Below the pieces are notes generated by a model that saw only the letters and a list, made by a program, of their open reading frames with translations, searched no databases and was not told the DNA's origin. From the NCBI GenBank assembly GCA_018057825.1, contig JAGPCY010000008.1:199596-253532 (forward strand): a stretch of 53,937 bases of DNA. The letters are read 5' to 3'. Origin of the DNA: Kofleriaceae bacterium (GTDB taxonomy: Bacteria > Myxococcota_A > Polyangia > Haliangiales > Haliangiaceae). The position numbers and the translations under genes were made by a program. Shown in pieces: positions 1 to 53,937 of this stretch; position 1 is the first letter of the stretch; every line of letters begins with the position of its first letter.

Positions 1-864
1 GCCGCCGAGGCCGGCCTGACCGCCGCGGAGGTCGAGGCCGCCCTCGCCGTGCCCCGCGCCGAGGTGGACCGCGAGCGCGCCGCGCTGCGCGCGCTGGCCG
101 ACGCGGCCCTGACCGCCACGACCGCCGAGGCCGCGCTGGCCGCGCAGCTCGCCGCCGTCGATGGCGAACGTCCGCCGGCCGCGACCGACGACGATGACGA
201 CACCTGGGCCGCGCTCCTGGCCGCGGCCGCCCTCACCACCGCCGAGGCCAGCCGCGCGGCCGCCGACGCCGAGGCCCGGCTGGCCGCCGATCGCGACGCC
301 CGCCGCCAGCGCGCCGAGGCCGACGCCCGCCTGGCCGCCCTCGACGAGCGCGCCGCGCCCTTCGAGGCCCTCGACGCGGTGATCGGCTCGGCCGACGGCA
401 AGCGTCTACGGCAGTTCGCGCAGAGCCTGACCCTGGCCGCGCTCCTGCGCGCCGCCAACCAGCACCTCGACGAGCTGGCCCCGCGCTACCAGCTCGCCCG
501 CGTGCCGCGCCACGACCTCGAGCTCCAGGTCATCGACCGCGACATGGGCGACGAGGTCCGCTCGCTGGCCAGCCTGTCGGGCGGCGAGACCTTCCTGGCG
601 TCGTTGGCCCTGGCCCTCGGGCTGTCGTCGCTGTCGGCCGGCGGCGCCACCGTCCGCACCCTGCTCGTCGACGAGGGCTTCGGCACCCTCGACCCTCACA
701 CCCTCGACACCGCCCTGGCTGCCCTCGACGCCCTACGCGCCACCGGCCGCCAGGTCGGCATCGTGTCCCACGTCCCCGGCTTCGACGAACGGGTCGGCGC
801 CACCGTCGAGGTCCGCCCGATCGGCGGCGGCAAGAGCGTCGTCGCCATCCACGGCCCGCGCTGA
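1..864 (+). CDS. sbcC: Exonuclease SbcC, C-terminal part (5' end outside window)
   Basis: The reading frame is open from the first base, so this is the 3' end of a longer gene; the first 287 codons seen are C-terminal. SbcC is the SMC/Rad50-like ATPase of the SbcCD nuclease, which opens DNA hairpins and processes double-strand ends. The visible part starts with an Ala/Glu/Arg-rich coiled coil (to about residue 135). The C-terminal ATPase lobe follows, with an ABC signature (LSGGETFLASLALALG), a Walker B/D-loop segment (LLVDEGFGTLDP) and an H-loop (IVSHV). The family assignment is firm. The N-terminal Walker A lobe and any sbcD partner would lie upstream of the window. Confidence 0.9.
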   Translation, partial: AAEAGLTAAEVEAALAVPRAEVDRERAALRALADAALTATTAEAALAAQLAAVDGERPPAATDDDDDTWAALLAAAALTTAEASRAAADAEARLAADRDARRQRAEADARLAALDERAAPFEALDAVIGSADGKRLRQFAQSLTLAALLRAANQHLDELAPRYQLARVPRHDLELQVIDRDMGDEVRSLASLSGGETFLASLALALGLSSLSAGGATVRTLLVDEGFGTLDPHTLDTALAALDALRATGRQVGIVSHVPGFDERVGATVEVRPIGGGKSVVAIHGPR

Positions 865-924
865 CCTCCCACCTTCCCCACGTTCGACGCCCCTGCCATT
901 TTCCCGCATTCACCGCGCGCCGGA

Positions 925-1515
925 TCACCGCCGCCGCTGCTCGCCCAGGAGCCGCACCCGCACGTCGCGTCGGGCCTGCCACACATCGCCCTGCAGGTCC
1001 GCGAGCTGGTCGGCGGTCGGCGCCACCTTGATCCGCGACCGCACGGACGCGGTCGCGTCGTCGATCGCGACGATCAGCGCCGGCGGCATGCGGCTCGCGG
1101 CCAGGGTGAACGCCTGATCGTGCCCGGGCGCGTGGCGATGCTCGTCGATGCAGAACACGTCGAACCGGACCCGCCGGGTCTGCCCGCTGGCCACCGCGAT
1201 CGCCGACGCCCGCGCCGCCTCGCTGCCGACGCGCATCGCCCCGACCATCCCGACCCGCTGCGCCGCGTCGTTGTCATCCGGCAGGAAGTACAGGCCGCTC
1301 GCGACGAACCGCGCCTCGGCCGCCCCGGCGTTGCGCACCTCGACCACCATCTCGCCGTGGGCACCGTGGCCGTAGCTGACCACCCGGAGCTCCAGGCCCT
1401 CGCCGCCCGGCACCGGGTGGAACCGATCATCGGCCACCGCCGCGCCGCCGCCGCCGACCAGCGCGAACCCGAACGCGAGCACGAGCAACCACATGGACGG
1501 CCGAACAGAGCGCAT
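925..1515 (-). CDS. Hypothetical secreted protein
   Basis: A 196-aa protein of unknown function. The start at 1515 is chosen because a GGAGG ribosome binding site (1521-1525) lies six bases upstream; an in-frame ATG at 1533 would put that site inside the gene. The N-terminus is a classical signal peptide: MRSVRPS, then a hydrophobic stretch ending near AAVADD. The mature part contains beta-sandwich-like segments such as GEMVVEVRNAGAAEARF, reminiscent of extracellular Ig-like modules, so it is probably periplasmic or secreted. It converges on sbcC with a 60-bp gap and no clear terminator. No family was recognised. Confidence 0.75.
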   Translation of the reverse strand: MRSVRPSMWLLVLAFGFALVGGGGAAVADDRFHPVPGGEGLELRVVSYGHGAHGEMVVEVRNAGAAEARFVASGLYFLPDDNDAAQRVGMVGAMRVGSEAARASAIAVASGQTRRVRFDVFCIDEHRHAPGHDQAFTLAASRMPPALIVAIDDATASVRSRIKVAPTADQLADLQGDVWQARRDVRVRLLGEQRRR

Positions 1516-1636
1516 GGGGACCTCCGGCGTCACAACGCGCGACCGCGGTCGGCTATTGCGACGCTCCTCCGATCGACACCGCCACCCCGGCCCGGTTGCC
1601 GTCTTCCCCCATCGCGCCGCCGCCCCACCGCCGCCC

Positions 1637-3904
1637 CTACAGGCTCGGCGTGACGCCCATCTCGGTCAGCAGGTGATCGGCGCCATCGATCGCGTCCATC
1701 ACCCACAGCGCATAGCGGAGGTCCAGGTGGATCGACCGGGTCACGACCGGATCGAACACCACATCCGACGCCACGCTCTCGTTGGTGCCGTCGAACAGGA
1801 GCCCGATCAGCTCGCCCCGCGCGTTCAGGGTCGGCGACCCCGAGTTGCCGCCCGTGGTGTCGACGTCCGACAGGAAGTTGACCGGCACCTCGCCGAGCGT
1901 CGGATCGGCGTACGGGCCCCAGGTCTTGGCCTTGACCGCGGCCAGGAGCGGCGCCGGCGCGTCGAAGGGCTCCTCGCCCTTGTCCTTGCCGACGATCTCA
2001 GTGGCCCGGGTGAAGGCCGGACCGCCGCGCGGCCGCACCGTCCCGTAGGTCACGCGCAGGGTCGAGTTGGCGTCGGGGGCCAGCGCGCCGTCGAGGGCGC
2101 CCAGCATCGCCTTGGCGTACATCGGCGCCAGGAGCACCCGGGCGCCGGCCCGCGCCTCGGCCTGCTCCTCGAAGCGCTTGACCAGGGGCCGCAGCGCCAG
2201 CGCCAGCTTGATCATCGGATCCTTCGACTTCATCAGCTCCTTGGTCGTGCCCTTGGTCAGGAGCTTCATCCGCAGGGCCTCGTCGGCCAGCTTGGTCTGC
2301 GCGTACCAGGAGTCGATCCGGCGATCGATCAGCGCGGCGTCGAGCGCCTCGCCCTTGGCCGGGGTCAACATGGTCGCCAGCCACGGCCGGTCGGCCTCGG
2401 GCAGCTTGAGCGCCCGCAGCAGCGCCAGCCGGAGCAACGCGCGATCGATCTCGGGATCGAACTGCTGCGCGAGCTGCTGCTGCTGCGCGATCAGATCGGG
2501 CAGGTCGCGGTCCTGGAACCCGGCCTTGCGATCGGCGTCCTTCTTGACCCGCTCTTCGGCCATCCGCACCAGTAGGTTGGCCACCGATAGCATGGTCGAG
2601 CCGCTCGACGCCCGGGCGAACACGCCGTCGACCTTGACCGTCCGGCGCGCCTCGACGAAGGTCGCCTCGAGGTCGTCGATCGCCTTGGCGTAGGCCTCGC
2701 GACCCGGCGCCGCGGCCCAGGCCCGGACCCGCTCGTCGAGCTTGCGCTTGTTCTCGAGCGTGTCGCCGCGCTTGAGGCCCTCGAGCACCGACTGCTGGTT
2801 CTCGAGCGCGTTCTGCACGAACTGCTTGAACATGTTGGCCTTGATCGCGGTCATCCCGCCCTTGGCGGCCAGCTCGCCGAGCACGTCGTAGAACTCCTGG
2901 ATCTGCTCGATGCGCTGCGGGTAGCCCCAGTCGACGTCGAACTTGACCTCGGAGTAGGTCGTGACCCGGGTGGTCGAGCCCGGATAGCCGGCCACCATGA
3001 CGAAGTCGTGGGTCGACAGCGGCGAGGACGCGACCTTGAGCCAGTGGCTCGGCCGGTACGGGACGTTCTTGGGGCCGGGATCGGCCGGCTTGCCGTCGGG
3101 CCCGACGTACGCGCGCAGAAACGAGTAGTCGCCGGTGTGGCGCGGCCAGGCCCAGTTGTCGATCTCGCCACCGTAGTTGCCGACCGCGCGGTGCGGAGCA
3201 TGGACCAGCCGCACGTCGCGCAGCTCGAGCTGCTCGATGAGCTGCCACTCGGCGCCGCGGTAGAAGCTGACCACCTCGCACCGCAGGCCGGGGCGATCGC
3301 GCTCGCACGCCGCTACCAGCTCCTTCTCGCGCCGCTCGACGTCCTTGGTGCGCGCCACCGGATCGGCGATCGCGGCCAGGCCGTCGGTCATCGCCTTGGT
3401 GACGTCGCTGGCCCGCTGCGTGATGTAGACCTTCTGGGTCGGGCCGGCCGGCAGCTCGTCGGCGCGGGTCTTGGCCAGGTAGCCCTGCTCGACCAGGTTG
3501 CGCTCGGGCGTGGCGTTGACCTGCAGCACCTGCTGCACGCAGTGGTGGTTGGTGATGATGAGGCCGTCGGGCGACACGAACGAGCCGGTGCAACCGCCGA
3601 GCGACACCACCGCCGCCAGCGGCGCCTTGGTCGGATCGGCCAGCTCGCCGGCGGCCAGCGGCACGCCCATCTCGGACAGCGCCGCGGCGTGGACCGGCAG
3701 GCTCATCTGCCGCGGCATCCACATCCCGCCGGGGTTGGCGTACTGCTGACGCGCGGCCAGCGCCGGATCGAGGAGCGGCGCGGTCGGGCCGTCGCCGTCG
3801 GGGCGAACGACGTCGGGGCCGGGGGCCGGCGGCGCGGGCCGCGCCGGCGCCCGACCACCACACGCCGCCGCGAAGAGGAGGGCTGCGAGGATCGTGTGCT
3901 TCAC
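1637..3904 (-). CDS. S46 family dipeptidyl-peptidase, lipoprotein
   Basis: A 755-aa serine peptidase of family S46 (DPP7/DPP11 type), which removes dipeptides from peptide N-termini in the periplasm. The chymotrypsin-like triad is visible: His in GLIITNHHCV, Asp in the PRHTGDYSFLRAYVG segment, and Ser in TGGNSGSPTL, followed by GELIGLLFDGT. The inserted helical domain specific to S46 lies between them. The GTG start at 3904 gives a short lipoprotein signal (AALLFAAAC lipobox). Longer upstream ATG-initiated readings only extend into the next gene's territory. Length suits the family (about 700-720 aa plus a Pro-rich linker). The membrane-anchored form would fit a proteolytic, peptide-feeding bacterium. 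Confidence 0.93.
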   Translation of the reverse strand: MKHTILAALLFAAACGGRAPARPAPPAPGPDVVRPDGDGPTAPLLDPALAARQQYANPGGMWMPRQMSLPVHAAALSEMGVPLAAGELADPTKAPLAAVVSLGGCTGSFVSPDGLIITNHHCVQQVLQVNATPERNLVEQGYLAKTRADELPAGPTQKVYITQRASDVTKAMTDGLAAIADPVARTKDVERREKELVAACERDRPGLRCEVVSFYRGAEWQLIEQLELRDVRLVHAPHRAVGNYGGEIDNWAWPRHTGDYSFLRAYVGPDGKPADPGPKNVPYRPSHWLKVASSPLSTHDFVMVAGYPGSTTRVTTYSEVKFDVDWGYPQRIEQIQEFYDVLGELAAKGGMTAIKANMFKQFVQNALENQQSVLEGLKRGDTLENKRKLDERVRAWAAAPGREAYAKAIDDLEATFVEARRTVKVDGVFARASSGSTMLSVANLLVRMAEERVKKDADRKAGFQDRDLPDLIAQQQQLAQQFDPEIDRALLRLALLRALKLPEADRPWLATMLTPAKGEALDAALIDRRIDSWYAQTKLADEALRMKLLTKGTTKELMKSKDPMIKLALALRPLVKRFEEQAEARAGARVLLAPMYAKAMLGALDGALAPDANSTLRVTYGTVRPRGGPAFTRATEIVGKDKGEEPFDAPAPLLAAVKAKTWGPYADPTLGEVPVNFLSDVDTTGGNSGSPTLNARGELIGLLFDGTNESVASDVVFDPVVTRSIHLDLRYALWVMDAIDGADHLLTEMGVTPSL

Positions 3905-3986
3905 GCCGGTGGCGTACCACGATCGCGGCGCGCCGCTCCTGACCGACGCTGACCGCCGCGCCGTGCGACGCCTGCGACCGCGTGCG

Positions 3987-4892
3987 TCAGCCGGCGTCGC
4001 GGAGTCGCGCCAGCACCGCGACGCGATCGTCGGGCAGCGGCGCGACGAAGCGCCGCCCGGCGATCGCGATCGACTCGGCGTGCAGGAAGAACGTCGCCAG
4101 CTCGGGCAACGGCGCGCCGCCGTAGGCGACGTCACCGACGATCGGCGCCCCGCAGGTCGCCAGGTGCACGCGCACCTGGTGGGTGCGGCCGGTGGTCGCG
4201 GTGCAGCGCACCAGGGCCCGCGGCCCGAGGCGCTCGATCACCTCCCACGCGGTGTGGGCCGCCAGGCCGTCGGTGTGATCGACCGCGGCGCGGGCCCCGC
4301 GCTGGACCAGGGGCGCGTCGCACTCGCGGGTCACCGGCGGCGCCTCGGTCAAGGCCAGGTAGGTCTTCGTCACCGCGCCGTCGGCGAACGCCGCGCGCAG
4401 GCGCTGCCAGGCCGCCCGGGTCCGGGCCGCCAGCAAGATCCCCGACGTGCCGGCGTCGAGGCGATGGACCAGCCCGCCGTCGCGCGGATCGTCGGCGACC
4501 GCGGCGCACTCGGGGAAGCGCGCGACCACCGCGTTGGCCGCGGTGCCCGGCTCGCCGGCCGCCAGCGGCTGGCTCGCCATACCGGCCGGCTTGCCCAGCG
4601 CCACGACCTCGTCATCGATCGCCAGCCAGGCCACCGCCGCCGCCGCCGCCGGATCGCCGACCACGACCAGAGCCGCGTCATCGACCGGCGCGGTCGCGAC
4701 CTCGACCCGCGCCCCGGGCCCGACCCGCTCGCCCTTCTTGGCCCGTCGACCGTCGACGCGGACCGCGCCCGCCTCGAACAGGGCCATCACCCGACGACGA
4801 CTCGCGGCCGGGAACCGCCGCGCCACCACCCGATCGAGCCGATCGCCGTCGTCGACGCCGACCTCGAACGCGAGCACCGGCGGCGTGGTCAT
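3987..4892 (-). CDS. RluA-family RNA pseudouridine synthase
   Basis: A 301-aa enzyme that isomerises specific uridines in rRNA or tRNA. An S4 RNA-binding domain is at the N-terminus (about residues 12-70, DRLDRVVARRF). The catalytic RluA/RsuA core carries the signature GGLVHRLDAGTSGILL, whose Asp is the nucleophile, and a later TGRTHQVRVHL motif typical of RluA members. The ATG at 4892 overlaps the stop of moeA by four bases (ATGA), so the two are translationally coupled, with moeA upstream in the operon. The exact target cannot be decided from sequence; RluD- and RluC-like proteins share this layout. Confidence 0.93.
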   Translation of the reverse strand: MTTPPVLAFEVGVDDGDRLDRVVARRFPAASRRRVMALFEAGAVRVDGRRAKKGERVGPGARVEVATAPVDDAALVVVGDPAAAAAVAWLAIDDEVVALGKPAGMASQPLAAGEPGTAANAVVARFPECAAVADDPRDGGLVHRLDAGTSGILLAARTRAAWQRLRAAFADGAVTKTYLALTEAPPVTRECDAPLVQRGARAAVDHTDGLAAHTAWEVIERLGPRALVRCTATTGRTHQVRVHLATCGAPIVGDVAYGGAPLPELATFFLHAESIAIAGRRFVAPLPDDRVAVLARLRDAG

Positions 4893-6076
4893 CGCGCCTC
4901 CAGGAGCCAGGCCGGCGCGGCCTCGCCGGGCGCGACCTCGGTGATCTCGGCCGCGATCTCGACCAGGGCGTCGACGCCGAGCAATGACGACATCATCCCC
5001 GAACCCTGGCGCGGATGCGGGTGCGCGATCAAGCGCGCGCCGTCGCGCTCGACCGCGGCCCGCACGATGTGGGCCCGCCCGGCCGGCTTGCGATACCCGT
5101 CGGGCAACACCACCGGCGCCCGCGGCCGGGTCATCGCGCGCGCGCCCAGCATCGCCAGGAGCGCCGGTCGCACGAACAGCTCGAAGCTGGTCCACGACGA
5201 CACCGGGTTGCCGGGCAGCGCGAACACCGTGGTCGCGCCGGCCCGACCGACCGCCAGCGGCTTGCCCGGCTTCATCGCCACCTTCCAGAAGTCCAGGGTC
5301 ACGCCACACGCCGCCAGCGCCGCCCGCACGTGATCGCGATCGCCGGCCGACACCCCGCCGGTCGTGACCACGACGTCGGCCGCCAGGGCCCGCGCGATCG
5401 CCGCCGTCACCGCCTCGGGCTCATCGGCCACCACGCCCAGGTACTCCGGCTCGCCGCCGGCCGCGCGCACCGCCGCCGCCAGGCCGTAGGCGCTCGAGTC
5501 GACCAGCTCTCCCGGTCCCAGCTCGGCGTCGATCGGGCGCAGCTCATCGCCGGTCGCCAGGATCGCCACCCGCGGCCGTCGCGCCACCCGTACGGTCGCG
5601 TGGCCCAGCGCCGCCGCCACCGTCAGCTCGCCCGGGCCGAGGCGGGTCCCGGCGGCGATCGCCGGGGCGCCGACCTCGAGATCCTCGCCGGCCCGCCGGA
5701 CATGGGCCCCCGCGCGCGCCGCCGGCAACCCGACCGTCGCCCCGCGATCGTCGGCGTCCTCGAACATCACCACGCAATCCGCGCCGGCCGGCACCGGCGC
5801 GCCGGTCATGATCCGCACCGCGGTCCCGGGCGCCAGCGGCGCCGGCGTCCCCGGCCCGGCCGCCACCAACCCGACCACCGGCAAGACCGCCGGCAGCTCG
5901 GCGGCGCGCGCCGCGAACCCGTCCATCGCCGCGTTGGTGAAGCCGGGCAGCGGTCGCCCGGCGACGATCGGCGCCGCCGCGATCCGCCCCGCGGCGTCGG
6001 CCAGCGCCACCACCTCGTCGCCGGTGCGCTCGACGGTGTCCAGGATGCGCGCCGCGGCCGCGGCGATCGACAACAT
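4889..6076 (-). CDS. moeA: Molybdopterin molybdenumtransferase MoeA
   Basis: A 395-aa MoeA, which inserts molybdate into adenylylated molybdopterin in the last step of Mo-cofactor synthesis in the cytoplasm. Domain I begins after the N-terminus with AMDGFA. The MoCF-binding domain carries TTGGVSAGDRDHVR and the conserved FALPGNPVSS segment. A C-terminal beta-barrel (domain IV) completes the family architecture, and length is normal for the family (about 400). It is the first gene of a two-gene operon with the pseudouridine synthase, with a 4-bp overlap. Only 48 bp separate its start from the divergent gene at 6125. No molybdenum riboswitch could fit there, and none of the other moa/mob genes are in the window. 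Confidence 0.95.
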   Translation of the reverse strand: MLSIAAAAARILDTVERTGDEVVALADAAGRIAAAPIVAGRPLPGFTNAAMDGFAARAAELPAVLPVVGLVAAGPGTPAPLAPGTAVRIMTGAPVPAGADCVVMFEDADDRGATVGLPAARAGAHVRRAGEDLEVGAPAIAAGTRLGPGELTVAAALGHATVRVARRPRVAILATGDELRPIDAELGPGELVDSSAYGLAAAVRAAGGEPEYLGVVADEPEAVTAAIARALAADVVVTTGGVSAGDRDHVRAALAACGVTLDFWKVAMKPGKPLAVGRAGATTVFALPGNPVSSWTSFELFVRPALLAMLGARAMTRPRAPVVLPDGYRKPAGRAHIVRAAVERDGARLIAHPHPRQGSGMMSSLLGVDALVEIAAEITEVAPGEAAPAWLLEAR

Positions 6077-6124
6077 GGCCGCACTATGCGGCCAAGCCTA
6101 GGTCGGGTCTACACTCGGCCGGCC

Positions 6125-6700
6125 ATGCCGACCGTCCGCTACCGCCTGCGCACGCCGGTGAGCTACTGGCTGGGAGCGGCGCTCTTGCTCGCGCCGTGTG
6201 GCTACCTCGTGGTCCTCGCCGCCACCGTCGGCGGCGGCCGGGCCCTGGCGCTCCTCGCCTTCGCCGTCGCGGTCCCGGCGGCGATGCTGGCGGCGACCGC
6301 GCCGTACTGGGCCTGGCCGGGCGGCCACCTGGCCTTCACCGACGACGAGGTGATCGTGCGCCGCGGGCGGCGACCGCTCGTGCTCCGTCGGGCCGACGGC
6401 GTCCAGGCGACGATCGCCCAGGTCACCGTCCAGGTCACCGCGGCCCTCATCCCGATCGCCGATCTCGACCGCGGCCAGATGATCGCGATCGGCAGCGGCG
6501 CGCGCACCACCCGGCTGTCGACGCTCCTCATCGAGCCGTCGCTGCGGGCCGCGGTGCTGGCCGACGTGGCGCGGGCGGTCCGCGGCCAGCCCGCCCAGGG
6601 CTCGACGCCGCCGACGCCGCCGTCGTCCTCCGCGTCGGCCGCGCCGCCCACCGCCCTCGACGCCCGCCTCGACGCCGAGCTCGACCTGGCCGATCGCTGA
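6125..6700 (+). CDS. Hypothetical two-helix membrane protein
   Basis: A 191-aa protein that I do not recognise. The ATG at 6125 is preferred to the long upstream open frame, which runs antisense through moeA. Two hydrophobic segments (about residues 15-35, YWLGAALLLAPCGYLVVLAA, and 38-60) are followed by a soluble part that looks like a small PH-like or membrane-proximal sheet domain (HLAFTDDEVIVRRGRRPLVLRRADGV). A Pro/Ser linker and an acidic tail end the protein. The arrangement of two N-terminal helices and then a cytosolic beta domain is common in bacterial bPH2-like proteins, but this similarity is only a guess. It is divergent from moeA and convergent with the SIMPL gene. Confidence 0.7.
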   Translation: MPTVRYRLRTPVSYWLGAALLLAPCGYLVVLAATVGGGRALALLAFAVAVPAAMLAATAPYWAWPGGHLAFTDDEVIVRRGRRPLVLRRADGVQATIAQVTVQVTAALIPIADLDRGQMIAIGSGARTTRLSTLLIEPSLRAAVLADVARAVRGQPAQGSTPPTPPSSSASAAPPTALDARLDAELDLADR

Positions 6701-6730
6701 CCGATCGCTGACCGGCCCCACCGCGCGCGC

Positions 6731-7513
6731 CTACCGCAAGGCGTAGGTGACGTGGACGATCGCGATGATGTCCTTCTCGAGCGAGCTGGTGTCGTTGTTG
6801 CCCTCCCAGCTCGTCTCGGTCGAGTTCGCCGGGTTGACGTTGATGACGCCCATGTCGGCGGTCCGCAGCGACGCGATCGAGGCCCCGCCCGCGCTCTTGA
6901 CGATGCTCTCGGCCCGGGTCCGGGCGTCCTTCGACGCCGCCGACAGCATCTCGATCTTCAGATCGCCGAGCTTGGTGTAGTAGTACGACGGCTGGTTCGA
7001 GGTCACCGCGATGTTCTTCTCGAGGAGCTGGGTGATCTCGCGCGACACCCGCTCGATGCGCTGGACGTCGTTCGAGCGCACGGTCACGAACTGCCGGGCT
7101 CGGTAGCCGGTCAAGACCTGGCGGGCGATGCGATCGTCGCCGGCGCCCTCGTAGACCGTCGTGAAGACCTCCTCGACCACCGCGGAGTCGGGGAAGATCT
7201 CACCGTCGGGCACGCCCTGGGCCTTCAGGTAGGCGACCGTGGCGTCGACGTCGGCGTGGAGCTGACGGTAGGCCGCCAGCTTGTCCGGCGCGGCGGCCGC
7301 GACCGTGGCGCTCCACTCGATCAGGTCCGACACGATCCGCTGCTTGGCCGAGCCGGTGATCCGGATCGAGCGCTCGACCGGGCGCACCTTGATCCGTTCG
7401 TAGGACCGGGTGGCGATGTAGGTCGACAGCGGCGGCGCGGCCGCCAGCGCCACCAGCGCCAGGGCCAGGAGCTTCTTGCCGCCGAACCCGCGGGGCTTAT
7501 CGATGACTGGCAT
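6731..7513 (-). CDS. SIMPL-domain (DUF541) periplasmic protein
   Basis: A 260-aa SIMPL-family protein. An N-terminal signal anchor (KKLLALALVALAAAPPL) precedes the SIMPL domain, which starts at RSIRITGSAKQRIVSDLIEW and contains alternating strands and helices; the C-terminal part SAASKDARTRAESIVKSAGG is typical. SIMPL proteins such as E. coli YggE are envelope proteins, some linked to oxidative-stress protection, but their biochemistry is poorly known. The gene is divergent from the M28 peptidase gene with a 60-bp gap that must contain both promoters. Confidence 0.87.
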   Translation of the reverse strand: MPVIDKPRGFGGKKLLALALVALAAAPPLSTYIATRSYERIKVRPVERSIRITGSAKQRIVSDLIEWSATVAAAAPDKLAAYRQLHADVDATVAYLKAQGVPDGEIFPDSAVVEEVFTTVYEGAGDDRIARQVLTGYRARQFVTVRSNDVQRIERVSREITQLLEKNIAVTSNQPSYYYTKLGDLKIEMLSAASKDARTRAESIVKSAGGASIASLRTADMGVINVNPANSTETSWEGNNDTSSLEKDIIAIVHVTYALR

Positions 7514-7573
7514 CCCCCGCGAACGCGTGGTCGCACGCGGCTATTCCGCCGGCTGACGGCTATAGTCGCCGCC

Positions 7574-10363
7574 ATGCTCCGTCCCGCCCTGTCCAGCGGC
7601 CTGGCGCTCGCGCTCGCCGCCTGCTGCCCGCCCGCGCCGGCGACCCAGACCACCACCCGGCCGCCGCCGCCCCCCGACGAGCCGGCCGGCCCGCCCGACC
7701 TGCGCGATCCGCGCGAGACCCACCTGGGCGCGCTGACCCAGCTCACCGCCGGCGGCGAGAACGCCGAGGCCTACTGGGCCTTCGCTGGCGATCGCTTGAT
7801 CTTCCAGACCACCCGGCCCGGCGTCGAGTGCGATCAGATCATGGAGATGCCGGCCGACGCCCCGGGCGAGCCACGCCTGTTGTCGACCGGCACCGGCCGC
7901 ACGACCTGCTCGTACTTCTTCCCCGGCGATCGCGACTACGTCTTCGCGTCGACCCACGAGACCCTGGGCCCGGCCTGCCCGCCGCCGCCCGATCGCAGCA
8001 AGGGCTACGTCTGGGCGCTCTACGACTACGACCTGTACGTCAACACGGTCGACGGCGACCCCAAGGCGCCGCGCAAGCTGTTCGGCACGCCCGGCAAGTA
8101 CGACGCCGAGGCCACGGTGTGCGCCAAGGACGGCGCGATCATCTTCACCTCCGACAAGGACGGCGACCTCGAGCTGTACCGGATGGACAAGGACGGCGGC
8201 AACGTCGTGCGCCTGACCGAGACCCCGGGCTACGACGGCGGCGCGTTCTTCTCGCCCGACTGCTCGCAGATCGTGTGGCGGGCGTCGCGCCCGACCGGCG
8301 CCGCCCTCGACGAGTACCGCGCGCTCCTGGCCGAGCACCTGGTGCGGCCGAGCAAGCTCGAGCTGTGGGTCGCCAACGCCGACGGCAGCGACGCCCGCCA
8401 GCTCACCTACCTCGACGCCGCGACCTTCGCGCCGTACTTCCACCCGTCGGGCAAGCGCATCCTGTTCTCGAGCAACTACGGCGACCCCAAGGGCCGCGAG
8501 TTCGACATCTGGGCCATCGACGTCTCGGGCGCCAACCTCGAGCGCATCACCCACAGCCCGGGCTTCGACGGCTTCCCGATGTTCTCGCCCGACGGCAAGA
8601 CCCTGGCGTTCTCGTCGAACCGCGGCGCGCCGCCGCCCAAGCCCGGCCAGCACGGCAGCGACACCAACGTGTTCGTCGCGCCGTGGATCGATCACCCGCC
8701 GCGCGACCTCACCGCGACCGCGGTCGACGACGCCCTGCGCGCGGTCAGCTACCTGGCCGACGACGCCCAGGACGGCCGCGGCGTCGGCACCGACGGGCTC
8801 GCCGACTCGCAGAAGTTCCTGATCGGCGCGCTGCGCGACCTGGGCGCGGTCGGTGGCCTGGCCGACGGCGAGTTCCTCCAGCCCTTCGAGGTCACGGTCG
8901 CCACCGTGCGCGGCGCGACCACCGCGGTCACGATCGACGGCGTCGCCGCGCCGGCCGACGGCTTCGAGCCCTCGCCGGTGTCGGCCTCGACCGCGGTCAC
9001 CGGCGCCACGGTGTTCGTCGGCTACGGCATCGTCGGCAAGGTCGACGGCAAGAGCTACGACGACTACAAGGGCAAGTCGGTCAAGGGCAAGATCGTCGTC
9101 GTCCAGCGCTTCACCCCGGCCGGCTTCGACAACCGCGCCGCCGGCCGCTTCGGCGACCTCAACTACAAGGCCCAGGAGGCCCGCAAGCGCGGCGCGATCG
9201 GCATGATCGTCGTCGACCTGCCGGCCGCCGGCAAGCCCGAGGCCCCGCTGCCCAAGCTCGGCAACCGCAGCGGCGGCGCCGACGCCGGCCTGCCGATCGT
9301 GGTGGTGAAGACCAGCCTCGGCCAGCCGCTCACCAAGGGCAAGCACACCGTCGCGCTGACCGTGGCGCTCGAGTCGGTCAAGGCCACGACCCACAACGTC
9401 GTCGGCGTGCTGCGCGGCGGCGCCGCCAAGCCCGACGCGCCGCCGCTGGTGATCGGCGCCCACCTCGACCACCTCGGCCTGGGCGGCCCGGGCACCGGCG
9501 CGCTCGACGCCGAGCTCGCGGTCCACAACGGCGCCGACGACAACGCCTCGGGGATCGCCGGCCTGATCGAGGTCGCGCGCCGCCTGGCGCCCCAGGCCAA
9601 GACCTTGAACCGCGACGTCTACCTGATCGGCTTCTCGGCCGAGGAGATGGGCCTGCTCGGCGCGCTGCACTTCGTCAAGCACGCGCCGTACCGCGGGGCG
9701 CCGCTGGCGATGCTCAACATGGACATGATCGGCCGCCTGCGCGACAACACCGTGCAGGTGCTCGGCGCCGAGTCCGCGCCCGAGTGGGCGACCGTGGTGC
9801 CGCCGCTGTGCGCCGCCGCCCGGGTCAACTGCCAGCTCTCGGGCTCGGGCTACGGCCCGTCCGATCACATGGCGTTCTACTCCGAGGGCGCGCCGGTCCT
9901 GCACTTCTTCACCGGCGGCCACCTCGACTACCACCGGGTCACCGACGACGCCCACACCATCAACGCCGCCGGCCTGGTCGCGGTCGCCGGCATCGTCGCC
10001 GAGACCGCCCGCGCCCTCGACGCCAGCCCCAAGCTGACCTACGTCAAGGTCGCGCCGCCGCCCAGCGGCGGCGACCTGCCGATGCCGGGCGCATCCCTCG
10101 GCACGATCCCGGCCTACGGCGACACCTCGAAGACCCCGGGCGTGCTCCTGTCCGACGTCGTCCCCGACGGCGCCGCCGCCAAGGCCGGCCTGCAGAAGGG
10201 CGATCGCATCATCAAGATCGGCCCGACCGACATCCGCAACGTCGAGGACCTGATGCTGGTGCTGGGCGGCGCCGCGCCCGGCCAGACCACGACGATCGTG
10301 TTCCTGCGCGGCGGCGCCAAGCAGAGCGTGCAGGCGACCTTCGGCGCCCCGCGCCGGCGCTGA
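7574..10363 (+). CDS. M28 family metallopeptidase with TolB-like propeller, PA and PDZ domains, lipoprotein
   Basis: A 929-aa lipoprotein (lipobox ALAAC near residue 16). Domains in order: a TolB/WD40-like propeller (about 50-400) with repeated FSPDG/YDGGAFFSPD blades; a PA domain (about 420-600); a two-zinc M28 aminopeptidase (about 605-810); and a PDZ domain (about 850-925, VVPDGAAAKAGLQKGDRI). All M28 zinc and catalytic residues are in place: His and Asp in AHLDHLG, Asp in GADDNASG, the Glu pair in SAEEMGLLG, Asp in NMDMIGR, and the last His in GGHLDYHRVTDD. The ATG at 7574 is the start; the open frame further upstream is antisense to the SIMPL gene. Its stop codon lies in a 24-nt hairpin that is duplicated at 15.1 kb. 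Confidence 0.94.
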   Translation: MLRPALSSGLALALAACCPPAPATQTTTRPPPPPDEPAGPPDLRDPRETHLGALTQLTAGGENAEAYWAFAGDRLIFQTTRPGVECDQIMEMPADAPGEPRLLSTGTGRTTCSYFFPGDRDYVFASTHETLGPACPPPPDRSKGYVWALYDYDLYVNTVDGDPKAPRKLFGTPGKYDAEATVCAKDGAIIFTSDKDGDLELYRMDKDGGNVVRLTETPGYDGGAFFSPDCSQIVWRASRPTGAALDEYRALLAEHLVRPSKLELWVANADGSDARQLTYLDAATFAPYFHPSGKRILFSSNYGDPKGREFDIWAIDVSGANLERITHSPGFDGFPMFSPDGKTLAFSSNRGAPPPKPGQHGSDTNVFVAPWIDHPPRDLTATAVDDALRAVSYLADDAQDGRGVGTDGLADSQKFLIGALRDLGAVGGLADGEFLQPFEVTVATVRGATTAVTIDGVAAPADGFEPSPVSASTAVTGATVFVGYGIVGKVDGKSYDDYKGKSVKGKIVVVQRFTPAGFDNRAAGRFGDLNYKAQEARKRGAIGMIVVDLPAAGKPEAPLPKLGNRSGGADAGLPIVVVKTSLGQPLTKGKHTVALTVALESVKATTHNVVGVLRGGAAKPDAPPLVIGAHLDHLGLGGPGTGALDAELAVHNGADDNASGIAGLIEVARRLAPQAKTLNRDVYLIGFSAEEMGLLGALHFVKHAPYRGAPLAMLNMDMIGRLRDNTVQVLGAESAPEWATVVPPLCAAARVNCQLSGSGYGPSDHMAFYSEGAPVLHFFTGGHLDYHRVTDDAHTINAAGLVAVAGIVAETARALDASPKLTYVKVAPPPSGGDLPMPGASLGTIPAYGDTSKTPGVLLSDVVPDGAAAKAGLQKGDRIIKIGPTDIRNVEDLMLVLGGAAPGQTTTIVFLRGGAKQSVQATFGAPRRR

Positions 10364-10391
10364 CCGCCCGCTCGGTCAGCGATCGACCGCG
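10337..10391. repeat. Left copy of 55-bp direct repeat bounding the accessory island
   Basis: This 55-bp segment matches 15107-15161 with five mismatches by eye. It holds the last codons and stop of the M28 gene (TFGAPRRR-stop), then a perfect inverted repeat CGCTGACCG-N6-CGGTCAGCG (10358-10381), then the reverse complement of the last codons of the hydroxylase gene (AVDR-stop on the minus strand). The hairpin could act as a shared terminator for two convergent genes. The two copies mark the outer limits of the foreign segment between them. Confidence 0.8.
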
Positions 10392-10429
10392 AAATCGAGT
10401 CAGCGCAGGCGCGTCGGGATCCGGCGCGC

Positions 10430-10715
10430 GATCGTGGCCTGGTGGCACTGCGACATCGATCTCACCGTCACCGGCCACCGCTGGACCACGGTGATCTACA
10501 TCGATGAGTACCGCGACGTGACCGCGAGCGGCTGGCGGCGCGAGCTGCCCAGCGGCGACGCGCCGTGAGCTGCCGGCTGAAGGACGATCCGTCCAAGCGC
10601 GAGCCCGACGGCGAGGACTGTAAGCAGATCAAGCGCGACAAGGGCGACGGCACCTTCGACGAGGTCCGCGAGTACATGCCACGCCACCGTCAATCGCTGG
10701 GTCAAGGTCGGAGCG
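10430..10715 (+). pseudogene. Broken partial copy of the zinc-ribbon membrane protein gene found at 16756-17709
   Basis: This stretch is closely similar to about 17140-17460: the end of the membrane helix (WW), the block DIDLTVTGHRWTTVI, then RDVT-SGWRRELPS and the block from SCRLKDDPSKREPDG to KGDGTF. Near 10555 a small length difference breaks the frame (the copy reads GDAP-stop where the intact gene reads DARAVSC). After 10680 a deletion removes the segment around the CTPRYKNGQSDW block. The zinc ribbons, helix start and C-terminus are missing. It is therefore a non-functional remnant of a paralogue or of a local duplication, lying just inside the left boundary of the island. Confidence 0.8.
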
Positions 10716-10867
10716 CGCGCTGCCGAGCAGGCCGACCCGGTCGCCAGCTTGATGGTCTGCACGCTGGTGCCGAGGCGATCGGAGCAAAAGGTGCATGAAC
10801 GCGCGTTGGTCGCCGGCGGCGAGCCGGTGGCTGTCCACGAGCTCGCGCACGCAGGAACCGAGACAAA

Positions 10868-11180
10868 GTGCGGCCGCCTACGCGGGGTCGTAGGGCGTCG
10901 AGGTCGGCGGGAGGGTCGAGGGCGCCGCTCCAGAGGGGGACCTGGGGCGGGGCGCGCGGGGGCGACCGTGGGCGGCTCGGTGGGGAGACCGACGTGGGCG
11001 AAGAGGCGTCGGCGGCGGCGGGGTCGGTGATCGCAGCCAGGACCCGCATGCGGCCGGTGCACGGGGGCAAACCAGAAGGTCCTCGCGGAACACCCTGCGG
11101 TAGAGTTCGGACCAAGGCAGGCGGGAGGGGCTCGGGCGCGCGCGCTTGGTGGCCGCGTCGTGGTGACAGGCAGCGTCCGG
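10868..11180 (-). pseudogene. Decayed C-terminal tail of an IS91-like transposase (copy 1)
   Basis: Read on the minus strand from about 11180, the sequence encodes PWSELYRRVFREDLLVCP, then shifts frame into CTGRMRVLAAITDPA and again into GLPTEPPTVAPAR. This order (WSELYRRVFREDLLVCPRC.GRMRVLAAITDP...LGLPTEPP) is the well-known C-terminal end of IS91-type Y2 transposases. At least two frameshifts and the absence of the catalytic Y2 core show that it is dead. A second, less damaged copy lies at 14530-14904. The region around it (10716-10867) holds only scrambled sequence related to the same element's end. Confidence 0.7.
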
Positions 11181-11496
11181 CCGCGGGTGCCCGGGGCAGG
11201 GCTGTGACGGCGGCACGCAGCTTCGCGTGCGCGGCGAGGACTCCGTGATACCTCGTCTGATTCTGGCGCGGACCCCACCGAGATCGTGAAGGCCGTTGAA
11301 CTGTCGCACTGCGATAACGGGATGGAGCCTCGCATCACCTCCGGCCGATGCTACGAGTGGGAACCATCCGACACGCACGCACCACCCGGGCGACCAAGCC
11401 GCGGCCATCTGTCTTATACTCCTCTCCCCCTGGTGCCGCAGCTGTCCTGCTGTGAGCCCTTTGTCCGTCAACCACAAACGAGCCGAAGGCCTGGCA
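11181..11496. other. Non-coding stretch upstream of the nuclease-like gene
   Basis: No gene is supported here. Base composition drops toward 11400. A TATACT sequence (11415-11420) about 77 bases before the start codon at 11497 could be a -10 element, but no good -35 sequence is seen at the right spacing. The first part may be further decayed transposon sequence. Confidence 0.4.
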
Positions 11497-13248
11497 ATGT
11501 CTGCTGATGATCCCATCTACTTCTCCCGCGAGAATCGGGTCGAGGGCGCCAGCCTGCGAGCGATCGAAGAGGCTCTCGAACCCTGGCGGATTACGTGGAT
11601 AGATGGCCGGTCAGACGTCGGTCGCGACGGATTTGTGCAGACAGCCGAGGAGTCGCCTGGCGGAAAGGCGCGCGCTCTCGCTATCACGTGTGTACTCCAG
11701 GCCAAGGCTACGGACAAGACTCTTCGCCAATCCCATCCCGTGGTCCTCGAAACAAGGCACGTCGCCCTTTGGGCCGACGAGCTGTCGGAACCAACGCTGA
11801 TCATGCTATGGTCGAGGACGACGCGCGAGCTGAGGGTGAGAACCGCGCGAGAAGTACTAAGCGAGATCGAGATCTCATCGCCCGACTGGCACTCCAAGAA
11901 CGAAGTGACTGTGCGGTTTTCAACCGCGCACGTCTGGAAGCTCGACAGGCGCACGCATGCTTCCATGCTTCGCATTTTAATCGACGAACTTGACAAAGCG
12001 GGCGGCCAGCGCCGGTTTCACCGCAGCGTCCGACGCATTCTGCTTACTCACATCGTTCTCGACAAGATGGCCACACTGCATACAGTGCAGTTCGAGTCGG
12101 CTGACGGTACCAGCGGGGGCACCATCTACGTAGGCGATGGGTGGGATGGACCGGAATTGGACAAAGCCGATACCGATGGCCACCGGATACTATTGGCGGC
12201 GCTCATGCTATACGAGCAGGTCTGGTTGCCGCTGCCGGTCATCGGCGCCGCGCACCATCTACTGGGGCCGCGCGCGTTCGCAGCCCTGGCCGACTCAGGC
12301 CGATTGGTCTTCATGGCGCCGGCGCGCAGGGTGGGTCTATGCCATGGTCGCGGACAGATCCTAGGTGGCCTGCTGACACTTGCGGGCGCAATAACGCCGC
12401 TAGAGGATGCTCTACAGTGGACTGCCCAGATTGAGAGGAACAGCGGCCACCCCGGTCTGGCAGGCATGCTCAACCGAGCACTAAAGGTCCAGTCGCCAAG
12501 CATACTGACTCGCGGAATTGCGGGCGCGGAGCATGATCTGCGACAAGAGCGAATCTGCCAAGAAATGGGACTGCGACGCCCGCGCGAGCGCCTGCAGCTT
12601 CCGTACTGGGACCGTGAGATATTCAACCGCATATTGACCGTAAACCTAGCGCGCGCTGTCGCACAGGAACATGCCATCGACGTCATTGACTTCGAGAGTG
12701 GCATGTCTTGGCTGTCCACTCTAAAGCTATCCGTGTCAGAATTCACGAGAAAGCATGAGACACTGTTCTCGCTCAATGCCGCCTTGGGCGCCTGCAAACT
12801 GCCTGACATCGGCGCGCTTGTGGGCCAGCTGGGCGCGCCCCGAATAGTAGAACTTGCAATGTCCTCCGCCGGGCAGGAGTTTCGGGACTGGTACTGGGAA
12901 GAGTTTGCGCCCCACGCACATGCGGGGACCGCGATCTCTCATCAGTTCGTCGCAGGCGCTTCCGCGATCCTTCGAATTGACCGTCGAGCATTGGCCTTCG
13001 AGGCATTCGTACGCACATCGTATCTGTCGGGTCTAGGCGGCCCGATAACAATCAATGAAACACCCGTACCTGGCGCGCTCGGCTTCTCGCGTCGGACAGA
13101 CAACGGCCAAGCGGCGCTTGGTCGGCAAGCGAGTTATCAACGCGAGAAAAGAAGAAAGCGCATTGTCGCCCACTTCGGCAAGGAACCAGGCCTGTACGAT
13201 GCCTGTCCTTGTGGGCTCGGCGAGAAGTACAAGTTCTGTTGCGGATAG
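11497..13248 (+). CDS. Accessory protein with DUF4365-like nuclease N-terminus and C-terminal SEC-C zinc motif
   Basis: A 583-aa protein. The first 100 residues resemble the DUF4365/PD-(D/E)xK fold found in defence-associated nucleases: GRDGFV with D44, then a strand ending VLQAK with Q68 and K70 (a Q-x-K version of the catalytic E-x-K). The middle 450 residues have no recognised domain. The protein ends in a SEC-C motif, CPC-x8-CC (C570, C572, C581, C582), a zinc-binding module often appended to nucleases and SecA. Codon use is unlike the neighbours, with many A/T-ending codons and ATA, CTA and AGA, and GC is clearly lower, so it was acquired horizontally. The start at 11497 follows a weak GAAGG. 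Catalysis is unproven. Confidence 0.75.
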   Translation: MSADDPIYFSRENRVEGASLRAIEEALEPWRITWIDGRSDVGRDGFVQTAEESPGGKARALAITCVLQAKATDKTLRQSHPVVLETRHVALWADELSEPTLIMLWSRTTRELRVRTAREVLSEIEISSPDWHSKNEVTVRFSTAHVWKLDRRTHASMLRILIDELDKAGGQRRFHRSVRRILLTHIVLDKMATLHTVQFESADGTSGGTIYVGDGWDGPELDKADTDGHRILLAALMLYEQVWLPLPVIGAAHHLLGPRAFAALADSGRLVFMAPARRVGLCHGRGQILGGLLTLAGAITPLEDALQWTAQIERNSGHPGLAGMLNRALKVQSPSILTRGIAGAEHDLRQERICQEMGLRRPRERLQLPYWDREIFNRILTVNLARAVAQEHAIDVIDFESGMSWLSTLKLSVSEFTRKHETLFSLNAALGACKLPDIGALVGQLGAPRIVELAMSSAGQEFRDWYWEEFAPHAHAGTAISHQFVAGASAILRIDRRALAFEAFVRTSYLSGLGGPITINETPVPGALGFSRRTDNGQAALGRQASYQREKRRKRIVAHFGKEPGLYDACPCGLGEKYKFCCG

Positions 13249-13494
13249 TTTGCCGTGGGCGCTGGTCCATTGCTCCCAGACAGACACAGGCAATGCGGAG
13301 CGTCGCGAGCACCGCCCACGAGCTTGGAGCTGCTGAGGCGCTCGAGCATCGTCGGGCTCGGCCGAGGCGCGTCGGCCAGGGTCGGCCACACCTCCTCGAA
13401 GTCGCGCTGGCGTGACGGCAGCTGGCCTACGGCCGCAGCCGGCCCGCAGCATATCTAGGAAGACTGCTAGCCGGATAGCGTCCCCCCGGACCCG

Positions 13495-13962
13495 ATGACA
13501 ACCCTAACGCCAAACCATCCCGGGCGGCGCCTGCTCTTCGAGTTCGAGAGCGATCCACCTTCTGGGTACGTCGCCCCCACGCGCACGACGGTTGATCACC
13601 TTCGAGCGGCGCGCGCGTGGACAGTCTCAGCACCCGAACTGATCGACGAGCACCAAGAAGACGACGAAGAGTACCTGCTCCTTGGAGTGGGCGATATCAT
13701 CCATACTCTTGGGGTCTCGGCCGAGGTGTACTCGCGCCTCCCTCCGTGGGGTGACCTTGTCCCGCCCCATGTAGATCGCGCCCAACTCGCGGACGTCGGC
13801 GCACTGGTCGAGGCAATGAGCGCGCTCTCCCGAAAGGTCGACGACAACATGATCGTCGCGCTGGACGGCGTAGAGATCGGCTGGATCGAGCGCGGCAATA
13901 CCGACGGGATCTCGGTCGGACTGCTGACCGAGTTGGGCCTTGTGCTCGCAGGCAAGGGGTAG
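13495..13962 (+). CDS. Hypothetical protein in accessory island
   Basis: A 155-aa soluble protein that I do not recognise. It is acidic, with no signal peptide, zinc motif or membrane segment. It contains a DEHQEDDEEYLLLGVGDIIHTLGV segment and a regular beta/alpha pattern. Composition is intermediate between the island's nuclease-like gene and the host chromosome. It lies 246 bp after the nuclease-like gene in the same direction, but the gap is too long to assume one transcript. A weak inverted repeat CTTGCGC/GCGCAAG (14012-14018, 14039-14045) downstream may serve as a terminator. Small acidic proteins next to nucleases are sometimes immunity proteins, but nothing here shows it. Confidence 0.6.
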   Translation: MTTLTPNHPGRRLLFEFESDPPSGYVAPTRTTVDHLRAARAWTVSAPELIDEHQEDDEEYLLLGVGDIIHTLGVSAEVYSRLPPWGDLVPPHVDRAQLADVGALVEAMSALSRKVDDNMIVALDGVEIGWIERGNTDGISVGLLTELGLVLAGKG

Positions 13963-14100
13963 ACGCGGCCCTTGCGCACACGGCACGCATCACGGTCTCC
14001 CGGACGCGCATCTTGCGCGACCCTTGACGCACGAAGGTGCGCAAGCGCAGCCGATCCAAGGCCCGCGGCGACGTGCGCAGCGCGTAGGTTGTTGGAAAGG

Positions 14101-14448
14101 TCAGCGCCAAGCCCAGAAGTCATGCACGCGCCGCAACTCCGATGTCCAAAACGCGCGCGTCTTCGGTAGCGCAAGGCCGCCCGTCATCACGTAGAAGCCT
14201 GGCCCCGGAACACCGCTTCCTTTGTAGACGACGACCGCAGTGATCAGCGGCCGACCGCGCTCGTACTCCTGCTTCGATACCTCTCCCAGCAGTTGGCCGA
14301 GTAGGTTCCGGTCACGAGTGATCTGGTGCTTCCACGCAAGTGCGGCACGCTGAGCTAGATCCGTGTACGTGATCTTGTGCCCGCGGCTTGCCACATCGAC
14401 GAGCACCGCACGAACCCGGATCAAGTCGCTGGTTGTGTAGTTCCTCAT
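14101..14448 (-). CDS. Hypothetical small protein, possible winged-helix fold
   Basis: A 115-aa protein starting MRNYTTSDLIRVRAVL. An alternative in-frame ATG at 14466 adds six residues. The segment ITYTDLAQRAALAWKHQITRDRNLLGQLLGEVSKQEYERGRPLITAVVV looks like a helix-turn-helix-like core followed by a beta hairpin and GPGFYVMTGG. Similar small proteins occur in bacterial accessory regions, but I cannot name the family. The open frame continues upstream into the decayed transposase tail, so the gene may have been placed at the element's end or fused to it by insertion. GC is lower than the host average. Confidence 0.6.
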   Translation of the reverse strand: MRNYTTSDLIRVRAVLVDVASRGHKITYTDLAQRAALAWKHQITRDRNLLGQLLGEVSKQEYERGRPLITAVVVYKGSGVPGPGFYVMTGGLALPKTRAFWTSELRRVHDFWAWR

Positions 14449-14463
14449 CGCGCGCGGAATGAT

Positions 14464-14525
14464 CATAAGGCGCATGAACGCGGTTTGGTCGGTGCATAAG
14501 GCGCATGAACGCGGTTTGGTCGCCG
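14464..14525. repeat. 31-bp tandem duplication at transposon remnant end
   Basis: The unit CATAAGGCGCATGAACGCGG plus eleven more bases occurs twice in tandem, starting at 14464 and 14495. A related single copy (AAGGTGCATGAACGCG) lies near 10790, next to the other transposase remnant. The sequence probably belongs to the terminus of the IS91-like element. Confidence 0.7.
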
Positions 14526-14529
14526 TCGG

Positions 14530-14904
14530 GTGGGGCCGCTGGTTCTGTGTGGGGCCGGCGGGTCGCATCGGGCCGGGCGGAAACGTGAGGGTGCGCGCGT
14601 ACTTCGGACCGCCGGCGAGGCAGCGGGCGAGCCAGTGGCTGGCCACGAACTCGCGCACGTAGGAACCGAGACGAAGAACGGCCCCCCTACGCGGAGTCGT
14701 AGGCGTCGAGGTCGGCGGGCGGGTCGAGGGCGCCGGGCCAGAGGGGACCTGGGGCGAGGCGCGGGCGGGGGCGACCGTGGGCGGCTCGGTGGGGAGGCCG
14801 AGTTGGGCGAGGATGGCGTCGACGACGACAGGGTCCGTGATCGCGGCCAGGACCCGCATGCGGCCGGTGCAACGGGGGCAAACCAGAAGGTCCTCGCGGA
14901 ACAC
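14530..14904 (-). pseudogene. C-terminal tail of an IS91-like transposase (copy 2)
   Basis: On the minus strand from 14904 the frame reads FREDLLVCPRCTGRMRVLAA, then ITDPVVVDAILAQLGLPTEPP. This is the zinc-binding-type C-terminal end of IS91-family Y2 transposases, here without frameshift but cut off upstream (14905) from the rest of the protein. After the LPTEPP segment it becomes a Pro/Arg-rich tail that reads into the small gene at 14101. It matches copy 1 near 11000 closely, so both derive from one element or from related elements. The catalytic core is absent. Confidence 0.72.
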
Positions 14905-14924
14905 CCGTCCGGGTAGGTGCCCTG

Positions 14925-15106
14925 CCGCTCGCCGATCGCATGTCGGTCTCGACCGTACTCGCGGTACCGACCAGATCGAGCGACAGGGTCGCCGGCTTGA
15001 AGGCGTGCTGGTAGCCGAGGCCGAACAGGGTCTCCTTCGCCTCCAGGCGCCAGACCTGCGCCATGGTGGCCACCGCGCTCACCGGATCGATCGAGACGAT
15101 AGGGGC
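14925..15106 (-). pseudogene. Fragment of a possible outer-membrane beta-barrel gene
   Basis: The minus strand encodes a stretch with alternating polar and hydrophobic residues (RLEAKETLFGLGYQHAFKP, then ATLSLDLVGTASTVETDMR) resembling strands of an outer-membrane barrel. It has no proper start or end and is cut on both sides, by the direct repeat and by the transposase remnant. It is best seen as a gene fragment carried in the island; the family is unknown. Confidence 0.35.
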
Positions 15107-15161
15107 ACCTTCGGCGCCCCGCGCCGACGCTGACCGAGCGGCCGGTCAGCGATCGACCGCG
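15107..15161. repeat. Right copy of 55-bp direct repeat bounding the accessory island
   Basis: This segment matches 10337-10391 with five mismatches. It carries an orphan copy of the M28 gene's last codons (TFGAPRRR-stop), the perfect inverted repeat CGCTGACCG-N6-CGGTCAGCG (15128-15151) with a different six-base loop, and the real 3' end of the hydroxylase gene. The hydroxylase stop codon (15146-15148) sits inside the hairpin. Confidence 0.8.
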
Positions 15162-16012
15162 GTCGTCGACGGCGCGATCCACTCCGGGCCGCGCCACAGG
15201 ATCGCCCAGCGCTCGCGCCATCGCGGCGTCGCGCGGAGCGCGCGGACCAGCCGTCGCAGCTCGGCGACGTGCACCGGCCACGGGTGCACCGAGCCCACCG
15301 GCACGGTCAGCCCGTAGCGTGGCGCCTCGACCTCCGGCGCGTAGGTCCCGAACAACCGATCCCACACGATCAAGATCCCGCCGTAGTTGCGGTCGAGGTA
15401 CGGCCCCTGACTGGCGTGGTGGACGCGGTGGTTCGACGGCGTGTTGAGCCACGGATCGAGCCAGCGCAGGCGGCCGACCAGCTCGGTGTGGATCCACTGC
15501 TGGTAGCCGATCACCACCAGGAGCGCGGCCGCGACCAGCCCCGGCGCGAAGCCGGCCAGGACCAAGGGCAGATACCACAGCGGCGTCAGGAACCCGTCCA
15601 CGAACGAGATCCGGAAGCCGACGGTCTGATCGTAGACCGGCGAGCCATGGTGGACCGCGTGCGACGCCGCCCACAGCGCGCGCACCCGGTGGCCGAGCCG
15701 GTGATCCCAGTAGTAGACGAAGTCGACCAGCACCACCGCGGCCACGGCCGTGCCGACGTCGGTCGGGATCGACCACGGGATCGCGGCGGCGACGGCGACG
15801 TAGACCAGGGTCACCCAGGCCACCGCCGCGCCCTCGGTCAAGGCCAACAGGGCGAAGGGCCCGAGGTTGCCGAGCATCTCCTTGGCCCGCGCCCGGGTCA
15901 GCGCGCGTCGTCGCCACAGCCCGACCAGCTCGAGGGGCAACAGCACGACGAAGGCCAGCTCGAGGACCACGCCGAGGCCAGCCAGGGTGACGACGACCGG
16001 ATCAGCGAACAT
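15146..16012 (-). CDS. Sterol desaturase / fatty acid hydroxylase family protein
   Basis: A 288-aa membrane-bound di-iron oxygenase. The three histidine clusters of the family are present: DHRLGH, HAVHH and HRVHH, set between four or five hydrophobic helices. Such enzymes hydroxylate or desaturate lipids at the cytoplasmic membrane; the substrate cannot be inferred. The ATG at 16012 (MFADPVVV) is preferred over one at 16075, which would place the coding region across the operator and into the TetR leader. It is divergent from a TetR regulator across 68 bp containing a 38-bp symmetrical site, so the regulator very probably controls it. Confidence 0.92.
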   Translation of the reverse strand: MFADPVVVTLAGLGVVLELAFVVLLPLELVGLWRRRALTRARAKEMLGNLGPFALLALTEGAAVAWVTLVYVAVAAAIPWSIPTDVGTAVAAVVLVDFVYYWDHRLGHRVRALWAASHAVHHGSPVYDQTVGFRISFVDGFLTPLWYLPLVLAGFAPGLVAAALLVVIGYQQWIHTELVGRLRWLDPWLNTPSNHRVHHASQGPYLDRNYGGILIVWDRLFGTYAPEVEAPRYGLTVPVGSVHPWPVHVAELRRLVRALRATPRWRERWAILWRGPEWIAPSTTAVDR

Positions 16013-16030
16013 CGACCGGCTCCCGGATTT

Positions 16031-16068
16031 GCATACCCATGGTACGCATATACGTACTCCAGGTATGC
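16031..16068. promoter_or_regulatory. Probable TetR operator between hydroxylase and tetR
   Basis: Two concentric inverted repeats share one centre: the outer arms GCATACC (16031-16037) and GGTATGC (16062-16068), and the inner near-palindrome GTACGCATATACGTAC (16042-16057, one mismatched pair per half). The site lies between the divergent start codons at 16012 and 16081 and is AT-rich compared with its surroundings. It should bind the TetR protein encoded at 16081 and control both genes. Confidence 0.75.
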
Positions 16069-16080
16069 TAGTCAAGGGCG

Positions 16081-16719
16081 ATGCCTCGCCGCACCCACGC
16101 CGAGATGACCGCGACCACCCGCGCCGCGCTCCTGGCCGAGGCCCGGACCGCGTTCCTCGCCCACGGCTACGCCGGCGCGCCGATCGACGAGGTGGTCGCG
16201 CGCGCCGGGCTCACCAAAGGCGCCCTCTACCATCACTTCGGGAGCAAGCTCGGGTTGTTCGAGGCGGTGGTCGACGAGCTGTACCGCGACCTCGAGGCCC
16301 GGCCGGCGCCGCTCGATCCCACCGCGCCCGCGCCGTGGCGCGAGCTCCTGGCGGCGTGCCGCGGCTTCCTCGAGGGCCTGCTCGCGCCTGGGGTCCGCCG
16401 GCTGCTGCTGGTCGACGGCCCGGCCGCGCTGGGGCCGGCCCGCGCTCGCGCGCTCGATCGCGATCGAACCGTGACCCCGCTGGTGGCCGCGCTGCGCAGC
16501 GGACCAGCGACCGCACGGCTCGCCGACCCCGAGGCGGTCGCCCACGTGATCAACGGCGCGCTGATCGGCGTCGCGCAGTGGATGGACGAGGCCGCGGAGC
16601 CGCGCGAGGCCCTCGACCGCGGCCTGGCCGTCGTCCGCGAGCTGCTCGTGAGCCTCCTCGGACGGCCCCCGGCCGCCCGCGCGTCACGCCCGCGCGCGGT
16701 CCGGCCGCGGCGCCGGTGA
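16081..16719 (+). CDS. TetR family transcriptional regulator
   Basis: A 212-aa regulator. The N-terminal TetR helix-turn-helix is clear: AARTAFLAHGYAGAPIDEVV, then ARAGLTKGALYHHFGSKLGLF. The C-terminal ligand domain (about 75-195) is typical in length and has little sequence signature. The last residues are Arg/Pro-rich. It is divergent from the hydroxylase gene, with a 38-bp symmetrical site between the two starts, so it most likely represses the hydroxylase gene and itself in response to a small, perhaps lipid, ligand. Confidence 0.92.
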   Translation: MPRRTHAEMTATTRAALLAEARTAFLAHGYAGAPIDEVVARAGLTKGALYHHFGSKLGLFEAVVDELYRDLEARPAPLDPTAPAPWRELLAACRGFLEGLLAPGVRRLLLVDGPAALGPARARALDRDRTVTPLVAALRSGPATARLADPEAVAHVINGALIGVAQWMDEAAEPREALDRGLAVVRELLVSLLGRPPAARASRPRAVRPRRR

Positions 16720-16755
16720 GCGCGAGCCCGCCGCGGATCGTGGGAAGATGCGGCG

Positions 16756-17709
16756 ATGACCACGCCATCGGCCCCGCGCGAGGAGACCCTCGGCACCTAC
16801 GAGATGCTGTGGGACTGCGGCCACTGTGACACCAAGAAGAACCTGGGCGTCACCCACCGCCACTGTCCCAACTGCGGGGCGCCGCAGGACGCCAGCAAGC
16901 GGTACTTCCCGCCGGACGCCGAGCGGGTCGCGGTCGCTGACCACGCGTACACCGGCGCCGATCGGGTGTGCGCCTCGTGTCAGACCGCGCAGTCGGCCAA
17001 GGCCAACAACTGCGGCCGGTGCGGCGCGCCCCTGGCCGGCATGATGCAGGTGCCGTTCGTCGTCGAGAAGGGCCCGGCCAAGCGCAAGCGCCGGCCGTGG
17101 GGCTGGATCATCGGCGCGATCGTGCTCCTCCTCGGCATCGTGATCTGGTGGCGGTGCCGCAAGGCCGACATTGATCTCACCGTCACCGGCCACCGCTGGA
17201 CCACGGTCATCGACATCGAGGAGTACCGCGACGTGACCGAGAGCGGCTGGCGCCGCGAGCTGCCCAGCGACGCCCGCGCGGTGAGCTGCCGGCTGAAGGA
17301 CGATCCGTCCAAGCGCGAGCCCGACGGCGAGGACTGCAAGCAGGTCAAGCGCGACAAGGGCGACGGCACCTTCGAGGAGGTCCGCCAGTGCACGCCGCGC
17401 TACAAGAACGGGCAGTCGGACTGGTGCGACTACCACGTCGATCGCTGGGTCAAGGTCGAGGAGCAGAAGCTCGAGGGCCGCGGCCTCGAGGTGTCGTGGC
17501 CGACACCGCCGCCGCCGGCGCCGCTGTCCGCGCCCGGCGCCCGCCGGGCTGGCGAGCGCCGCGGCACCTACGTGCTCGAGCTGACCGACGGCAAGCGCAC
17601 CCGCACCTGCGCGGTGTCCGAGGGGACGTGGCGCAAGCGCACCGACGGCCAGAAGATCAAGGCGCAGGTCCGCGCCGCCAGCGGCGAGCTGGTCTGCTCG
17701 AGCCTGTAG
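16756..17709 (+). CDS. Zinc-ribbon membrane protein of unknown function
   Basis: A 317-aa protein. Two zinc ribbons are in the N-terminal 95 residues: the first is CGHC followed by CPNC, the second is CASC followed by CGRC. A single membrane helix follows (about 113-133, WGWIIGAIVLLLGIVIWW). The rest (about 135-317) would be extracytoplasmic; it has six Cys residues and a DLTVTGHRWTTVIDIEEYRDV segment. The topology suggests a cytoplasmic zinc-binding head and a periplasmic sensor or binding domain. I know no function. A damaged partial copy lies at 10430-10715. The gene ends just before a hexanucleotide array. Confidence 0.8.
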   Translation: MTTPSAPREETLGTYEMLWDCGHCDTKKNLGVTHRHCPNCGAPQDASKRYFPPDAERVAVADHAYTGADRVCASCQTAQSAKANNCGRCGAPLAGMMQVPFVVEKGPAKRKRRPWGWIIGAIVLLLGIVIWWRCRKADIDLTVTGHRWTTVIDIEEYRDVTESGWRRELPSDARAVSCRLKDDPSKREPDGEDCKQVKRDKGDGTFEEVRQCTPRYKNGQSDWCDYHVDRWVKVEEQKLEGRGLEVSWPTPPPPAPLSAPGARRAGERRGTYVLELTDGKRTRTCAVSEGTWRKRTDGQKIKAQVRAASGELVCSSL

Positions 17710-17720
17710 TTCCCGTCCAC

Positions 17721-17940
17721 CTCGGCCTCGGTCTCGGACTCGGACTCGACTCGGACTCGGCCTCGGACTCGGCCTCGGTCTCGGCCTCGGCCTCGGACTC
17801 GGCCTCGGCCTCGGTCTCGGACTCGGTCTCGGTCTCGGACTCGGTCTCGGTCTCGGCCTCGGTCTCGGTCTCGGGTTCGGCCTCGGTCTCGGGTTCGGGT
17901 TCGGTCTCGGCCTCGGTCTCGGTCTCGGGTTCGGGTTCGG
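17721..17940. repeat. Hexanucleotide array CTCGGN, between convergent genes
   Basis: About 220 bp of a degenerate hexamer (CTCGG followed by A, C, T or G; late units read TTCGGG) fills the gap between the stop of the zinc-ribbon gene and the stop of the lytic transglycosylase gene. There is no stop codon in any of several frames, so spurious open frames run through it. It is not coding. Confidence 0.93.
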
Positions 17941-17941
17941 G

Positions 17942-20341
17942 CTACTCGGGCATCGTCGCCGGGCCGTCCTGGGCCTCGACCACCGCGGTCGGTCCGGGCG
18001 CCGGCGGCGGCGGCGCGCCACCGCCACCACCAGGCGAGCTCGTGTCCTTGTCATCCTTCGCGGCCGCCTTCGGCGCAGGCTTCGCGTCCCTCTCCGTCGC
18101 CTTCGGCGCGTCCTTCGCGTCCTTCGCATCCTTCGCCGCCGTCTTCGGCGCGTCCTTCGCATCCTTCGCCGCCGTCTTCGGCGCGTCCTTCGCGTCCTTC
18201 GCGTCCTTCGCCGCCGTCTTCGGCGCGTCCTTCACGTCCTTCGCATCCTTCGCCGCCGTCTTCGGCGCGTCCTTCACGTCCGTCTTCGGCGCATCCTTCG
18301 CCGCCGTCTTCGGCGCGTCCTTCACGTCCTTCTCCACGACCACCACCGCCTCCTCCTCTCCTGCCGCGTCATCAGCCTCGACCGCGTCGCCACCGTCGCT
18401 GACCTTGCGCCCGCCCGCAGCCGGCCGCTGGCCCTTGCCCTTGCGCTGGCTCTTGGGGAGCTGCTTCCACTGCTTCTCGGCCCGCTCCGAGCGAGTCTTG
18501 TCGACCACGCGATACACCACCACGACGTCGCCCTTGTCGACGACTGTGTCGGGCGGCTTGCGGTTGATGCGCGCCAGGTCGCGCTTGCCCAGGCCGAAGC
18601 GCTTGCCGAGCTGCTCGTAGCTCTCGCGCCGGGTCGCGACGTACTCGACCCGCTCGCGGCCCGACCGCCCCTCGGACAGCTCGAGGTGCTCCTTCGAGCC
18701 CCGGGTCACGATCACCAGGCGGCGGTCGTCGAGGAGCGCGACGTGGTTGGCGTCGGCCGACCAGGCGGGCGCGACGAAGGCCTGGAGCACCATCCGCGGG
18801 TGCAGGGTGGCGTCGACGGCGAGGCCGTTCCAGGTCGCGAGCTCGGCCACCGGCACGCCCAGCGCGCGCGCGATCGGCCCGAGCTCGTCGCCGGCCACCA
18901 CCCGGTAGAACACTCGGCGGCGATCCGCGACCTCGGCGTCCTTGTCGGGCACCGCCACGATCAGCGGCTCCCCCGGACGGTGGTCGACGCCCGAGCCGTA
19001 CAGATCGGCCTCGGCCGCAGCCAGGTTCTTGGCCCGCTCGGCCGCGGTGATGCGCGGCACCAGGAGCACGGTGCCCCCGGTCACGTCGCTGTCGCGATCG
19101 AGATCATTGAGCGCCCGCAGCTTGGCCCGCGACACGCCGAACAAGGTCGCGATGTCCTCGAAGCGCTCGCCGTAGCGCGCGACGTAGGTGTCGACGTTGT
19201 CCCAGTTGCCGCGCTCTTGCCCGAGCCGCGCCGCGAAGGTCGGGCCGGCGCCGGCCGGCACGCGGACCACGAAGCTCTTGCCGGCCGGCGTGCGGTTGCG
19301 GCGCAGGTGTGGGTTCAGCCGCTTGATCTGGTCGACGGTGGCGCCGGCCGCCTTGGCCACGCTGGTGAGCGGCACCGACGACGGCACCGTGACGTCGTCC
19401 CACACCTCGGGCGCGCCCCGCTCGACGTCGGCGAACCCGAAGACCTCGAGGTTGTGGCCGACGATCGCGGCCGCCAGCGCCTTGGGCACGTAGATGCCCG
19501 ACTCCCACGGCAGCGCGTTCTCGTAGTCGAGGAGCGCCCAGAAGTCGTTGGTGTTGAACCGCGCGATGCCCTTCAGCACCGCGCCGTAGCCCGCGTTGTA
19601 CGCCGCCATCGCCAGGTCCCAGTCGCCGAAGCGATGGTGCAGATCGGTCCAGAACCCCATCGCCGCCTCGGTCGCGCGCACCGGGTCGTTGCGCTCGTCG
19701 ACCCAGCGATCGATCGCCAGGCCGTAGATCCGGCCGCCGTCGGGCATGAACTGCCACAGCCCGCTGGCGCCGACCCGCGACACCTCGCTCGAGTCGAAGC
19801 TCGACTCGATCATGCACACGTAGAACAGATCCTCGGGCAGGTGGGCCTTGCGCAGCGCGCCGATGATCAGGTCGCGGTACCGCCCCGAGCGCTCGAGCCA
19901 GCCGCGCATGATGCGGCGACCGCGCGGGTCGTCCTTGTAGAAGACCAGGTAGTCGATGACCCGGCGGTCCCAGGTGACCGGCAGGTCGGGCATGCGCAGG
20001 TCGGCCAGCCACGGCAGGTCGGGCCGAAGCTCGGCCGGGGTCGCGGCCCGCTTCGGGCCCGGCGCGTCGACCCACGGACCGGCGCCGCGGGTGAAGACCT
20101 CGCGCTCGAACTCGCGCAGCTCGTCGCGCCAGGGCCGACAGGTCGCGCCGACCGGACAGCCGCGCACCGCCTGGCGCTCGGCCGGGTTGGCGACCAGCGG
20201 CGCACGCACCGTCGGCGGCGCGGTCGGCTGCTGATCCTGAGGCCCGGCCACCATCGGCGCGGGCGGCGGCACCTCGGCGCGGGCGTGAGCCACGCCGAGG
20301 CCTAGGCTGACGATGGCGGCGAACGAGCGAGCCCAGGCCAT
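17942..20341 (-). CDS. MltD-like membrane-bound lytic murein transglycosylase with LysM domains
   Basis: A 799-aa secreted enzyme that cleaves peptidoglycan between MurNAc and GlcNAc with formation of 1,6-anhydro ends. The start at 20341 gives a signal peptide ([22 protein letters not shown]); the longer frame adds a non-signal leader. The SLT domain (about 150-300) has the catalytic Glu in MIESSFD, then SGLWQFMP and YNAGYG. Three LysM-like repeats follow (about 395-440, 490-535 and 580-625). The C-terminus, from about 665, is a Lys/Asp/Ala/Pro repeat tail (KDAPKTAA units) and a Gly/Pro-rich end. The protein is about 350 residues longer than E. coli MltD because of that tail. Confidence 0.93.
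18046..18336 (-). repeat. In-frame repeats encoding [13 protein letters not shown] units
   Basis: The 3' part of the transglycosylase gene is an internal repeat of 24- and 33-bp units that code for KDAPKTAA and [14 protein letters not shown]. The frame is kept throughout. The peptide resembles alternating Lys/Ala/Pro linkers that contact the peptidoglycan or DNA-like polyanions, and unit number probably varies between strains. Confidence 0.85.
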
Positions 20342-20503
20342 GGGCTCGACTCTAGGCGGGGCGGCGCCCTCGATCCACTTTTGCGCCCGAGGCCAACGAT
20401 CACAGGGGGTTCGCTGCGTCACCCGGCCGGCCACGCGACCGCGCGAGCCGCCGGTCGCCATCCGACGACGGCGCGTGGTAGGGTCGCCGAGATAGGAGCC
20501 GTC

Positions 20504-20758
20504 ATGCCGGGCATTCCCGAACTACTCATCATCTTGCTCATCGTGCTGGTGGTCTTCGGCGCCAGCAAGCTGCCCCAGATCGGCCATGGCCTCGGCTCGG
20601 CGATCAAGAACTTCAAGCGCGCCGCCTCGGGCGACGACGAGATCGAGGTCTCGAAGAAGGCCGCCCTCGACGGCAAGGCCGCCAAGGAGCTGCCGGCGAC
20701 CGCCGACGAAGACATCGAGGAGGTCGTGGTGCGGCGGCGGGTCAAGAAGGAGAGCTAG
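20504..20758 (+). CDS. tatA: Sec-independent protein translocase TatA/TatE
   Basis: An 84-aa TatA-type subunit, which multimerises to form the transport path for folded twin-arginine proteins. It has a short N-terminal membrane helix ([14 protein letters not shown]), the hinge [11 protein letters not shown] and an amphipathic helix [11 protein letters not shown], then an acidic tail with a basic end ([11 protein letters not shown]). The FG-x2-KLP hinge is diagnostic. A TAGGAG site (20493-20498) precedes the ATG. No tatB or tatC is nearby, as in other bacteria with dispersed tat genes. It is followed at once by a hexanucleotide array. Confidence 0.95.
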
Positions 20759-20770
20759 GGTCCTCTCCGC

Positions 20771-20880
20771 CTCCTCGGACTCGGGTTCGGGATCGGGTTC
20801 GGGTTCGGGTTCGGGTTCGGGATCGGTCTCCGCCTCGGGTTCGGCCTCGGCCTCGGCCTCGGCCTCCGCCTCTTCCTCCG
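20771..20880. repeat. Hexanucleotide array (TCGGGT/CTCGGC), between convergent genes
   Basis: About 110 bp of degenerate hexamers of the same type as at 17721-17940 follow the tatA stop by about 12 bp and end just before the stop of the convergent gene at 20896. Units include CTCGGC, TTCGGG and ATCGGG. Not coding. Confidence 0.9.
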
Positions 20881-20895
20881 CGCCGCGCCGATCCT

Positions 20896-21675
20896 CTACC
20901 GCTCCGTCGGCTCTCTCCCCGCCGTCTTCCCTCCCCGCGCCTCCAGCCGCGCCGCCGCCGCCGCGCGCACCGGGGCCGGCAGCTCGGCCGCGGCGATCAC
21001 CTCCGCCCAGTCGGCCGGGCCCAGGGTCACCACCAGCCGCAGCGCGATCGGGATCGGCGTGTAGCGGTTGAGCACCAACGCGCGCCGCACCATCGGGCGC
21101 ACCGACCACCGCGGGTGCTCGGCCACGAGCGCCAGCGCCGCCGGCACCGCCGGGCGGGCCGCCGCGATCCGCACCGCCTCACGCTCGGTGAGCTGGGGAT
21201 TGTCGAGGAGGATCCGGATCACGTCGGGATGGGGATCGCGGAGCAGCTCGGCCAGGGCGTCGCCGCGCGGCCGCCGGGCCAGGGCCTTGCGCTCCCCCAG
21301 CGTCAAGGGGCGACCGCGGTTGCGCAGCGGCCGCTCGGGGGCCAGGCCGCGGGCGACCTCGTCGGCGGTCGCGGTCGGCGGCGCCGCGTCGAGGACCAAC
21401 CGGGCCAGCGCCGGATCGGTCAGCTCGCGGGCCGCCAGGTACAAGGCCTGGCGCGCCGCGTACCCGAGCTCGCCCAGCGCCGGCACCAGGCAGCCGACCA
21501 CCGCCGCGACCTCGGGATCGTCGTCGCCGCTGGTCGCGCGCGCGATCAGCGCCTCCACCGCCGCAGCGGCGCGGACCGGCTCCTCCCCCAGCACCGCGAC
21601 GAGCTGACGGACCCGCAGCGGCCGGTCGACGAACCGGCGTAGCCGAGCCACCAGCCAGTCGCCGCGGTCGGCCAC
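20896..21675 (-). CDS. Hypothetical alpha-helical repeat protein (DUF2336/HEAT-like)
   Basis: A 259-aa protein built almost only from short helices, with repeated patterns such as EPVRAAAAVEALIARA, DALAELLRDPHPDVIRILLDN and AALALVAEHPRWSVRPMVRRA that resemble DUF2336 or HEAT repeats. It has no signal peptide or catalytic motif, so it may be a scaffold. It lies nine bases downstream of the phaR-like gene in the same direction, so they probably share a transcript, which might connect it to polyhydroxyalkanoate granules; that link rests on position only. Confidence 0.75.
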   Translation of the reverse strand: MADRGDWLVARLRRFVDRPLRVRQLVAVLGEEPVRAAAAVEALIARATSGDDDPEVAAVVGCLVPALGELGYAARQALYLAARELTDPALARLVLDAAPPTATADEVARGLAPERPLRNRGRPLTLGERKALARRPRGDALAELLRDPHPDVIRILLDNPQLTEREAVRIAAARPAVPAALALVAEHPRWSVRPMVRRALVLNRYTPIPIALRLVVTLGPADWAEVIAAAELPAPVRAAAAARLEARGGKTAGREPTER

Positions 21676-21684
21676 GGCCGGCGG

Positions 21685-22278
21685 TTACTCGACCTTGTCG
21701 GCGTCGCCCATCGACTCGAGCTTGGCCTCGAGTTCGGCGATCCGCTCGGCCAGCGCCCGGACGTCCTTGTGGATGCCGGCGAAGGGCGAGATCCCACCGA
21801 TCGCCGTGCGGATCTTGCCGTCGACGCGCTTCTGCCACTCGTCGAGGGCGCGCTGCTGCTCATTGACCCAGTGGCGGAACTCGCGCAGGACCACCAGCTC
21901 GCGCCGGCGCGGCCCGTCGCTGTCGGCGTCACCCAGGTCGGCGTCGTCGTCCTCGGGCATCGGCTCATCGTGGTCGCGCTTGAACGGCAACACGCTCGAC
22001 ACCCGGCGCTGCGCCTCGGCGAACCACTCGCCGCCGTGCTGGATGATGTTGCGCATCGCGCCCAGCGGCATGAAGCTGCGCTGCTTCTTCTCTTCCTCGA
22101 AGATGATCTGCGCCAGGGTGACCGAGGTCAGGTCTTCCTTGGTCTTGTTGTCGACGATCTTCACCTCGTCGCCTGCGCGGATCATCTCGGAGATCTGATC
22201 GAGCGTGACGTAGCGGCTGTGCTGCGTGTCGTAGAGCTTACGGTTGGCGTATCGCTTGATGACTCGCGCCTCGGCCAT
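21685..22278 (-). CDS. phaR: Polyhydroxyalkanoate synthesis regulator PhaR-like
   Basis: A 197-aa protein whose N-terminus has the PHB/PHA accumulation regulator DNA-binding domain: VIKRYANRKLYDTQHSRYVT followed by the LDQISEMIRAGDEVKIVDNK and SVTLAQIIFEEEKK segments. The C-terminal half has an acidic linker and a long helix with coiled-coil character (DVRALAERIAELEAKLESM). In PHA producers PhaR binds both PHA and phasin promoters. No phaC or phasin gene is present here, so in this lineage the protein may control other targets. It heads a probable two-gene operon. Confidence 0.9.
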   Translation of the reverse strand: MAEARVIKRYANRKLYDTQHSRYVTLDQISEMIRAGDEVKIVDNKTKEDLTSVTLAQIIFEEEKKQRSFMPLGAMRNIIQHGGEWFAEAQRRVSSVLPFKRDHDEPMPEDDDADLGDADSDGPRRRELVVLREFRHWVNEQQRALDEWQKRVDGKIRTAIGGISPFAGIHKDVRALAERIAELEAKLESMGDADKVE

Positions 22279-22419
22279 GGGGGACTCCTCGAGGGCGGGC
22301 CCTCTCTCCTACAGGTATCACGCGGTGCGGCAGGGCGGCAACGCAGCGCGCCGTGCCCGACCGGCCCGGCCGCCCTCGCCCCGCGACCGCGGCCGAGGGT
22401 TTCGCGCTAGATTCCGCCG

Positions 22420-22776
22420 ATGCGCCTCCCCTTGGCCTTGAGTGTCCTCCTCGCGACCACCGCCTGCGGCGGCGACGACGGCGGCGGTACGGCGGTCGAC
22501 GCCCCATCCAGCACCGTCGCGCGCGTCCAGTGCGGCGGCGCCACGATCGCCGGCACCGTGACCGCCCCCGGCTTCGCGTTCACCCCGATGGCCACCACGA
22601 TCTCGGTCGGCCAGGTCGTGCAGTTCATGATGCCGGCGACGCACAACGCGATCTCCGACGAGGGCCTGTTCACCGCCGACTTCAACGCCACCGTCTGCTA
22701 CCGGTTCGACGCCGCCCGCACCTACCCGTTCCACTGCGGGCCCCACGGCTTCACCGGCACGATCGTCGTCCAGTAG
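22420..22776 (+). CDS. Plastocyanin-like cupredoxin lipoprotein
   Basis: A 118-aa lipoprotein (lipobox LLATTAC) with a single cupredoxin domain. The usual ligands are mostly visible: His in PATHNA, and Cys and His in the C-terminal FHCGPHGFTG loop. In amicyanin-like proteins this loop ends with an axial Met (CTPHPFMRG type), but here the equivalent position is Thr, so the copper site would be Met-less. It is a likely periplasmic electron carrier or copper-binding protein. The next gene begins four bases after its stop, so they are co-transcribed. Confidence 0.85.
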   Translation: MRLPLALSVLLATTACGGDDGGGTAVDAPSSTVARVQCGGATIAGTVTAPGFAFTPMATTISVGQVVQFMMPATHNAISDEGLFTADFNATVCYRFDAARTYPFHCGPHGFTGTIVVQ

Positions 22777-22779
22777 CGC

Positions 22780-23589
22780 GTGCCGTTCCCCGGCTTCGAG
22801 GTCGCGTGCCTGGCGATCGTCGCCCTGGCGTTGGCGGCCTTGGCCCGGACCCGGCCGTGGCCTGGCCTCCTCGCCGACTACGGCGCGCTGGCGATCGCCG
22901 GCTGGCTCGGCGAGCACACCTGCATCGCCTGGTACCAGCACTACGGCTACGCGCCGAACTGGACCGGCCGCGTCGGCCACGTCCCGCCGATGATCCCGGT
23001 CATCTGGCCGCTGGTGATCTTGTCGGCGCGCGCGGTGGTCGACGCCCTGGGCCCCGGTCTGGGCCGGTGGCGGCCGGTGGCGGTCGGCGCGCTGGTGGTG
23101 TTCGACGCCTCGCTGGTCGAGGTGATCGCGGTCGCCGCCGAGCTGTGGGCCTGGGCCGAGCCCGGCCACCTCGGGGTCCCGCTCATCGGCATCCTCGGCT
23201 GGGGCTTCTTCGCCGGCGCCGCCGATGTCGCGCTGGCGCGTCCGCCGCGGTGGCGACCGCTGACGCTCCTCGGCGCGCTGGCGATCACCCACGCGCTCAT
23301 CGTCGGGAGCTGGTGGGGCCTGTTCCGCTGGACCTTGCGCGGCGACCTGGGCGACGGCGCGCTCGTCGGGCTCGGCGCCCTGGCGGTCGGCCTGACCGTC
23401 GGGGCGGTCGCGCTGCGCCGCCGCGGTCGAGCGCTGGCGCTGTCGGTCGCGGCGCCGCGGATGATCGCGGCCAGCCTGTTCGTCGTGACCTTGATCGCGG
23501 TGGCGCCCACCGACCTGCGGCTATGGCTCCACACCGCGTGTCTGGCGACGCCGTACCTCGCGGTCACCGCGTTCACAGATAGACGTTGA
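22780..23589 (+). CDS. Multipass membrane protein, possibly carotenoid-pathway related
   Basis: A 269-aa integral membrane protein with about seven to eight hydrophobic helices, starting with GTG four bases after the cupredoxin stop. The conserved-looking loop GEHTCIAWYQHYGYAP and the following VPPMIPVIWPLVILSARAV recall the DUF422/CruF carotenoid hydratase family, and the facing gene is a UbiA prenyltransferase, a pairing seen in some carotenoid loci. The similarity is weak and the assignment is tentative. Its last 17 bases overlap the 3' end of the convergent prenyltransferase gene. Confidence 0.65.
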   Translation: MPFPGFEVACLAIVALALAALARTRPWPGLLADYGALAIAGWLGEHTCIAWYQHYGYAPNWTGRVGHVPPMIPVIWPLVILSARAVVDALGPGLGRWRPVAVGALVVFDASLVEVIAVAAELWAWAEPGHLGVPLIGILGWGFFAGAADVALARPPRWRPLTLLGALAITHALIVGSWWGLFRWTLRGDLGDGALVGLGALAVGLTVGAVALRRRGRALALSVAAPRMIAASLFVVTLIAVAPTDLRLWLHTACLATPYLAVTAFTDRR

Positions 23590-24508
23590 CCGGCAGGCCC
23601 GCGCGCTGCCACAGCGCCGTGCCGACCAAGAACAACACGAGCTGGGCGGTGCCGACGTGGGTCAGCACGATGCAGTCGCGCGGCGTCAGGCCGCGGGCCC
23701 ACCACCGGCGGTACAGGACGAACTGCACGGCCGGCGCCACCAGCATCAAGAGCTCGCGTAGCCCGAGCTCGCCGAGCGCCACCGCCGCCATCAGCACCGC
23801 GCTGGCCCCGAGCAACAGGCCGTCGATGATCCGCCGGGCCACCGTCGGGCCGTGGACCACCGGGTAGGTCGGCACGCCCTCGGCGCGATCGCCCTCGAGG
23901 TCGCGCAGGTCGTAGAGGATCTCGTAGGTCAGCTCGAAGGGGATGAAGAACAAGATGAGCGCGACGATCGCCGCGTCGCTGACCAGGCGCGGCGTACCGT
24001 CGGCGTGGAGGATCGCCAGCGGGTAGACGAACCCGGTCAGGACGAACAGGAGCGCCGAGCCGAAGTTCTTCCAGAAGTACATCTCCTTGAAGCGGGTCAG
24101 GCCGCGGAGCGTCGGGACGATCGGATAGTTGTAGCCGAGGCCGATCCCCTGGACCGCGATCCGCCACGGCGTCAGCGCCGGCCACACCAGATGACCGAGG
24201 GCGATCGACCCGACGAGCAGCGCCCACGCGCCGACCGTGATCGCGCGGGCGTGACGCGCGACCCGGGCGGTACCGCGGATGCCGTTCTTGGCGTCCTCCG
24301 CCAGATCGGTGACGCGGTTCATGAGGTTGATGAGGAACCAGTCGAGCCCGGCGATCGCCCCCACCGCCCACAGGTACCGGCCGCCCAGGATCCAGCCGAA
24401 CACCACCGCCGCCACCGCGCCGATCGCGAGGATGTGCGCGCGCGAGATCGCCGCCGCGTCGGCCAGCGCGGCCGCGACCGGGTGCTCGCGCGGGAGCGAC
24501 GACGTCAC
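23573..24508 (-). CDS. UbiA family prenyltransferase
   Basis: A 311-aa membrane prenyltransferase with about nine helices. Both Asp-rich motifs that bind Mg-prenyl diphosphate are present: NLMNRVTDLAEDAKNG (N-x3-D-x3-D type) and YDLRDLEGDRAEG. UbiA enzymes attach polyprenyl chains to aromatic rings, heme, chlorophyll precursors or carotenoids. With no ubiquinone or menaquinone genes nearby, the substrate is unknown. The stretch 24509-24624 that separates it from the heme operon contains no gene. Confidence 0.92.
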   Translation of the reverse strand: MTSSLPREHPVAAALADAAAISRAHILAIGAVAAVVFGWILGGRYLWAVGAIAGLDWFLINLMNRVTDLAEDAKNGIRGTARVARHARAITVGAWALLVGSIALGHLVWPALTPWRIAVQGIGLGYNYPIVPTLRGLTRFKEMYFWKNFGSALLFVLTGFVYPLAILHADGTPRLVSDAAIVALILFFIPFELTYEILYDLRDLEGDRAEGVPTYPVVHGPTVARRIIDGLLLGASAVLMAAVALGELGLRELLMLVAPAVQFVLYRRWWARGLTPRDCIVLTHVGTAQLVLFLVGTALWQRAGLPVNVYL

Positions 24509-24624
24509 GGCGGCATTCTACGCCGCCACGCGCCGGCGCGGCGCGGCGATGGCGGGGCGCGATCGTCGCCGGGAGCCGGGGTCACGCGCGGGAGGCAGCG
24601 CGGGCGCGCCGACCATCGCCGGGC

Positions 24625-25353
24625 TCACAGCGGCGCCCACTCGACGCGGTACATCGCGCCGCGCATCGGGTTCGCGGCGTCGCCGTAGTAGGTGACGATC
24701 CGCAGCTTGCGCAGCGGGCCGTCGGCGCCGAGCCGCACGACCCACACCTCGGCCTTCGGGGTCAGGCGGTGGGTCGCAGGATCGTAGTCGTACCAGTCGC
24801 CCATCGCCGTCGCCGGCTCGCCGCCGGGGGTCGTGACCAGGGCGCAGTCGGCGCTGGCCCAGTCGTCGCTGGCGAAGGTCGTGGGCGCGGCCGTGACCTC
24901 CGCGAGGCTCGCCGCGGCGACCCGCGCCGCCGCGACCGCCCCCGGGCCCGAGTCCCCACCGTTGAGCTTCACGCTGGCGCGCTTGAGCGCGACGTGCCAC
25001 GCGGTCGAGGTCGCCGCCTCGAGGTCCGACACCTCGACGCGCGCGCCAGCGAGCAGATCGAGGTAGAGGTACGGGTTGTCGGGCGCGGCCGCGGTGCCGC
25101 CGGCGGTGGCGTCGAGGGTCGCGGTGGTGACCGCGCCGGCGAGGGTGGTGGTCACCGCGCCGGTCGAGCGCATCGGGATCGGCCGATAGTTCGACGGCAG
25201 GAGCGCGGCCTCGTCGCAGCCATCGCTGTCGGGCGGCGCGGCGTCGACCGCGACCGCAGCGTCAGGCGAGAGCTCGGACGAGGCGGCGTCATCACAGGCG
25301 GACGCGCACGCGACCAGCGTGAGCGCGAGGAGCGAGGAGCGAGAGCGGATCAT
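24625..25353 (-). CDS. HmuY-like heme-binding lipoprotein (last gene of heme operon)
   Basis: A 242-aa lipoprotein (signal LLALTLVACASAC). From about residue 65 it follows the HmuY fold: LDLLAGARVEVSD, STAWHVALKRASVKLNGG and, near the end, GDWYDYDPATHRLTPKAEVWVV. In Porphyromonas, HmuY is a surface hemophore that hands heme to HmuR. The ATG at 25353 overlaps the stop of hmuV by four bases. A second HmuY-like protein is encoded at 29145-29726 in the same operon, so two hemophores flank the transport genes. The two share the motif W-A-x-K-x-NGG but are diverged. Confidence 0.85.
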   Translation of the reverse strand: MIRSRSSLLALTLVACASACDDAASSELSPDAAVAVDAAPPDSDGCDEAALLPSNYRPIPMRSTGAVTTTLAGAVTTATLDATAGGTAAAPDNPYLYLDLLAGARVEVSDLEAATSTAWHVALKRASVKLNGGDSGPGAVAAARVAAASLAEVTAAPTTFASDDWASADCALVTTPGGEPATAMGDWYDYDPATHRLTPKAEVWVVRLGADGPLRKLRIVTYYGDAANPMRGAMYRVEWAPL

Positions 25354-26120
25354 AGGTGTCCTCTAGATCGGGGGGGCGCGTCAGCACGGGCGATGGCCGC
25401 GCGCGCGCCCGACGGCAGCGCGACCAGCTCGAACTCGGTGTCGTAGGTCAGGGCCAGGTGGCCCTCGGTCACTCGCCGCGGCGGCACGCACGCGATCAGG
25501 CGGCCGTGGGCGAGGAGCGCGATGCGATCGGCGTAGGCCAGGGCGAGGGTCAGCTCGTGCAGCACCACCACCACCGCGTGGCCGAGGTCGGCGGCGCGGC
25601 GCGCCAGCGCCATGACCCGGTGCTGCTGCCGCGGATCGAGGGCGGCGGTGGGCTCGTCGAGAAACAGCGCGCGGTCACCGCCGTCGCCGAGCTGCGCCAG
25701 GACCCGCGCGAGCTGGACCCGGCGCTGCTCGCCGCCCGACAAGGTCGGATACAGGCGCTCGCCCAGCCCGTCGAGCCCGACCGCGGCCAGCGCCCGCGCG
25801 CGCGCCGCTGCGTCGACCGCGCCGCCGAGGGCGATCACCTCGGCGACCGTGAAGGCCGCCGTGAGCCGCGGCCGCTGGGGCAAGAAGGCGCGGCGCGCCG
25901 CCAAGCGCGCCGGCCCGAGGTCGTGCGGCGAGGTCCCGGCCAGGGACGCGACCCCCGAGGTCGGTCGGCGATCCCCGCCCAGCACCGCCAGGAGCGTCGA
26001 CTTGCCGGCGCCGTTGGGCCCGGCCAGCACGACCAACTCGCCGGCCTCGACGGTCAGCGACACCTGGTCGAGCAAGCGACGGTCGCCGATCGCGACGGAC
26101 ACCTCGCGGGCGGCGATCAC
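25350..26120 (-). CDS. hmuV: Heme ABC transporter ATP-binding protein HmuV
   Basis: A 256-aa ATPase that powers heme import across the inner membrane. Walker A (GPNGAGKST), signature (LSGGEQRRVQLARVLAQL), Walker B (RALFLDEPTAALDP) and the H-loop (VVLHELTLAL) are all present. The signature begins LSGGE, as in other heme/siderophore transporters. The GTG start at 26120 overlaps the permease stop by four bases (GTGA). It is followed with another 4-bp overlap by an HmuY-like gene. Confidence 0.94.
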   Translation of the reverse strand: MIAAREVSVAIGDRRLLDQVSLTVEAGELVVLAGPNGAGKSTLLAVLGGDRRPTSGVASLAGTSPHDLGPARLAARRAFLPQRPRLTAAFTVAEVIALGGAVDAAARARALAAVGLDGLGERLYPTLSGGEQRRVQLARVLAQLGDGGDRALFLDEPTAALDPRQQHRVMALARRAADLGHAVVVVLHELTLALAYADRIALLAHGRLIACVPPRRVTEGHLALTYDTEFELVALPSGARAAIARADAPPRSRGHL

Positions 26121-27154
26121 GCGGCCCCTCGCGCGCGGGCGATCGCGATCAGGACCGGCGCCCCGACCAGCGCGGTCACAATGCCGATCGGCAGCTCCGC
26201 CGGTGCCACCACCGTGCGCGAGACCAGATCGGCCGCGACCAGGAGACCACCGCCGGCCACGGCGCTGACGATCACCAGCGCGCGGTGGCGTGGACCGATC
26301 AGCCCCCGGACGACGTGCGGCACGAGCAGGCCGACGAACCCGATCGCGCCACACGCCGCGACCACCGCGCCGGTCGCCAGCGCGATCGCCAGCGCGGCCT
26401 GGCGGCGCAGCCGTTCGACGTCGACCCCGGTGTGCCGCGCTTCGGCCTCGCCAAGCAGCAAGCGATCGAGGGCCGCAGCCTGACGCCACGCGACCGCCAG
26501 GGTCACGGCGGCCGCCACCGCCACCGGGACCACCAGGACCCAGCGCGCGCCGCCCAGGCTGCCCATCGACCAGAAGGTCACGGAGCGAAGCTGGGCGTCG
26601 TCGGCGACGAACAAGAGCAGGCCAGTGGCCGCGCCCGACACCGCGGCTACCCCGACGCCGATCAAGACCAGGGTCGCGCTGCCAGCGCTCCGCCGCGCGA
26701 GGGCCAGGATGAGCGCCGTGGTGGCCAGCGCGCCGAGGAACGCCGCGACCGGGACCAGGAACGGCACCACCGCCGCCGGCGCGCGCGCCACCAGCGGATC
26801 GCCCAGGACGATGAACCCGACCGCGGCCACCGCGGCGCCGTTGCTGACGCCGAGCAGCCCCGGCTCGGCCAGCGGGTTGCGGGTCAACGCCTGCATCAGC
26901 GCGCCGGCGACCGCCAGCGCCGCGCCTGCGGTCAACGCCAGCGCGATGCGCGGCAGGCGCAGCGTCCACACGATCACGTCGTCGCGGCGCGCGCCGTCGA
27001 GGTCGAGGCCCAGCCCACGCCCGAGCGCCGCGACGACCTGGCCGGGGGTCAGCGTCACCGCGCCGACGAGACACGCGACCAGCGCCAGCGCCACCACCGC
27101 CGCCGCCAGACCGGCGGTCAAGCGGGTCGGGGCGATCCGCCGCGCCGCGATCAC
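26117..27154 (-). CDS. hmuU: Heme ABC transporter permease HmuU (FecCD family)
   Basis: A 345-aa permease of the FecCD/BtuC family with about ten membrane helices. Family landmarks are RLPRIALALTAGAALAVAGA, LMQALTRNPLAEPGLLGVSNGA and, near the end, GFVGLLVPHVVRGLIGPRHR, the region that contacts the ATPase. The GTG start at 27154 overlaps hmuT by four bases, and its own stop overlaps hmuV in the same way, so subunit ratios are probably set by coupled translation. Confidence 0.94.
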   Translation of the reverse strand: MIAARRIAPTRLTAGLAAAVVALALVACLVGAVTLTPGQVVAALGRGLGLDLDGARRDDVIVWTLRLPRIALALTAGAALAVAGALMQALTRNPLAEPGLLGVSNGAAVAAVGFIVLGDPLVARAPAAVVPFLVPVAAFLGALATTALILALARRSAGSATLVLIGVGVAAVSGAATGLLLFVADDAQLRSVTFWSMGSLGGARWVLVVPVAVAAAVTLAVAWRQAAALDRLLLGEAEARHTGVDVERLRRQAALAIALATGAVVAACGAIGFVGLLVPHVVRGLIGPRHRALVIVSAVAGGGLLVAADLVSRTVVAPAELPIGIVTALVGAPVLIAIARARGAA

Positions 27155-28062
27155 GGCGCGCCCGCCAGCGCACCGTCGAGGGTCGCGATCGCCTCGGGCA
27201 GCCGGGGGCCGAAGCCCAGGAGCAGCTGGTCGTCGACGGCCACCACGCGCTGCGCCTGACCGGCCGGGGTCTCGGCCATGCCGGGCAACGCCAGCACACC
27301 GGCGGTGCCGCCGAGGAGCGCGTGGACCCGCGCCGGTACGACGATCGCGTCGGGGCGAGCGGCGACGATGGCCTCGGCAGTGAGCGGCCGATAGCCCGAC
27401 CAGGCCGTGATCGCCGAGGTCGCACCGACCAGGCCGAGCATCGCCACCGCCGCGGTGTCGCGCCCAGCGACCATCGGTGCGCCGGCACCGCGCGCGTACA
27501 GGAACAGCACGCGCCCCGAGGGCGCCGCCGCCGCCGCCGCCGCTGCCGCGCTGTCGGCCGCGACTCGCTCGGCGAGCGCGTCGGCCGGACCGGGCTCGCC
27601 GATCGCGCGACCGATCGCGCGGATCCGATCGGCGGCGCTGACCACCGTGTCGGCCGGCGGCAACAGCTCGACCCGAACGCCGGCCGCGCGCAAGGCTTCG
27701 ATGGTTGCCGGTGGGCCAGCGTCGGCGCTGGCCACCACCAGCTCGGGATCGAGCGCCAGCAGGCCCTCGGCCGACAGCGCGCGCTGATAGCCCACCTTCG
27801 GGAGCGCAGCGACCGCGGCTGGATACGTGCTGGTGACATCGACCGCGATCACCCGCCCACCCGCGCCGAGGGCGAACACCGCCTCGGTCACCGGCCCGCC
27901 GATCGTGACGATCCGCGCCGGCCGCGCGCCCGCACCGTGCCGCGCCTCGTCGCTGGCCCGCGCGCACGCGAACGCGCCGAGCACGGCCAGGCTGACCGCC
28001 GCGGCGATGCCAGGGGTCGCCGACGTCGGCAGCATCGGCCGACCGCGGTCACCCCTGACCAT
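27151..28062 (-). CDS. hmuT: Heme ABC transporter substrate-binding protein HmuT
   Basis: A 303-aa periplasmic binding protein for heme. It has an N-terminal signal (AAAVSLAVLGAFACARA), the core strand RIVTIGGPVTEAVFALGAG, and the HmuT/ChuT signature VGYQRALSAEGLLALDPELV. The preceding TSTYPAAVAALP supplies the Tyr that commonly coordinates heme iron. The start at 28062 gives a 14-bp overlap with the preceding hmuS; an ATG at 28035 is an alternative. A longer upstream reading runs through hmuS and is rejected. Confidence 0.92.
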   Translation of the reverse strand: MVRGDRGRPMLPTSATPGIAAAVSLAVLGAFACARASDEARHGAGARPARIVTIGGPVTEAVFALGAGGRVIAVDVTSTYPAAVAALPKVGYQRALSAEGLLALDPELVVASADAGPPATIEALRAAGVRVELLPPADTVVSAADRIRAIGRAIGEPGPADALAERVAADSAAAAAAAAAPSGRVLFLYARGAGAPMVAGRDTAAVAMLGLVGATSAITAWSGYRPLTAEAIVAARPDAIVVPARVHALLGGTAGVLALPGMAETPAGQAQRVVAVDDQLLLGFGPRLPEAIATLDGALAGAP

Positions 28063-29143
28063 GGCGGACCTCCGCCAGGTGACCGAGCAAGGACGCCCAG
28101 CCCGGATCCTCGGTCGCCCCGCGGTCGTCGCGTTGCGAGAACACCAGCGCGATGACCTCACCGGCGGCATCGAACAGCTCGAGCGACGTCACCGGCCCGG
28201 CCGAGGTCGGCTTGGTGACCACCCAGGCATGGGCGATCAACTCCTCGCGCAGGTGCAGGTTGAAGGCCGGGTCGAGCACGTTCAGCCAGCGGTCGATCCG
28301 CCGGATCCGCACCACCGGACCGCTGTGGATCTGGATGCAGCCGCGGTTGCCGACGAAGATCATGATGGGCCGCGCGGTCTCACTGGCGTCCCCGAGGACG
28401 ATGGCCAGCGCCTGCGCCGACACCTGCCGGGCGCGCCGGCCGCCGGCCAGGCGAAGCGCCTGGGTCCGGGTCACGCCGTGGCGGCGCAACATCGGGAAGA
28501 ACTCGTGGGTGTCGGTCAGCGCGTCCCAGTCGCGAGCGAGCGCGGCCGTGTCGACCTCGGCGTCGGGGCGAGCCTCGGCGCTCACCGCCGGCGCCAGGTC
28601 CAAGGTCGGCGCGGTGGCCGCGGCACGCGCCGCGATCAGCGCCTCCCAGGCCGACCGATCACCGTCGGGCTCGAGGTAGACCTTGTGGATCGCGGTGCCG
28701 GCGCCGTCGAACACCTGGATGCTGCGGCGCACGCCATCGGGTCGGCGCGGGTCCCCCTCGGCGATCGCCAGCGCGTAGCGCCAGTGCGTCAGGAACACCC
28801 GCAGATCGATCGCCTCGCCGTGGACCAGGCCGGCCCCGGGCGCCAGCTCGACCCCGCCGTAGCGCCCGCGCACCTCACTCACCGCGGCCGGGTTGCGCGT
28901 GAGCGCCATGCACCGCCCGACCGCCGGCAGGCCGTGAAGCAGGGCCGCGAGATCGCCATCGAGCCAGCGCGCGGTCGCGCCGACCTGGGTGGCCGCGAGC
29001 TCCAGCTCACTGACCCCGAGAGCATCCGCGGCGTCGCGGACGCGTAGGCTCGGCTGCGCGGCGCGCAGGTCGGCCCAGCGCCGGGCCAGGGTCGAGGGAT
29101 CGTGGCGCCGCGGATCGTCGACGGCGGTGGCGAAGAAGGTCAT
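28049..29143 (-). CDS. hmuS: Hemin-degrading/transfer factor HmuS (HemS/ChuS family)
   Basis: A 364-aa cytoplasmic protein that binds incoming heme and degrades or passes it on. The family's two-fold repeated structure is visible: an N-half with the VSELELAATQVG segment and CMALTRNPAAVSEVRGRY, and a C-half with HEFFPMLRRHGVTRTQALRL. The C-half ends with VGNRGCIQIHSGPVVRI, which is the strongly conserved block of HemS proteins, and LNVLDPAFNLHLRE. Length is typical (about 340-360). It starts one base after the preceding gene's stop, within the operon. Confidence 0.94.
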   Translation of the reverse strand: MTFFATAVDDPRRHDPSTLARRWADLRAAQPSLRVRDAADALGVSELELAATQVGATARWLDGDLAALLHGLPAVGRCMALTRNPAAVSEVRGRYGGVELAPGAGLVHGEAIDLRVFLTHWRYALAIAEGDPRRPDGVRRSIQVFDGAGTAIHKVYLEPDGDRSAWEALIAARAAATAPTLDLAPAVSAEARPDAEVDTAALARDWDALTDTHEFFPMLRRHGVTRTQALRLAGGRRARQVSAQALAIVLGDASETARPIMIFVGNRGCIQIHSGPVVRIRRIDRWLNVLDPAFNLHLREELIAHAWVVTKPTSAGPVTSLELFDAAGEVIALVFSQRDDRGATEDPGWASLLGHLAEVRHGQG

Positions 29144-29144
29144 G

Positions 29145-29726
29145 TCATGGTCCGATCTGCTGCCAGCGCAGCGTGAGGACGCCGCTGGTGCCGGCGGCGT
29201 CGTAGTAGTCGTCGATCACCAGCTTCCAGACCGTGGCGTCGACACGGAGCGCCCACACCCTCGGGCGGGGCGCGAGCAGATGCGTCGCGACGTCGTAGGC
29301 GTACCAGCCGTCGCCTTGGTGGAACGCGTAGTCGGGCTCGGCGTCTGCGTCGTCACCGTCGGCGCGATCGCGGGTCCAGCCGTCGGCCGGCGGCGCGTCG
29401 AGCGTGGCCAGGGCGCCGGGGCGGGCTGACACCTCGACGCCGCGGTCGCCGCTGACCCCGCCGTTGGTCTTGATGTGAAAGCGCCGAAAGGCCAGGTCCC
29501 ACGGGCCGTCGCTGGGGGTGGCCGTGCCGGTCGCCAGCGCCAGATACGTCCAGCGCTCGACGTCGGTCGCGTCGATCCGCGTGGTGGCTACGCCGTCGGC
29601 GCCGATCACGGTCACCACGGGACCGGTGGCGCCCGCGTCGACCTCGACCGCCGGCTCGATCGACGGCGCGCAGGCGGCGAGCCCGACACCGAGCGCGCCG
29701 AGCGCGGCGAAGCGGAGCGCGCTCAT
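29145..29726 (-). CDS. hmuY: HmuY-like heme-binding lipoprotein
   Basis: A 193-aa lipoprotein (lipobox GVGLAAC) with the HmuY fold: TDVERWTYLALATG, PWDLAFRRFHIKTNGGVSG, then GWYAYDVATHLLAPRPRVWA and a final VTLRWQQIG-like strand. Heme-ligand histidines may be those in RFHIK or THLL, by analogy only. The ATG overlaps the stop of the TonB receptor gene by four bases, the same order (receptor then HmuY) as in other hmu loci reversed. It is shorter than the HmuY-like protein at 24625, which carries an extra Asp/Ala-rich linker. Confidence 0.9.
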   Translation of the reverse strand: MSALRFAALGALGVGLAACAPSIEPAVEVDAGATGPVVTVIGADGVATTRIDATDVERWTYLALATGTATPSDGPWDLAFRRFHIKTNGGVSGDRGVEVSARPGALATLDAPPADGWTRDRADGDDADAEPDYAFHQGDGWYAYDVATHLLAPRPRVWALRVDATVWKLVIDDYYDAAGTSGVLTLRWQQIGP

Positions 29727-31636
29727 CGCTCGACCTCGAGGGCGAGGTAGTAGGTCGCCGGCGCCAGGCGATCGAGGTCGGCGTCGCCGGCCCCGAGCAG
29801 GTTGTCGCCGCCGACCGCCAGCTCGAAGCCGGCCGCGAACCGTCGCGCCACCCGCGCCCGCAGCTCGACCCGCGCCGCCGCGACCGGGGCGGCCGCGTCG
29901 ACGCCGTAGCGCCGGGAGCCAGTCGCGACCGCCTCGATCGCCGCGCTCAGGCCGTCGGCGGGATCGTGCCAGCGCGCCGCGAGCTGACCGCGATGCCGCG
30001 GCTGGCCCTCGAGGGCCGCGCCGGTCTCGGGGTCCCGCGACCAACCGTAGGCGTAGCCGACCTCGAGGCCGAACCGGCCGCGGCCCCAGCCGACCGCGAG
30101 CTCGCCACCCGCGGTGTAGGCGCGCCCGACGTTGGCGTAGCGAAACTCGGTTGCGGCGCCGGGCATCGCCGGCTCGGCGCGCGCAGTGATCAGGTCGGTC
30201 AGCGCGGTCGCGTAGCCGCTGGCCATCGCGGCCCAAGCTCCGGTCCGCCACTCGAGCGCGACCTGCAGCGAGCGCGCGAGCTCGGGCCGCAGCCCCGGGT
30301 TGCCCAGGACGACGTAGCCGGCGCCCGGGTTCTCGAAGCGCAGGAGCTGCTCCTTGAACGACGGCGCGCGGTAGCCCAGGCCGACGCTGCCGCGCGCGAT
30401 CATCGCCGGGGTCACGTCCCAGCGCGCGGCGAGCCGCGGCGTCGCGTGCCAGCCGAACTGCTGATCCACGTCGACGCGCGCCGCTGGCGCCAACAGGACC
30501 GCGCCCCCGTCGCCGAGCCGCCACTCGTCTTGCAGCCACAGCGCCGCGCGGTGATTGCGCCCGGCGCCGGTCAGCCGCTCGGTGGTCAAGCCCTCGCGGG
30601 CCAGCGCCGCGCCGCCGCTCACCAGGTGACGAGCCGCGATCCGCCGCTCGAGCTGGACCATCCCGTCGATCAGGTGCTCGCGGGTGTCCTGGTACTGATC
30701 GAGGCTGGCGCCGCCGCGCTGATCGTGGGCGAACTGATCGCGGTAGGTGCTGACCGCCAGCGTCGCCGCCACCCGCGTGCCCAGGCCAGCGCGGGCCGCG
30801 GTGAGCTGACCGCCCGCGACCTCGACCCGATTGTGGCGATCCAGGACCGCGCCGCCGGCCGCCGCTTCAACGCTGCGCAGGTCGCGGTACTGGTACCCAG
30901 CGTCGAGCTCGAGGCGCCAATCCGCCGCCAGCCCCACCCGGGCGCGGCCATCGACCTGGGCGTCGTCGAAGGCGGCGATCGTCGTCGCGGGATCGGCGAC
31001 GCCGCGATCGATCGCTGGGGCCTGGGCCCAGCGCACCGCCAGCGATCCCGCGACCGCGGCTGTGCCACCTGCGATCGCGCCCCGGGCCTCGCTGCCGCCG
31101 CGATGATCGGCGCGCGCGGCGAGCGTGACGCGCTCGGCGTCGACCGCGCGGGTCCGCAGGTTGATCACCCCGGCGATCGCATCGGCGCCGTAGGTCACCG
31201 CGCCCGGTCCACGCACGACCTCGATGGCGTCGAGCTCCGAGGTCGCGAAGCGATCGAGATCGATCGCGCCGTCGACCCGGCCGACTTGCCGCCGTCCGTC
31301 GATCAAGATCACGACGTACTCCGGCCCGAGCCCTTGCAACGATGGCGCCGCACCACCACGTCCGCGGTCGATCCACACCCCGGGGCGACCCGCGAGGGCC
31401 GCGGTCGCCGTCGTCGCCCCGGTGGCGCGGAGGGCCTCGCGATCGATCTGCTCGGTCGCGACCGGGCCCGGCGCCAGCCGCCCTGCAGGGCGTTCGTCCT
31501 CGATGATGATCACCTCGTCGGGGGCTCGCTCGATCGGCGGCTCGGGAGCCTCGGCGGGCGCGCTCTGCCCCTCGGCACGCGCCACCCCGAGCAGCGTGCA
31601 GGCGACCAGGGCGGCCGTGCGGTGCGGGGGCGTCAT
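29723..31636 (-). CDS. hmuR: TonB-dependent heme receptor (HmuR-like)
   Basis: A 637-aa outer-membrane receptor, first gene of the seven-gene heme operon. It has a signal peptide, a short TonB-box-like stretch after the linker (DEVIIIEDERP), a plug domain (about 50-165, with VVRGPGAVTYGADAIAGVINL) and a 22-strand barrel. The hemin-receptor landmark YRAP (in GLGYRAPSFKEQLL) and NPGLRPE (NPNL type) are present and place it with heme receptors. The start is 31636; the Fur box begins five bases upstream of it, so translation may begin from a very short or absent leader. Confidence 0.92.
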   Translation of the reverse strand: MTPPHRTAALVACTLLGVARAEGQSAPAEAPEPPIERAPDEVIIIEDERPAGRLAPGPVATEQIDREALRATGATTATAALAGRPGVWIDRGRGGAAPSLQGLGPEYVVILIDGRRQVGRVDGAIDLDRFATSELDAIEVVRGPGAVTYGADAIAGVINLRTRAVDAERVTLAARADHRGGSEARGAIAGGTAAVAGSLAVRWAQAPAIDRGVADPATTIAAFDDAQVDGRARVGLAADWRLELDAGYQYRDLRSVEAAAGGAVLDRHNRVEVAGGQLTAARAGLGTRVAATLAVSTYRDQFAHDQRGGASLDQYQDTREHLIDGMVQLERRIAARHLVSGGAALAREGLTTERLTGAGRNHRAALWLQDEWRLGDGGAVLLAPAARVDVDQQFGWHATPRLAARWDVTPAMIARGSVGLGYRAPSFKEQLLRFENPGAGYVVLGNPGLRPELARSLQVALEWRTGAWAAMASGYATALTDLITARAEPAMPGAATEFRYANVGRAYTAGGELAVGWGRGRFGLEVGYAYGWSRDPETGAALEGQPRHRGQLAARWHDPADGLSAAIEAVATGSRRYGVDAAAPVAAARVELRARVARRFAAGFELAVGGDNLLGAGDADLDRLAPATYYLALEVER

Positions 31637-31641
31637 GGAGT

Positions 31642-31660
31642 GATAATGAAAACTATTTTC
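31642..31660 (-). promoter_or_regulatory. Fur box for the heme operon
   Basis: GATAATGAAAACTATTTTC agrees with the Fur consensus GATAATGATAATCATTATC at about 15 of 19 positions and is the most AT-rich stretch of the region. It lies five bases upstream of the receptor start codon, within the only promoter space of the operon, so iron-bound Fur should repress it. The divergent ligase gene starts 73 bp away on the other side and may be affected too. Confidence 0.87.
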
Positions 31661-31732
31661 AATTTCATGTCAAGACCGATCGCGAGGCAGCGCCCGGGTC
31701 CCGCCCGGTGCGCGGTGCGCTACCTTCGGGCC

Positions 31733-33256
31733 GTGCCGAAGGAGAAGCCGTGGTGGAAGCGCGCCGCCGACCCGGTCGCCGCCCCACCGTCTACGCCCCC
31801 GCTGTCTACGCCGCCGACGGCGACGCCCCCGACGGCGACCGAAGAAGAAGAAGGTGATGACGGCGGCGACGGCGACGCTGACGACGGCGACGCCCCGGCC
31901 GCCGCGGGCCCGGCCCTGGCCTCGGCGCCCGCCGCGCTCCGCGATCTCGCCGACGGCGAGACCACCACGATGGCCGGGTCGGGCGCCGCGCCCTACGTCC
32001 TGCGCAACGTCGGCGGCGTTTACTCGTGCTCGTGTCCGGCCTGGCGCAACCAAGGCGCGGCGATCGAGCGCCGCACCTGCAAGCACCTCCGCGCGCTGCG
32101 CGGCGACGCCGCCGAGACCGCCCGCACCGGGGGTCCGCCACCGCCGCGCCGCGCGTCCGGCACCTCCTCCACCGCGCCCTCCGCGAGCGCCGGCGCGCCC
32201 ACCGCCGCGGTCGCCCCGCCGATCCTCCTGGCCCACGCCTGGGATCACACGACCGATCTCTCGGGCTGGTGGATGAGCGAGAAGCTCGACGGCGTGCGCG
32301 CCTACTGGGACGGCGAGAGCTTCATCTCGCGCCTGGGCAACCGCTTCGCCGCCCCGGCGTGGTTCGCCGCCGGTCTGCCGTCGACGCCCCTCGACGGCGA
32401 GCTGTGGGCCGGCCGCAAGCAGTTCCAGCGCGCGGTGTCGATCGCGCGGCGCCAGGACGGCAGCGACGCCTGGCGCGAGCTGACCTACGTCGTCTTCGAC
32501 GCCCCCGGCCACGACGCCACCTTCGAGGAGCGCCTGGCCTACGTGCGGGCCCACGTCGAAGGCGTCCGCCCGCCCCACGCCCGCTGGCACCCCCACGATC
32601 GCTGCCGCGACCTCGACCACCTGCGCGCCGAGCTGGCCCGGGTCGAGGCCCTGGGCGGCGAGGGCCTGATGCTGCGCCAGCCCGGCTCGCGCTACGAGGT
32701 CGGTCGGTCGTGGACCCTGCGCAAGGTCAAGACCTTCCACGACGCCGAGGCCCGGGTGATCGGCCACGAGCGCGGCGCCGGCAAGCACCGCGGCCGCCTG
32801 GGCGCGCTGGTGTGCCAGCTCCCCGACGGCACCACGTTCAACGTCGGCACCGGCCTGTCGGACGCCGAGCGCGCCGCGCCACCGCCGATCGGCGCGATCA
32901 TCACCTACCGCTACCAGGAGCTGTCCAACGACGGCGTGCCGCGGTTCCCGTCCTACGTCGGCGTGCGCGACGACGTCGCGTGGCCGCCGGCCGGCGCCTC
33001 GAGCGCGCCCAGCCCGAGCCCGACCGCAACTGCACCCGCGCCCGCACCCGCCCCGCGCTTCGACGGCGACCGCCTCCTCCGCACCTTCACCCGCGGCGCC
33101 GAGCGCTGGTCGGTCGAGCTGGCCGGCCGCGCCGTCACCGTCGACGCCGACGGCGTCATCACCGTTCGCCGCTCGGACACCGCGGCCGCCGCGTGGCGCG
33201 ACGCCGAGCGACTGATCGCGGCCCAGCTCGGCCACGGGTTCACCGAGTTGAGATAG
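31733..33256 (+). CDS. SWIM zinc finger-ATP-dependent DNA ligase-WGR fusion
   Basis: A 507-aa protein. Residues 1-75 are Pro/acidic and disordered, starting VPKEKPWWKR. A SWIM zinc finger follows, CSC-x14-CKH (C99, C101, C116, H118). Residues about 165-425 are a compact ATP-dependent DNA ligase: motif I EKLDGVR with nucleophile K184, LDGELW, GEGLMLR and LRKVKTFHDAEARV, then a small OB-fold. After a Pro/Ala linker, residues about 445-507 (RTFTRGAERWSVELAG) resemble a degenerate WGR domain. The ligase has no separate N-terminal DNA-binding domain, so SWIM and WGR may provide DNA contact. The GTG at 33 bp after the last AT-rich base is the best start. It heads a four-gene cluster. Confidence 0.88.
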   Translation: MPKEKPWWKRAADPVAAPPSTPPLSTPPTATPPTATEEEEGDDGGDGDADDGDAPAAAGPALASAPAALRDLADGETTTMAGSGAAPYVLRNVGGVYSCSCPAWRNQGAAIERRTCKHLRALRGDAAETARTGGPPPPRRASGTSSTAPSASAGAPTAAVAPPILLAHAWDHTTDLSGWWMSEKLDGVRAYWDGESFISRLGNRFAAPAWFAAGLPSTPLDGELWAGRKQFQRAVSIARRQDGSDAWRELTYVVFDAPGHDATFEERLAYVRAHVEGVRPPHARWHPHDRCRDLDHLRAELARVEALGGEGLMLRQPGSRYEVGRSWTLRKVKTFHDAEARVIGHERGAGKHRGRLGALVCQLPDGTTFNVGTGLSDAERAAPPPIGAIITYRYQELSNDGVPRFPSYVGVRDDVAWPPAGASSAPSPSPTATAPAPAPAPRFDGDRLLRTFTRGAERWSVELAGRAVTVDADGVITVRRSDTAAAAWRDAERLIAAQLGHGFTELR

Positions 33257-33265
33257 GCTCGGGTC

Positions 33266-34702
33266 GTGGCTGACGGACGCACCTACCTCGAGCTGTCGGA
33301 AGCCGACGGCGGATCGCACAAGTTCTACGAGGTCATCGTCGCCGGCGCGACCCTGACCATCCGCTTCGGCCGCATCGGCGACCAGGGCCAGACCAAGGTC
33401 TCGGAGTTCCCCAGCCACGACAAGGCAGTCGCCGAGGCCACCAAGAAGCTCAACGAGAAGCGCAAGAAGGGCTACGCCGAGGCGGTCATGGGCGAGCGGC
33501 AGAAGCGCTCGATCACCCGCCGCGAGATCACCTCCAAGCCCGCCGCGCGCAACACCACGCTGGCCCCGGTGGTGTGGAAGTTCACGCCGACCTCGAGCCG
33601 GGCCTTCGGCATCTTCGTCGACGAGGCCCGCTGCTGGATGGGCAACGAGGCCGGCGAGATCTACTCCCTCGATCACGACGGCCGGGTCCTCGACAAGTTC
33701 AAGCTGCCCGACGGCGTGAAGTGCATCGTCGCCGACGACGACTGGCTCTACGCCGGCTGCGACGACGGCAAGATCTACGACCTCGGCGGCAAGGCGCCGC
33801 GAGTGGCCTACGAGATCGCGGCCGACATCGACATCTTCTGGCTCGACATCAAGGACGGCGTCCTCGGCGTGTCCGACGCCGCCGGCCACGTCGCGGTGTT
33901 CAACCACGAGGACGAGTCGCAGTGGAAGGCCAAGTCGTCGGGCGGCTCGGGCTGGATGGTCCGGTGCGACGAGACCGGCGTCTATCACGGCCACGCCGCC
34001 GGCATCACGAAGTACGACTGGGAGGACGGCACGCCGCTGTGGCACCAGGCCACCAACGGCTCGGTCATGTTCGGCTGGCAGGAAGAGTCGACGGTGTTCG
34101 CCGCCACCTCGGGCAACGTGGTCCAGCGCTTCTCGAAGCGCGGCACCGATCCCATGAGCTACCGGTGCGACGCCGCGGTGTTCTCGTGCGCCGCCGCCGA
34201 GGACGGCAAGTACGTGTTCGCCGGCGACAACTGCTCGTCGGTGTACTGCTTCGCCGAGGACGGCACCCGGCTGTGGAAGCTCAACACCGGCTGCGGCTCG
34301 GCGTTCTCGATGCAGTTCTTTCGCGGCCGACTCTACATCGTCACCACCGACGGCACCTTCGCCGTCATCGACGCCAGCGAGGCCGCGATCGCCGCGGCCC
34401 AGGCCGGCACCGTGCCCGAGGCCAAGGCCATCAAGGCGCCCAAGGTCACCGCGGTCGCCCCGACCGCCGAGGTCGAGTCGACCCGCGACGCCGGCACCGG
34501 CGTGATCGTCGAGTGCTACGCCGACGGCGGCAAGCCGCGCATCCGCCCGGTGTCGCCGGGCTACCACGCGACCTGGAACGTGCAGTTCCCCAAGGAGCTG
34601 CGTGAGGTCGGCGCCCGCTACGTCGTCGACGAGCTGCGCGAGAGCGGCGCCGGCGGCTTCTACCGCGCCCACGGGACCATCCGGAAGCTGACCGGCGCAT
34701 GA
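33266..34702 (+). CDS. WGR domain plus beta-propeller protein
   Basis: A 478-aa protein. The WGR domain (about 5-85) contains TLTIRFGRIGDQGQT, the FGRIG element corresponding to the W/F-GR core, in which PARP WGR domains hold 5'-phosphate DNA ends. Residues about 105-385 form a PQQ/WD40-like propeller with blades such as ARCWMGNEAGEIYSLDHDGR and GKYVFAGDNCSSVYCFAEDG. A C-terminal domain (about 420-478) carries PGYHATWNVQFPKELR. It has no catalytic motif and looks like a DNA-end reader plus a docking platform. It begins with GTG nine bases after the ligase gene and overlaps the next gene by four bases. Confidence 0.85.
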   Translation: MADGRTYLELSEADGGSHKFYEVIVAGATLTIRFGRIGDQGQTKVSEFPSHDKAVAEATKKLNEKRKKGYAEAVMGERQKRSITRREITSKPAARNTTLAPVVWKFTPTSSRAFGIFVDEARCWMGNEAGEIYSLDHDGRVLDKFKLPDGVKCIVADDDWLYAGCDDGKIYDLGGKAPRVAYEIAADIDIFWLDIKDGVLGVSDAAGHVAVFNHEDESQWKAKSSGGSGWMVRCDETGVYHGHAAGITKYDWEDGTPLWHQATNGSVMFGWQEESTVFAATSGNVVQRFSKRGTDPMSYRCDAAVFSCAAAEDGKYVFAGDNCSSVYCFAEDGTRLWKLNTGCGSAFSMQFFRGRLYIVTTDGTFAVIDASEAAIAAAQAGTVPEAKAIKAPKVTAVAPTAEVESTRDAGTGVIVECYADGGKPRIRPVSPGYHATWNVQFPKELREVGARYVVDELRESGAGGFYRAHGTIRKLTGA

Positions 34703-37700
34703 AGCTCATCCGCCAGACCCGGCTGGTCTTCGTCGAGGGACGCTCCGAGAAGGTCTACGAGGTCGACCTGTGCGAGGTCGGCGCCAACCAGTACGTCGTC
34801 AACTTCCGCTACGGCAAGCGCGGGGCGACGCTCAAGGATGGCTCGAAGACCGTGGCCCCGGTCAAGCGCGACGAGGCCGACCGGGTGTTCGCCAAGCTGG
34901 TGCAGTCCAAGCTCGACTCCGGCTACCTCGACGAGGCCGCGCCCCGTCCGGCCCCGGCGGTGCCCGCGCGCGTCGCGGCGCCGACCGCGCCGGCCGCCGG
35001 CGATCACCCGCGGGTCGCGCGCCTCCTCGAGCGCCTGGCCGCCACCGGCACCGCGCGCCGATGGTTCCGCAGCGGCGAGGCCAAGACCTGGCCGCTCGAG
35101 CGCGCGATCTGGCGCGCCGGTGAGCTGCGCCTGCGCGCCGCCGAGCCGCTCCTCCTGGCGCTGGTCGGCACCGCGACCTCGACCGAGCTGGCCGGCGGCG
35201 GCAAGGGCCTCCGCGACTACTGTATCGCCTGGGCCCTGGCTCGCTGCGGCTCGAGCGCGGCCCTGCCGGCCCTGACCACGCTGTACGGCAACCCGCGCTC
35301 GCCCGAGCACGTCCGGCGGATCGCCGCCGAGGCGCTCATGCGGCTGGGCGACGCCGCCTCGACCGCCGAGTTCCGCGCCCACGTCGTCAGCCAGCTCCCC
35401 GAGCCGCTGCGCGCCGCCGCCAGCGGCGACGATCCCGAGGCCATGCTGCGCGCGACCGCGGGCTTCGACTTCGAGCGCCACCCCGACGCCCTCGATCAGC
35501 TCTACCTGATCGACAGCCCGGTGGTGCGACCGGCGCTCCTCGCCGCGCTGGCGCAGGTGCCGCTGACCGGCCCGCTGTTCCGCGCGGTGCGCCACCTGTG
35601 GAAGGCCGCCGAGCTGCGCGCCGACGCCCGCGTGCTCGGCCTCCTGGCCTACCGGATCGAGACCACGCCGAGCCAGGCCGGTCGCGGCCCGCGCTACCCG
35701 TTCAACCACCGCACGCGTCGCTACCTGCGCCGGCGCGTGTGGCGCACGCTGCGCCGCCTGGGCCAGCTCGGCGATCTCGACTACACCACGCTCGCCGCCG
35801 GCGTGCTCCTCGCGGTCACCGACGCCGACGGTCGCGAGCCGCGCAGCGCCACCGACGGCCGCGGCCGACCCTTCCACTACGATCGCTTCGCGCGCTTCCT
35901 GGCGTGGAACCACATCCTGTACGGCGCCAGCGCGCGCTACCACCTGCCCAAGAACGGCAAGGCCTGGCGCCTGCGCGCGCCCCACCGCCCCGACGCGCCG
36001 CCGCCGAGCACCCGCGAGGAGGCCTTCGCGACCTTGTGGGAGCAGCGCCCGGCCGCGCTCATGCAACTGTGCGCCGAGAGCGCGTGCCTGCCGGTCCATC
36101 AGTTCGCGGCCAAGGCCCTCCTGGCCTGCCCGGCCTTCCTCGATCAGCTCGACGTCGACGACGCCGCGCTCTTGCTCGGCCGCCCCTACGATCCCACCGC
36201 CGCCGTCGGCCTGGTGGTCGCGCGCAAGCGCTACGACGAGGCCCACCCCGACCTCGCGCTCCTCGCCGCGGCCGCGTGCTCGCTCCACGGTCCGGCCCGC
36301 GAGCAAGGCCGCGCGTGGATCGATCGTCACCGCGCCGTCGCCCTCGCCGACAGCCGGCTCCTCGCGGCGCTGGTGCTGGCGCCCCACGCCGACACCCGCG
36401 GCTTCGCCCGTCAGCTCCTGGTGGCCACACCGCTGGCCCCGGCGATCGGCCAGGCCGTGCTCGGCCGGTTGATCGCCGCCCTCCTCGCCCTGGGCCCGGC
36501 CGACGACGCGATCGCCGCCGACGCCACCCGCACGATCACCTCCACCCTGACCGCGCACCTGGCCACCGCCGGCGTCGCGGTCATCCGCGATCTGCTGGCC
36601 CACCCGCTGGCCGGCGTGCAGGGCCTGGGCGCCGAGCTCCTGCTCCGCCACGACGGTCGCACCGGCCTCCTGCCGGCCGAGCTCATCCTCGCGGTCCTGC
36701 ACTCGGCCCACGCCGACGTGCGCGCGCTCGGCATGCGCCTCATCAGCGAGCAGCCCGACGACGCGCTGGCGGCGATGCCCGACCTGCTGGTGCGGCTGGG
36801 CTGCGACGGCAACGCCGACATCCGCCACGCCGCGCGACCGCTGATCGCGCGGGTGGTCGCCGCCCATCCCGAGGCCGGGCCGGCCATCGCCGCCGGTCTG
36901 ATCGAGGCGCTGATCCGCCGGCGCCTCGCCGAGGACGTGCCCAGCGACGTGCTGCGGATCGTGCGCGACGACCTGCGCGCGACCCATCCGACGATCGATC
37001 GCGACACGATCTTGCGGCTGCTCGGCTCGGGCTCGCCCCACGCCCAGGAGCTGGGCGGGCGCCTCTTGGCCACCAACCTCGGCCCGCGCGATCTGACGAT
37101 CGACGAGATCATCCCCCTGGCCAGCCACGAGATCCTGAGCGTGCGCCAGGCCGCGTGGGCCCTGTACGAGCGCGACCTCGAGCGCGTGCTGGCCGAGCTG
37201 CCGGCCGCGATCCGCATCCTCGACGCCCGGTGGGAGGACTCGCGGCAGTGGGGCTTCGCGTTCTTCCGCGGCCCGGCCTTCACGCGCGCCCACCTGACCG
37301 CCGAGGTCCTGGTCGGCGTGATCGACAGCGTGCGCCCCGACGTCATGGCCTTCGGCCGCGAGCTCCTGAGCCGCCACTTCGACGACGCCGACGGGCCGAC
37401 GCTCCTGGCCCGCCTGGCCGAGCACCCGACCTCGGCGGTCCAGCTCTTCACCACCAACTACCTCGAGCGCTTCGCCACCGGCCGCCCCGACCGCCTGCCG
37501 GCGCTGGTGCCGTACTTCGCCAGCGTCCTGTCCCGGGTCAACCACGGGCGCATCGCCAAGCAGCGGGTCCTGGCCTTCTTGGCCGCCGAGGGCAGCCGCG
37601 ACGATCGCGCCGCCGCCGTGGTCATGCCGCTCCTGTTCCGCCTGGCCGCCACTGTCTCGGTCGAGTACCGGGCCGGCGCCGTCGAGGCCATGATGACGAT

Positions 37701-37776
37701 CCATCGCGCCCGCCCCCAGGTCGCGCTGCCGATCCAGGTCCGCCCGATCCGGGTGCTCGCCGCCGGAGGCCGGTAG
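34699..37776 (+). CDS. WGR domain plus HEAT-repeat scaffold protein
   Basis: A 1025-aa protein. The N-terminal 80 residues are a WGR domain (NFRYGKRGATLKDGSKT). The rest is a long alpha-solenoid of HEAT-like repeats, for example SAALPALTTLYGNPRSPEHVR, RALGMRLISEQPDDALAAMP and LASHEILSVRQAAWALYERD. It resembles the large WGR/HEAT MolR/YehI-type proteins of Proteobacteria, whose genes sit beside SWIM-protein genes. ATGA overlap with the upstream WGR-propeller gene shows coupling, and its TAG stop overlaps the GTG of the next gene. It is probably the structural core of a complex. Confidence 0.85.
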   Translation: MKLIRQTRLVFVEGRSEKVYEVDLCEVGANQYVVNFRYGKRGATLKDGSKTVAPVKRDEADRVFAKLVQSKLDSGYLDEAAPRPAPAVPARVAAPTAPAAGDHPRVARLLERLAATGTARRWFRSGEAKTWPLERAIWRAGELRLRAAEPLLLALVGTATSTELAGGGKGLRDYCIAWALARCGSSAALPALTTLYGNPRSPEHVRRIAAEALMRLGDAASTAEFRAHVVSQLPEPLRAAASGDDPEAMLRATAGFDFERHPDALDQLYLIDSPVVRPALLAALAQVPLTGPLFRAVRHLWKAAELRADARVLGLLAYRIETTPSQAGRGPRYPFNHRTRRYLRRRVWRTLRRLGQLGDLDYTTLAAGVLLAVTDADGREPRSATDGRGRPFHYDRFARFLAWNHILYGASARYHLPKNGKAWRLRAPHRPDAPPPSTREEAFATLWEQRPAALMQLCAESACLPVHQFAAKALLACPAFLDQLDVDDAALLLGRPYDPTAAVGLVVARKRYDEAHPDLALLAAAACSLHGPAREQGRAWIDRHRAVALADSRLLAALVLAPHADTRGFARQLLVATPLAPAIGQAVLGRLIAALLALGPADDAIAADATRTITSTLTAHLATAGVAVIRDLLAHPLAGVQGLGAELLLRHDGRTGLLPAELILAVLHSAHADVRALGMRLISEQPDDALAAMPDLLVRLGCDGNADIRHAARPLIARVVAAHPEAGPAIAAGLIEALIRRRLAEDVPSDVLRIVRDDLRATHPTIDRDTILRLLGSGSPHAQELGGRLLATNLGPRDLTIDEIIPLASHEILSVRQAAWALYERDLERVLAELPAAIRILDARWEDSRQWGFAFFRGPAFTRAHLTAEVLVGVIDSVRPDVMAFGRELLSRHFDDADGPTLLARLAEHPTSAVQLFTTNYLERFATGRPDRLPALVPYFASVLSRVNHGRIAKQRVLAFLAAEGSRDDRAAAVVMPLLFRLAATVSVEYRAGAVEAMMTIHRARPQVALPIQVRPIRVLAAGGR

Positions 37777-39446
37777 TGGAGTTCCAGTACGCGTTCAAGC
37801 AGAGCTCGGCGGTGACCAACCGCGCCGACGCCACCGAGATGTCGTTCTCGCCCGACACCAAGCGCGAGCCGACCTACTTCTCGGGCGAGCTGCGCCAGGG
37901 CATCGCGTTTCGCGAGGCGATCAGCGCGCTCCACGACGTCGTGGTGTCCGACCTGCGGTGGAAGCCCAAGGACAAGACCGCGTACAAGGCGTGGGCGGCC
38001 AAGCAGGAGGATCTCGACTGGACCACGATCACCGCGCAGCGCGGCGCGGTCGCCAGTCAGCTCCGCGCGCTGCAAGACCAGCTCGCCGCGCTCTACCGCG
38101 CCTCCACCACCCGCCGCGCGCCCTTCGACCGCGCCAAGCGCACCTACTTCGACTACCTGTACCAGAAGGACCGCGACGCCTGGTTCGTCCTCGATCCGGT
38201 GATCACCGTCCACCCCGACGAGATCTTCTTCGAGTGCTTCAGCCAGGACGAGTCGTCCTACGGTCGCCTGGGCGCCAGCTACGAGGTGTTCACCAAGCTC
38301 GGCACCCACGCCTGCGGCACGACTAACATCGACTACTCGTCGGCGCTCTACGACGAGTTCCAGAAGATCCGCAGCTACAAGACCACCAAGCTCGAGGTCG
38401 ATCCCTCGGGCTTCGACGTTCAGACCACGGGCGAGGCCAGCTTCACCGAGAAGAAGATCGATCTCCCCGACTCGTGGGTCCGCGGCTTCCTCCAGGTCAA
38501 CAGCGCGATGGGCCTGCCGGCGCGGACCTTCGATCTGCACCCGATGGACGTGCACAACCTGTGCTTCGTCCTGCGCCGCCACAAGGAGAAGCGCGGCCCG
38601 CGATCGATGCGCTACTGCCTGACGCCGGGCCAGCCGGTCAAGGTGGTGTTCGACCCGTGGGGCCTCGAGGTGGTGTGCCGACGCACCGAGTACCGCGGCC
38701 CCGAGCCCGAGGAGATCCGGGTCTGGGGGCGGCGCCGCCTGCACATCCTCGAGCGGCTGATCCCGGTGGCCAACCGCTTCACCGTCCACTTACTCGGCCA
38801 GGGCCTGCCGTCGTTCTACGTGGCCGACCTGGGCGATCTCAGCTTCACCCTCGGGCTGTCGGGCTGGACCGCCAACGACTGGGCCAGCGCCGGCAACTTC
38901 GATCTGCTGGCGCCGCGCGCCGAGGTCGACGACTTCACCAAGCGCCGGGTCTTCGCCGGCCTCAAGGAGACCTGGTTCGACACCCCCGATCGGCTGGCCA
39001 CCCGGCTCGGTGTGTCGCGCGCCGCGGTCCTGGGCGCGCTCGGCGCGTGGAGCCAGGCCGGCCGGGCCATGTTCGATCTGGCCAAGGGCGTGTACCGGGT
39101 CCGCGAGCTGACCCGCGAGCCGCTGCCGATGGCGCAACTTCGCTTCGCCAACCCGCGCGAGGAGGCCGCCGATCGTCTACGCTCGGGGCGCATGACGTCG
39201 AGCGCGCGCCCGACCAGCGACGGCGGCCTGGAGCTGTCCGGCACCGTCGAGGACGGCCGGCACCGCCACGAGGTGTCGCTCACGATCGACGCCGATCAGC
39301 GGATGACGCGCGGCCAGTGCGACTGCAACTTCTTCCAGCAGAACAAGCTGTTCAAGGGCCCGTGCGAGCACCTGTTGGCTCTGCGGTTCCACCACGCCCA
39401 GCAGGCCCAGCGCGGCCAGGCCCCGCGGGCCGGCGCCGGGCGCTGA
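37776..39446 (+). CDS. SWIM zinc finger protein
   Basis: A 556-aa protein with a C-terminal SWIM motif CDC-x13-CEH (in QCDCNFFQQNKLFKGPCEHL). The larger N-terminal part is typical of SWIM proteins of the YehQ/ternary-system type: segments RGFLQVNSAMGLPARTFDLHP, PGQPVKVVFDPWGLEVVCRR and a winged-helix-like AAVLGALGAWSQAGRAMFDL. The GTG start shares its first base with the last base of the preceding TAG stop. The stop at 39446 lies only 46 bp before the retron RNA. It probably binds nucleic acid together with the WGR proteins. Confidence 0.86.
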   Translation: MEFQYAFKQSSAVTNRADATEMSFSPDTKREPTYFSGELRQGIAFREAISALHDVVVSDLRWKPKDKTAYKAWAAKQEDLDWTTITAQRGAVASQLRALQDQLAALYRASTTRRAPFDRAKRTYFDYLYQKDRDAWFVLDPVITVHPDEIFFECFSQDESSYGRLGASYEVFTKLGTHACGTTNIDYSSALYDEFQKIRSYKTTKLEVDPSGFDVQTTGEASFTEKKIDLPDSWVRGFLQVNSAMGLPARTFDLHPMDVHNLCFVLRRHKEKRGPRSMRYCLTPGQPVKVVFDPWGLEVVCRRTEYRGPEPEEIRVWGRRRLHILERLIPVANRFTVHLLGQGLPSFYVADLGDLSFTLGLSGWTANDWASAGNFDLLAPRAEVDDFTKRRVFAGLKETWFDTPDRLATRLGVSRAAVLGALGAWSQAGRAMFDLAKGVYRVRELTREPLPMAQLRFANPREEAADRLRSGRMTSSARPTSDGGLELSGTVEDGRHRHEVSLTIDADQRMTRGQCDCNFFQQNKLFKGPCEHLLALRFHHAQQAQRGQAPRAGAGR

Positions 39447-39492
39447 GTTCGTTCACGCTCTCGGTTCGACCCAACCACCCACCAGGAGTTTT

Positions 39493-39727
39493 TCACGCGC
39501 GGAGCGATCAGGCGGCACATCTTGCAACCCGGACGGTGGATCGCCGTCCCTGCAACCTGGCCTGGCACGCATCACTGGCCCGTTCTTGACTGTGCGACGT
39601 CTGCCACCCCTGCGGGATACCGGTGTCAATCCCGCGTATTCCATACCCGCAGGGGTGGCGACGTCGCTTGAGTTGACCGAGCCAGTCGGAAGAGTGTTCG
39701 AAGGACCGCCTGACGCTCCGCGCGTGA
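39493..39727 (+). ncRNA. Retron msr-msd RNA
   Basis: The 235-nt region between the SWIM gene and the reverse transcriptase has the full retron layout. a1 (39493-39515) and a2 (39706-39727) pair over 22 bp with one bulged A in a1. Just inside a1 the sequence reads GGCGGCACATC, which should contain the branching G. The msr part has a hairpin GGACGG/CCGTCC (39531-39549). The msd part has a long stem: 39594-39616 pairs with 39646-39667 in 22 bp with one bulged T (39602), and within the loop 39618-39623 pairs with 39632-39638. Downstream there is a smaller CCGA/TCGG hairpin. The branch residue and msDNA length are inferred, not shown. Confidence 0.9.
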
Positions 39728-39740
39728 GCTTTTCGTAGCG

Positions 39741-41387
39741 ATGCCCGACAAGCGCCAAGAGCTGTACGAGCGCATCCGCGCCTCCTCGAAGGACGAGGTC
39801 ATCCTCGAGGAGATGATCCGGCTCGGCTTCTGGCCGGCCCAGGGTCACCTGCCCGATGACCCCGCCGACGAGATCCGGCAGCGCGCCGCGCTCGAGCAGC
39901 AGCTCGCCGCCCTGCGCACCGAGCAGGCCCGCCTGCACAACATCGAGGCGCTCAAGAAGGCCCTGCGCAAGCAGCGCCTCGAGGCCTCGAAGGCCAAGCA
40001 GCGCGAGACCAAGGAGCGGCGCGAGCGCGAGCGGGTCGCTCGGGCCGCGGCCTGGCGCGAGCACAACCAGCGCGCGATCGGCTACCTCGGGCGCGGCGTG
40101 TCGGGCGGCCTCAACCAGACCGCCGCCGATCGCGCCGCGCTGACCCGCCACGGCGCGCCGGTCCTCGAGACCGCCGCCGAGCTGGCCGCCGCGATGGGCC
40201 TCACCATCCCCCAGCTGCGCTTCCTCGCCTTCGCCCGCGCGACCTCGACCGTCAACCACTACCAGCGCTTCGCCATCCCCAAGAAGACCGGCGGCCTGCG
40301 TCGGATCTCGGCGCCCATGCCGCGGCTCAAGGCCGCCCAGCGCTGGATCCTCGATCACGTCCTGGCCGGCGTCGCGCTGCACGACGCCGCCCACGGCTTC
40401 CGCCCCGCGCGATCGATCGTCACCAACGCCGCGCCCCACGTCGGCCGCGACGTGGTCGTGAACCTCGATCTCAAGGACTTCTTCCCGACGCTCACGTATC
40501 CGCGCATCCGCGGCGTGTTCCGCGGCCTCGGCTACGGCCCCGCGGTCGCCACGATCCTCGCGCTCCTCACCAGCGAGCCCGACATCGACACCGTCGAGCT
40601 CGACGGCCAGACCTTCCACGTCGCGAGCGGCGAGCGCAAGCTGCCCCAGGGCGCGCCGACCAGCCCGATGATCACCAACATCGTGTGCCGGCGCTTCGAC
40701 GCGCGCCTGGCCGGCGCCGCCCGGAAGCTCGGGTTCACGTACACCCGCTACGCCGACGATCTGACCTTCAGCGGTCCGCGCACCGCCGACGCCGGCGCGC
40801 TCCTGTCTGCGGTGCGGATGATCGCCACCGCCGAGGGCTTCGCCGAGCACCCCGACAAGACCCGGGTCCTGCGCCGCGGCCGGCAGCAGGAGGTCACCGG
40901 CGTCGTCGTCAACCAGCGCCTCGCCGTCGATCGCGCCACCCTGCGGCGGTTCCGCGCGCTGTTGTTTCAGATCGACAAGGACGGCCCCGCCGGCAAGACC
41001 TGGAACGACGCGCCCGATCTGTTCGCGGCCATCATCGGCTACGCCCACTTCGTCCACATGGTCGACGCCACCAAGGGCGCCGCCCTCGTCGCCCAGGCCA
41101 AGGCCCTGGCCGCCCGCCACGGCTGGCGTCCTGCGCGTCGACCGCCGCCCAAGACCCGCGGTGGAAGCGGCGGCGGTGGTGGTGGTCCCGGCGGCAGCGG
41201 TCCCGGCGGCAGCGGCAGCCGCCCTGGGGAGGCGGAGCGGACGGCGACCTCGACAGGGCCCACGCCTAGCACCGAGCCAGCCCAGCCAGCCCAGCCCGGA
41301 CCTCCGGACGCACCGTCACCTCCCGACGCACCGTCGCCCGACGCGCCGCCGCCCGCGAAGAAGAAGAAGTGGTGGCAGATCTTCTGA
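39741..41387 (+). CDS. Retron reverse transcriptase
   Basis: A 548-aa retron RT that would copy the msd region into msDNA primed from the branch G of msr. Retron-specific marks are all present: NAAPH (229-233), catalytic YADD (337-340) and VTG (385-387), with LPQGAPTSP (301-309) and [10 protein letters not shown] (241-250) of the palm. The N-terminal 110 residues are a charged coiled coil ([20 protein letters not shown]), as in long myxobacterial retron RTs. From about 460 there is a Gly/Pro/Ser-rich tail ending KKKKWWQIF. No second catalytic domain is fused. The start at 39741 follows a2 by 13 bp without a good SD. Confidence 0.95.
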
Positions 41388-41404
41388 TCGTCCGGTTCGA
41401 CGGC

Positions 41405-41800
41405 TGAGACGGAGACCGAGGCGGAGACCGAGGTCGAGTCCGAGACCGAGACCGAGACCGAGGCGGAGACCGAGACCGAGGCCGAGACCGAGGCCGAGAC
41501 CGAGACCGAGGCCGAGACCGAGGCCGAGGCCGAGACCGAGGCCGAGGCCGCGTCTGAGGCCGAGACGGAGGCCGAGGCCGAGACGGAGGCCGAGGCCGAG
41601 ACGGAGGCCGAGGCCGAGACGGAGGCCGAGACCGAGGCCGAGACCGAGACCGAGGCCGAGACCGAGACCGAGGCCGAAACCGAGACCGAGGCCGAGACCG
41701 AGGCCGAGGCCGAGACCGAGGTCGAGTCCGAGACCGAGACCGAGACCGAGGCGGAGACCGAGACCGAGGCCGAGACCGAGGCCGAGGCCGAGGCCGCGCT
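41405..41800. repeat. Long hexanucleotide array (NCCGAG), between convergent genes
   Basis: About 395 bp (some 65 units) of GAGACC, GAGGCC, GAGGCG and GAGTCC hexamers fill the space from the RT stop to the convergent lipoprotein gene at 41817. It is the reverse complement type of the arrays at 17721 and 20771. Higher-order blocks recur (the GAGGTCGAGTCCGAGACCG block occurs near 41430 and 41730). Not coding. Confidence 0.93.
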
Positions 41801-41816
41801 ACGAGACCGGCAGGCG

Positions 41817-43385
41817 CTAGGGCGTCTCGCGCAGGATGATCAGGCCCTGCCCGAGGTCAGCCACGTAGCTCAGCCCACCGGCCCCCGGCCGAAACCCGAC
41901 CGCGCCCTCGAACGACGAGCCCGGCGCGGTCTCAGGATCCCAGGTGTTGTAGTGCGCCACCTCGCGCGGCCGGGTTGGATCCGCCAGCTCGACGATGCGA
42001 ACGCCGTCCTGATAGTGCGCGATGTAGGCCCGGGTCCCGACGATCTCCATGTTGTGGATGCCGACCTGGGGCCGAGTGCTCCACCGCGACAGCTCGCGCA
42101 AGAAGGTCGGCGAGGCCGGATCACCATCGAGCACGCGCATGAACGCGCCGCCGGTCGGGGTCATCCCTTCGTCGCCGTGGATCACGATCTTGCGGCCACC
42201 GATGGTCGCCGCCCAGCTCGCGTGGCTGTAGGTCGTCGGGATCTGGCCGCGCCCTACCGCCGGCTGCTCGAACCCGGCCGACACGTCGATCGCGCTCATC
42301 CCGCCGGTGGTGTTGTTGGCGAAGATCGTCGTGCCATCGACGAACAGATCGTGGATCCCGTGCTCGTCACCCGGGACCACCGGCGCCCCGACGCGGATCG
42401 GCTGAGCCGGCACCGTCACATCGTAGACCGGGATCGCGTTGGTGTAGGTCGCCAGGTACAGGAAGGTCCGCGCGCCGACCGTCTGGAGCTGCACCGAGTG
42501 CGAGTACTCCGAGATGTCGGTCAGCCGGATCGGGTTGGCCGGATCGGTCACGTCGATCACGGCGGTGCGATCGGCCTGCACCGGTGATGCAAAGGCGATC
42601 ACCCGACCGCCGCCGCGCACGACGCGCACGTCGTTGAAGCCGTCGCCGCCGTCGCCGACCAGCCGGCTCCGGTGGACCGGGTTGGCGGGGTCCGACACAT
42701 CGACCACGTCGAGGCCTCCCAGGCCCGCCACGTAGGCCACGCCACCATCGACCCAGACGTTCAGCCCTTCGATCGGCGTCTCTTCGGCGCCGAAGCTGGC
42801 CAGGCCGCCGACCCGCGCGAGGCCCGTCGCGGGACTGTCGAGCAACCCGAACCGCTCGGTGGTCATGGTCGAGAAGCTCGCGCCGTTGTCGCTGTCGTAG
42901 CGCGCCGACACCATCGCCAGCGTGCCGTCGGGCTTCATGCAGGCGGCGGTGCCGCGGGCGAACTCGAAGACGTTGGGGCCGCTGCCGAAGCGAAAGTAGC
43001 TGCGCTGCAGGAACCGCGTGCCATCGCTCCAGGTCTGGAAGGCGCGGCCATCGCTGTCGTCGAGATCGTCGGGAGGCGCCGCCGCGTTGCGGAAGCCCGT
43101 CGCGCAGTCGCCGGCGAAGCGCGGATACGAGAACGAGAAGGCCTGGGTCAGATCCGCGGCGAACCACCGCCCCGGCATGTCGCGCAGACCGCCGGCCACG
43201 CAGTCGGCCGGCAAGCCGTAGTCCTCGAGCGCGCGCAGCGGACCGCTAGCCGGCAGCGCGGTGGCGGGCGGCGTACACACCGGGGCAGCAGCATCGGGCT
43301 CCGCCGGGACCTCGCTGTTGTCACCGCAGCCGAACACGAGCATCGCCGCGACCGCCCCCGCGGAGGTCCAGAACGTCTTTCGCAT
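41817..43385 (-). CDS. LVIVD-repeat lipoprotein (surface beta-propeller)
   Basis: A 522-aa lipoprotein (lipobox MLVFGC) with tandem LVIVD-type beta-propeller repeats: [53 protein letters not shown] and a final [17 protein letters not shown]. The start at 43385 (MRKTFW) is chosen because it gives a clean lipoprotein signal; a longer frame adds a basic leader without signal features. LVIVD proteins are predicted to be surface-exposed; no enzyme activity is implied. A His-rich stretch occurs in the middle ([13 protein letters not shown] and YSHASW), but no known metal site was matched. Confidence 0.85.
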
Positions 43386-43479
43386 GGCCCATCCTACGAC
43401 CAGCCCACGGCCGCGCACCGCGACGGCCATCACGCGCGCTGGCACCCCGACACCTCGACGCCGCATCGCCGTCACCGCC

Positions 43480-44562
43480 TCACCCGACGCCCGGGTCCCG
43501 TCGCTCGCTCCGCCCGCCTCGCCCGACCCGTGCGAGCAGCCAGCGCCACAGGCCGGCGATCGCCAGGGCGATCACCAGGATCAGCTTCTTGCCGGCCACC
43601 AGGAGCTTCCCGAACAGCCCGAGCTTGGACGCCGTGGCGACCGCGCCACCGCCGACGATCAGGTTGGTCAGGGACATCCCTGAATGCGCATCGGTATCCG
43701 GATCGAAGTCCTCGTAGCGGTGCCCGTCGAGGAACGACACCGCGGCGATCACCGGCGCCGCCGCGGCGAGCGCCGCCTCGCGCTGGTCGGCGCTGGCCAC
43801 CAGCACCAGATTCACCATGCCGCGCCGGCCCAGGCGCTTGACGACGTCGTTGCCAAAGGTGTCGCCATCGGAGGAGGTCAGGCGCAGGCCCCAGCGCAAG
43901 GTGTGGCCGTCCCGCTGGTAGCTCGGCGGGGTCGACCAACCGTCGACCGTGAGGGTCGAGAGCCCCTTGGCGCGACGGATCTCGTTCTGGCGGGCGTCGC
44001 CCTGTCGCAGCAGCTCGAGGAGGTTCGTCGGGTCGAGGTCCCCGGCGTCCGCATCCGACACGTAGCCGACACCCTCAAAGTGGATCCACAGCGCCCAGAG
44101 TCCCCCCTCGAGCGGGACGATCATGCCGATCACGTCGGCCGGGTCGTCCCCCTGCTTGACCGCGACCTCCCGGGCGTACTCTCGGTCCCCCAGCACGAAC
44201 CCCTCCGGCAGCGCGATCACGACGCCCTCGCCGAGTTCCACGATCGCTGGTCCCACCGTGAGCCCCTCTGGTAGCGTGGCCTCCCCGGCCTCGCGACCTG
44301 TCGCCCCGGCGGCGAACGCCGCCGAATCCTCCGGTCCCCCGGGGGCCCCTGGCTCTGGCCCTGGCTGGGGCCCTGGCTGGGGCCCTGGCTCCTCGGGCTC
44401 CTCGGGCTCCTCGGGCCCCTCGGGGCCAGAGGCCCACGCGGTCGCGGGGTATCCGACCCCGCCCGGGAATCCGCTCGGGAACCCCAGGAGGATCATCGCC
44501 ACGATCGCCGCCATCGCCACGCACAACCCCGACGCCCACCGCGTCTCCCACGCTCTCCTCAT
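43480..44562 (-). CDS. DUF2167 family membrane protein
   Basis: A 360-aa protein with an N-terminal signal (CVAMAAIVAMILLGFP), a Pro/Glu repeat linker (EEPEEPGPQPGPQPGPEPG), and a DUF2167 domain (about 100-300): DREYAREVAVKQGDDPADVI, WIHFEGVGYVSDADAGD and STLTVDGWSTPPSYQRDGHT. A C-terminal helix (LGLFGKLLVAGKKLILVIALAIAGLWRWLL) and a basic tail anchor it in the membrane. DUF2167 proteins such as YheH-like envelope proteins have no proven function. The gene is preceded by an AT-rich palindrome at 44635-44646 likely to lie in its promoter. Confidence 0.87.
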   Translation of the reverse strand: MRRAWETRWASGLCVAMAAIVAMILLGFPSGFPGGVGYPATAWASGPEGPEEPEEPEEPGPQPGPQPGPEPGAPGGPEDSAAFAAGATGREAGEATLPEGLTVGPAIVELGEGVVIALPEGFVLGDREYAREVAVKQGDDPADVIGMIVPLEGGLWALWIHFEGVGYVSDADAGDLDPTNLLELLRQGDARQNEIRRAKGLSTLTVDGWSTPPSYQRDGHTLRWGLRLTSSDGDTFGNDVVKRLGRRGMVNLVLVASADQREAALAAAAPVIAAVSFLDGHRYEDFDPDTDAHSGMSLTNLIVGGGAVATASKLGLFGKLLVAGKKLILVIALAIAGLWRWLLARVGRGGRSERRDPGVG

Positions 44563-44634
44563 ACCTCCCTAGCTAGCAGGTCCGACCTCCCCGCGCAAGT
44601 CGAAAAAGCACCCTCCCCATCCACCCGCCGCACA

Positions 44635-44646
44635 CCTATATATAGG
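44635..44646. promoter_or_regulatory. AT-rich palindrome, probable promoter/operator of DUF2167 gene
   Basis: CCTATATATAGG is a perfect 12-bp palindrome in otherwise GC-rich DNA, 73 bp upstream of the DUF2167 start codon and beyond the stop of the LysR gene. It could be a -10 region with overlapping operator; the -35 side is not clear. Confidence 0.45.
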
Positions 44647-44676
44647 CGCACCGCCGCCGCCCCACCGCCCTCGCCC

Positions 44677-45585
44677 CTATCGCCCGAACACGTCGCGCCG
44701 CGCCGCCGAGCAGATCGCCGCGATCGCCGGGTGCCGGATCGTCCGCTCGATCGACAGCGCATAGAAGCGCTGCCGCACCCGCGGGAGCTGCCCGACCGCG
44801 ACCACCCGGTGGCGCCGACACAGCTCGGCCGCCAGCACGGTCGGCGCCGCGAACACGCCCAGGCCCCGCGCCCCCAGCGCATCGATCAGCGCCAGGTCAT
44901 CGAGCTCGGCCACCACCTGCGGCCGCAGCTCGTGGCTCGCCAGCCAGCGGTCGAGGCTGCCGCGCACCGCGCTCCGCGCCCCCGGCAACAAGAACGGCGC
45001 GCCGCGCAGGCGCCCTGGCGCCCGACCGCGCAGCCGCCGCGCCAGGGCCGGCGCCGCCAGGAGCACCGTCCCGCACTCGCCGAGCGCGTGGCTCCATACC
45101 CGGACCGCGGACGTCGTCGGCGCCGGCGCGTCGGCCAGCACCAGCTCGACGGTCTGCTCGGCGAGGTCGGCGAGGAACCCGGCGGCCGGCCGATCGTCGC
45201 GGCCGATGATCCGGATCGGCGGCACTTGCTCGAGGGCCGGCGCCAACATCCGGTAGACCAGCCCGCGCGGCACCGCGTCGTCGATGCCGATCGTCAAGGT
45301 CCGCGGCGGCTCGGGCTCGCGGCCCTCGAGTCGATCGAGGAGCCCGGCGCCGAGCGCGAAGATCTCCTCGGCGTAGCGCAGGGTCGTCCGACCGACGTCG
45401 GTCAGCACTAGCCCGCGGCCGCGCCGGACCAGGAGCTCGAGCCCGAGGGCGGCCTCGAGCTGGTGGATCTGCGTGCTCAAGGTCTGCGGCGCCAGGCGCA
45501 GCTCGCGGGCCGCCGCGGCCACGCTGCCGCGCCGCGCGACCGTCCAGAAGTACTGCAGGTGGTGGTAGTTCAGCCAGCGCGCCAC
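44677..45585 (-). CDS. NhaR-like LysR family transcriptional regulator
   Basis: A 302-aa LysR-type regulator of the NhaR branch: the N-terminal winged helix begins WLNYHHLQYFWTVARRGSVA and continues AARELRLAPQTLSTQIHQLE. NhaR in enterobacteria activates sodium/proton antiporter genes. The effector domain (about 95-300) is less conserved, with the NhaR-like hallmark LPGARSAVRGSLDRWL. No nhaA or other antiporter gene lies beside it, so its targets are elsewhere or different. A 19-bp palindrome just upstream of its start is a good candidate for auto-control. Confidence 0.9.
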   Translation of the reverse strand: MARWLNYHHLQYFWTVARRGSVAAAARELRLAPQTLSTQIHQLEAALGLELLVRRGRGLVLTDVGRTTLRYAEEIFALGAGLLDRLEGREPEPPRTLTIGIDDAVPRGLVYRMLAPALEQVPPIRIIGRDDRPAAGFLADLAEQTVELVLADAPAPTTSAVRVWSHALGECGTVLLAAPALARRLRGRAPGRLRGAPFLLPGARSAVRGSLDRWLASHELRPQVVAELDDLALIDALGARGLGVFAAPTVLAAELCRRHRVVAVGQLPRVRQRFYALSIERTIRHPAIAAICSAARRDVFGR

Positions 45586-45595
45586 GTCGCACCAT

Positions 45596-45614
45596 ACCTC
45601 GAGATTCTCGAGGT
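45596..45614. promoter_or_regulatory. 19-bp palindrome upstream of LysR gene
   Basis: ACCTCGAGATTCTCGAGGT is a perfect inverted repeat with a single central base, 11 bp upstream of the LysR start codon at 45585 and 55 bp from the divergent zinc-ribbon gene. LysR proteins usually bind such dyads between divergent genes. Confidence 0.6.
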
Positions 45615-45668
45615 CTCGCCTCCACTATTCCTCGTTGTCGAAGATTGGCCTGCGCGGTACCTGGGCGC

Positions 45669-45965
45669 ATGCCCACCGCGCTCCCCGACCCTCGCACCCG
45701 CCTCCGCACCCTGATCGGCGCGGTCGACCACCAGCTCACCTCGTCCGACGCCGCCGCGCCGGTCCGCGCCGCCTTCGCCGCCCTGGTCGACGCCCTCGCC
45801 CTCGGCCCCGAGCCGGCCATGCGCGCGTGCCCGTCGTGTGGCGGGCCGTGCCGGACCGACGCTCTGCGCTGCGGCTCGTGCTGGAAGCCGCTCACCGCGC
45901 TGCCGGCCGCCAAGGCCACGGCCACGGCCGACGCCGAGGCCGGCGCCGCCACCGGGGTTGCGTGA
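45669..45965 (+). CDS. Small zinc-ribbon protein
   Basis: A 98-aa protein with a helical N-terminus (RTRLRTLIGAVDHQL, then VRAAFAALVDALALG) and a single zinc ribbon in the middle (CPSCGG and CGSCWK, about residues 53-76), followed by an Ala/Thr-rich tail. The function is unknown; it may bind nucleic acid or another protein. Its stop overlaps the GTG of the receiver-like gene by four bases (GTGA), so the two are coupled and probably act together. It is divergent from the NhaR-like gene. Confidence 0.7.
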   Translation: MPTALPDPRTRLRTLIGAVDHQLTSSDAAAPVRAAFAALVDALALGPEPAMRACPSCGGPCRTDALRCGSCWKPLTALPAAKATATADAEAGAATGVA

Positions 45966-46537
45966 CGGTGCACTCCGAGCGCCGCGCCCACGCCCGCCAG
46001 GTCGCCCACGACCGCGCCGTGTCCTTCGCCCAGACCTCGGCCCACCGCTGCGACACCCTGGCCCTGCACTGGCCGCGGCGGCCGCCCCGCGCCGCCGCCA
46101 AGCCGACCGTGCTCATCGTCGACAGCGTGTCGCCGCGGCGCCACCGCCTGGCCGCCGCCGCCGCCCTGGCCGGCTACCGGGTCCTGACCGCGTGGACCCC
46201 GCTCGACGCCATCGCCCACCTGGCCGCGTCCCACGGCCGGCTGGTCCTGACCGCGATCGGCGAGGACGCCCGCGACGGCGTCCTCCTGCGCGGCTTCATC
46301 GCCGACGCCTACCCCGAGCTCCACGTCGTCGTGATCGCCGACCGCCTGCGCGCCGGCACCCTGCTCGAGCACGCCATCGTCGCCGCGATCCCGGTCGGTG
46401 CCCCGATCGGGACCCTCGGCGCGGCCTCGGCGATCATCGCCGTCCCGCCGTCGGCCCTGGCGGCGGCCTCGTCGTCGCCGCTGGCCGCCAGCTCGGCGAT
46501 CCTCCGCAGCGCGGCGATGATAAACAAACAGTCTTGA
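45962..46537 (+). CDS. Degenerate response-regulator receiver protein
   Basis: A 191-aa protein. From about residue 45 it has a CheY-like receiver pattern: PTVLIVDSVSPRRHRLAAAA, then the alpha1 and beta2 elements (YRVLTAW) and the beta3 strand RLVLTAIGED. The usual phosphorylated Asp at the end of beta3 is replaced (VLTA), so it probably is not phosphorylated, although a later LHVVVIADR resembles beta4. The C-terminus is Ala/Ser-rich. The GTG start overlaps the preceding zinc-ribbon gene. Its stop (46535-46537) lies inside the operator of the following TetR gene. Confidence 0.65.
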   Translation: MTVHSERRAHARQVAHDRAVSFAQTSAHRCDTLALHWPRRPPRAAAKPTVLIVDSVSPRRHRLAAAAALAGYRVLTAWTPLDAIAHLAASHGRLVLTAIGEDARDGVLLRGFIADAYPELHVVVIADRLRAGTLLEHAIVAAIPVGAPIGTLGAASAIIAVPPSALAAASSSPLAASSAILRSAAMINKQS

Positions 46538-46547
46538 CTGACTGTTT
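46526..46547. promoter_or_regulatory. Probable TetR operator upstream of fatty acid regulator
   Basis: Perfect inverted repeat AAACAGTC-N6-GACTGTTT (46526-46533 and 46540-46547) in the 32-bp gap before the TetR gene. Size and spacing are typical of TetR/FadR-type operators, so the regulator at 46569 and the coupled beta-oxidation gene should be controlled from here. Confidence 0.75.
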
Positions 46548-46568
46548 CCCCCGCGCTACGCCTCGGGC

Positions 46569-47249
46569 ATGACCCCGCAGGCGGCGCGCGCCCCTCGCAC
46601 CCAGGCCCAGCGCCGGGACGAGATGCGCCACGCGCTCCTCGAGGCCGCGGTCGACTCCCTGGTCGAGCTCGGCTTCGCGCGCACCACGACCCTCGAGGTC
46701 CAGCGCCGGGCCGCGGTGTCGCGCGGCGCGCTCCTGCACCACTTCCCGAGCAAGGCCGAGCTCCTGGTCGCCACCATCGCGCACCTGGCCGAGCGCCGCG
46801 GCCGCGACCTCAAGCAGCGCTCGCTGTCGTTGCCGACCGGCCCGGCCCGCGTCGACGCCGTCCTCGATCTGCTGTGGGAGTCCTTCGCCGGCCCGATGTT
46901 CCAGGTCGCGATCGAGCTGCGCGCCGCCGCCCGCACCGACCGTGAGCTGCGCGCCGCCTTGACGCCCATCGAGAAGCTGGTGCGCGAGCGCATCATCCAC
47001 CAGACCGGCGTCATGCTCGGCCCGGCCTTCGCCGGTCAAGACGGCTACGCCACCGCCCTCGATCTGACGCTGCACCTCATGATCGGCGCCGCCACCACCG
47101 CGTGCCTGCACGGCGAGCAGGGCCGCGCCGACGAGCTGGTCGCCCACTGGCGCCGCATGTTTCCCGCCATCGTCGCCGCGGCCGCGGCTCCGGCGACGAA
47201 GCCACCCGCAAGAGGCACCGACCAACGCGCACGGGAGAGCAAACGATGA
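46569..47249 (+). CDS. TetR family regulator coupled to beta-oxidation enzyme
   Basis: A 226-aa TetR regulator. The helix-turn-helix reads AAVDSLVELGFARTTTLEVQ followed by RRAAVSRGALLHHFPSKAEL. The ligand domain (about 85-210) has no named match; many TetR proteins next to beta-oxidation genes bind acyl-CoA. Its stop overlaps the start of the multifunctional enzyme gene by four bases (ATGA), so the pair is one transcriptional and translational unit. A perfect operator lies just upstream, so negative auto-regulation and induction by fatty-acyl or steroid CoA esters are likely. Confidence 0.92.
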   Translation: MTPQAARAPRTQAQRRDEMRHALLEAAVDSLVELGFARTTTLEVQRRAAVSRGALLHHFPSKAELLVATIAHLAERRGRDLKQRSLSLPTGPARVDAVLDLLWESFAGPMFQVAIELRAAARTDRELRAALTPIEKLVRERIIHQTGVMLGPAFAGQDGYATALDLTLHLMIGAATTACLHGEQGRADELVAHWRRMFPAIVAAAAAPATKPPARGTDQRARESKR

Positions 47250-50200
47250 GCAAGGAACTACGGTTCGATGGCAAGGTCGCGATCGTCACGGGCGCCGGCG
47301 GCGGCTTGGGCCGCTCCCACGCGCTGCTCCTGGCGTCGCGCGGCGCCCAGGTCGTCGTCAACGACCTCGGCGGCAGCTTCACCGGCGAGGGCAAGTCGTC
47401 GTCGGCCGCCGACAAGGTCGTCGACGAGATCAAGGCCGCCGGCGGCACCGCGGTCGCCAACTACGACTCGGTCGAGAACGGCGACGCGATCGTCAAGACC
47501 GCGATCGAGGCCTTCGGCCGCATCGACATCCTCATCAACAACGCCGGCATCCTGCGCGACGTCTCGTTCCAGAAGATGAGCCAGGCCGACTGGGACCTCA
47601 TCTACAAGGTCCACGTCTTCGGCAGCTACAAGTGCACCGCCGCCGCCTGGGGCTACATGCGCGACCAGGGCTACGGCCGCATCGTCATGACCGCCTCGGC
47701 CGCCGGCATCTACGGCAACTTCGGCCAGGCCAACTACTCGATGGCCAAGCTCGGCATCCACGGCTTCGCCCAGACCCTGGCCCTCGAGGGCAAGAAGAAG
47801 AACGTCCTGGTCAACACCATCGCGCCCATCGCCGGGTCGCGCATGACCGAGACCGTCCTGCCGCCCAACCTGATCGAGGCCCTGCGCCCCGAGTTCGTGT
47901 CGCCCCTGGTCGCCCGGCTGTGCCACGAGTCCTCCGAGGAGACCGGCGGCCTGTTCGAGGTCGGCGGCGGCTTCATGGGCAAGCTGCGGTGGGAGCGCTC
48001 GAGCGGCAAGACCTTCCGCCTCGGCCGGCCGATCACGCCCGAGGGCGTCGACGCCGCGTGGAAGGACATCACGCAGTTCGACAAGACCGAGCACCCGGCC
48101 ACGATCACCGAGTCGATGGGCCCGATCATGGCCAACCTCGAGGCCGGCCCGTCGAAGGGCGGCAACGACCTGATCGACGTCGACGCCGCCCTCGGCTACC
48201 GCTTCCCCGACGTCGAGTCGAGCTACGACGAGCGCGACCTGGCGATCTACGCACTCGGCGTCGGCGCCGCCACCGACCCCGGCGACGACAAGGACCTCCA
48301 GCTCGTCTACGAGCTCCACGGCAAGGGTATGAAGGCCCTGCCGACCTACGGCGTCATCCCGGCCATCAACGTCATCCTGAAGCTCGGCAAGGAGGGCAAG
48401 CAGGCCCCCGGCCTGCACTTCAGCCTCGACCGCGTGCTCCACGGCGAGCAGTACACCGAACTGTCGCGGCCGCTGCCGCGCGCCGCCAAGCTGACCCACC
48501 GCATGCGGGTGAAGGACATCTTCGACAAGGGCAAGAACGCCCTGGTCGTGAACGAGGTCATCTCCTACGACGAGCACGGCAACCAGCTCGTGCGAAACGA
48601 GATCACCACCTTCGTCCGCGGCGCCGGCGGCTGGGGCGGCGACCGCGGCCCGTCGGCCGACGTCAACGTCCCGCCCGATCGCGCCCCCGACAAGGTCATC
48701 GAGGAGAAGGTCCCGGCGCACCAGGCGCTCCTGTACCGCCTGTCGGGCGACTGGAATCCGCTCCACGCCGACCCCGGCTTCGCCAAGGCCTTCGGCTTCG
48801 ATCGCCCCATCCTCCACGGCCTGTGCTCCTTCGGCTACGCCGGCCGCCACGTCCTGGCCGCCTTCGCCCCCGGCGGCGACCCCGACTACATGAAGTCGAT
48901 CCGCGTGCGGTTCGCCAAGAGCGTCCTGCCCGGCGACACCCTGGTCACCGAGATGTGGAAGGAGAGCGATCAGAAGATCGTCTTCCAGACCAAGGTCAAG
49001 GAGCGCAGCGAGGTCGTCATCTCCAACGCCGCCATCGAGCTGTGGAAGGAGATCCCCAAGCCGGCGGCCAAGCCCAAGGCCGCGGCCGGTGGCGGCGCGG
49101 CGCCGAGCGCGCTGCCGATCTCGGCCGACATCTTCCGCGCGATGGACGGGTTCGTGAAGGCCAACGCCGACGTCGCCGAGAAGGTGAAGACCGTCTTCCA
49201 GTTCAAGCTGAGCGGCCCCGACAGCGTGTGGACGATCGATCTGGCGTCGCCGCCGGGCTCGGTCACCGCCGGCGCGGGCACGGCGCCCAAGTGCACCCTC
49301 GAGCTGTCGGACGCCGACTTCATGGCCATGGCCACCGGTCAGGCCGACCCGATGAAGCTGTTCTCGACGGGCAAGCTGAAGATCAGCGGGGATGTGATGG
49401 CGTCGCAGAAGCTCGGGTTCCTGAAGAAGATCACGCCCGAGATGGTGATCGCCGAGATGAAGAAGCGCGTCGGGGCAGGCGGCGGTGCGGCGGGTGCGGC
49501 CCCGGCGGGCGGTGCGGCGGGCGCGGCGGGCGGCGGCGGCGGCGACATGGTGCCGACCACCTGGGACGTGTTCATCGCGATCCGCGATCACGTCGAGCGC
49601 AACCCCGAGCTGGTCGGCAAGGTCGCCGCCAGCTACCTGTTCAAGATCACCAGCCCCGACTCGGCCTGGGTCGTCGATCTCAAGACCGGCAAGGGCGCGG
49701 TCACCGAGGGCGCCGGCGCCGCCGACTGCACGCTCGAGATCAGCGAGGCCGACTTCATCGACATGACCACCGGCAAGGCCGACCCGATGAAGCTGTTCAC
49801 GACCGGCAAGCTGAAGATCAGCGGCAACGTCATGGCGTCGCAGAAGCTGTCGTTCCTGCAGAAGATGGACCCCGAGCAGGCCAAGGCCGCGGTGATCAAG
49901 GCCCGCGCCGCCGGCGGCGGTCCCGGCAAGGCCAGCGCGGCGGCGGCGGCAGGCCCGGCCGCCAAGGCCCCGGCGTTCTTCGCTGCGCTGGGCAAGCGCC
50001 TGGCCGAGAACCCGGCGCTCGCCAAGGAGCTCGGCGCCATCGTGTTGTGGAAGCTCGTCGACCCGGCCTCGGAGTGGACCGTCGACGGCACCGCCGTGTC
50101 GCCCGCCGACTTCGGCACGGCGACCGCCACGTTCACGCTCAGGGACGAGGACCTGGCCGCGGTGTCGGCCGGCGACGTGTACGGCCTCTACCAGCACGGC

Positions 50201-50266
50201 AAGCTGCGCGTCGACGGGGATGTCTCCGTCGCGCATCGCCTGGGGCTGCTGAAGGGCCTCCTGTGA
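47246..50266 (+). CDS. Peroxisomal-type multifunctional beta-oxidation enzyme (MFE-2) with three SCP2 domains
   Basis: A 1006-aa protein. Residues 1-300 are a (3R)-hydroxyacyl-CoA dehydrogenase of the SDR fold: TGAGGGLGRSHA, NNAGILRD and YSMAK active-site motif. Residues about 310-610 are a double hot-dog 2-enoyl-CoA hydratase 2, with the signature SGDWNPLHADPGFAKAFGF. Three SCP2-type lipid-binding domains follow (about 625-740, 765-890 and 905-1006), joined by Ala/Gly-rich linkers. Human MFE-2 has the same order but only one SCP2 domain. GGGAGA (47233-47238) precedes the start. The regulator upstream and the SCPx-type thiolase downstream complete a beta-oxidation unit for long, branched or sterol acyl chains. 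Confidence 0.93.
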   Translation: MSKELRFDGKVAIVTGAGGGLGRSHALLLASRGAQVVVNDLGGSFTGEGKSSSAADKVVDEIKAAGGTAVANYDSVENGDAIVKTAIEAFGRIDILINNAGILRDVSFQKMSQADWDLIYKVHVFGSYKCTAAAWGYMRDQGYGRIVMTASAAGIYGNFGQANYSMAKLGIHGFAQTLALEGKKKNVLVNTIAPIAGSRMTETVLPPNLIEALRPEFVSPLVARLCHESSEETGGLFEVGGGFMGKLRWERSSGKTFRLGRPITPEGVDAAWKDITQFDKTEHPATITESMGPIMANLEAGPSKGGNDLIDVDAALGYRFPDVESSYDERDLAIYALGVGAATDPGDDKDLQLVYELHGKGMKALPTYGVIPAINVILKLGKEGKQAPGLHFSLDRVLHGEQYTELSRPLPRAAKLTHRMRVKDIFDKGKNALVVNEVISYDEHGNQLVRNEITTFVRGAGGWGGDRGPSADVNVPPDRAPDKVIEEKVPAHQALLYRLSGDWNPLHADPGFAKAFGFDRPILHGLCSFGYAGRHVLAAFAPGGDPDYMKSIRVRFAKSVLPGDTLVTEMWKESDQKIVFQTKVKERSEVVISNAAIELWKEIPKPAAKPKAAAGGGAAPSALPISADIFRAMDGFVKANADVAEKVKTVFQFKLSGPDSVWTIDLASPPGSVTAGAGTAPKCTLELSDADFMAMATGQADPMKLFSTGKLKISGDVMASQKLGFLKKITPEMVIAEMKKRVGAGGGAAGAAPAGGAAGAAGGGGGDMVPTTWDVFIAIRDHVERNPELVGKVAASYLFKITSPDSAWVVDLKTGKGAVTEGAGAADCTLEISEADFIDMTTGKADPMKLFTTGKLKISGNVMASQKLSFLQKMDPEQAKAAVIKARAAGGGPGKASAAAAAGPAAKAPAFFAALGKRLAENPALAKELGAIVLWKLVDPASEWTVDGTAVSPADFGTATATFTLRDEDLAAVSAGDVYGLYQHGKLRVDGDVSVAHRLGLLKGLL

Positions 50267-50272
50267 ACTGCT

Positions 50273-50437
50273 GAGGGCCTGTCGCCAGGCCCTCCCCCGC
50301 CGGGGTCACGCCCCCGGCGGGGCCCCCTCCCAAGACGCGAATCCACCACTGAGGGCCTGTCGCCAGGCCCTCCCAAGACGCGAATCCACCACTGAGGGCC
50401 TGTCGCCAGGCCCTACCAAGACGCGAATCCACCACCG
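50273..50437. repeat. Three hairpin-bearing 43-bp repeats between MFE-2 and thiolase genes
   Basis: Three copies of a 43-bp unit start at 50273, 50351 and 50394. Each contains the inverted repeat AGGGCCTG-TCG-CCAGGCCCT and is followed by CAAGACGCGAATCCACCAC. The first copy is interrupted by about 35 bp with its own strong hairpin, CCCCGCCGGGG (50295-50305) and CCCCGGCGGGG (50312-50322). No U-run follows. The set lies 7 bp after the MFE-2 stop and ends about 40 bp before the thiolase start, so it may attenuate transcription or protect the 3' end. Confidence 0.85.
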
Positions 50438-50479
50438 TCCAGCCCTAGGCAGCGACGTCTCGATCCAAGGAGCGCAATC

Positions 50480-51661
50480 ATGACCCGCAAAGTGAACGTC
50501 ATCGGCGTCGGCATGGTCCCGTTCGCCAAGCCCGGCGAGTCCGAGGAGTACAACGTCATGGCCTCCAAGGCCGGGCGGGCCGCGCTCGAGGACGCCAAGA
50601 TCCCGTTCGGCGAGGTCCAGCAGGCCTTCGCCGGGTACGTCTTCGGCGATTCGACCTGCGGTCAGCGCGCGGTCTACGAGATCGGCCTGACCGGCATCCC
50701 GGTCTTCAACGTCAACAACAACTGCTCGACGGGCTCGAGCGCGCTCATGCTGGCCGCGCAGGCCGTCGCCGGCGGCATCGCCGAGTGCGTCCTGGCGGTT
50801 GGCTTCGAGCAGATGGAGAAGGGCGCGCTGTCGGCCAAGTGGACGGATCGCACGAACCCGCTCGACAAGCACGCCAACCTGATGAGCGAGGTCCAGGGCT
50901 TCAATCAGGCGCCGCCGGCGGCCCAGATGTTCGGCGGCGCCGGCCGCGAGTACCGGTGGAAGCACGGCACGAAGCGGGAGACCTTCGCGAAGATCTCGGC
51001 GAAGGCGCGGCAGCACGCGTCGAAGAACCCGTACGCGCTGTTCAAGAACGTGCTGTCGGTGGAAGAGGTGATGGCCTCGCCCGAGGTCTTCGATCCGCTG
51101 ACCCGGTACCAGTGCTGCCCGCCGACGTGTGGGGCGGCGGCGGCCGTCTTGTGCTCCGAGGACTTCGCCCGGAAGCACGGGATCTCGGGAAGCGTGTACA
51201 TCGCCGGGCAGGCCATGACGACCGACTTCCCGTCGAGCTTCGAGGAGAAGTCGATGATCAAGATGGTCGGATACGACATGGCGAAGGCCGCCGCGAAGAA
51301 GGTCTATGAGCAGACCGGGATCGGGCCCCAGGACGTGCAGGTCGTCGAGCTACACGACTGCTTCACGGCGAACGAGCTTCTGACCTACGAGGCGCTGGGC
51401 CTGTGCGAGGAGGGCCAGGCCGAGAAGTTCATCTGGGACGGCGACAACACCTACGGCGGACGGTTCGTCACCAACCCGAGCGGCGGGTTGCTCAGCAAGG
51501 GGCACCCGCTGGGCGCGACGGGGCTCGCTCAATGTACGGAGCTGGTCTGGCACCTGCGCGGCACCGCTGGCGAGCGCCAGGTCGAGGGCGCGCGGGTGGC
51601 CCTGCAGCACAACCTCGGGCTCGGCGGCGCGTGCGTCGTGACGATGTACCGGCGGGATTGA
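50480..51661 (+). CDS. SCPx-type thiolase / sterol carrier thiolase-like protein
   Basis: A 393-aa thiolase superfamily protein of the SCP2-thiolase (SCPx) branch. The nucleophilic Cys is in [19 protein letters not shown], the HDCFTANEL block is characteristic of SCPx, and the C-terminal catalytic His is in [11 protein letters not shown] with GGACVV at the end. It would catalyse the last, thiolytic step of beta-oxidation, acting on 2-methyl-branched or sterol side-chain CoA esters made by the MFE-2 upstream; a lyase reaction is possible for some relatives. AAGGAG (50467-50472) is an ideal ribosome binding site for this ATG. Confidence 0.94.
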
Positions 51662-51673
51662 GGCGGTGGGCGT

Positions 51674-51955
51674 GTGGCGGCCGACGACGCTGACTGGATC
51701 AACTGCGGCCGTCATGGTCGTGGTCGGTGCGCGATCGTGTGCAGGCATCACGTCCAGGAGCGGGGGCAGCCCGCTGGGTTCGTCGAAAACTCGTCGGATC
51801 CCGACGATCTGCAGGCGTGGTGCCACGCGTGCGAGCGGTTCTTCACCTCCGAGGGCGAGCTGACCGAAGCCTTCGGGGCGTTCTGCGACTTCGCCGTCGT
51901 CTGCGTCGCCTGTTACTACGAGCTACGGCAGAGGCACTGGCTCGCCTTGGCGTGA
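51674..51955 (+). CDS. Small Cys-rich hypothetical protein
   Basis: A 93-aa protein with a GTG start 12 bases after the thiolase stop. It has two pairs of cysteines with nearby His: CGRHGRGRCAIVCRHH near the N-terminus, and WCHACERFF then CDFAVVCVACYYELR. This would form a double zinc site. Similar small zinc proteins are widely found beside unrelated genes in myxobacteria and have no known function. It may be transcribed with the beta-oxidation operon by proximity only. An ATG-based longer start was not found. Confidence 0.65.
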   Translation: MAADDADWINCGRHGRGRCAIVCRHHVQERGQPAGFVENSSDPDDLQAWCHACERFFTSEGELTEAFGAFCDFAVVCVACYYELRQRHWLALA

Positions 51956-51997
51956 GGGATTGCGAGGAGCACGGGAACGGCCGGCTCGACCGAGCGT

Positions 51998-52201
51998 CTA
52001 CAGCAGTGAGCCAGCCACGACGCCCTCGAGGAAGGCATCGACGTGTTGCTCGGCCATCGCGATCGCGCGGTCGATGATCGCGGCCGGGATCAGCTCCTCG
52101 GTCCCTGCGACGAATCCCGTGCGCGGTCCCGCGGGCGTCGCCACCCACATCACGCGACTCTTCCAGTGCGCGTGCGTCATGGGGTTCCGGATCGCCTTCA
52201 T
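51998..52201 (-). CDS. Small hypothetical protein
   Basis: A 67-aa protein on the minus strand. Its third codon positions are almost all G or C, like the surrounding chromosome, which supports real coding. The sequence MKAIRNPMTHAHWKSRVMWV ends in a helical AAIIDRAIAMAEQHVDAFLE; no motif is recognised. It is divergent from the hydrolase-methyltransferase gene with a 146-bp gap. Confidence 0.5.
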   Translation of the reverse strand: MKAIRNPMTHAHWKSRVMWVATPAGPRTGFVAGTEELIPAAIIDRAIAMAEQHVDAFLEGVVAGSLL

Positions 52202-52347
52202 TCGCGCATATTCGGGATCCCCAAGGACGGCCGCTACCCAGGCTTGTGCGTTGCGCGAGAGCTGCGCGTGGTTCCTCCTCCCGTCCAGCGCCCAGTTCGG
52301 GCGCCGTCGACCTAGGGAGACCGTCGGGGGTATCGTCTCGAGCCGCT

Positions 52348-53862
52348 ATGAGCACCTTCGTTCTGATCCACGGTGCGGGGGATGGTGGCTGGGCCTGGCA
52401 CTTGGTCGAGGCCGAGCTGCGCGGGCGGGGGCACGACGTCGTCGCCCCCGACCTTCCGGGTGACGACGAGGAGCTTGAGCTTGAGGACTATGCCGACGCG
52501 GTGGTCGCTGCCGTCGGCGACCGCCGCGATCTCGTCGTCGTCGGCCACTCGTTTGGCGGGTTCACGGCGCCGCTCGTCGCGGCGCGGCTCCCGGTAGACG
52601 CGCTGGTGTTCGTGAGCGCGATGATCCCAGCTCCGGGCGAAGCGCCGGGTGAGTGGTGGGAGCGAACGGGGTTGCGCCGCGCTGTCGAGGAACAGGCCGC
52701 GCGCGATGGCGGGATCACCGGCAACGACGACCCGTACGTCACCTACTACAACGAGGTCCCGCGCGAACTCGCCGCGCGAGCGCTGGGCATGGAGCGAGCG
52801 CATCCGTCGAGCCGTGCGTCGAACTCACCGTGGCCTCTCGACGCGCTCCCTGACGTTCCGACGCGCTTCGTGCTGTGCACGAAGGATCGGTTCTTTCCCG
52901 CTGCCTTCATGCGCCGGGTCGTGACCGAGCGTCTCGGCATCGCGCCATCGGAGATCGAAGGTGGTCACTGCGTGGCCCTCGCCCGCCCGGCCGAGCTCGC
53001 CCGCATCCTCGAGGACGCCGGGCGTCGCCAGCGACCTCGGCTGCGGCTCGTGGATCACTACGATGCCGAGCTCCGCCATCACCACGAGAGGTTTCTAGCT
53101 GCCGCCGGTGTGGGGCCCGGTCAACGCGTGCTCGATGTTGGTTGCGGCGGCGGGCACGCTACGCGCGCCGCAGCGCGTCTGGCCGCCGACGGACATGTGC
53201 TCGGGGTCGACATCTCCGATGAGCAGCTCGCGCGCGCCCGCCATCGCACCGCGCAGGAAGGCATCGAGAACGCAGCCTACCAGCGCGGAGACGCCGAGGT
53301 GTTCTCGTTTCCACCAGCGAGCTTCGACGTCATCATCAGCCGGTTCGGCACGATGTTCTTCGCTGATCCGCGGGCGGCCTTCTGCAACCTCGCGCGGGCC
53401 GCCCGCCCAGGCGGGCGCTTGGCCATGATCGTGTGGCAGCATCGGAAGGATAACGAGTGGGCCACCGCGATCCAGGACGCCCTGGGCGCCGCGCCCCCGC
53501 CGAGCCGACTGGACGCGTTCTCACTCGCCGAGCCTGATATCGTGCGGGCGCTCCTCGGCGGCGCGGGGTTCGCCGACGTGGCCTTCACCGAGGTGCGCGA
53601 GCCGGTGTACTTCGGTCCCGATGCAGCCTCCGCGCTGGAGCTGGTGTGGGACATGAAGACGGTACGGGACTGGCTCGCGCAGGCGGACTCGCTTACTGCA
53701 CAGCGCGCGGTGGGCCGCGTGCGTGAGGTCCTCGCGGCCCACGAGACTGGCGCCGGCGTGCTGTTCGATTCGCGAGCGTGGATCATCACAGCTCGGTGCG
53801 CGCGGTCAGATGAGCCTGCCCCGATTTTCTGGACACCCGCCATCCGACCACCGTCAAGATGA
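52348..53862 (+). CDS. Alpha/beta hydrolase-SAM methyltransferase fusion, 3' end disrupted by IS
   Basis: A 504-aa two-domain protein. The N-terminal half (about 1-228) is an alpha/beta hydrolase: VLIHGAGDGGWAWHLVEAEL, nucleophile elbow GHSFGG, and catalytic His in EGGHCVALARP, with an Asp candidate in CTKDRFFP. The second half (about 230-490) is a class I methyltransferase: motif I VLDVGCGGGHATRAAARLAA and GVDISDEQLA, then a UbiE-like FDVIISRFGTMFF. From residue 488 on (EPAPIFWTPAIRPPSR), the coding sequence is the terminal inverted repeat of an IS3 element, and translation stops where the transposase start begins. The natural end is therefore probably slightly truncated. Activity is unknown; a linked esterase/methylation role is possible. 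Confidence 0.85.
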   Translation: MSTFVLIHGAGDGGWAWHLVEAELRGRGHDVVAPDLPGDDEELELEDYADAVVAAVGDRRDLVVVGHSFGGFTAPLVAARLPVDALVFVSAMIPAPGEAPGEWWERTGLRRAVEEQAARDGGITGNDDPYVTYYNEVPRELAARALGMERAHPSSRASNSPWPLDALPDVPTRFVLCTKDRFFPAAFMRRVVTERLGIAPSEIEGGHCVALARPAELARILEDAGRRQRPRLRLVDHYDAELRHHHERFLAAAGVGPGQRVLDVGCGGGHATRAAARLAADGHVLGVDISDEQLARARHRTAQEGIENAAYQRGDAEVFSFPPASFDVIISRFGTMFFADPRAAFCNLARAARPGGRLAMIVWQHRKDNEWATAIQDALGAAPPPSRLDAFSLAEPDIVRALLGGAGFADVAFTEVREPVYFGPDAASALELVWDMKTVRDWLAQADSLTAQRAVGRVREVLAAHETGAGVLFDSRAWIITARCARSDEPAPIFWTPAIRPPSR

Positions 53863-53937
53863 GCGAGGCATCCATGAGTACTTCGTCTCCTTCCAAGCTG
53901 CCGCGTCGGCGGCGAACCTTCAAGCCAGAGTTCAAGG
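53811..53937 (+). mobile_element. IS3-family insertion sequence, left end (continues beyond window)
   Basis: The element begins with a terminal inverted repeat TGAGCCTGCCCC followed by GATTTTCTGGACACCC (53811-53838), the TGA-start form typical of IS3-family ends. Transposase orfA starts 48 bp in, and the right end is out of the window. It inserted into the last codons of the methyltransferase gene, leaving a short IS-encoded tail. Confidence 0.85.
53859..53937 (+). CDS. IS3-family transposase OrfA, N-terminal part only
   Basis: The first 26 codons read MSEASMSTSSPSKLPRRRRT followed by FKPEFK, with a second possible ATG at 53874. The RRRRTF-x-PEFK motif marks the start of the IS3/IS911 OrfA helix-turn-helix protein, which binds the element's ends. 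The gene is cut by the window edge, so no further assessment is possible. Its ATG overlaps the stop of the interrupted fusion gene. Confidence 0.85.
   Translation, partial: MSEASMSTSSPSKLPRRRRTFKPEFK

Follow-up and report, generated by a model that had tools for sequence, protein, structure and literature searches.

Four closely packed genes with WGR, SWIM, HEAT and DNA ligase domains lie in the window, by which we mean the whole stretch of 53,937 nucleotides analysed here, from a Polyangia-like, myxobacterial genome. They raise the question of which system they belong to and on what their products act. A first-pass annotation had described them as one cassette at 31733-39446 with gaps of 9, -4 and -1 bp, and had proposed a variant of the MoxR-vWA system. 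The open reading frames are exactly as it gave them (Table 1), and it had overlooked two elements immediately downstream, a retron ncRNA and a reverse transcriptase (RT) gene. We argue below that the locus is a retron to which a DNA ligase has been added, and we consider what the ligase may do there.

Table 1. Features of the retron locus (nucleotide positions in the window, or residues of the protein where marked)
Feature	Position	Strand	Remarks
Ligase gene (accessory gene 1)	31733..33256	+	GTG start
Ligase N-terminal tag PKEKPWWK, candidate clamp-binding peptide	31736..31759	+	Conserved in clade
Ligase, SWIM finger	residues 99-118
Ligase, LigE-type core	residues 157-414
Ligase, degenerate WGR domain	residues about 447-507
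WGR-propeller gene (accessory gene 2)	33266..34702	+	9 bp gap after ligase gene
WGR-HEAT gene	34699..37776	+	4 bp overlap with WGR-propeller gene
SWIM gene	37776..39446	+	TAGTG junction, 1 bp overlap with WGR-HEAT gene
SWIM protein, PCNA-like clamp (predicted)	residues 34-366
SWIM protein, winged helix	residues 386-442
SWIM protein, SWIM finger	residues 505-536
Retron ncRNA (msr-msd)	39493..39727	+	In gap between SWIM and RT genes
Retron RT gene (fifth gene)	39741..41387	+	Starts 294 bp 3' of SWIM gene
RT C-terminal tail KKKKWWQIF, candidate clamp-binding peptide	41358..41384	+	Clade-specific

Identity of the locus

A retron is a reverse transcriptase that copies its own RNA into a small DNA; retrons are usually described as an RT and an ncRNA joined by a toxic or hydrolytic effector. 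In the window, three proteins match the type XIII retron models of PADLOC: the WGR-HEAT protein scores 1103 bits against WGR_XIII, the SWIM protein 780 bits against SWIM_XIII, and the RT 606 bits against RT_XIII, with the next-best model for the RT at 333 bits. The RT gene product also contains the Pfam domain RVT_1 (5e-23), matches the retron Ec86 RT in the PDB (E 7e-38), and carries the NAXXH (as NAAPH), YADD and VTG motifs in its translation. The intergenic region between the SWIM and RT genes is strongly structured when folded (z -8.9). The a1 and a2 segments of the ncRNA (39493-39506 and 39714-39727) are complementary at 14 of 14 positions, its msd hairpin has 14 bp arms at 39603-39616 and 39646-39659, and comparison of 16 related loci found compensatory changes in 26 of the 48 ncRNA pairs. 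Because of the type XIII matches of the WGR-HEAT protein, the SWIM protein and the RT, together with the structured ncRNA, we assign the locus from its sequence as a type XIII retron operon, in the order ligase, WGR-propeller, WGR-HEAT, SWIM, ncRNA and RT; the four protein-coding genes ahead of the ncRNA are all on the forward strand. PADLOC holds no type XIII model for either the ligase or the WGR-propeller protein, and we know of no worked-out mechanism for type XIII retrons.

This assignment bears directly on the reading first proposed, in which the genes would form a variant MoxR-vWA-WGR-SWIM system that lacks MoxR and works on nicked ends. A stand-alone relative of the ligase does adjoin SWIM, HEAT, MoxR (AAA_5) and DUF5682 genes at another locus (L081). 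In the window, however, the WGR-HEAT and SWIM proteins are specific type XIII components and stand beside RT_XIII and the ncRNA, so that neither MoxR nor vWA is needed to account for them. Neither domain was found in the cluster or in those neighbours that were scanned, and the first-pass annotation had itself observed that both genes are missing. We therefore reject the MoxR-vWA reading, which we consider improbable in the extreme.

Other candidate features gave nothing to add to the table. A search of the divergent promoter region found no Fur-box consensus at up to 3 mismatches and no sigma-70-like site, and an Rfam match to Twister-sister inside a coding gene of the locus scored 23.4 bits against a threshold of 34 and was taken as chance.

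The ligase and its linkage to type XIII retrons

The first accessory gene encodes an ATP-dependent DNA ligase recognised by Pfam (DNA_ligase_OB_2, 3e-29; DNA_ligase_A_M, 1e-6), by NCBIfam PRK09125 (333 bits, cut-off 200) and by comparison with the PDB, where LigE 4d05 matches with E 4e-86. Residues K184, D186, G187, R189, E310, K331 and K333 are invariant in an alignment of 30 sequences. As judged from these residues, the ligase core is catalytically complete, with every catalytic motif present, in keeping with the first-pass reading of a ligase. The GTG start codon is supported because the first residues are conserved in relatives, which begin VPKETPWWKK, VTKETPWWKR and MAREKPWWKT. With the minimal ATP-dependent Lig E enzymes (PDB 4d05, 8u6x, 6gdr) the protein shares a nucleotidyltransferase and OB core, about 40% identity and all catalytic motifs; it has in addition a SWIM finger, a WGR domain and an N-terminal tag, which none of these solved minimal enzymes possesses. 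Minimal Lig E architecture is free of added DNA-binding domains, and because of its extra SWIM and WGR domains we speak here of a LigE-type core and not of a canonical Lig E.

The domains attributed to the four genes at first pass hold, most of them by Pfam. The CxC...CxH finger is directly visible at the ligase N-terminus, and the C-terminal domain of the ligase was placed with WGR domains by hhalign alone (probability 96%), as Pfam calls no WGR there and the W-G-R signature is lost in the window ligase and its closest relatives. In the WGR-HEAT protein, HEAT_2 is found at 5e-6 and WGR scores 18.6 bits, below the 22-bit cut-off. The clear WGR domain (1e-19; 70 bits, above cut-off) sits in the WGR-propeller protein, beside the ligase whose signature is lost, and is joined there to a PQQ-type beta-propeller (PQQ_2). 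The SWIM domain of the fourth gene product is found at 3e-4. The WGR domains of PARPs recognise 5'-phosphate ends, and LigE enzymes seal nicks in duplex DNA. The earlier suggestion that the products act on strand breaks fits this combination of domains and the PARP genes of related loci described below.

To place the locus among its relatives we mapped, with local profiles, 100 RT_XIII-like loci and three more reached through a ligase search, a sample of related genomes with many short contigs. The four genes are found together in other genomes as well, which bears out the description of them as one unit. The pair of ligase and WGR-propeller genes accompanies the retron in eight genomes and in two arrangements: ligase-propeller upstream of the retron core in the window, L045 (G164) and L051 (G252), and propeller-ligase downstream of the RT in L037 (G010) and L047 (G028); the pair is also present in G125, G226 and G232 as far as their contigs extend. 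Of the loci counted here, L049, L072 and L183 have the upstream arrangement and are cut by contig ends. Both families also occur away from retrons. Of the loci examined, 80 for the ligase and 20 for the propeller, only retron loci have full-length propeller and ligase genes side by side.

Ligases are not confined to this arrangement. The family of the window includes eight genomes, four from its own genus, with a second type XIII subtype, which has the order SWIM-RT-WGR-ligase and a giant HEAT-ARM protein. A third, recognised by unbiased neighbour clustering and Pfam, combines WGR-PARP, Macro, HEAT, SWIM and RT genes, after which genes for ADP-ribosylglycohydrolase and for a DNA ligase of the NAD-dependent kind often follow (L056, L060); the NAD ligase is on the opposite strand in L063 and L064. 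One locus (L038) consists of RT, ADP-ribosylglycohydrolase, NAD ligase and WGR-PARP genes, and another, in a Thermoanaerobaculia MAG (L109), encodes ligase, WGR and PARP in a single protein of 975 aa with a SWIM-type CxC finger at its start. For representatives of the other subtypes, too, the best-scoring PADLOC models are those of type XIII.

Ligases, whether ATP- or NAD-dependent, thus recur in three of the four RT clades. Leaving out the loci reached through the ligase search, ligase-bearing loci number 6 of 25 in the WGR-HEAT clade, 8 of 37 in the HEAT-ARM clade, 4 of 11 in the PARP clade and 0 of 19 in the fourth; a linked ligase is thus missing from many type XIII loci, among them every one of the 19 in the fourth clade. 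None of 20 control windows (19.5 kb each, drawn from the genomes surveyed) gave a ligase, PARP, macro or WGR hit. The ligase label requires 9 changes on the RT tree, 6 of them forced, and the retron label 7 changes on the ligase tree, 6 of them forced; with at least 6 forced changes on both trees, linkage has been gained or lost repeatedly. When 59 genomes were sampled evenly from the class, 11 carried the ligase family, and in 5 of these 11 (G000, G010, G018, G028 and G045) it lies in a retron locus. Two of the linked ligases, L086 and L123, lie on the opposite strand and are weak as evidence. From these comparisons of sequence we regard two conclusions as well supported: that the locus is a retron, and that DNA ligases have become associated with type XIII retrons repeatedly and independently.

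The survey also allows three other accounts of the ligase to be weighed. That the ligase and WGR-propeller genes merely hitchhike, functionally unlinked to the retron, would agree with the existence of each family alone, and is nonetheless very unlikely: the linkage is repeated, independent, varied in arrangement, mostly on the same strand and absent from the control windows, and in the window only 9 bp separate the ligase from the propeller gene, which itself overlaps the retron core by 4 bp. A second account would make the ligase and PARP genes antidotes or repair genes that shield the host from DNA breaks which the retron, when active, or its effector would inflict. The accessory genes are indeed not always present, and one may stand in for another (ATP ligase, NAD ligase, or PARP with macro and ADP-ribosylglycohydrolase), as one would expect of such a role. 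Against it, Pfam and PADLOC recognise no nuclease domain in the core proteins scanned, a result that does not in itself rule one out, and we consider this account unlikely.

In the third, the ligase would act on the msDNA itself: it might, for example, circularise debranched msDNA, join it, or connect it to other ends, with the WGR proteins presenting the 5'-phosphate end. Its operon is shared with the ncRNA and the RT, the msd forms a long, looped hairpin, and the occurrence of both ATP- and NAD-dependent ligases suggests that ligation itself matters and not one particular protein. However, a linked ligase is lacking in most type XIII loci, and a duplex junction of the kind that LigE seals is not evident on the msDNA. 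We give this account somewhat more weight than the protection of the host, while still thinking it improbable.

A predicted clamp and candidate binding peptides

The SWIM protein gave an unexpected result. An AlphaFold2 model built from an alignment of 40 relatives (pLDDT 80) resembles PCNA both in Foldseek (E 9.4e-10) and in VIA (Z 21.5, rmsd 2.6, 232 of 245 residues aligned), and the region listed in Table 1 very probably has a two-domain PCNA fold. This claim depends on predicted structure, as sequence comparison lends it nothing: a Pfam scan of 40 SWIM members found no PCNA family, a profile search of the PDB (hmmsearch) with the SWIM family matched no clamp, and hhalign detected no sequence similarity between the two halves of the clamp region. 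Because there is no sequence match to PCNA families, we call the protein clamp-like and not PCNA. By extension from the model it might also form a ring.

The RT and the ligase each bear a terminal aromatic peptide. DNA ligase 1 and polymerases use terminal PIP boxes on PCNA, and the peptides seen here are PIP-like in character alone, with no match to the PIP consensus. In the clade of the window the RT tail follows the pattern [KR]-W-(W)-[KQR]-[ILV]-[FW] (KKKWWKLF-type) and is preceded by a long low-complexity linker. It is found in 19 of the 22 complete RTs of this clade, where one RT with a tail interrupted by a stop codon (L046; KKK*WKLF) was counted as tail-less, and in none of 80 RTs of the other clades, which keep the SWIM protein yet lack the tail. 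No non-RT ORF has it (about 10,600 checked), and the genome contains a single match to its DNA pattern. KxWWK peptides in general have 5 DNA matches in the genome, and it is the C-terminal form that is unique. On the ligase, the PWWK tag forms the start of the proteins in the upstream, ligase-first arrangement, and it is kept in the window-clade ligases L045, L051 and L072 and in two relatives, L097 and L147. By analogy with PCNA and its clients, the RT tail and the ligase tag may both dock on the SWIM clamp, a suggestion for which we would put the odds just short of even.

Proposed working and relation to known systems

Taken together, these observations lead us to favour, with a probability of roughly 0.55, a clamp-organised and break-sensing retron that makes DNA and seals it, in the service of anti-phage surveillance or break repair. 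SWIM subunits would assemble as a ring around the msDNA or a target duplex, with the RT and the ligase both tethered to this clamp, the former by the KKKWW(K/Q)(L/I)F tail at its C-terminus and the latter by the KPWWK tag at its N-terminus. WGR domains, as in PARPs, would locate 5'-phosphorylated strand breaks. On this one scaffold reverse-transcribed DNA could be made and nicks sealed by the ligase, the nicks being those made or found during the retron's work. The purpose for the cell could be anti-phage surveillance or the repair of breaks.

More tentatively, and with the odds somewhat against so wide a claim, type XIII retrons as a class might be built around a bacterial PCNA-like clamp that tethers the RT and, in many lineages, a ligase and WGR/PARP break sensors. 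They would then be machines that make and seal DNA at strand breaks, convergent with the eukaryotic toolkit of PCNA, polymerase, ligase 1 and PARP1. If the proposal is true, there are retrons that work on DNA ends, serving either for repair or for sensing the damage that phages cause. Type XIII would gain testable predictions in the binding of the peptides to the clamp, the sealing of nicks and PARP activity at breaks, and an RT tethered to a clamp and equipped with a ligase might also be of interest for genome editing. The retron class is known; the ligase/propeller module and the clamp prediction may be new, as the searchable literature, outside which most subscription papers fall, gave no description of a retron linked with WGR, SWIM, a macro domain, a ligase or a clamp.

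Among known systems, the locus shares with the type XIII retron as modelled in PADLOC-DB (WGR_XIII, HEAT-ARM_XIII, SWIM_XIII, RT_XIII) its RT, ncRNA, SWIM and WGR-HEAT components, their order and their strand, and it has in addition the SWIM-LigE-WGR ligase and the WGR-propeller protein. The MoxR-vWA and DUF5682 systems with WGR, SWIM and HEAT genes have domain types in common with it, and the ligase family was met once beside such a cluster, the L081 case above; the window locus differs in having an RT and an ncRNA and neither MoxR nor vWA. The likeness to PCNA with DNA ligase 1 and PIP boxes lies in the predicted two-domain clamp fold and in a polymerase (here the RT) and a ligase that, like PCNA clients, bear terminal aromatic tags beside disordered linkers. 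The SWIM protein differs from PCNA in its sequence and in having a winged helix, a SWIM finger and a helical insert besides, and for it a ring, a loader and tag binding are conjecture. With break repair of the PARP1 type, by WGR-PARP and DNA ligase, the comparison extends to the whole family of loci: the window locus has no PARP, whereas WGR, ligase, PARP, macro and ADP-ribosylglycohydrolase genes are all found among this retron's relatives, where they are carried as cargo of the retron.

Flanks of the retron operon

In the window, the retron operon and the divergent haem-uptake operon have a 96-bp promoter region in common, and the AT-rich sequence GATAATGAAAACTATTTTC within it gave no formal match to a Fur box. 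At the other end of the retron operon, the RT gene is followed by a tandem repeat. The conserved C-terminal tail of the RT is broken by a stop codon in one of the compared loci (KKK*WKLF; L046, contig G282:C704), which reflects a genuine shortening of the protein or a fault in the assembly.

Coordinates of the features discussed
Feature	Sequence	Position	Strand	Remarks
Haem-uptake operon	window	25350-31636	-	TonB receptor, HemS/ChuX, periplasmic binding protein, ABC ATPase
WGR domain of ligase	window	33071-33253		
Tandem repeat	window	41402-41796		395 bp; units of 12/18/30 bp, GGCCGAGACCGA...; directly 3' of RT gene
Ligase-WGR-PARP fusion ORF	L109	9995-13627		Thermoanaerobaculia MAG
Cluster with stand-alone ligase gene	L081	231-9608		

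The ligase and its WGR domain

In the ligase of the window and in those closely related to it, the WGR domain has lost the W-G-R signature; the adjoining propeller protein carries the canonical signature. In L109, we found a SWIM finger, an ATP ligase, a WGR domain, and PARP regulatory and catalytic domains joined in one ORF. After this ORF come a macro-domain gene and the core of a type XIII retron.

PARP and MoxR neighbourhoods

In one type XIII retron clade (L056, L060, L063, L064, L215, L219, L226, L283), genes for WGR-PARP and macro-domain proteins lie upstream, and ADP-ribosylglycohydrolase and NAD-dependent ligase genes are often close by. At L081, a stand-alone SWIM-ligase-WGR gene heads a series of SWIM, HEAT, MoxR (AAA_5) and DUF5682 genes, and the ligase family therefore occurs in a MoxR-type cluster as well.
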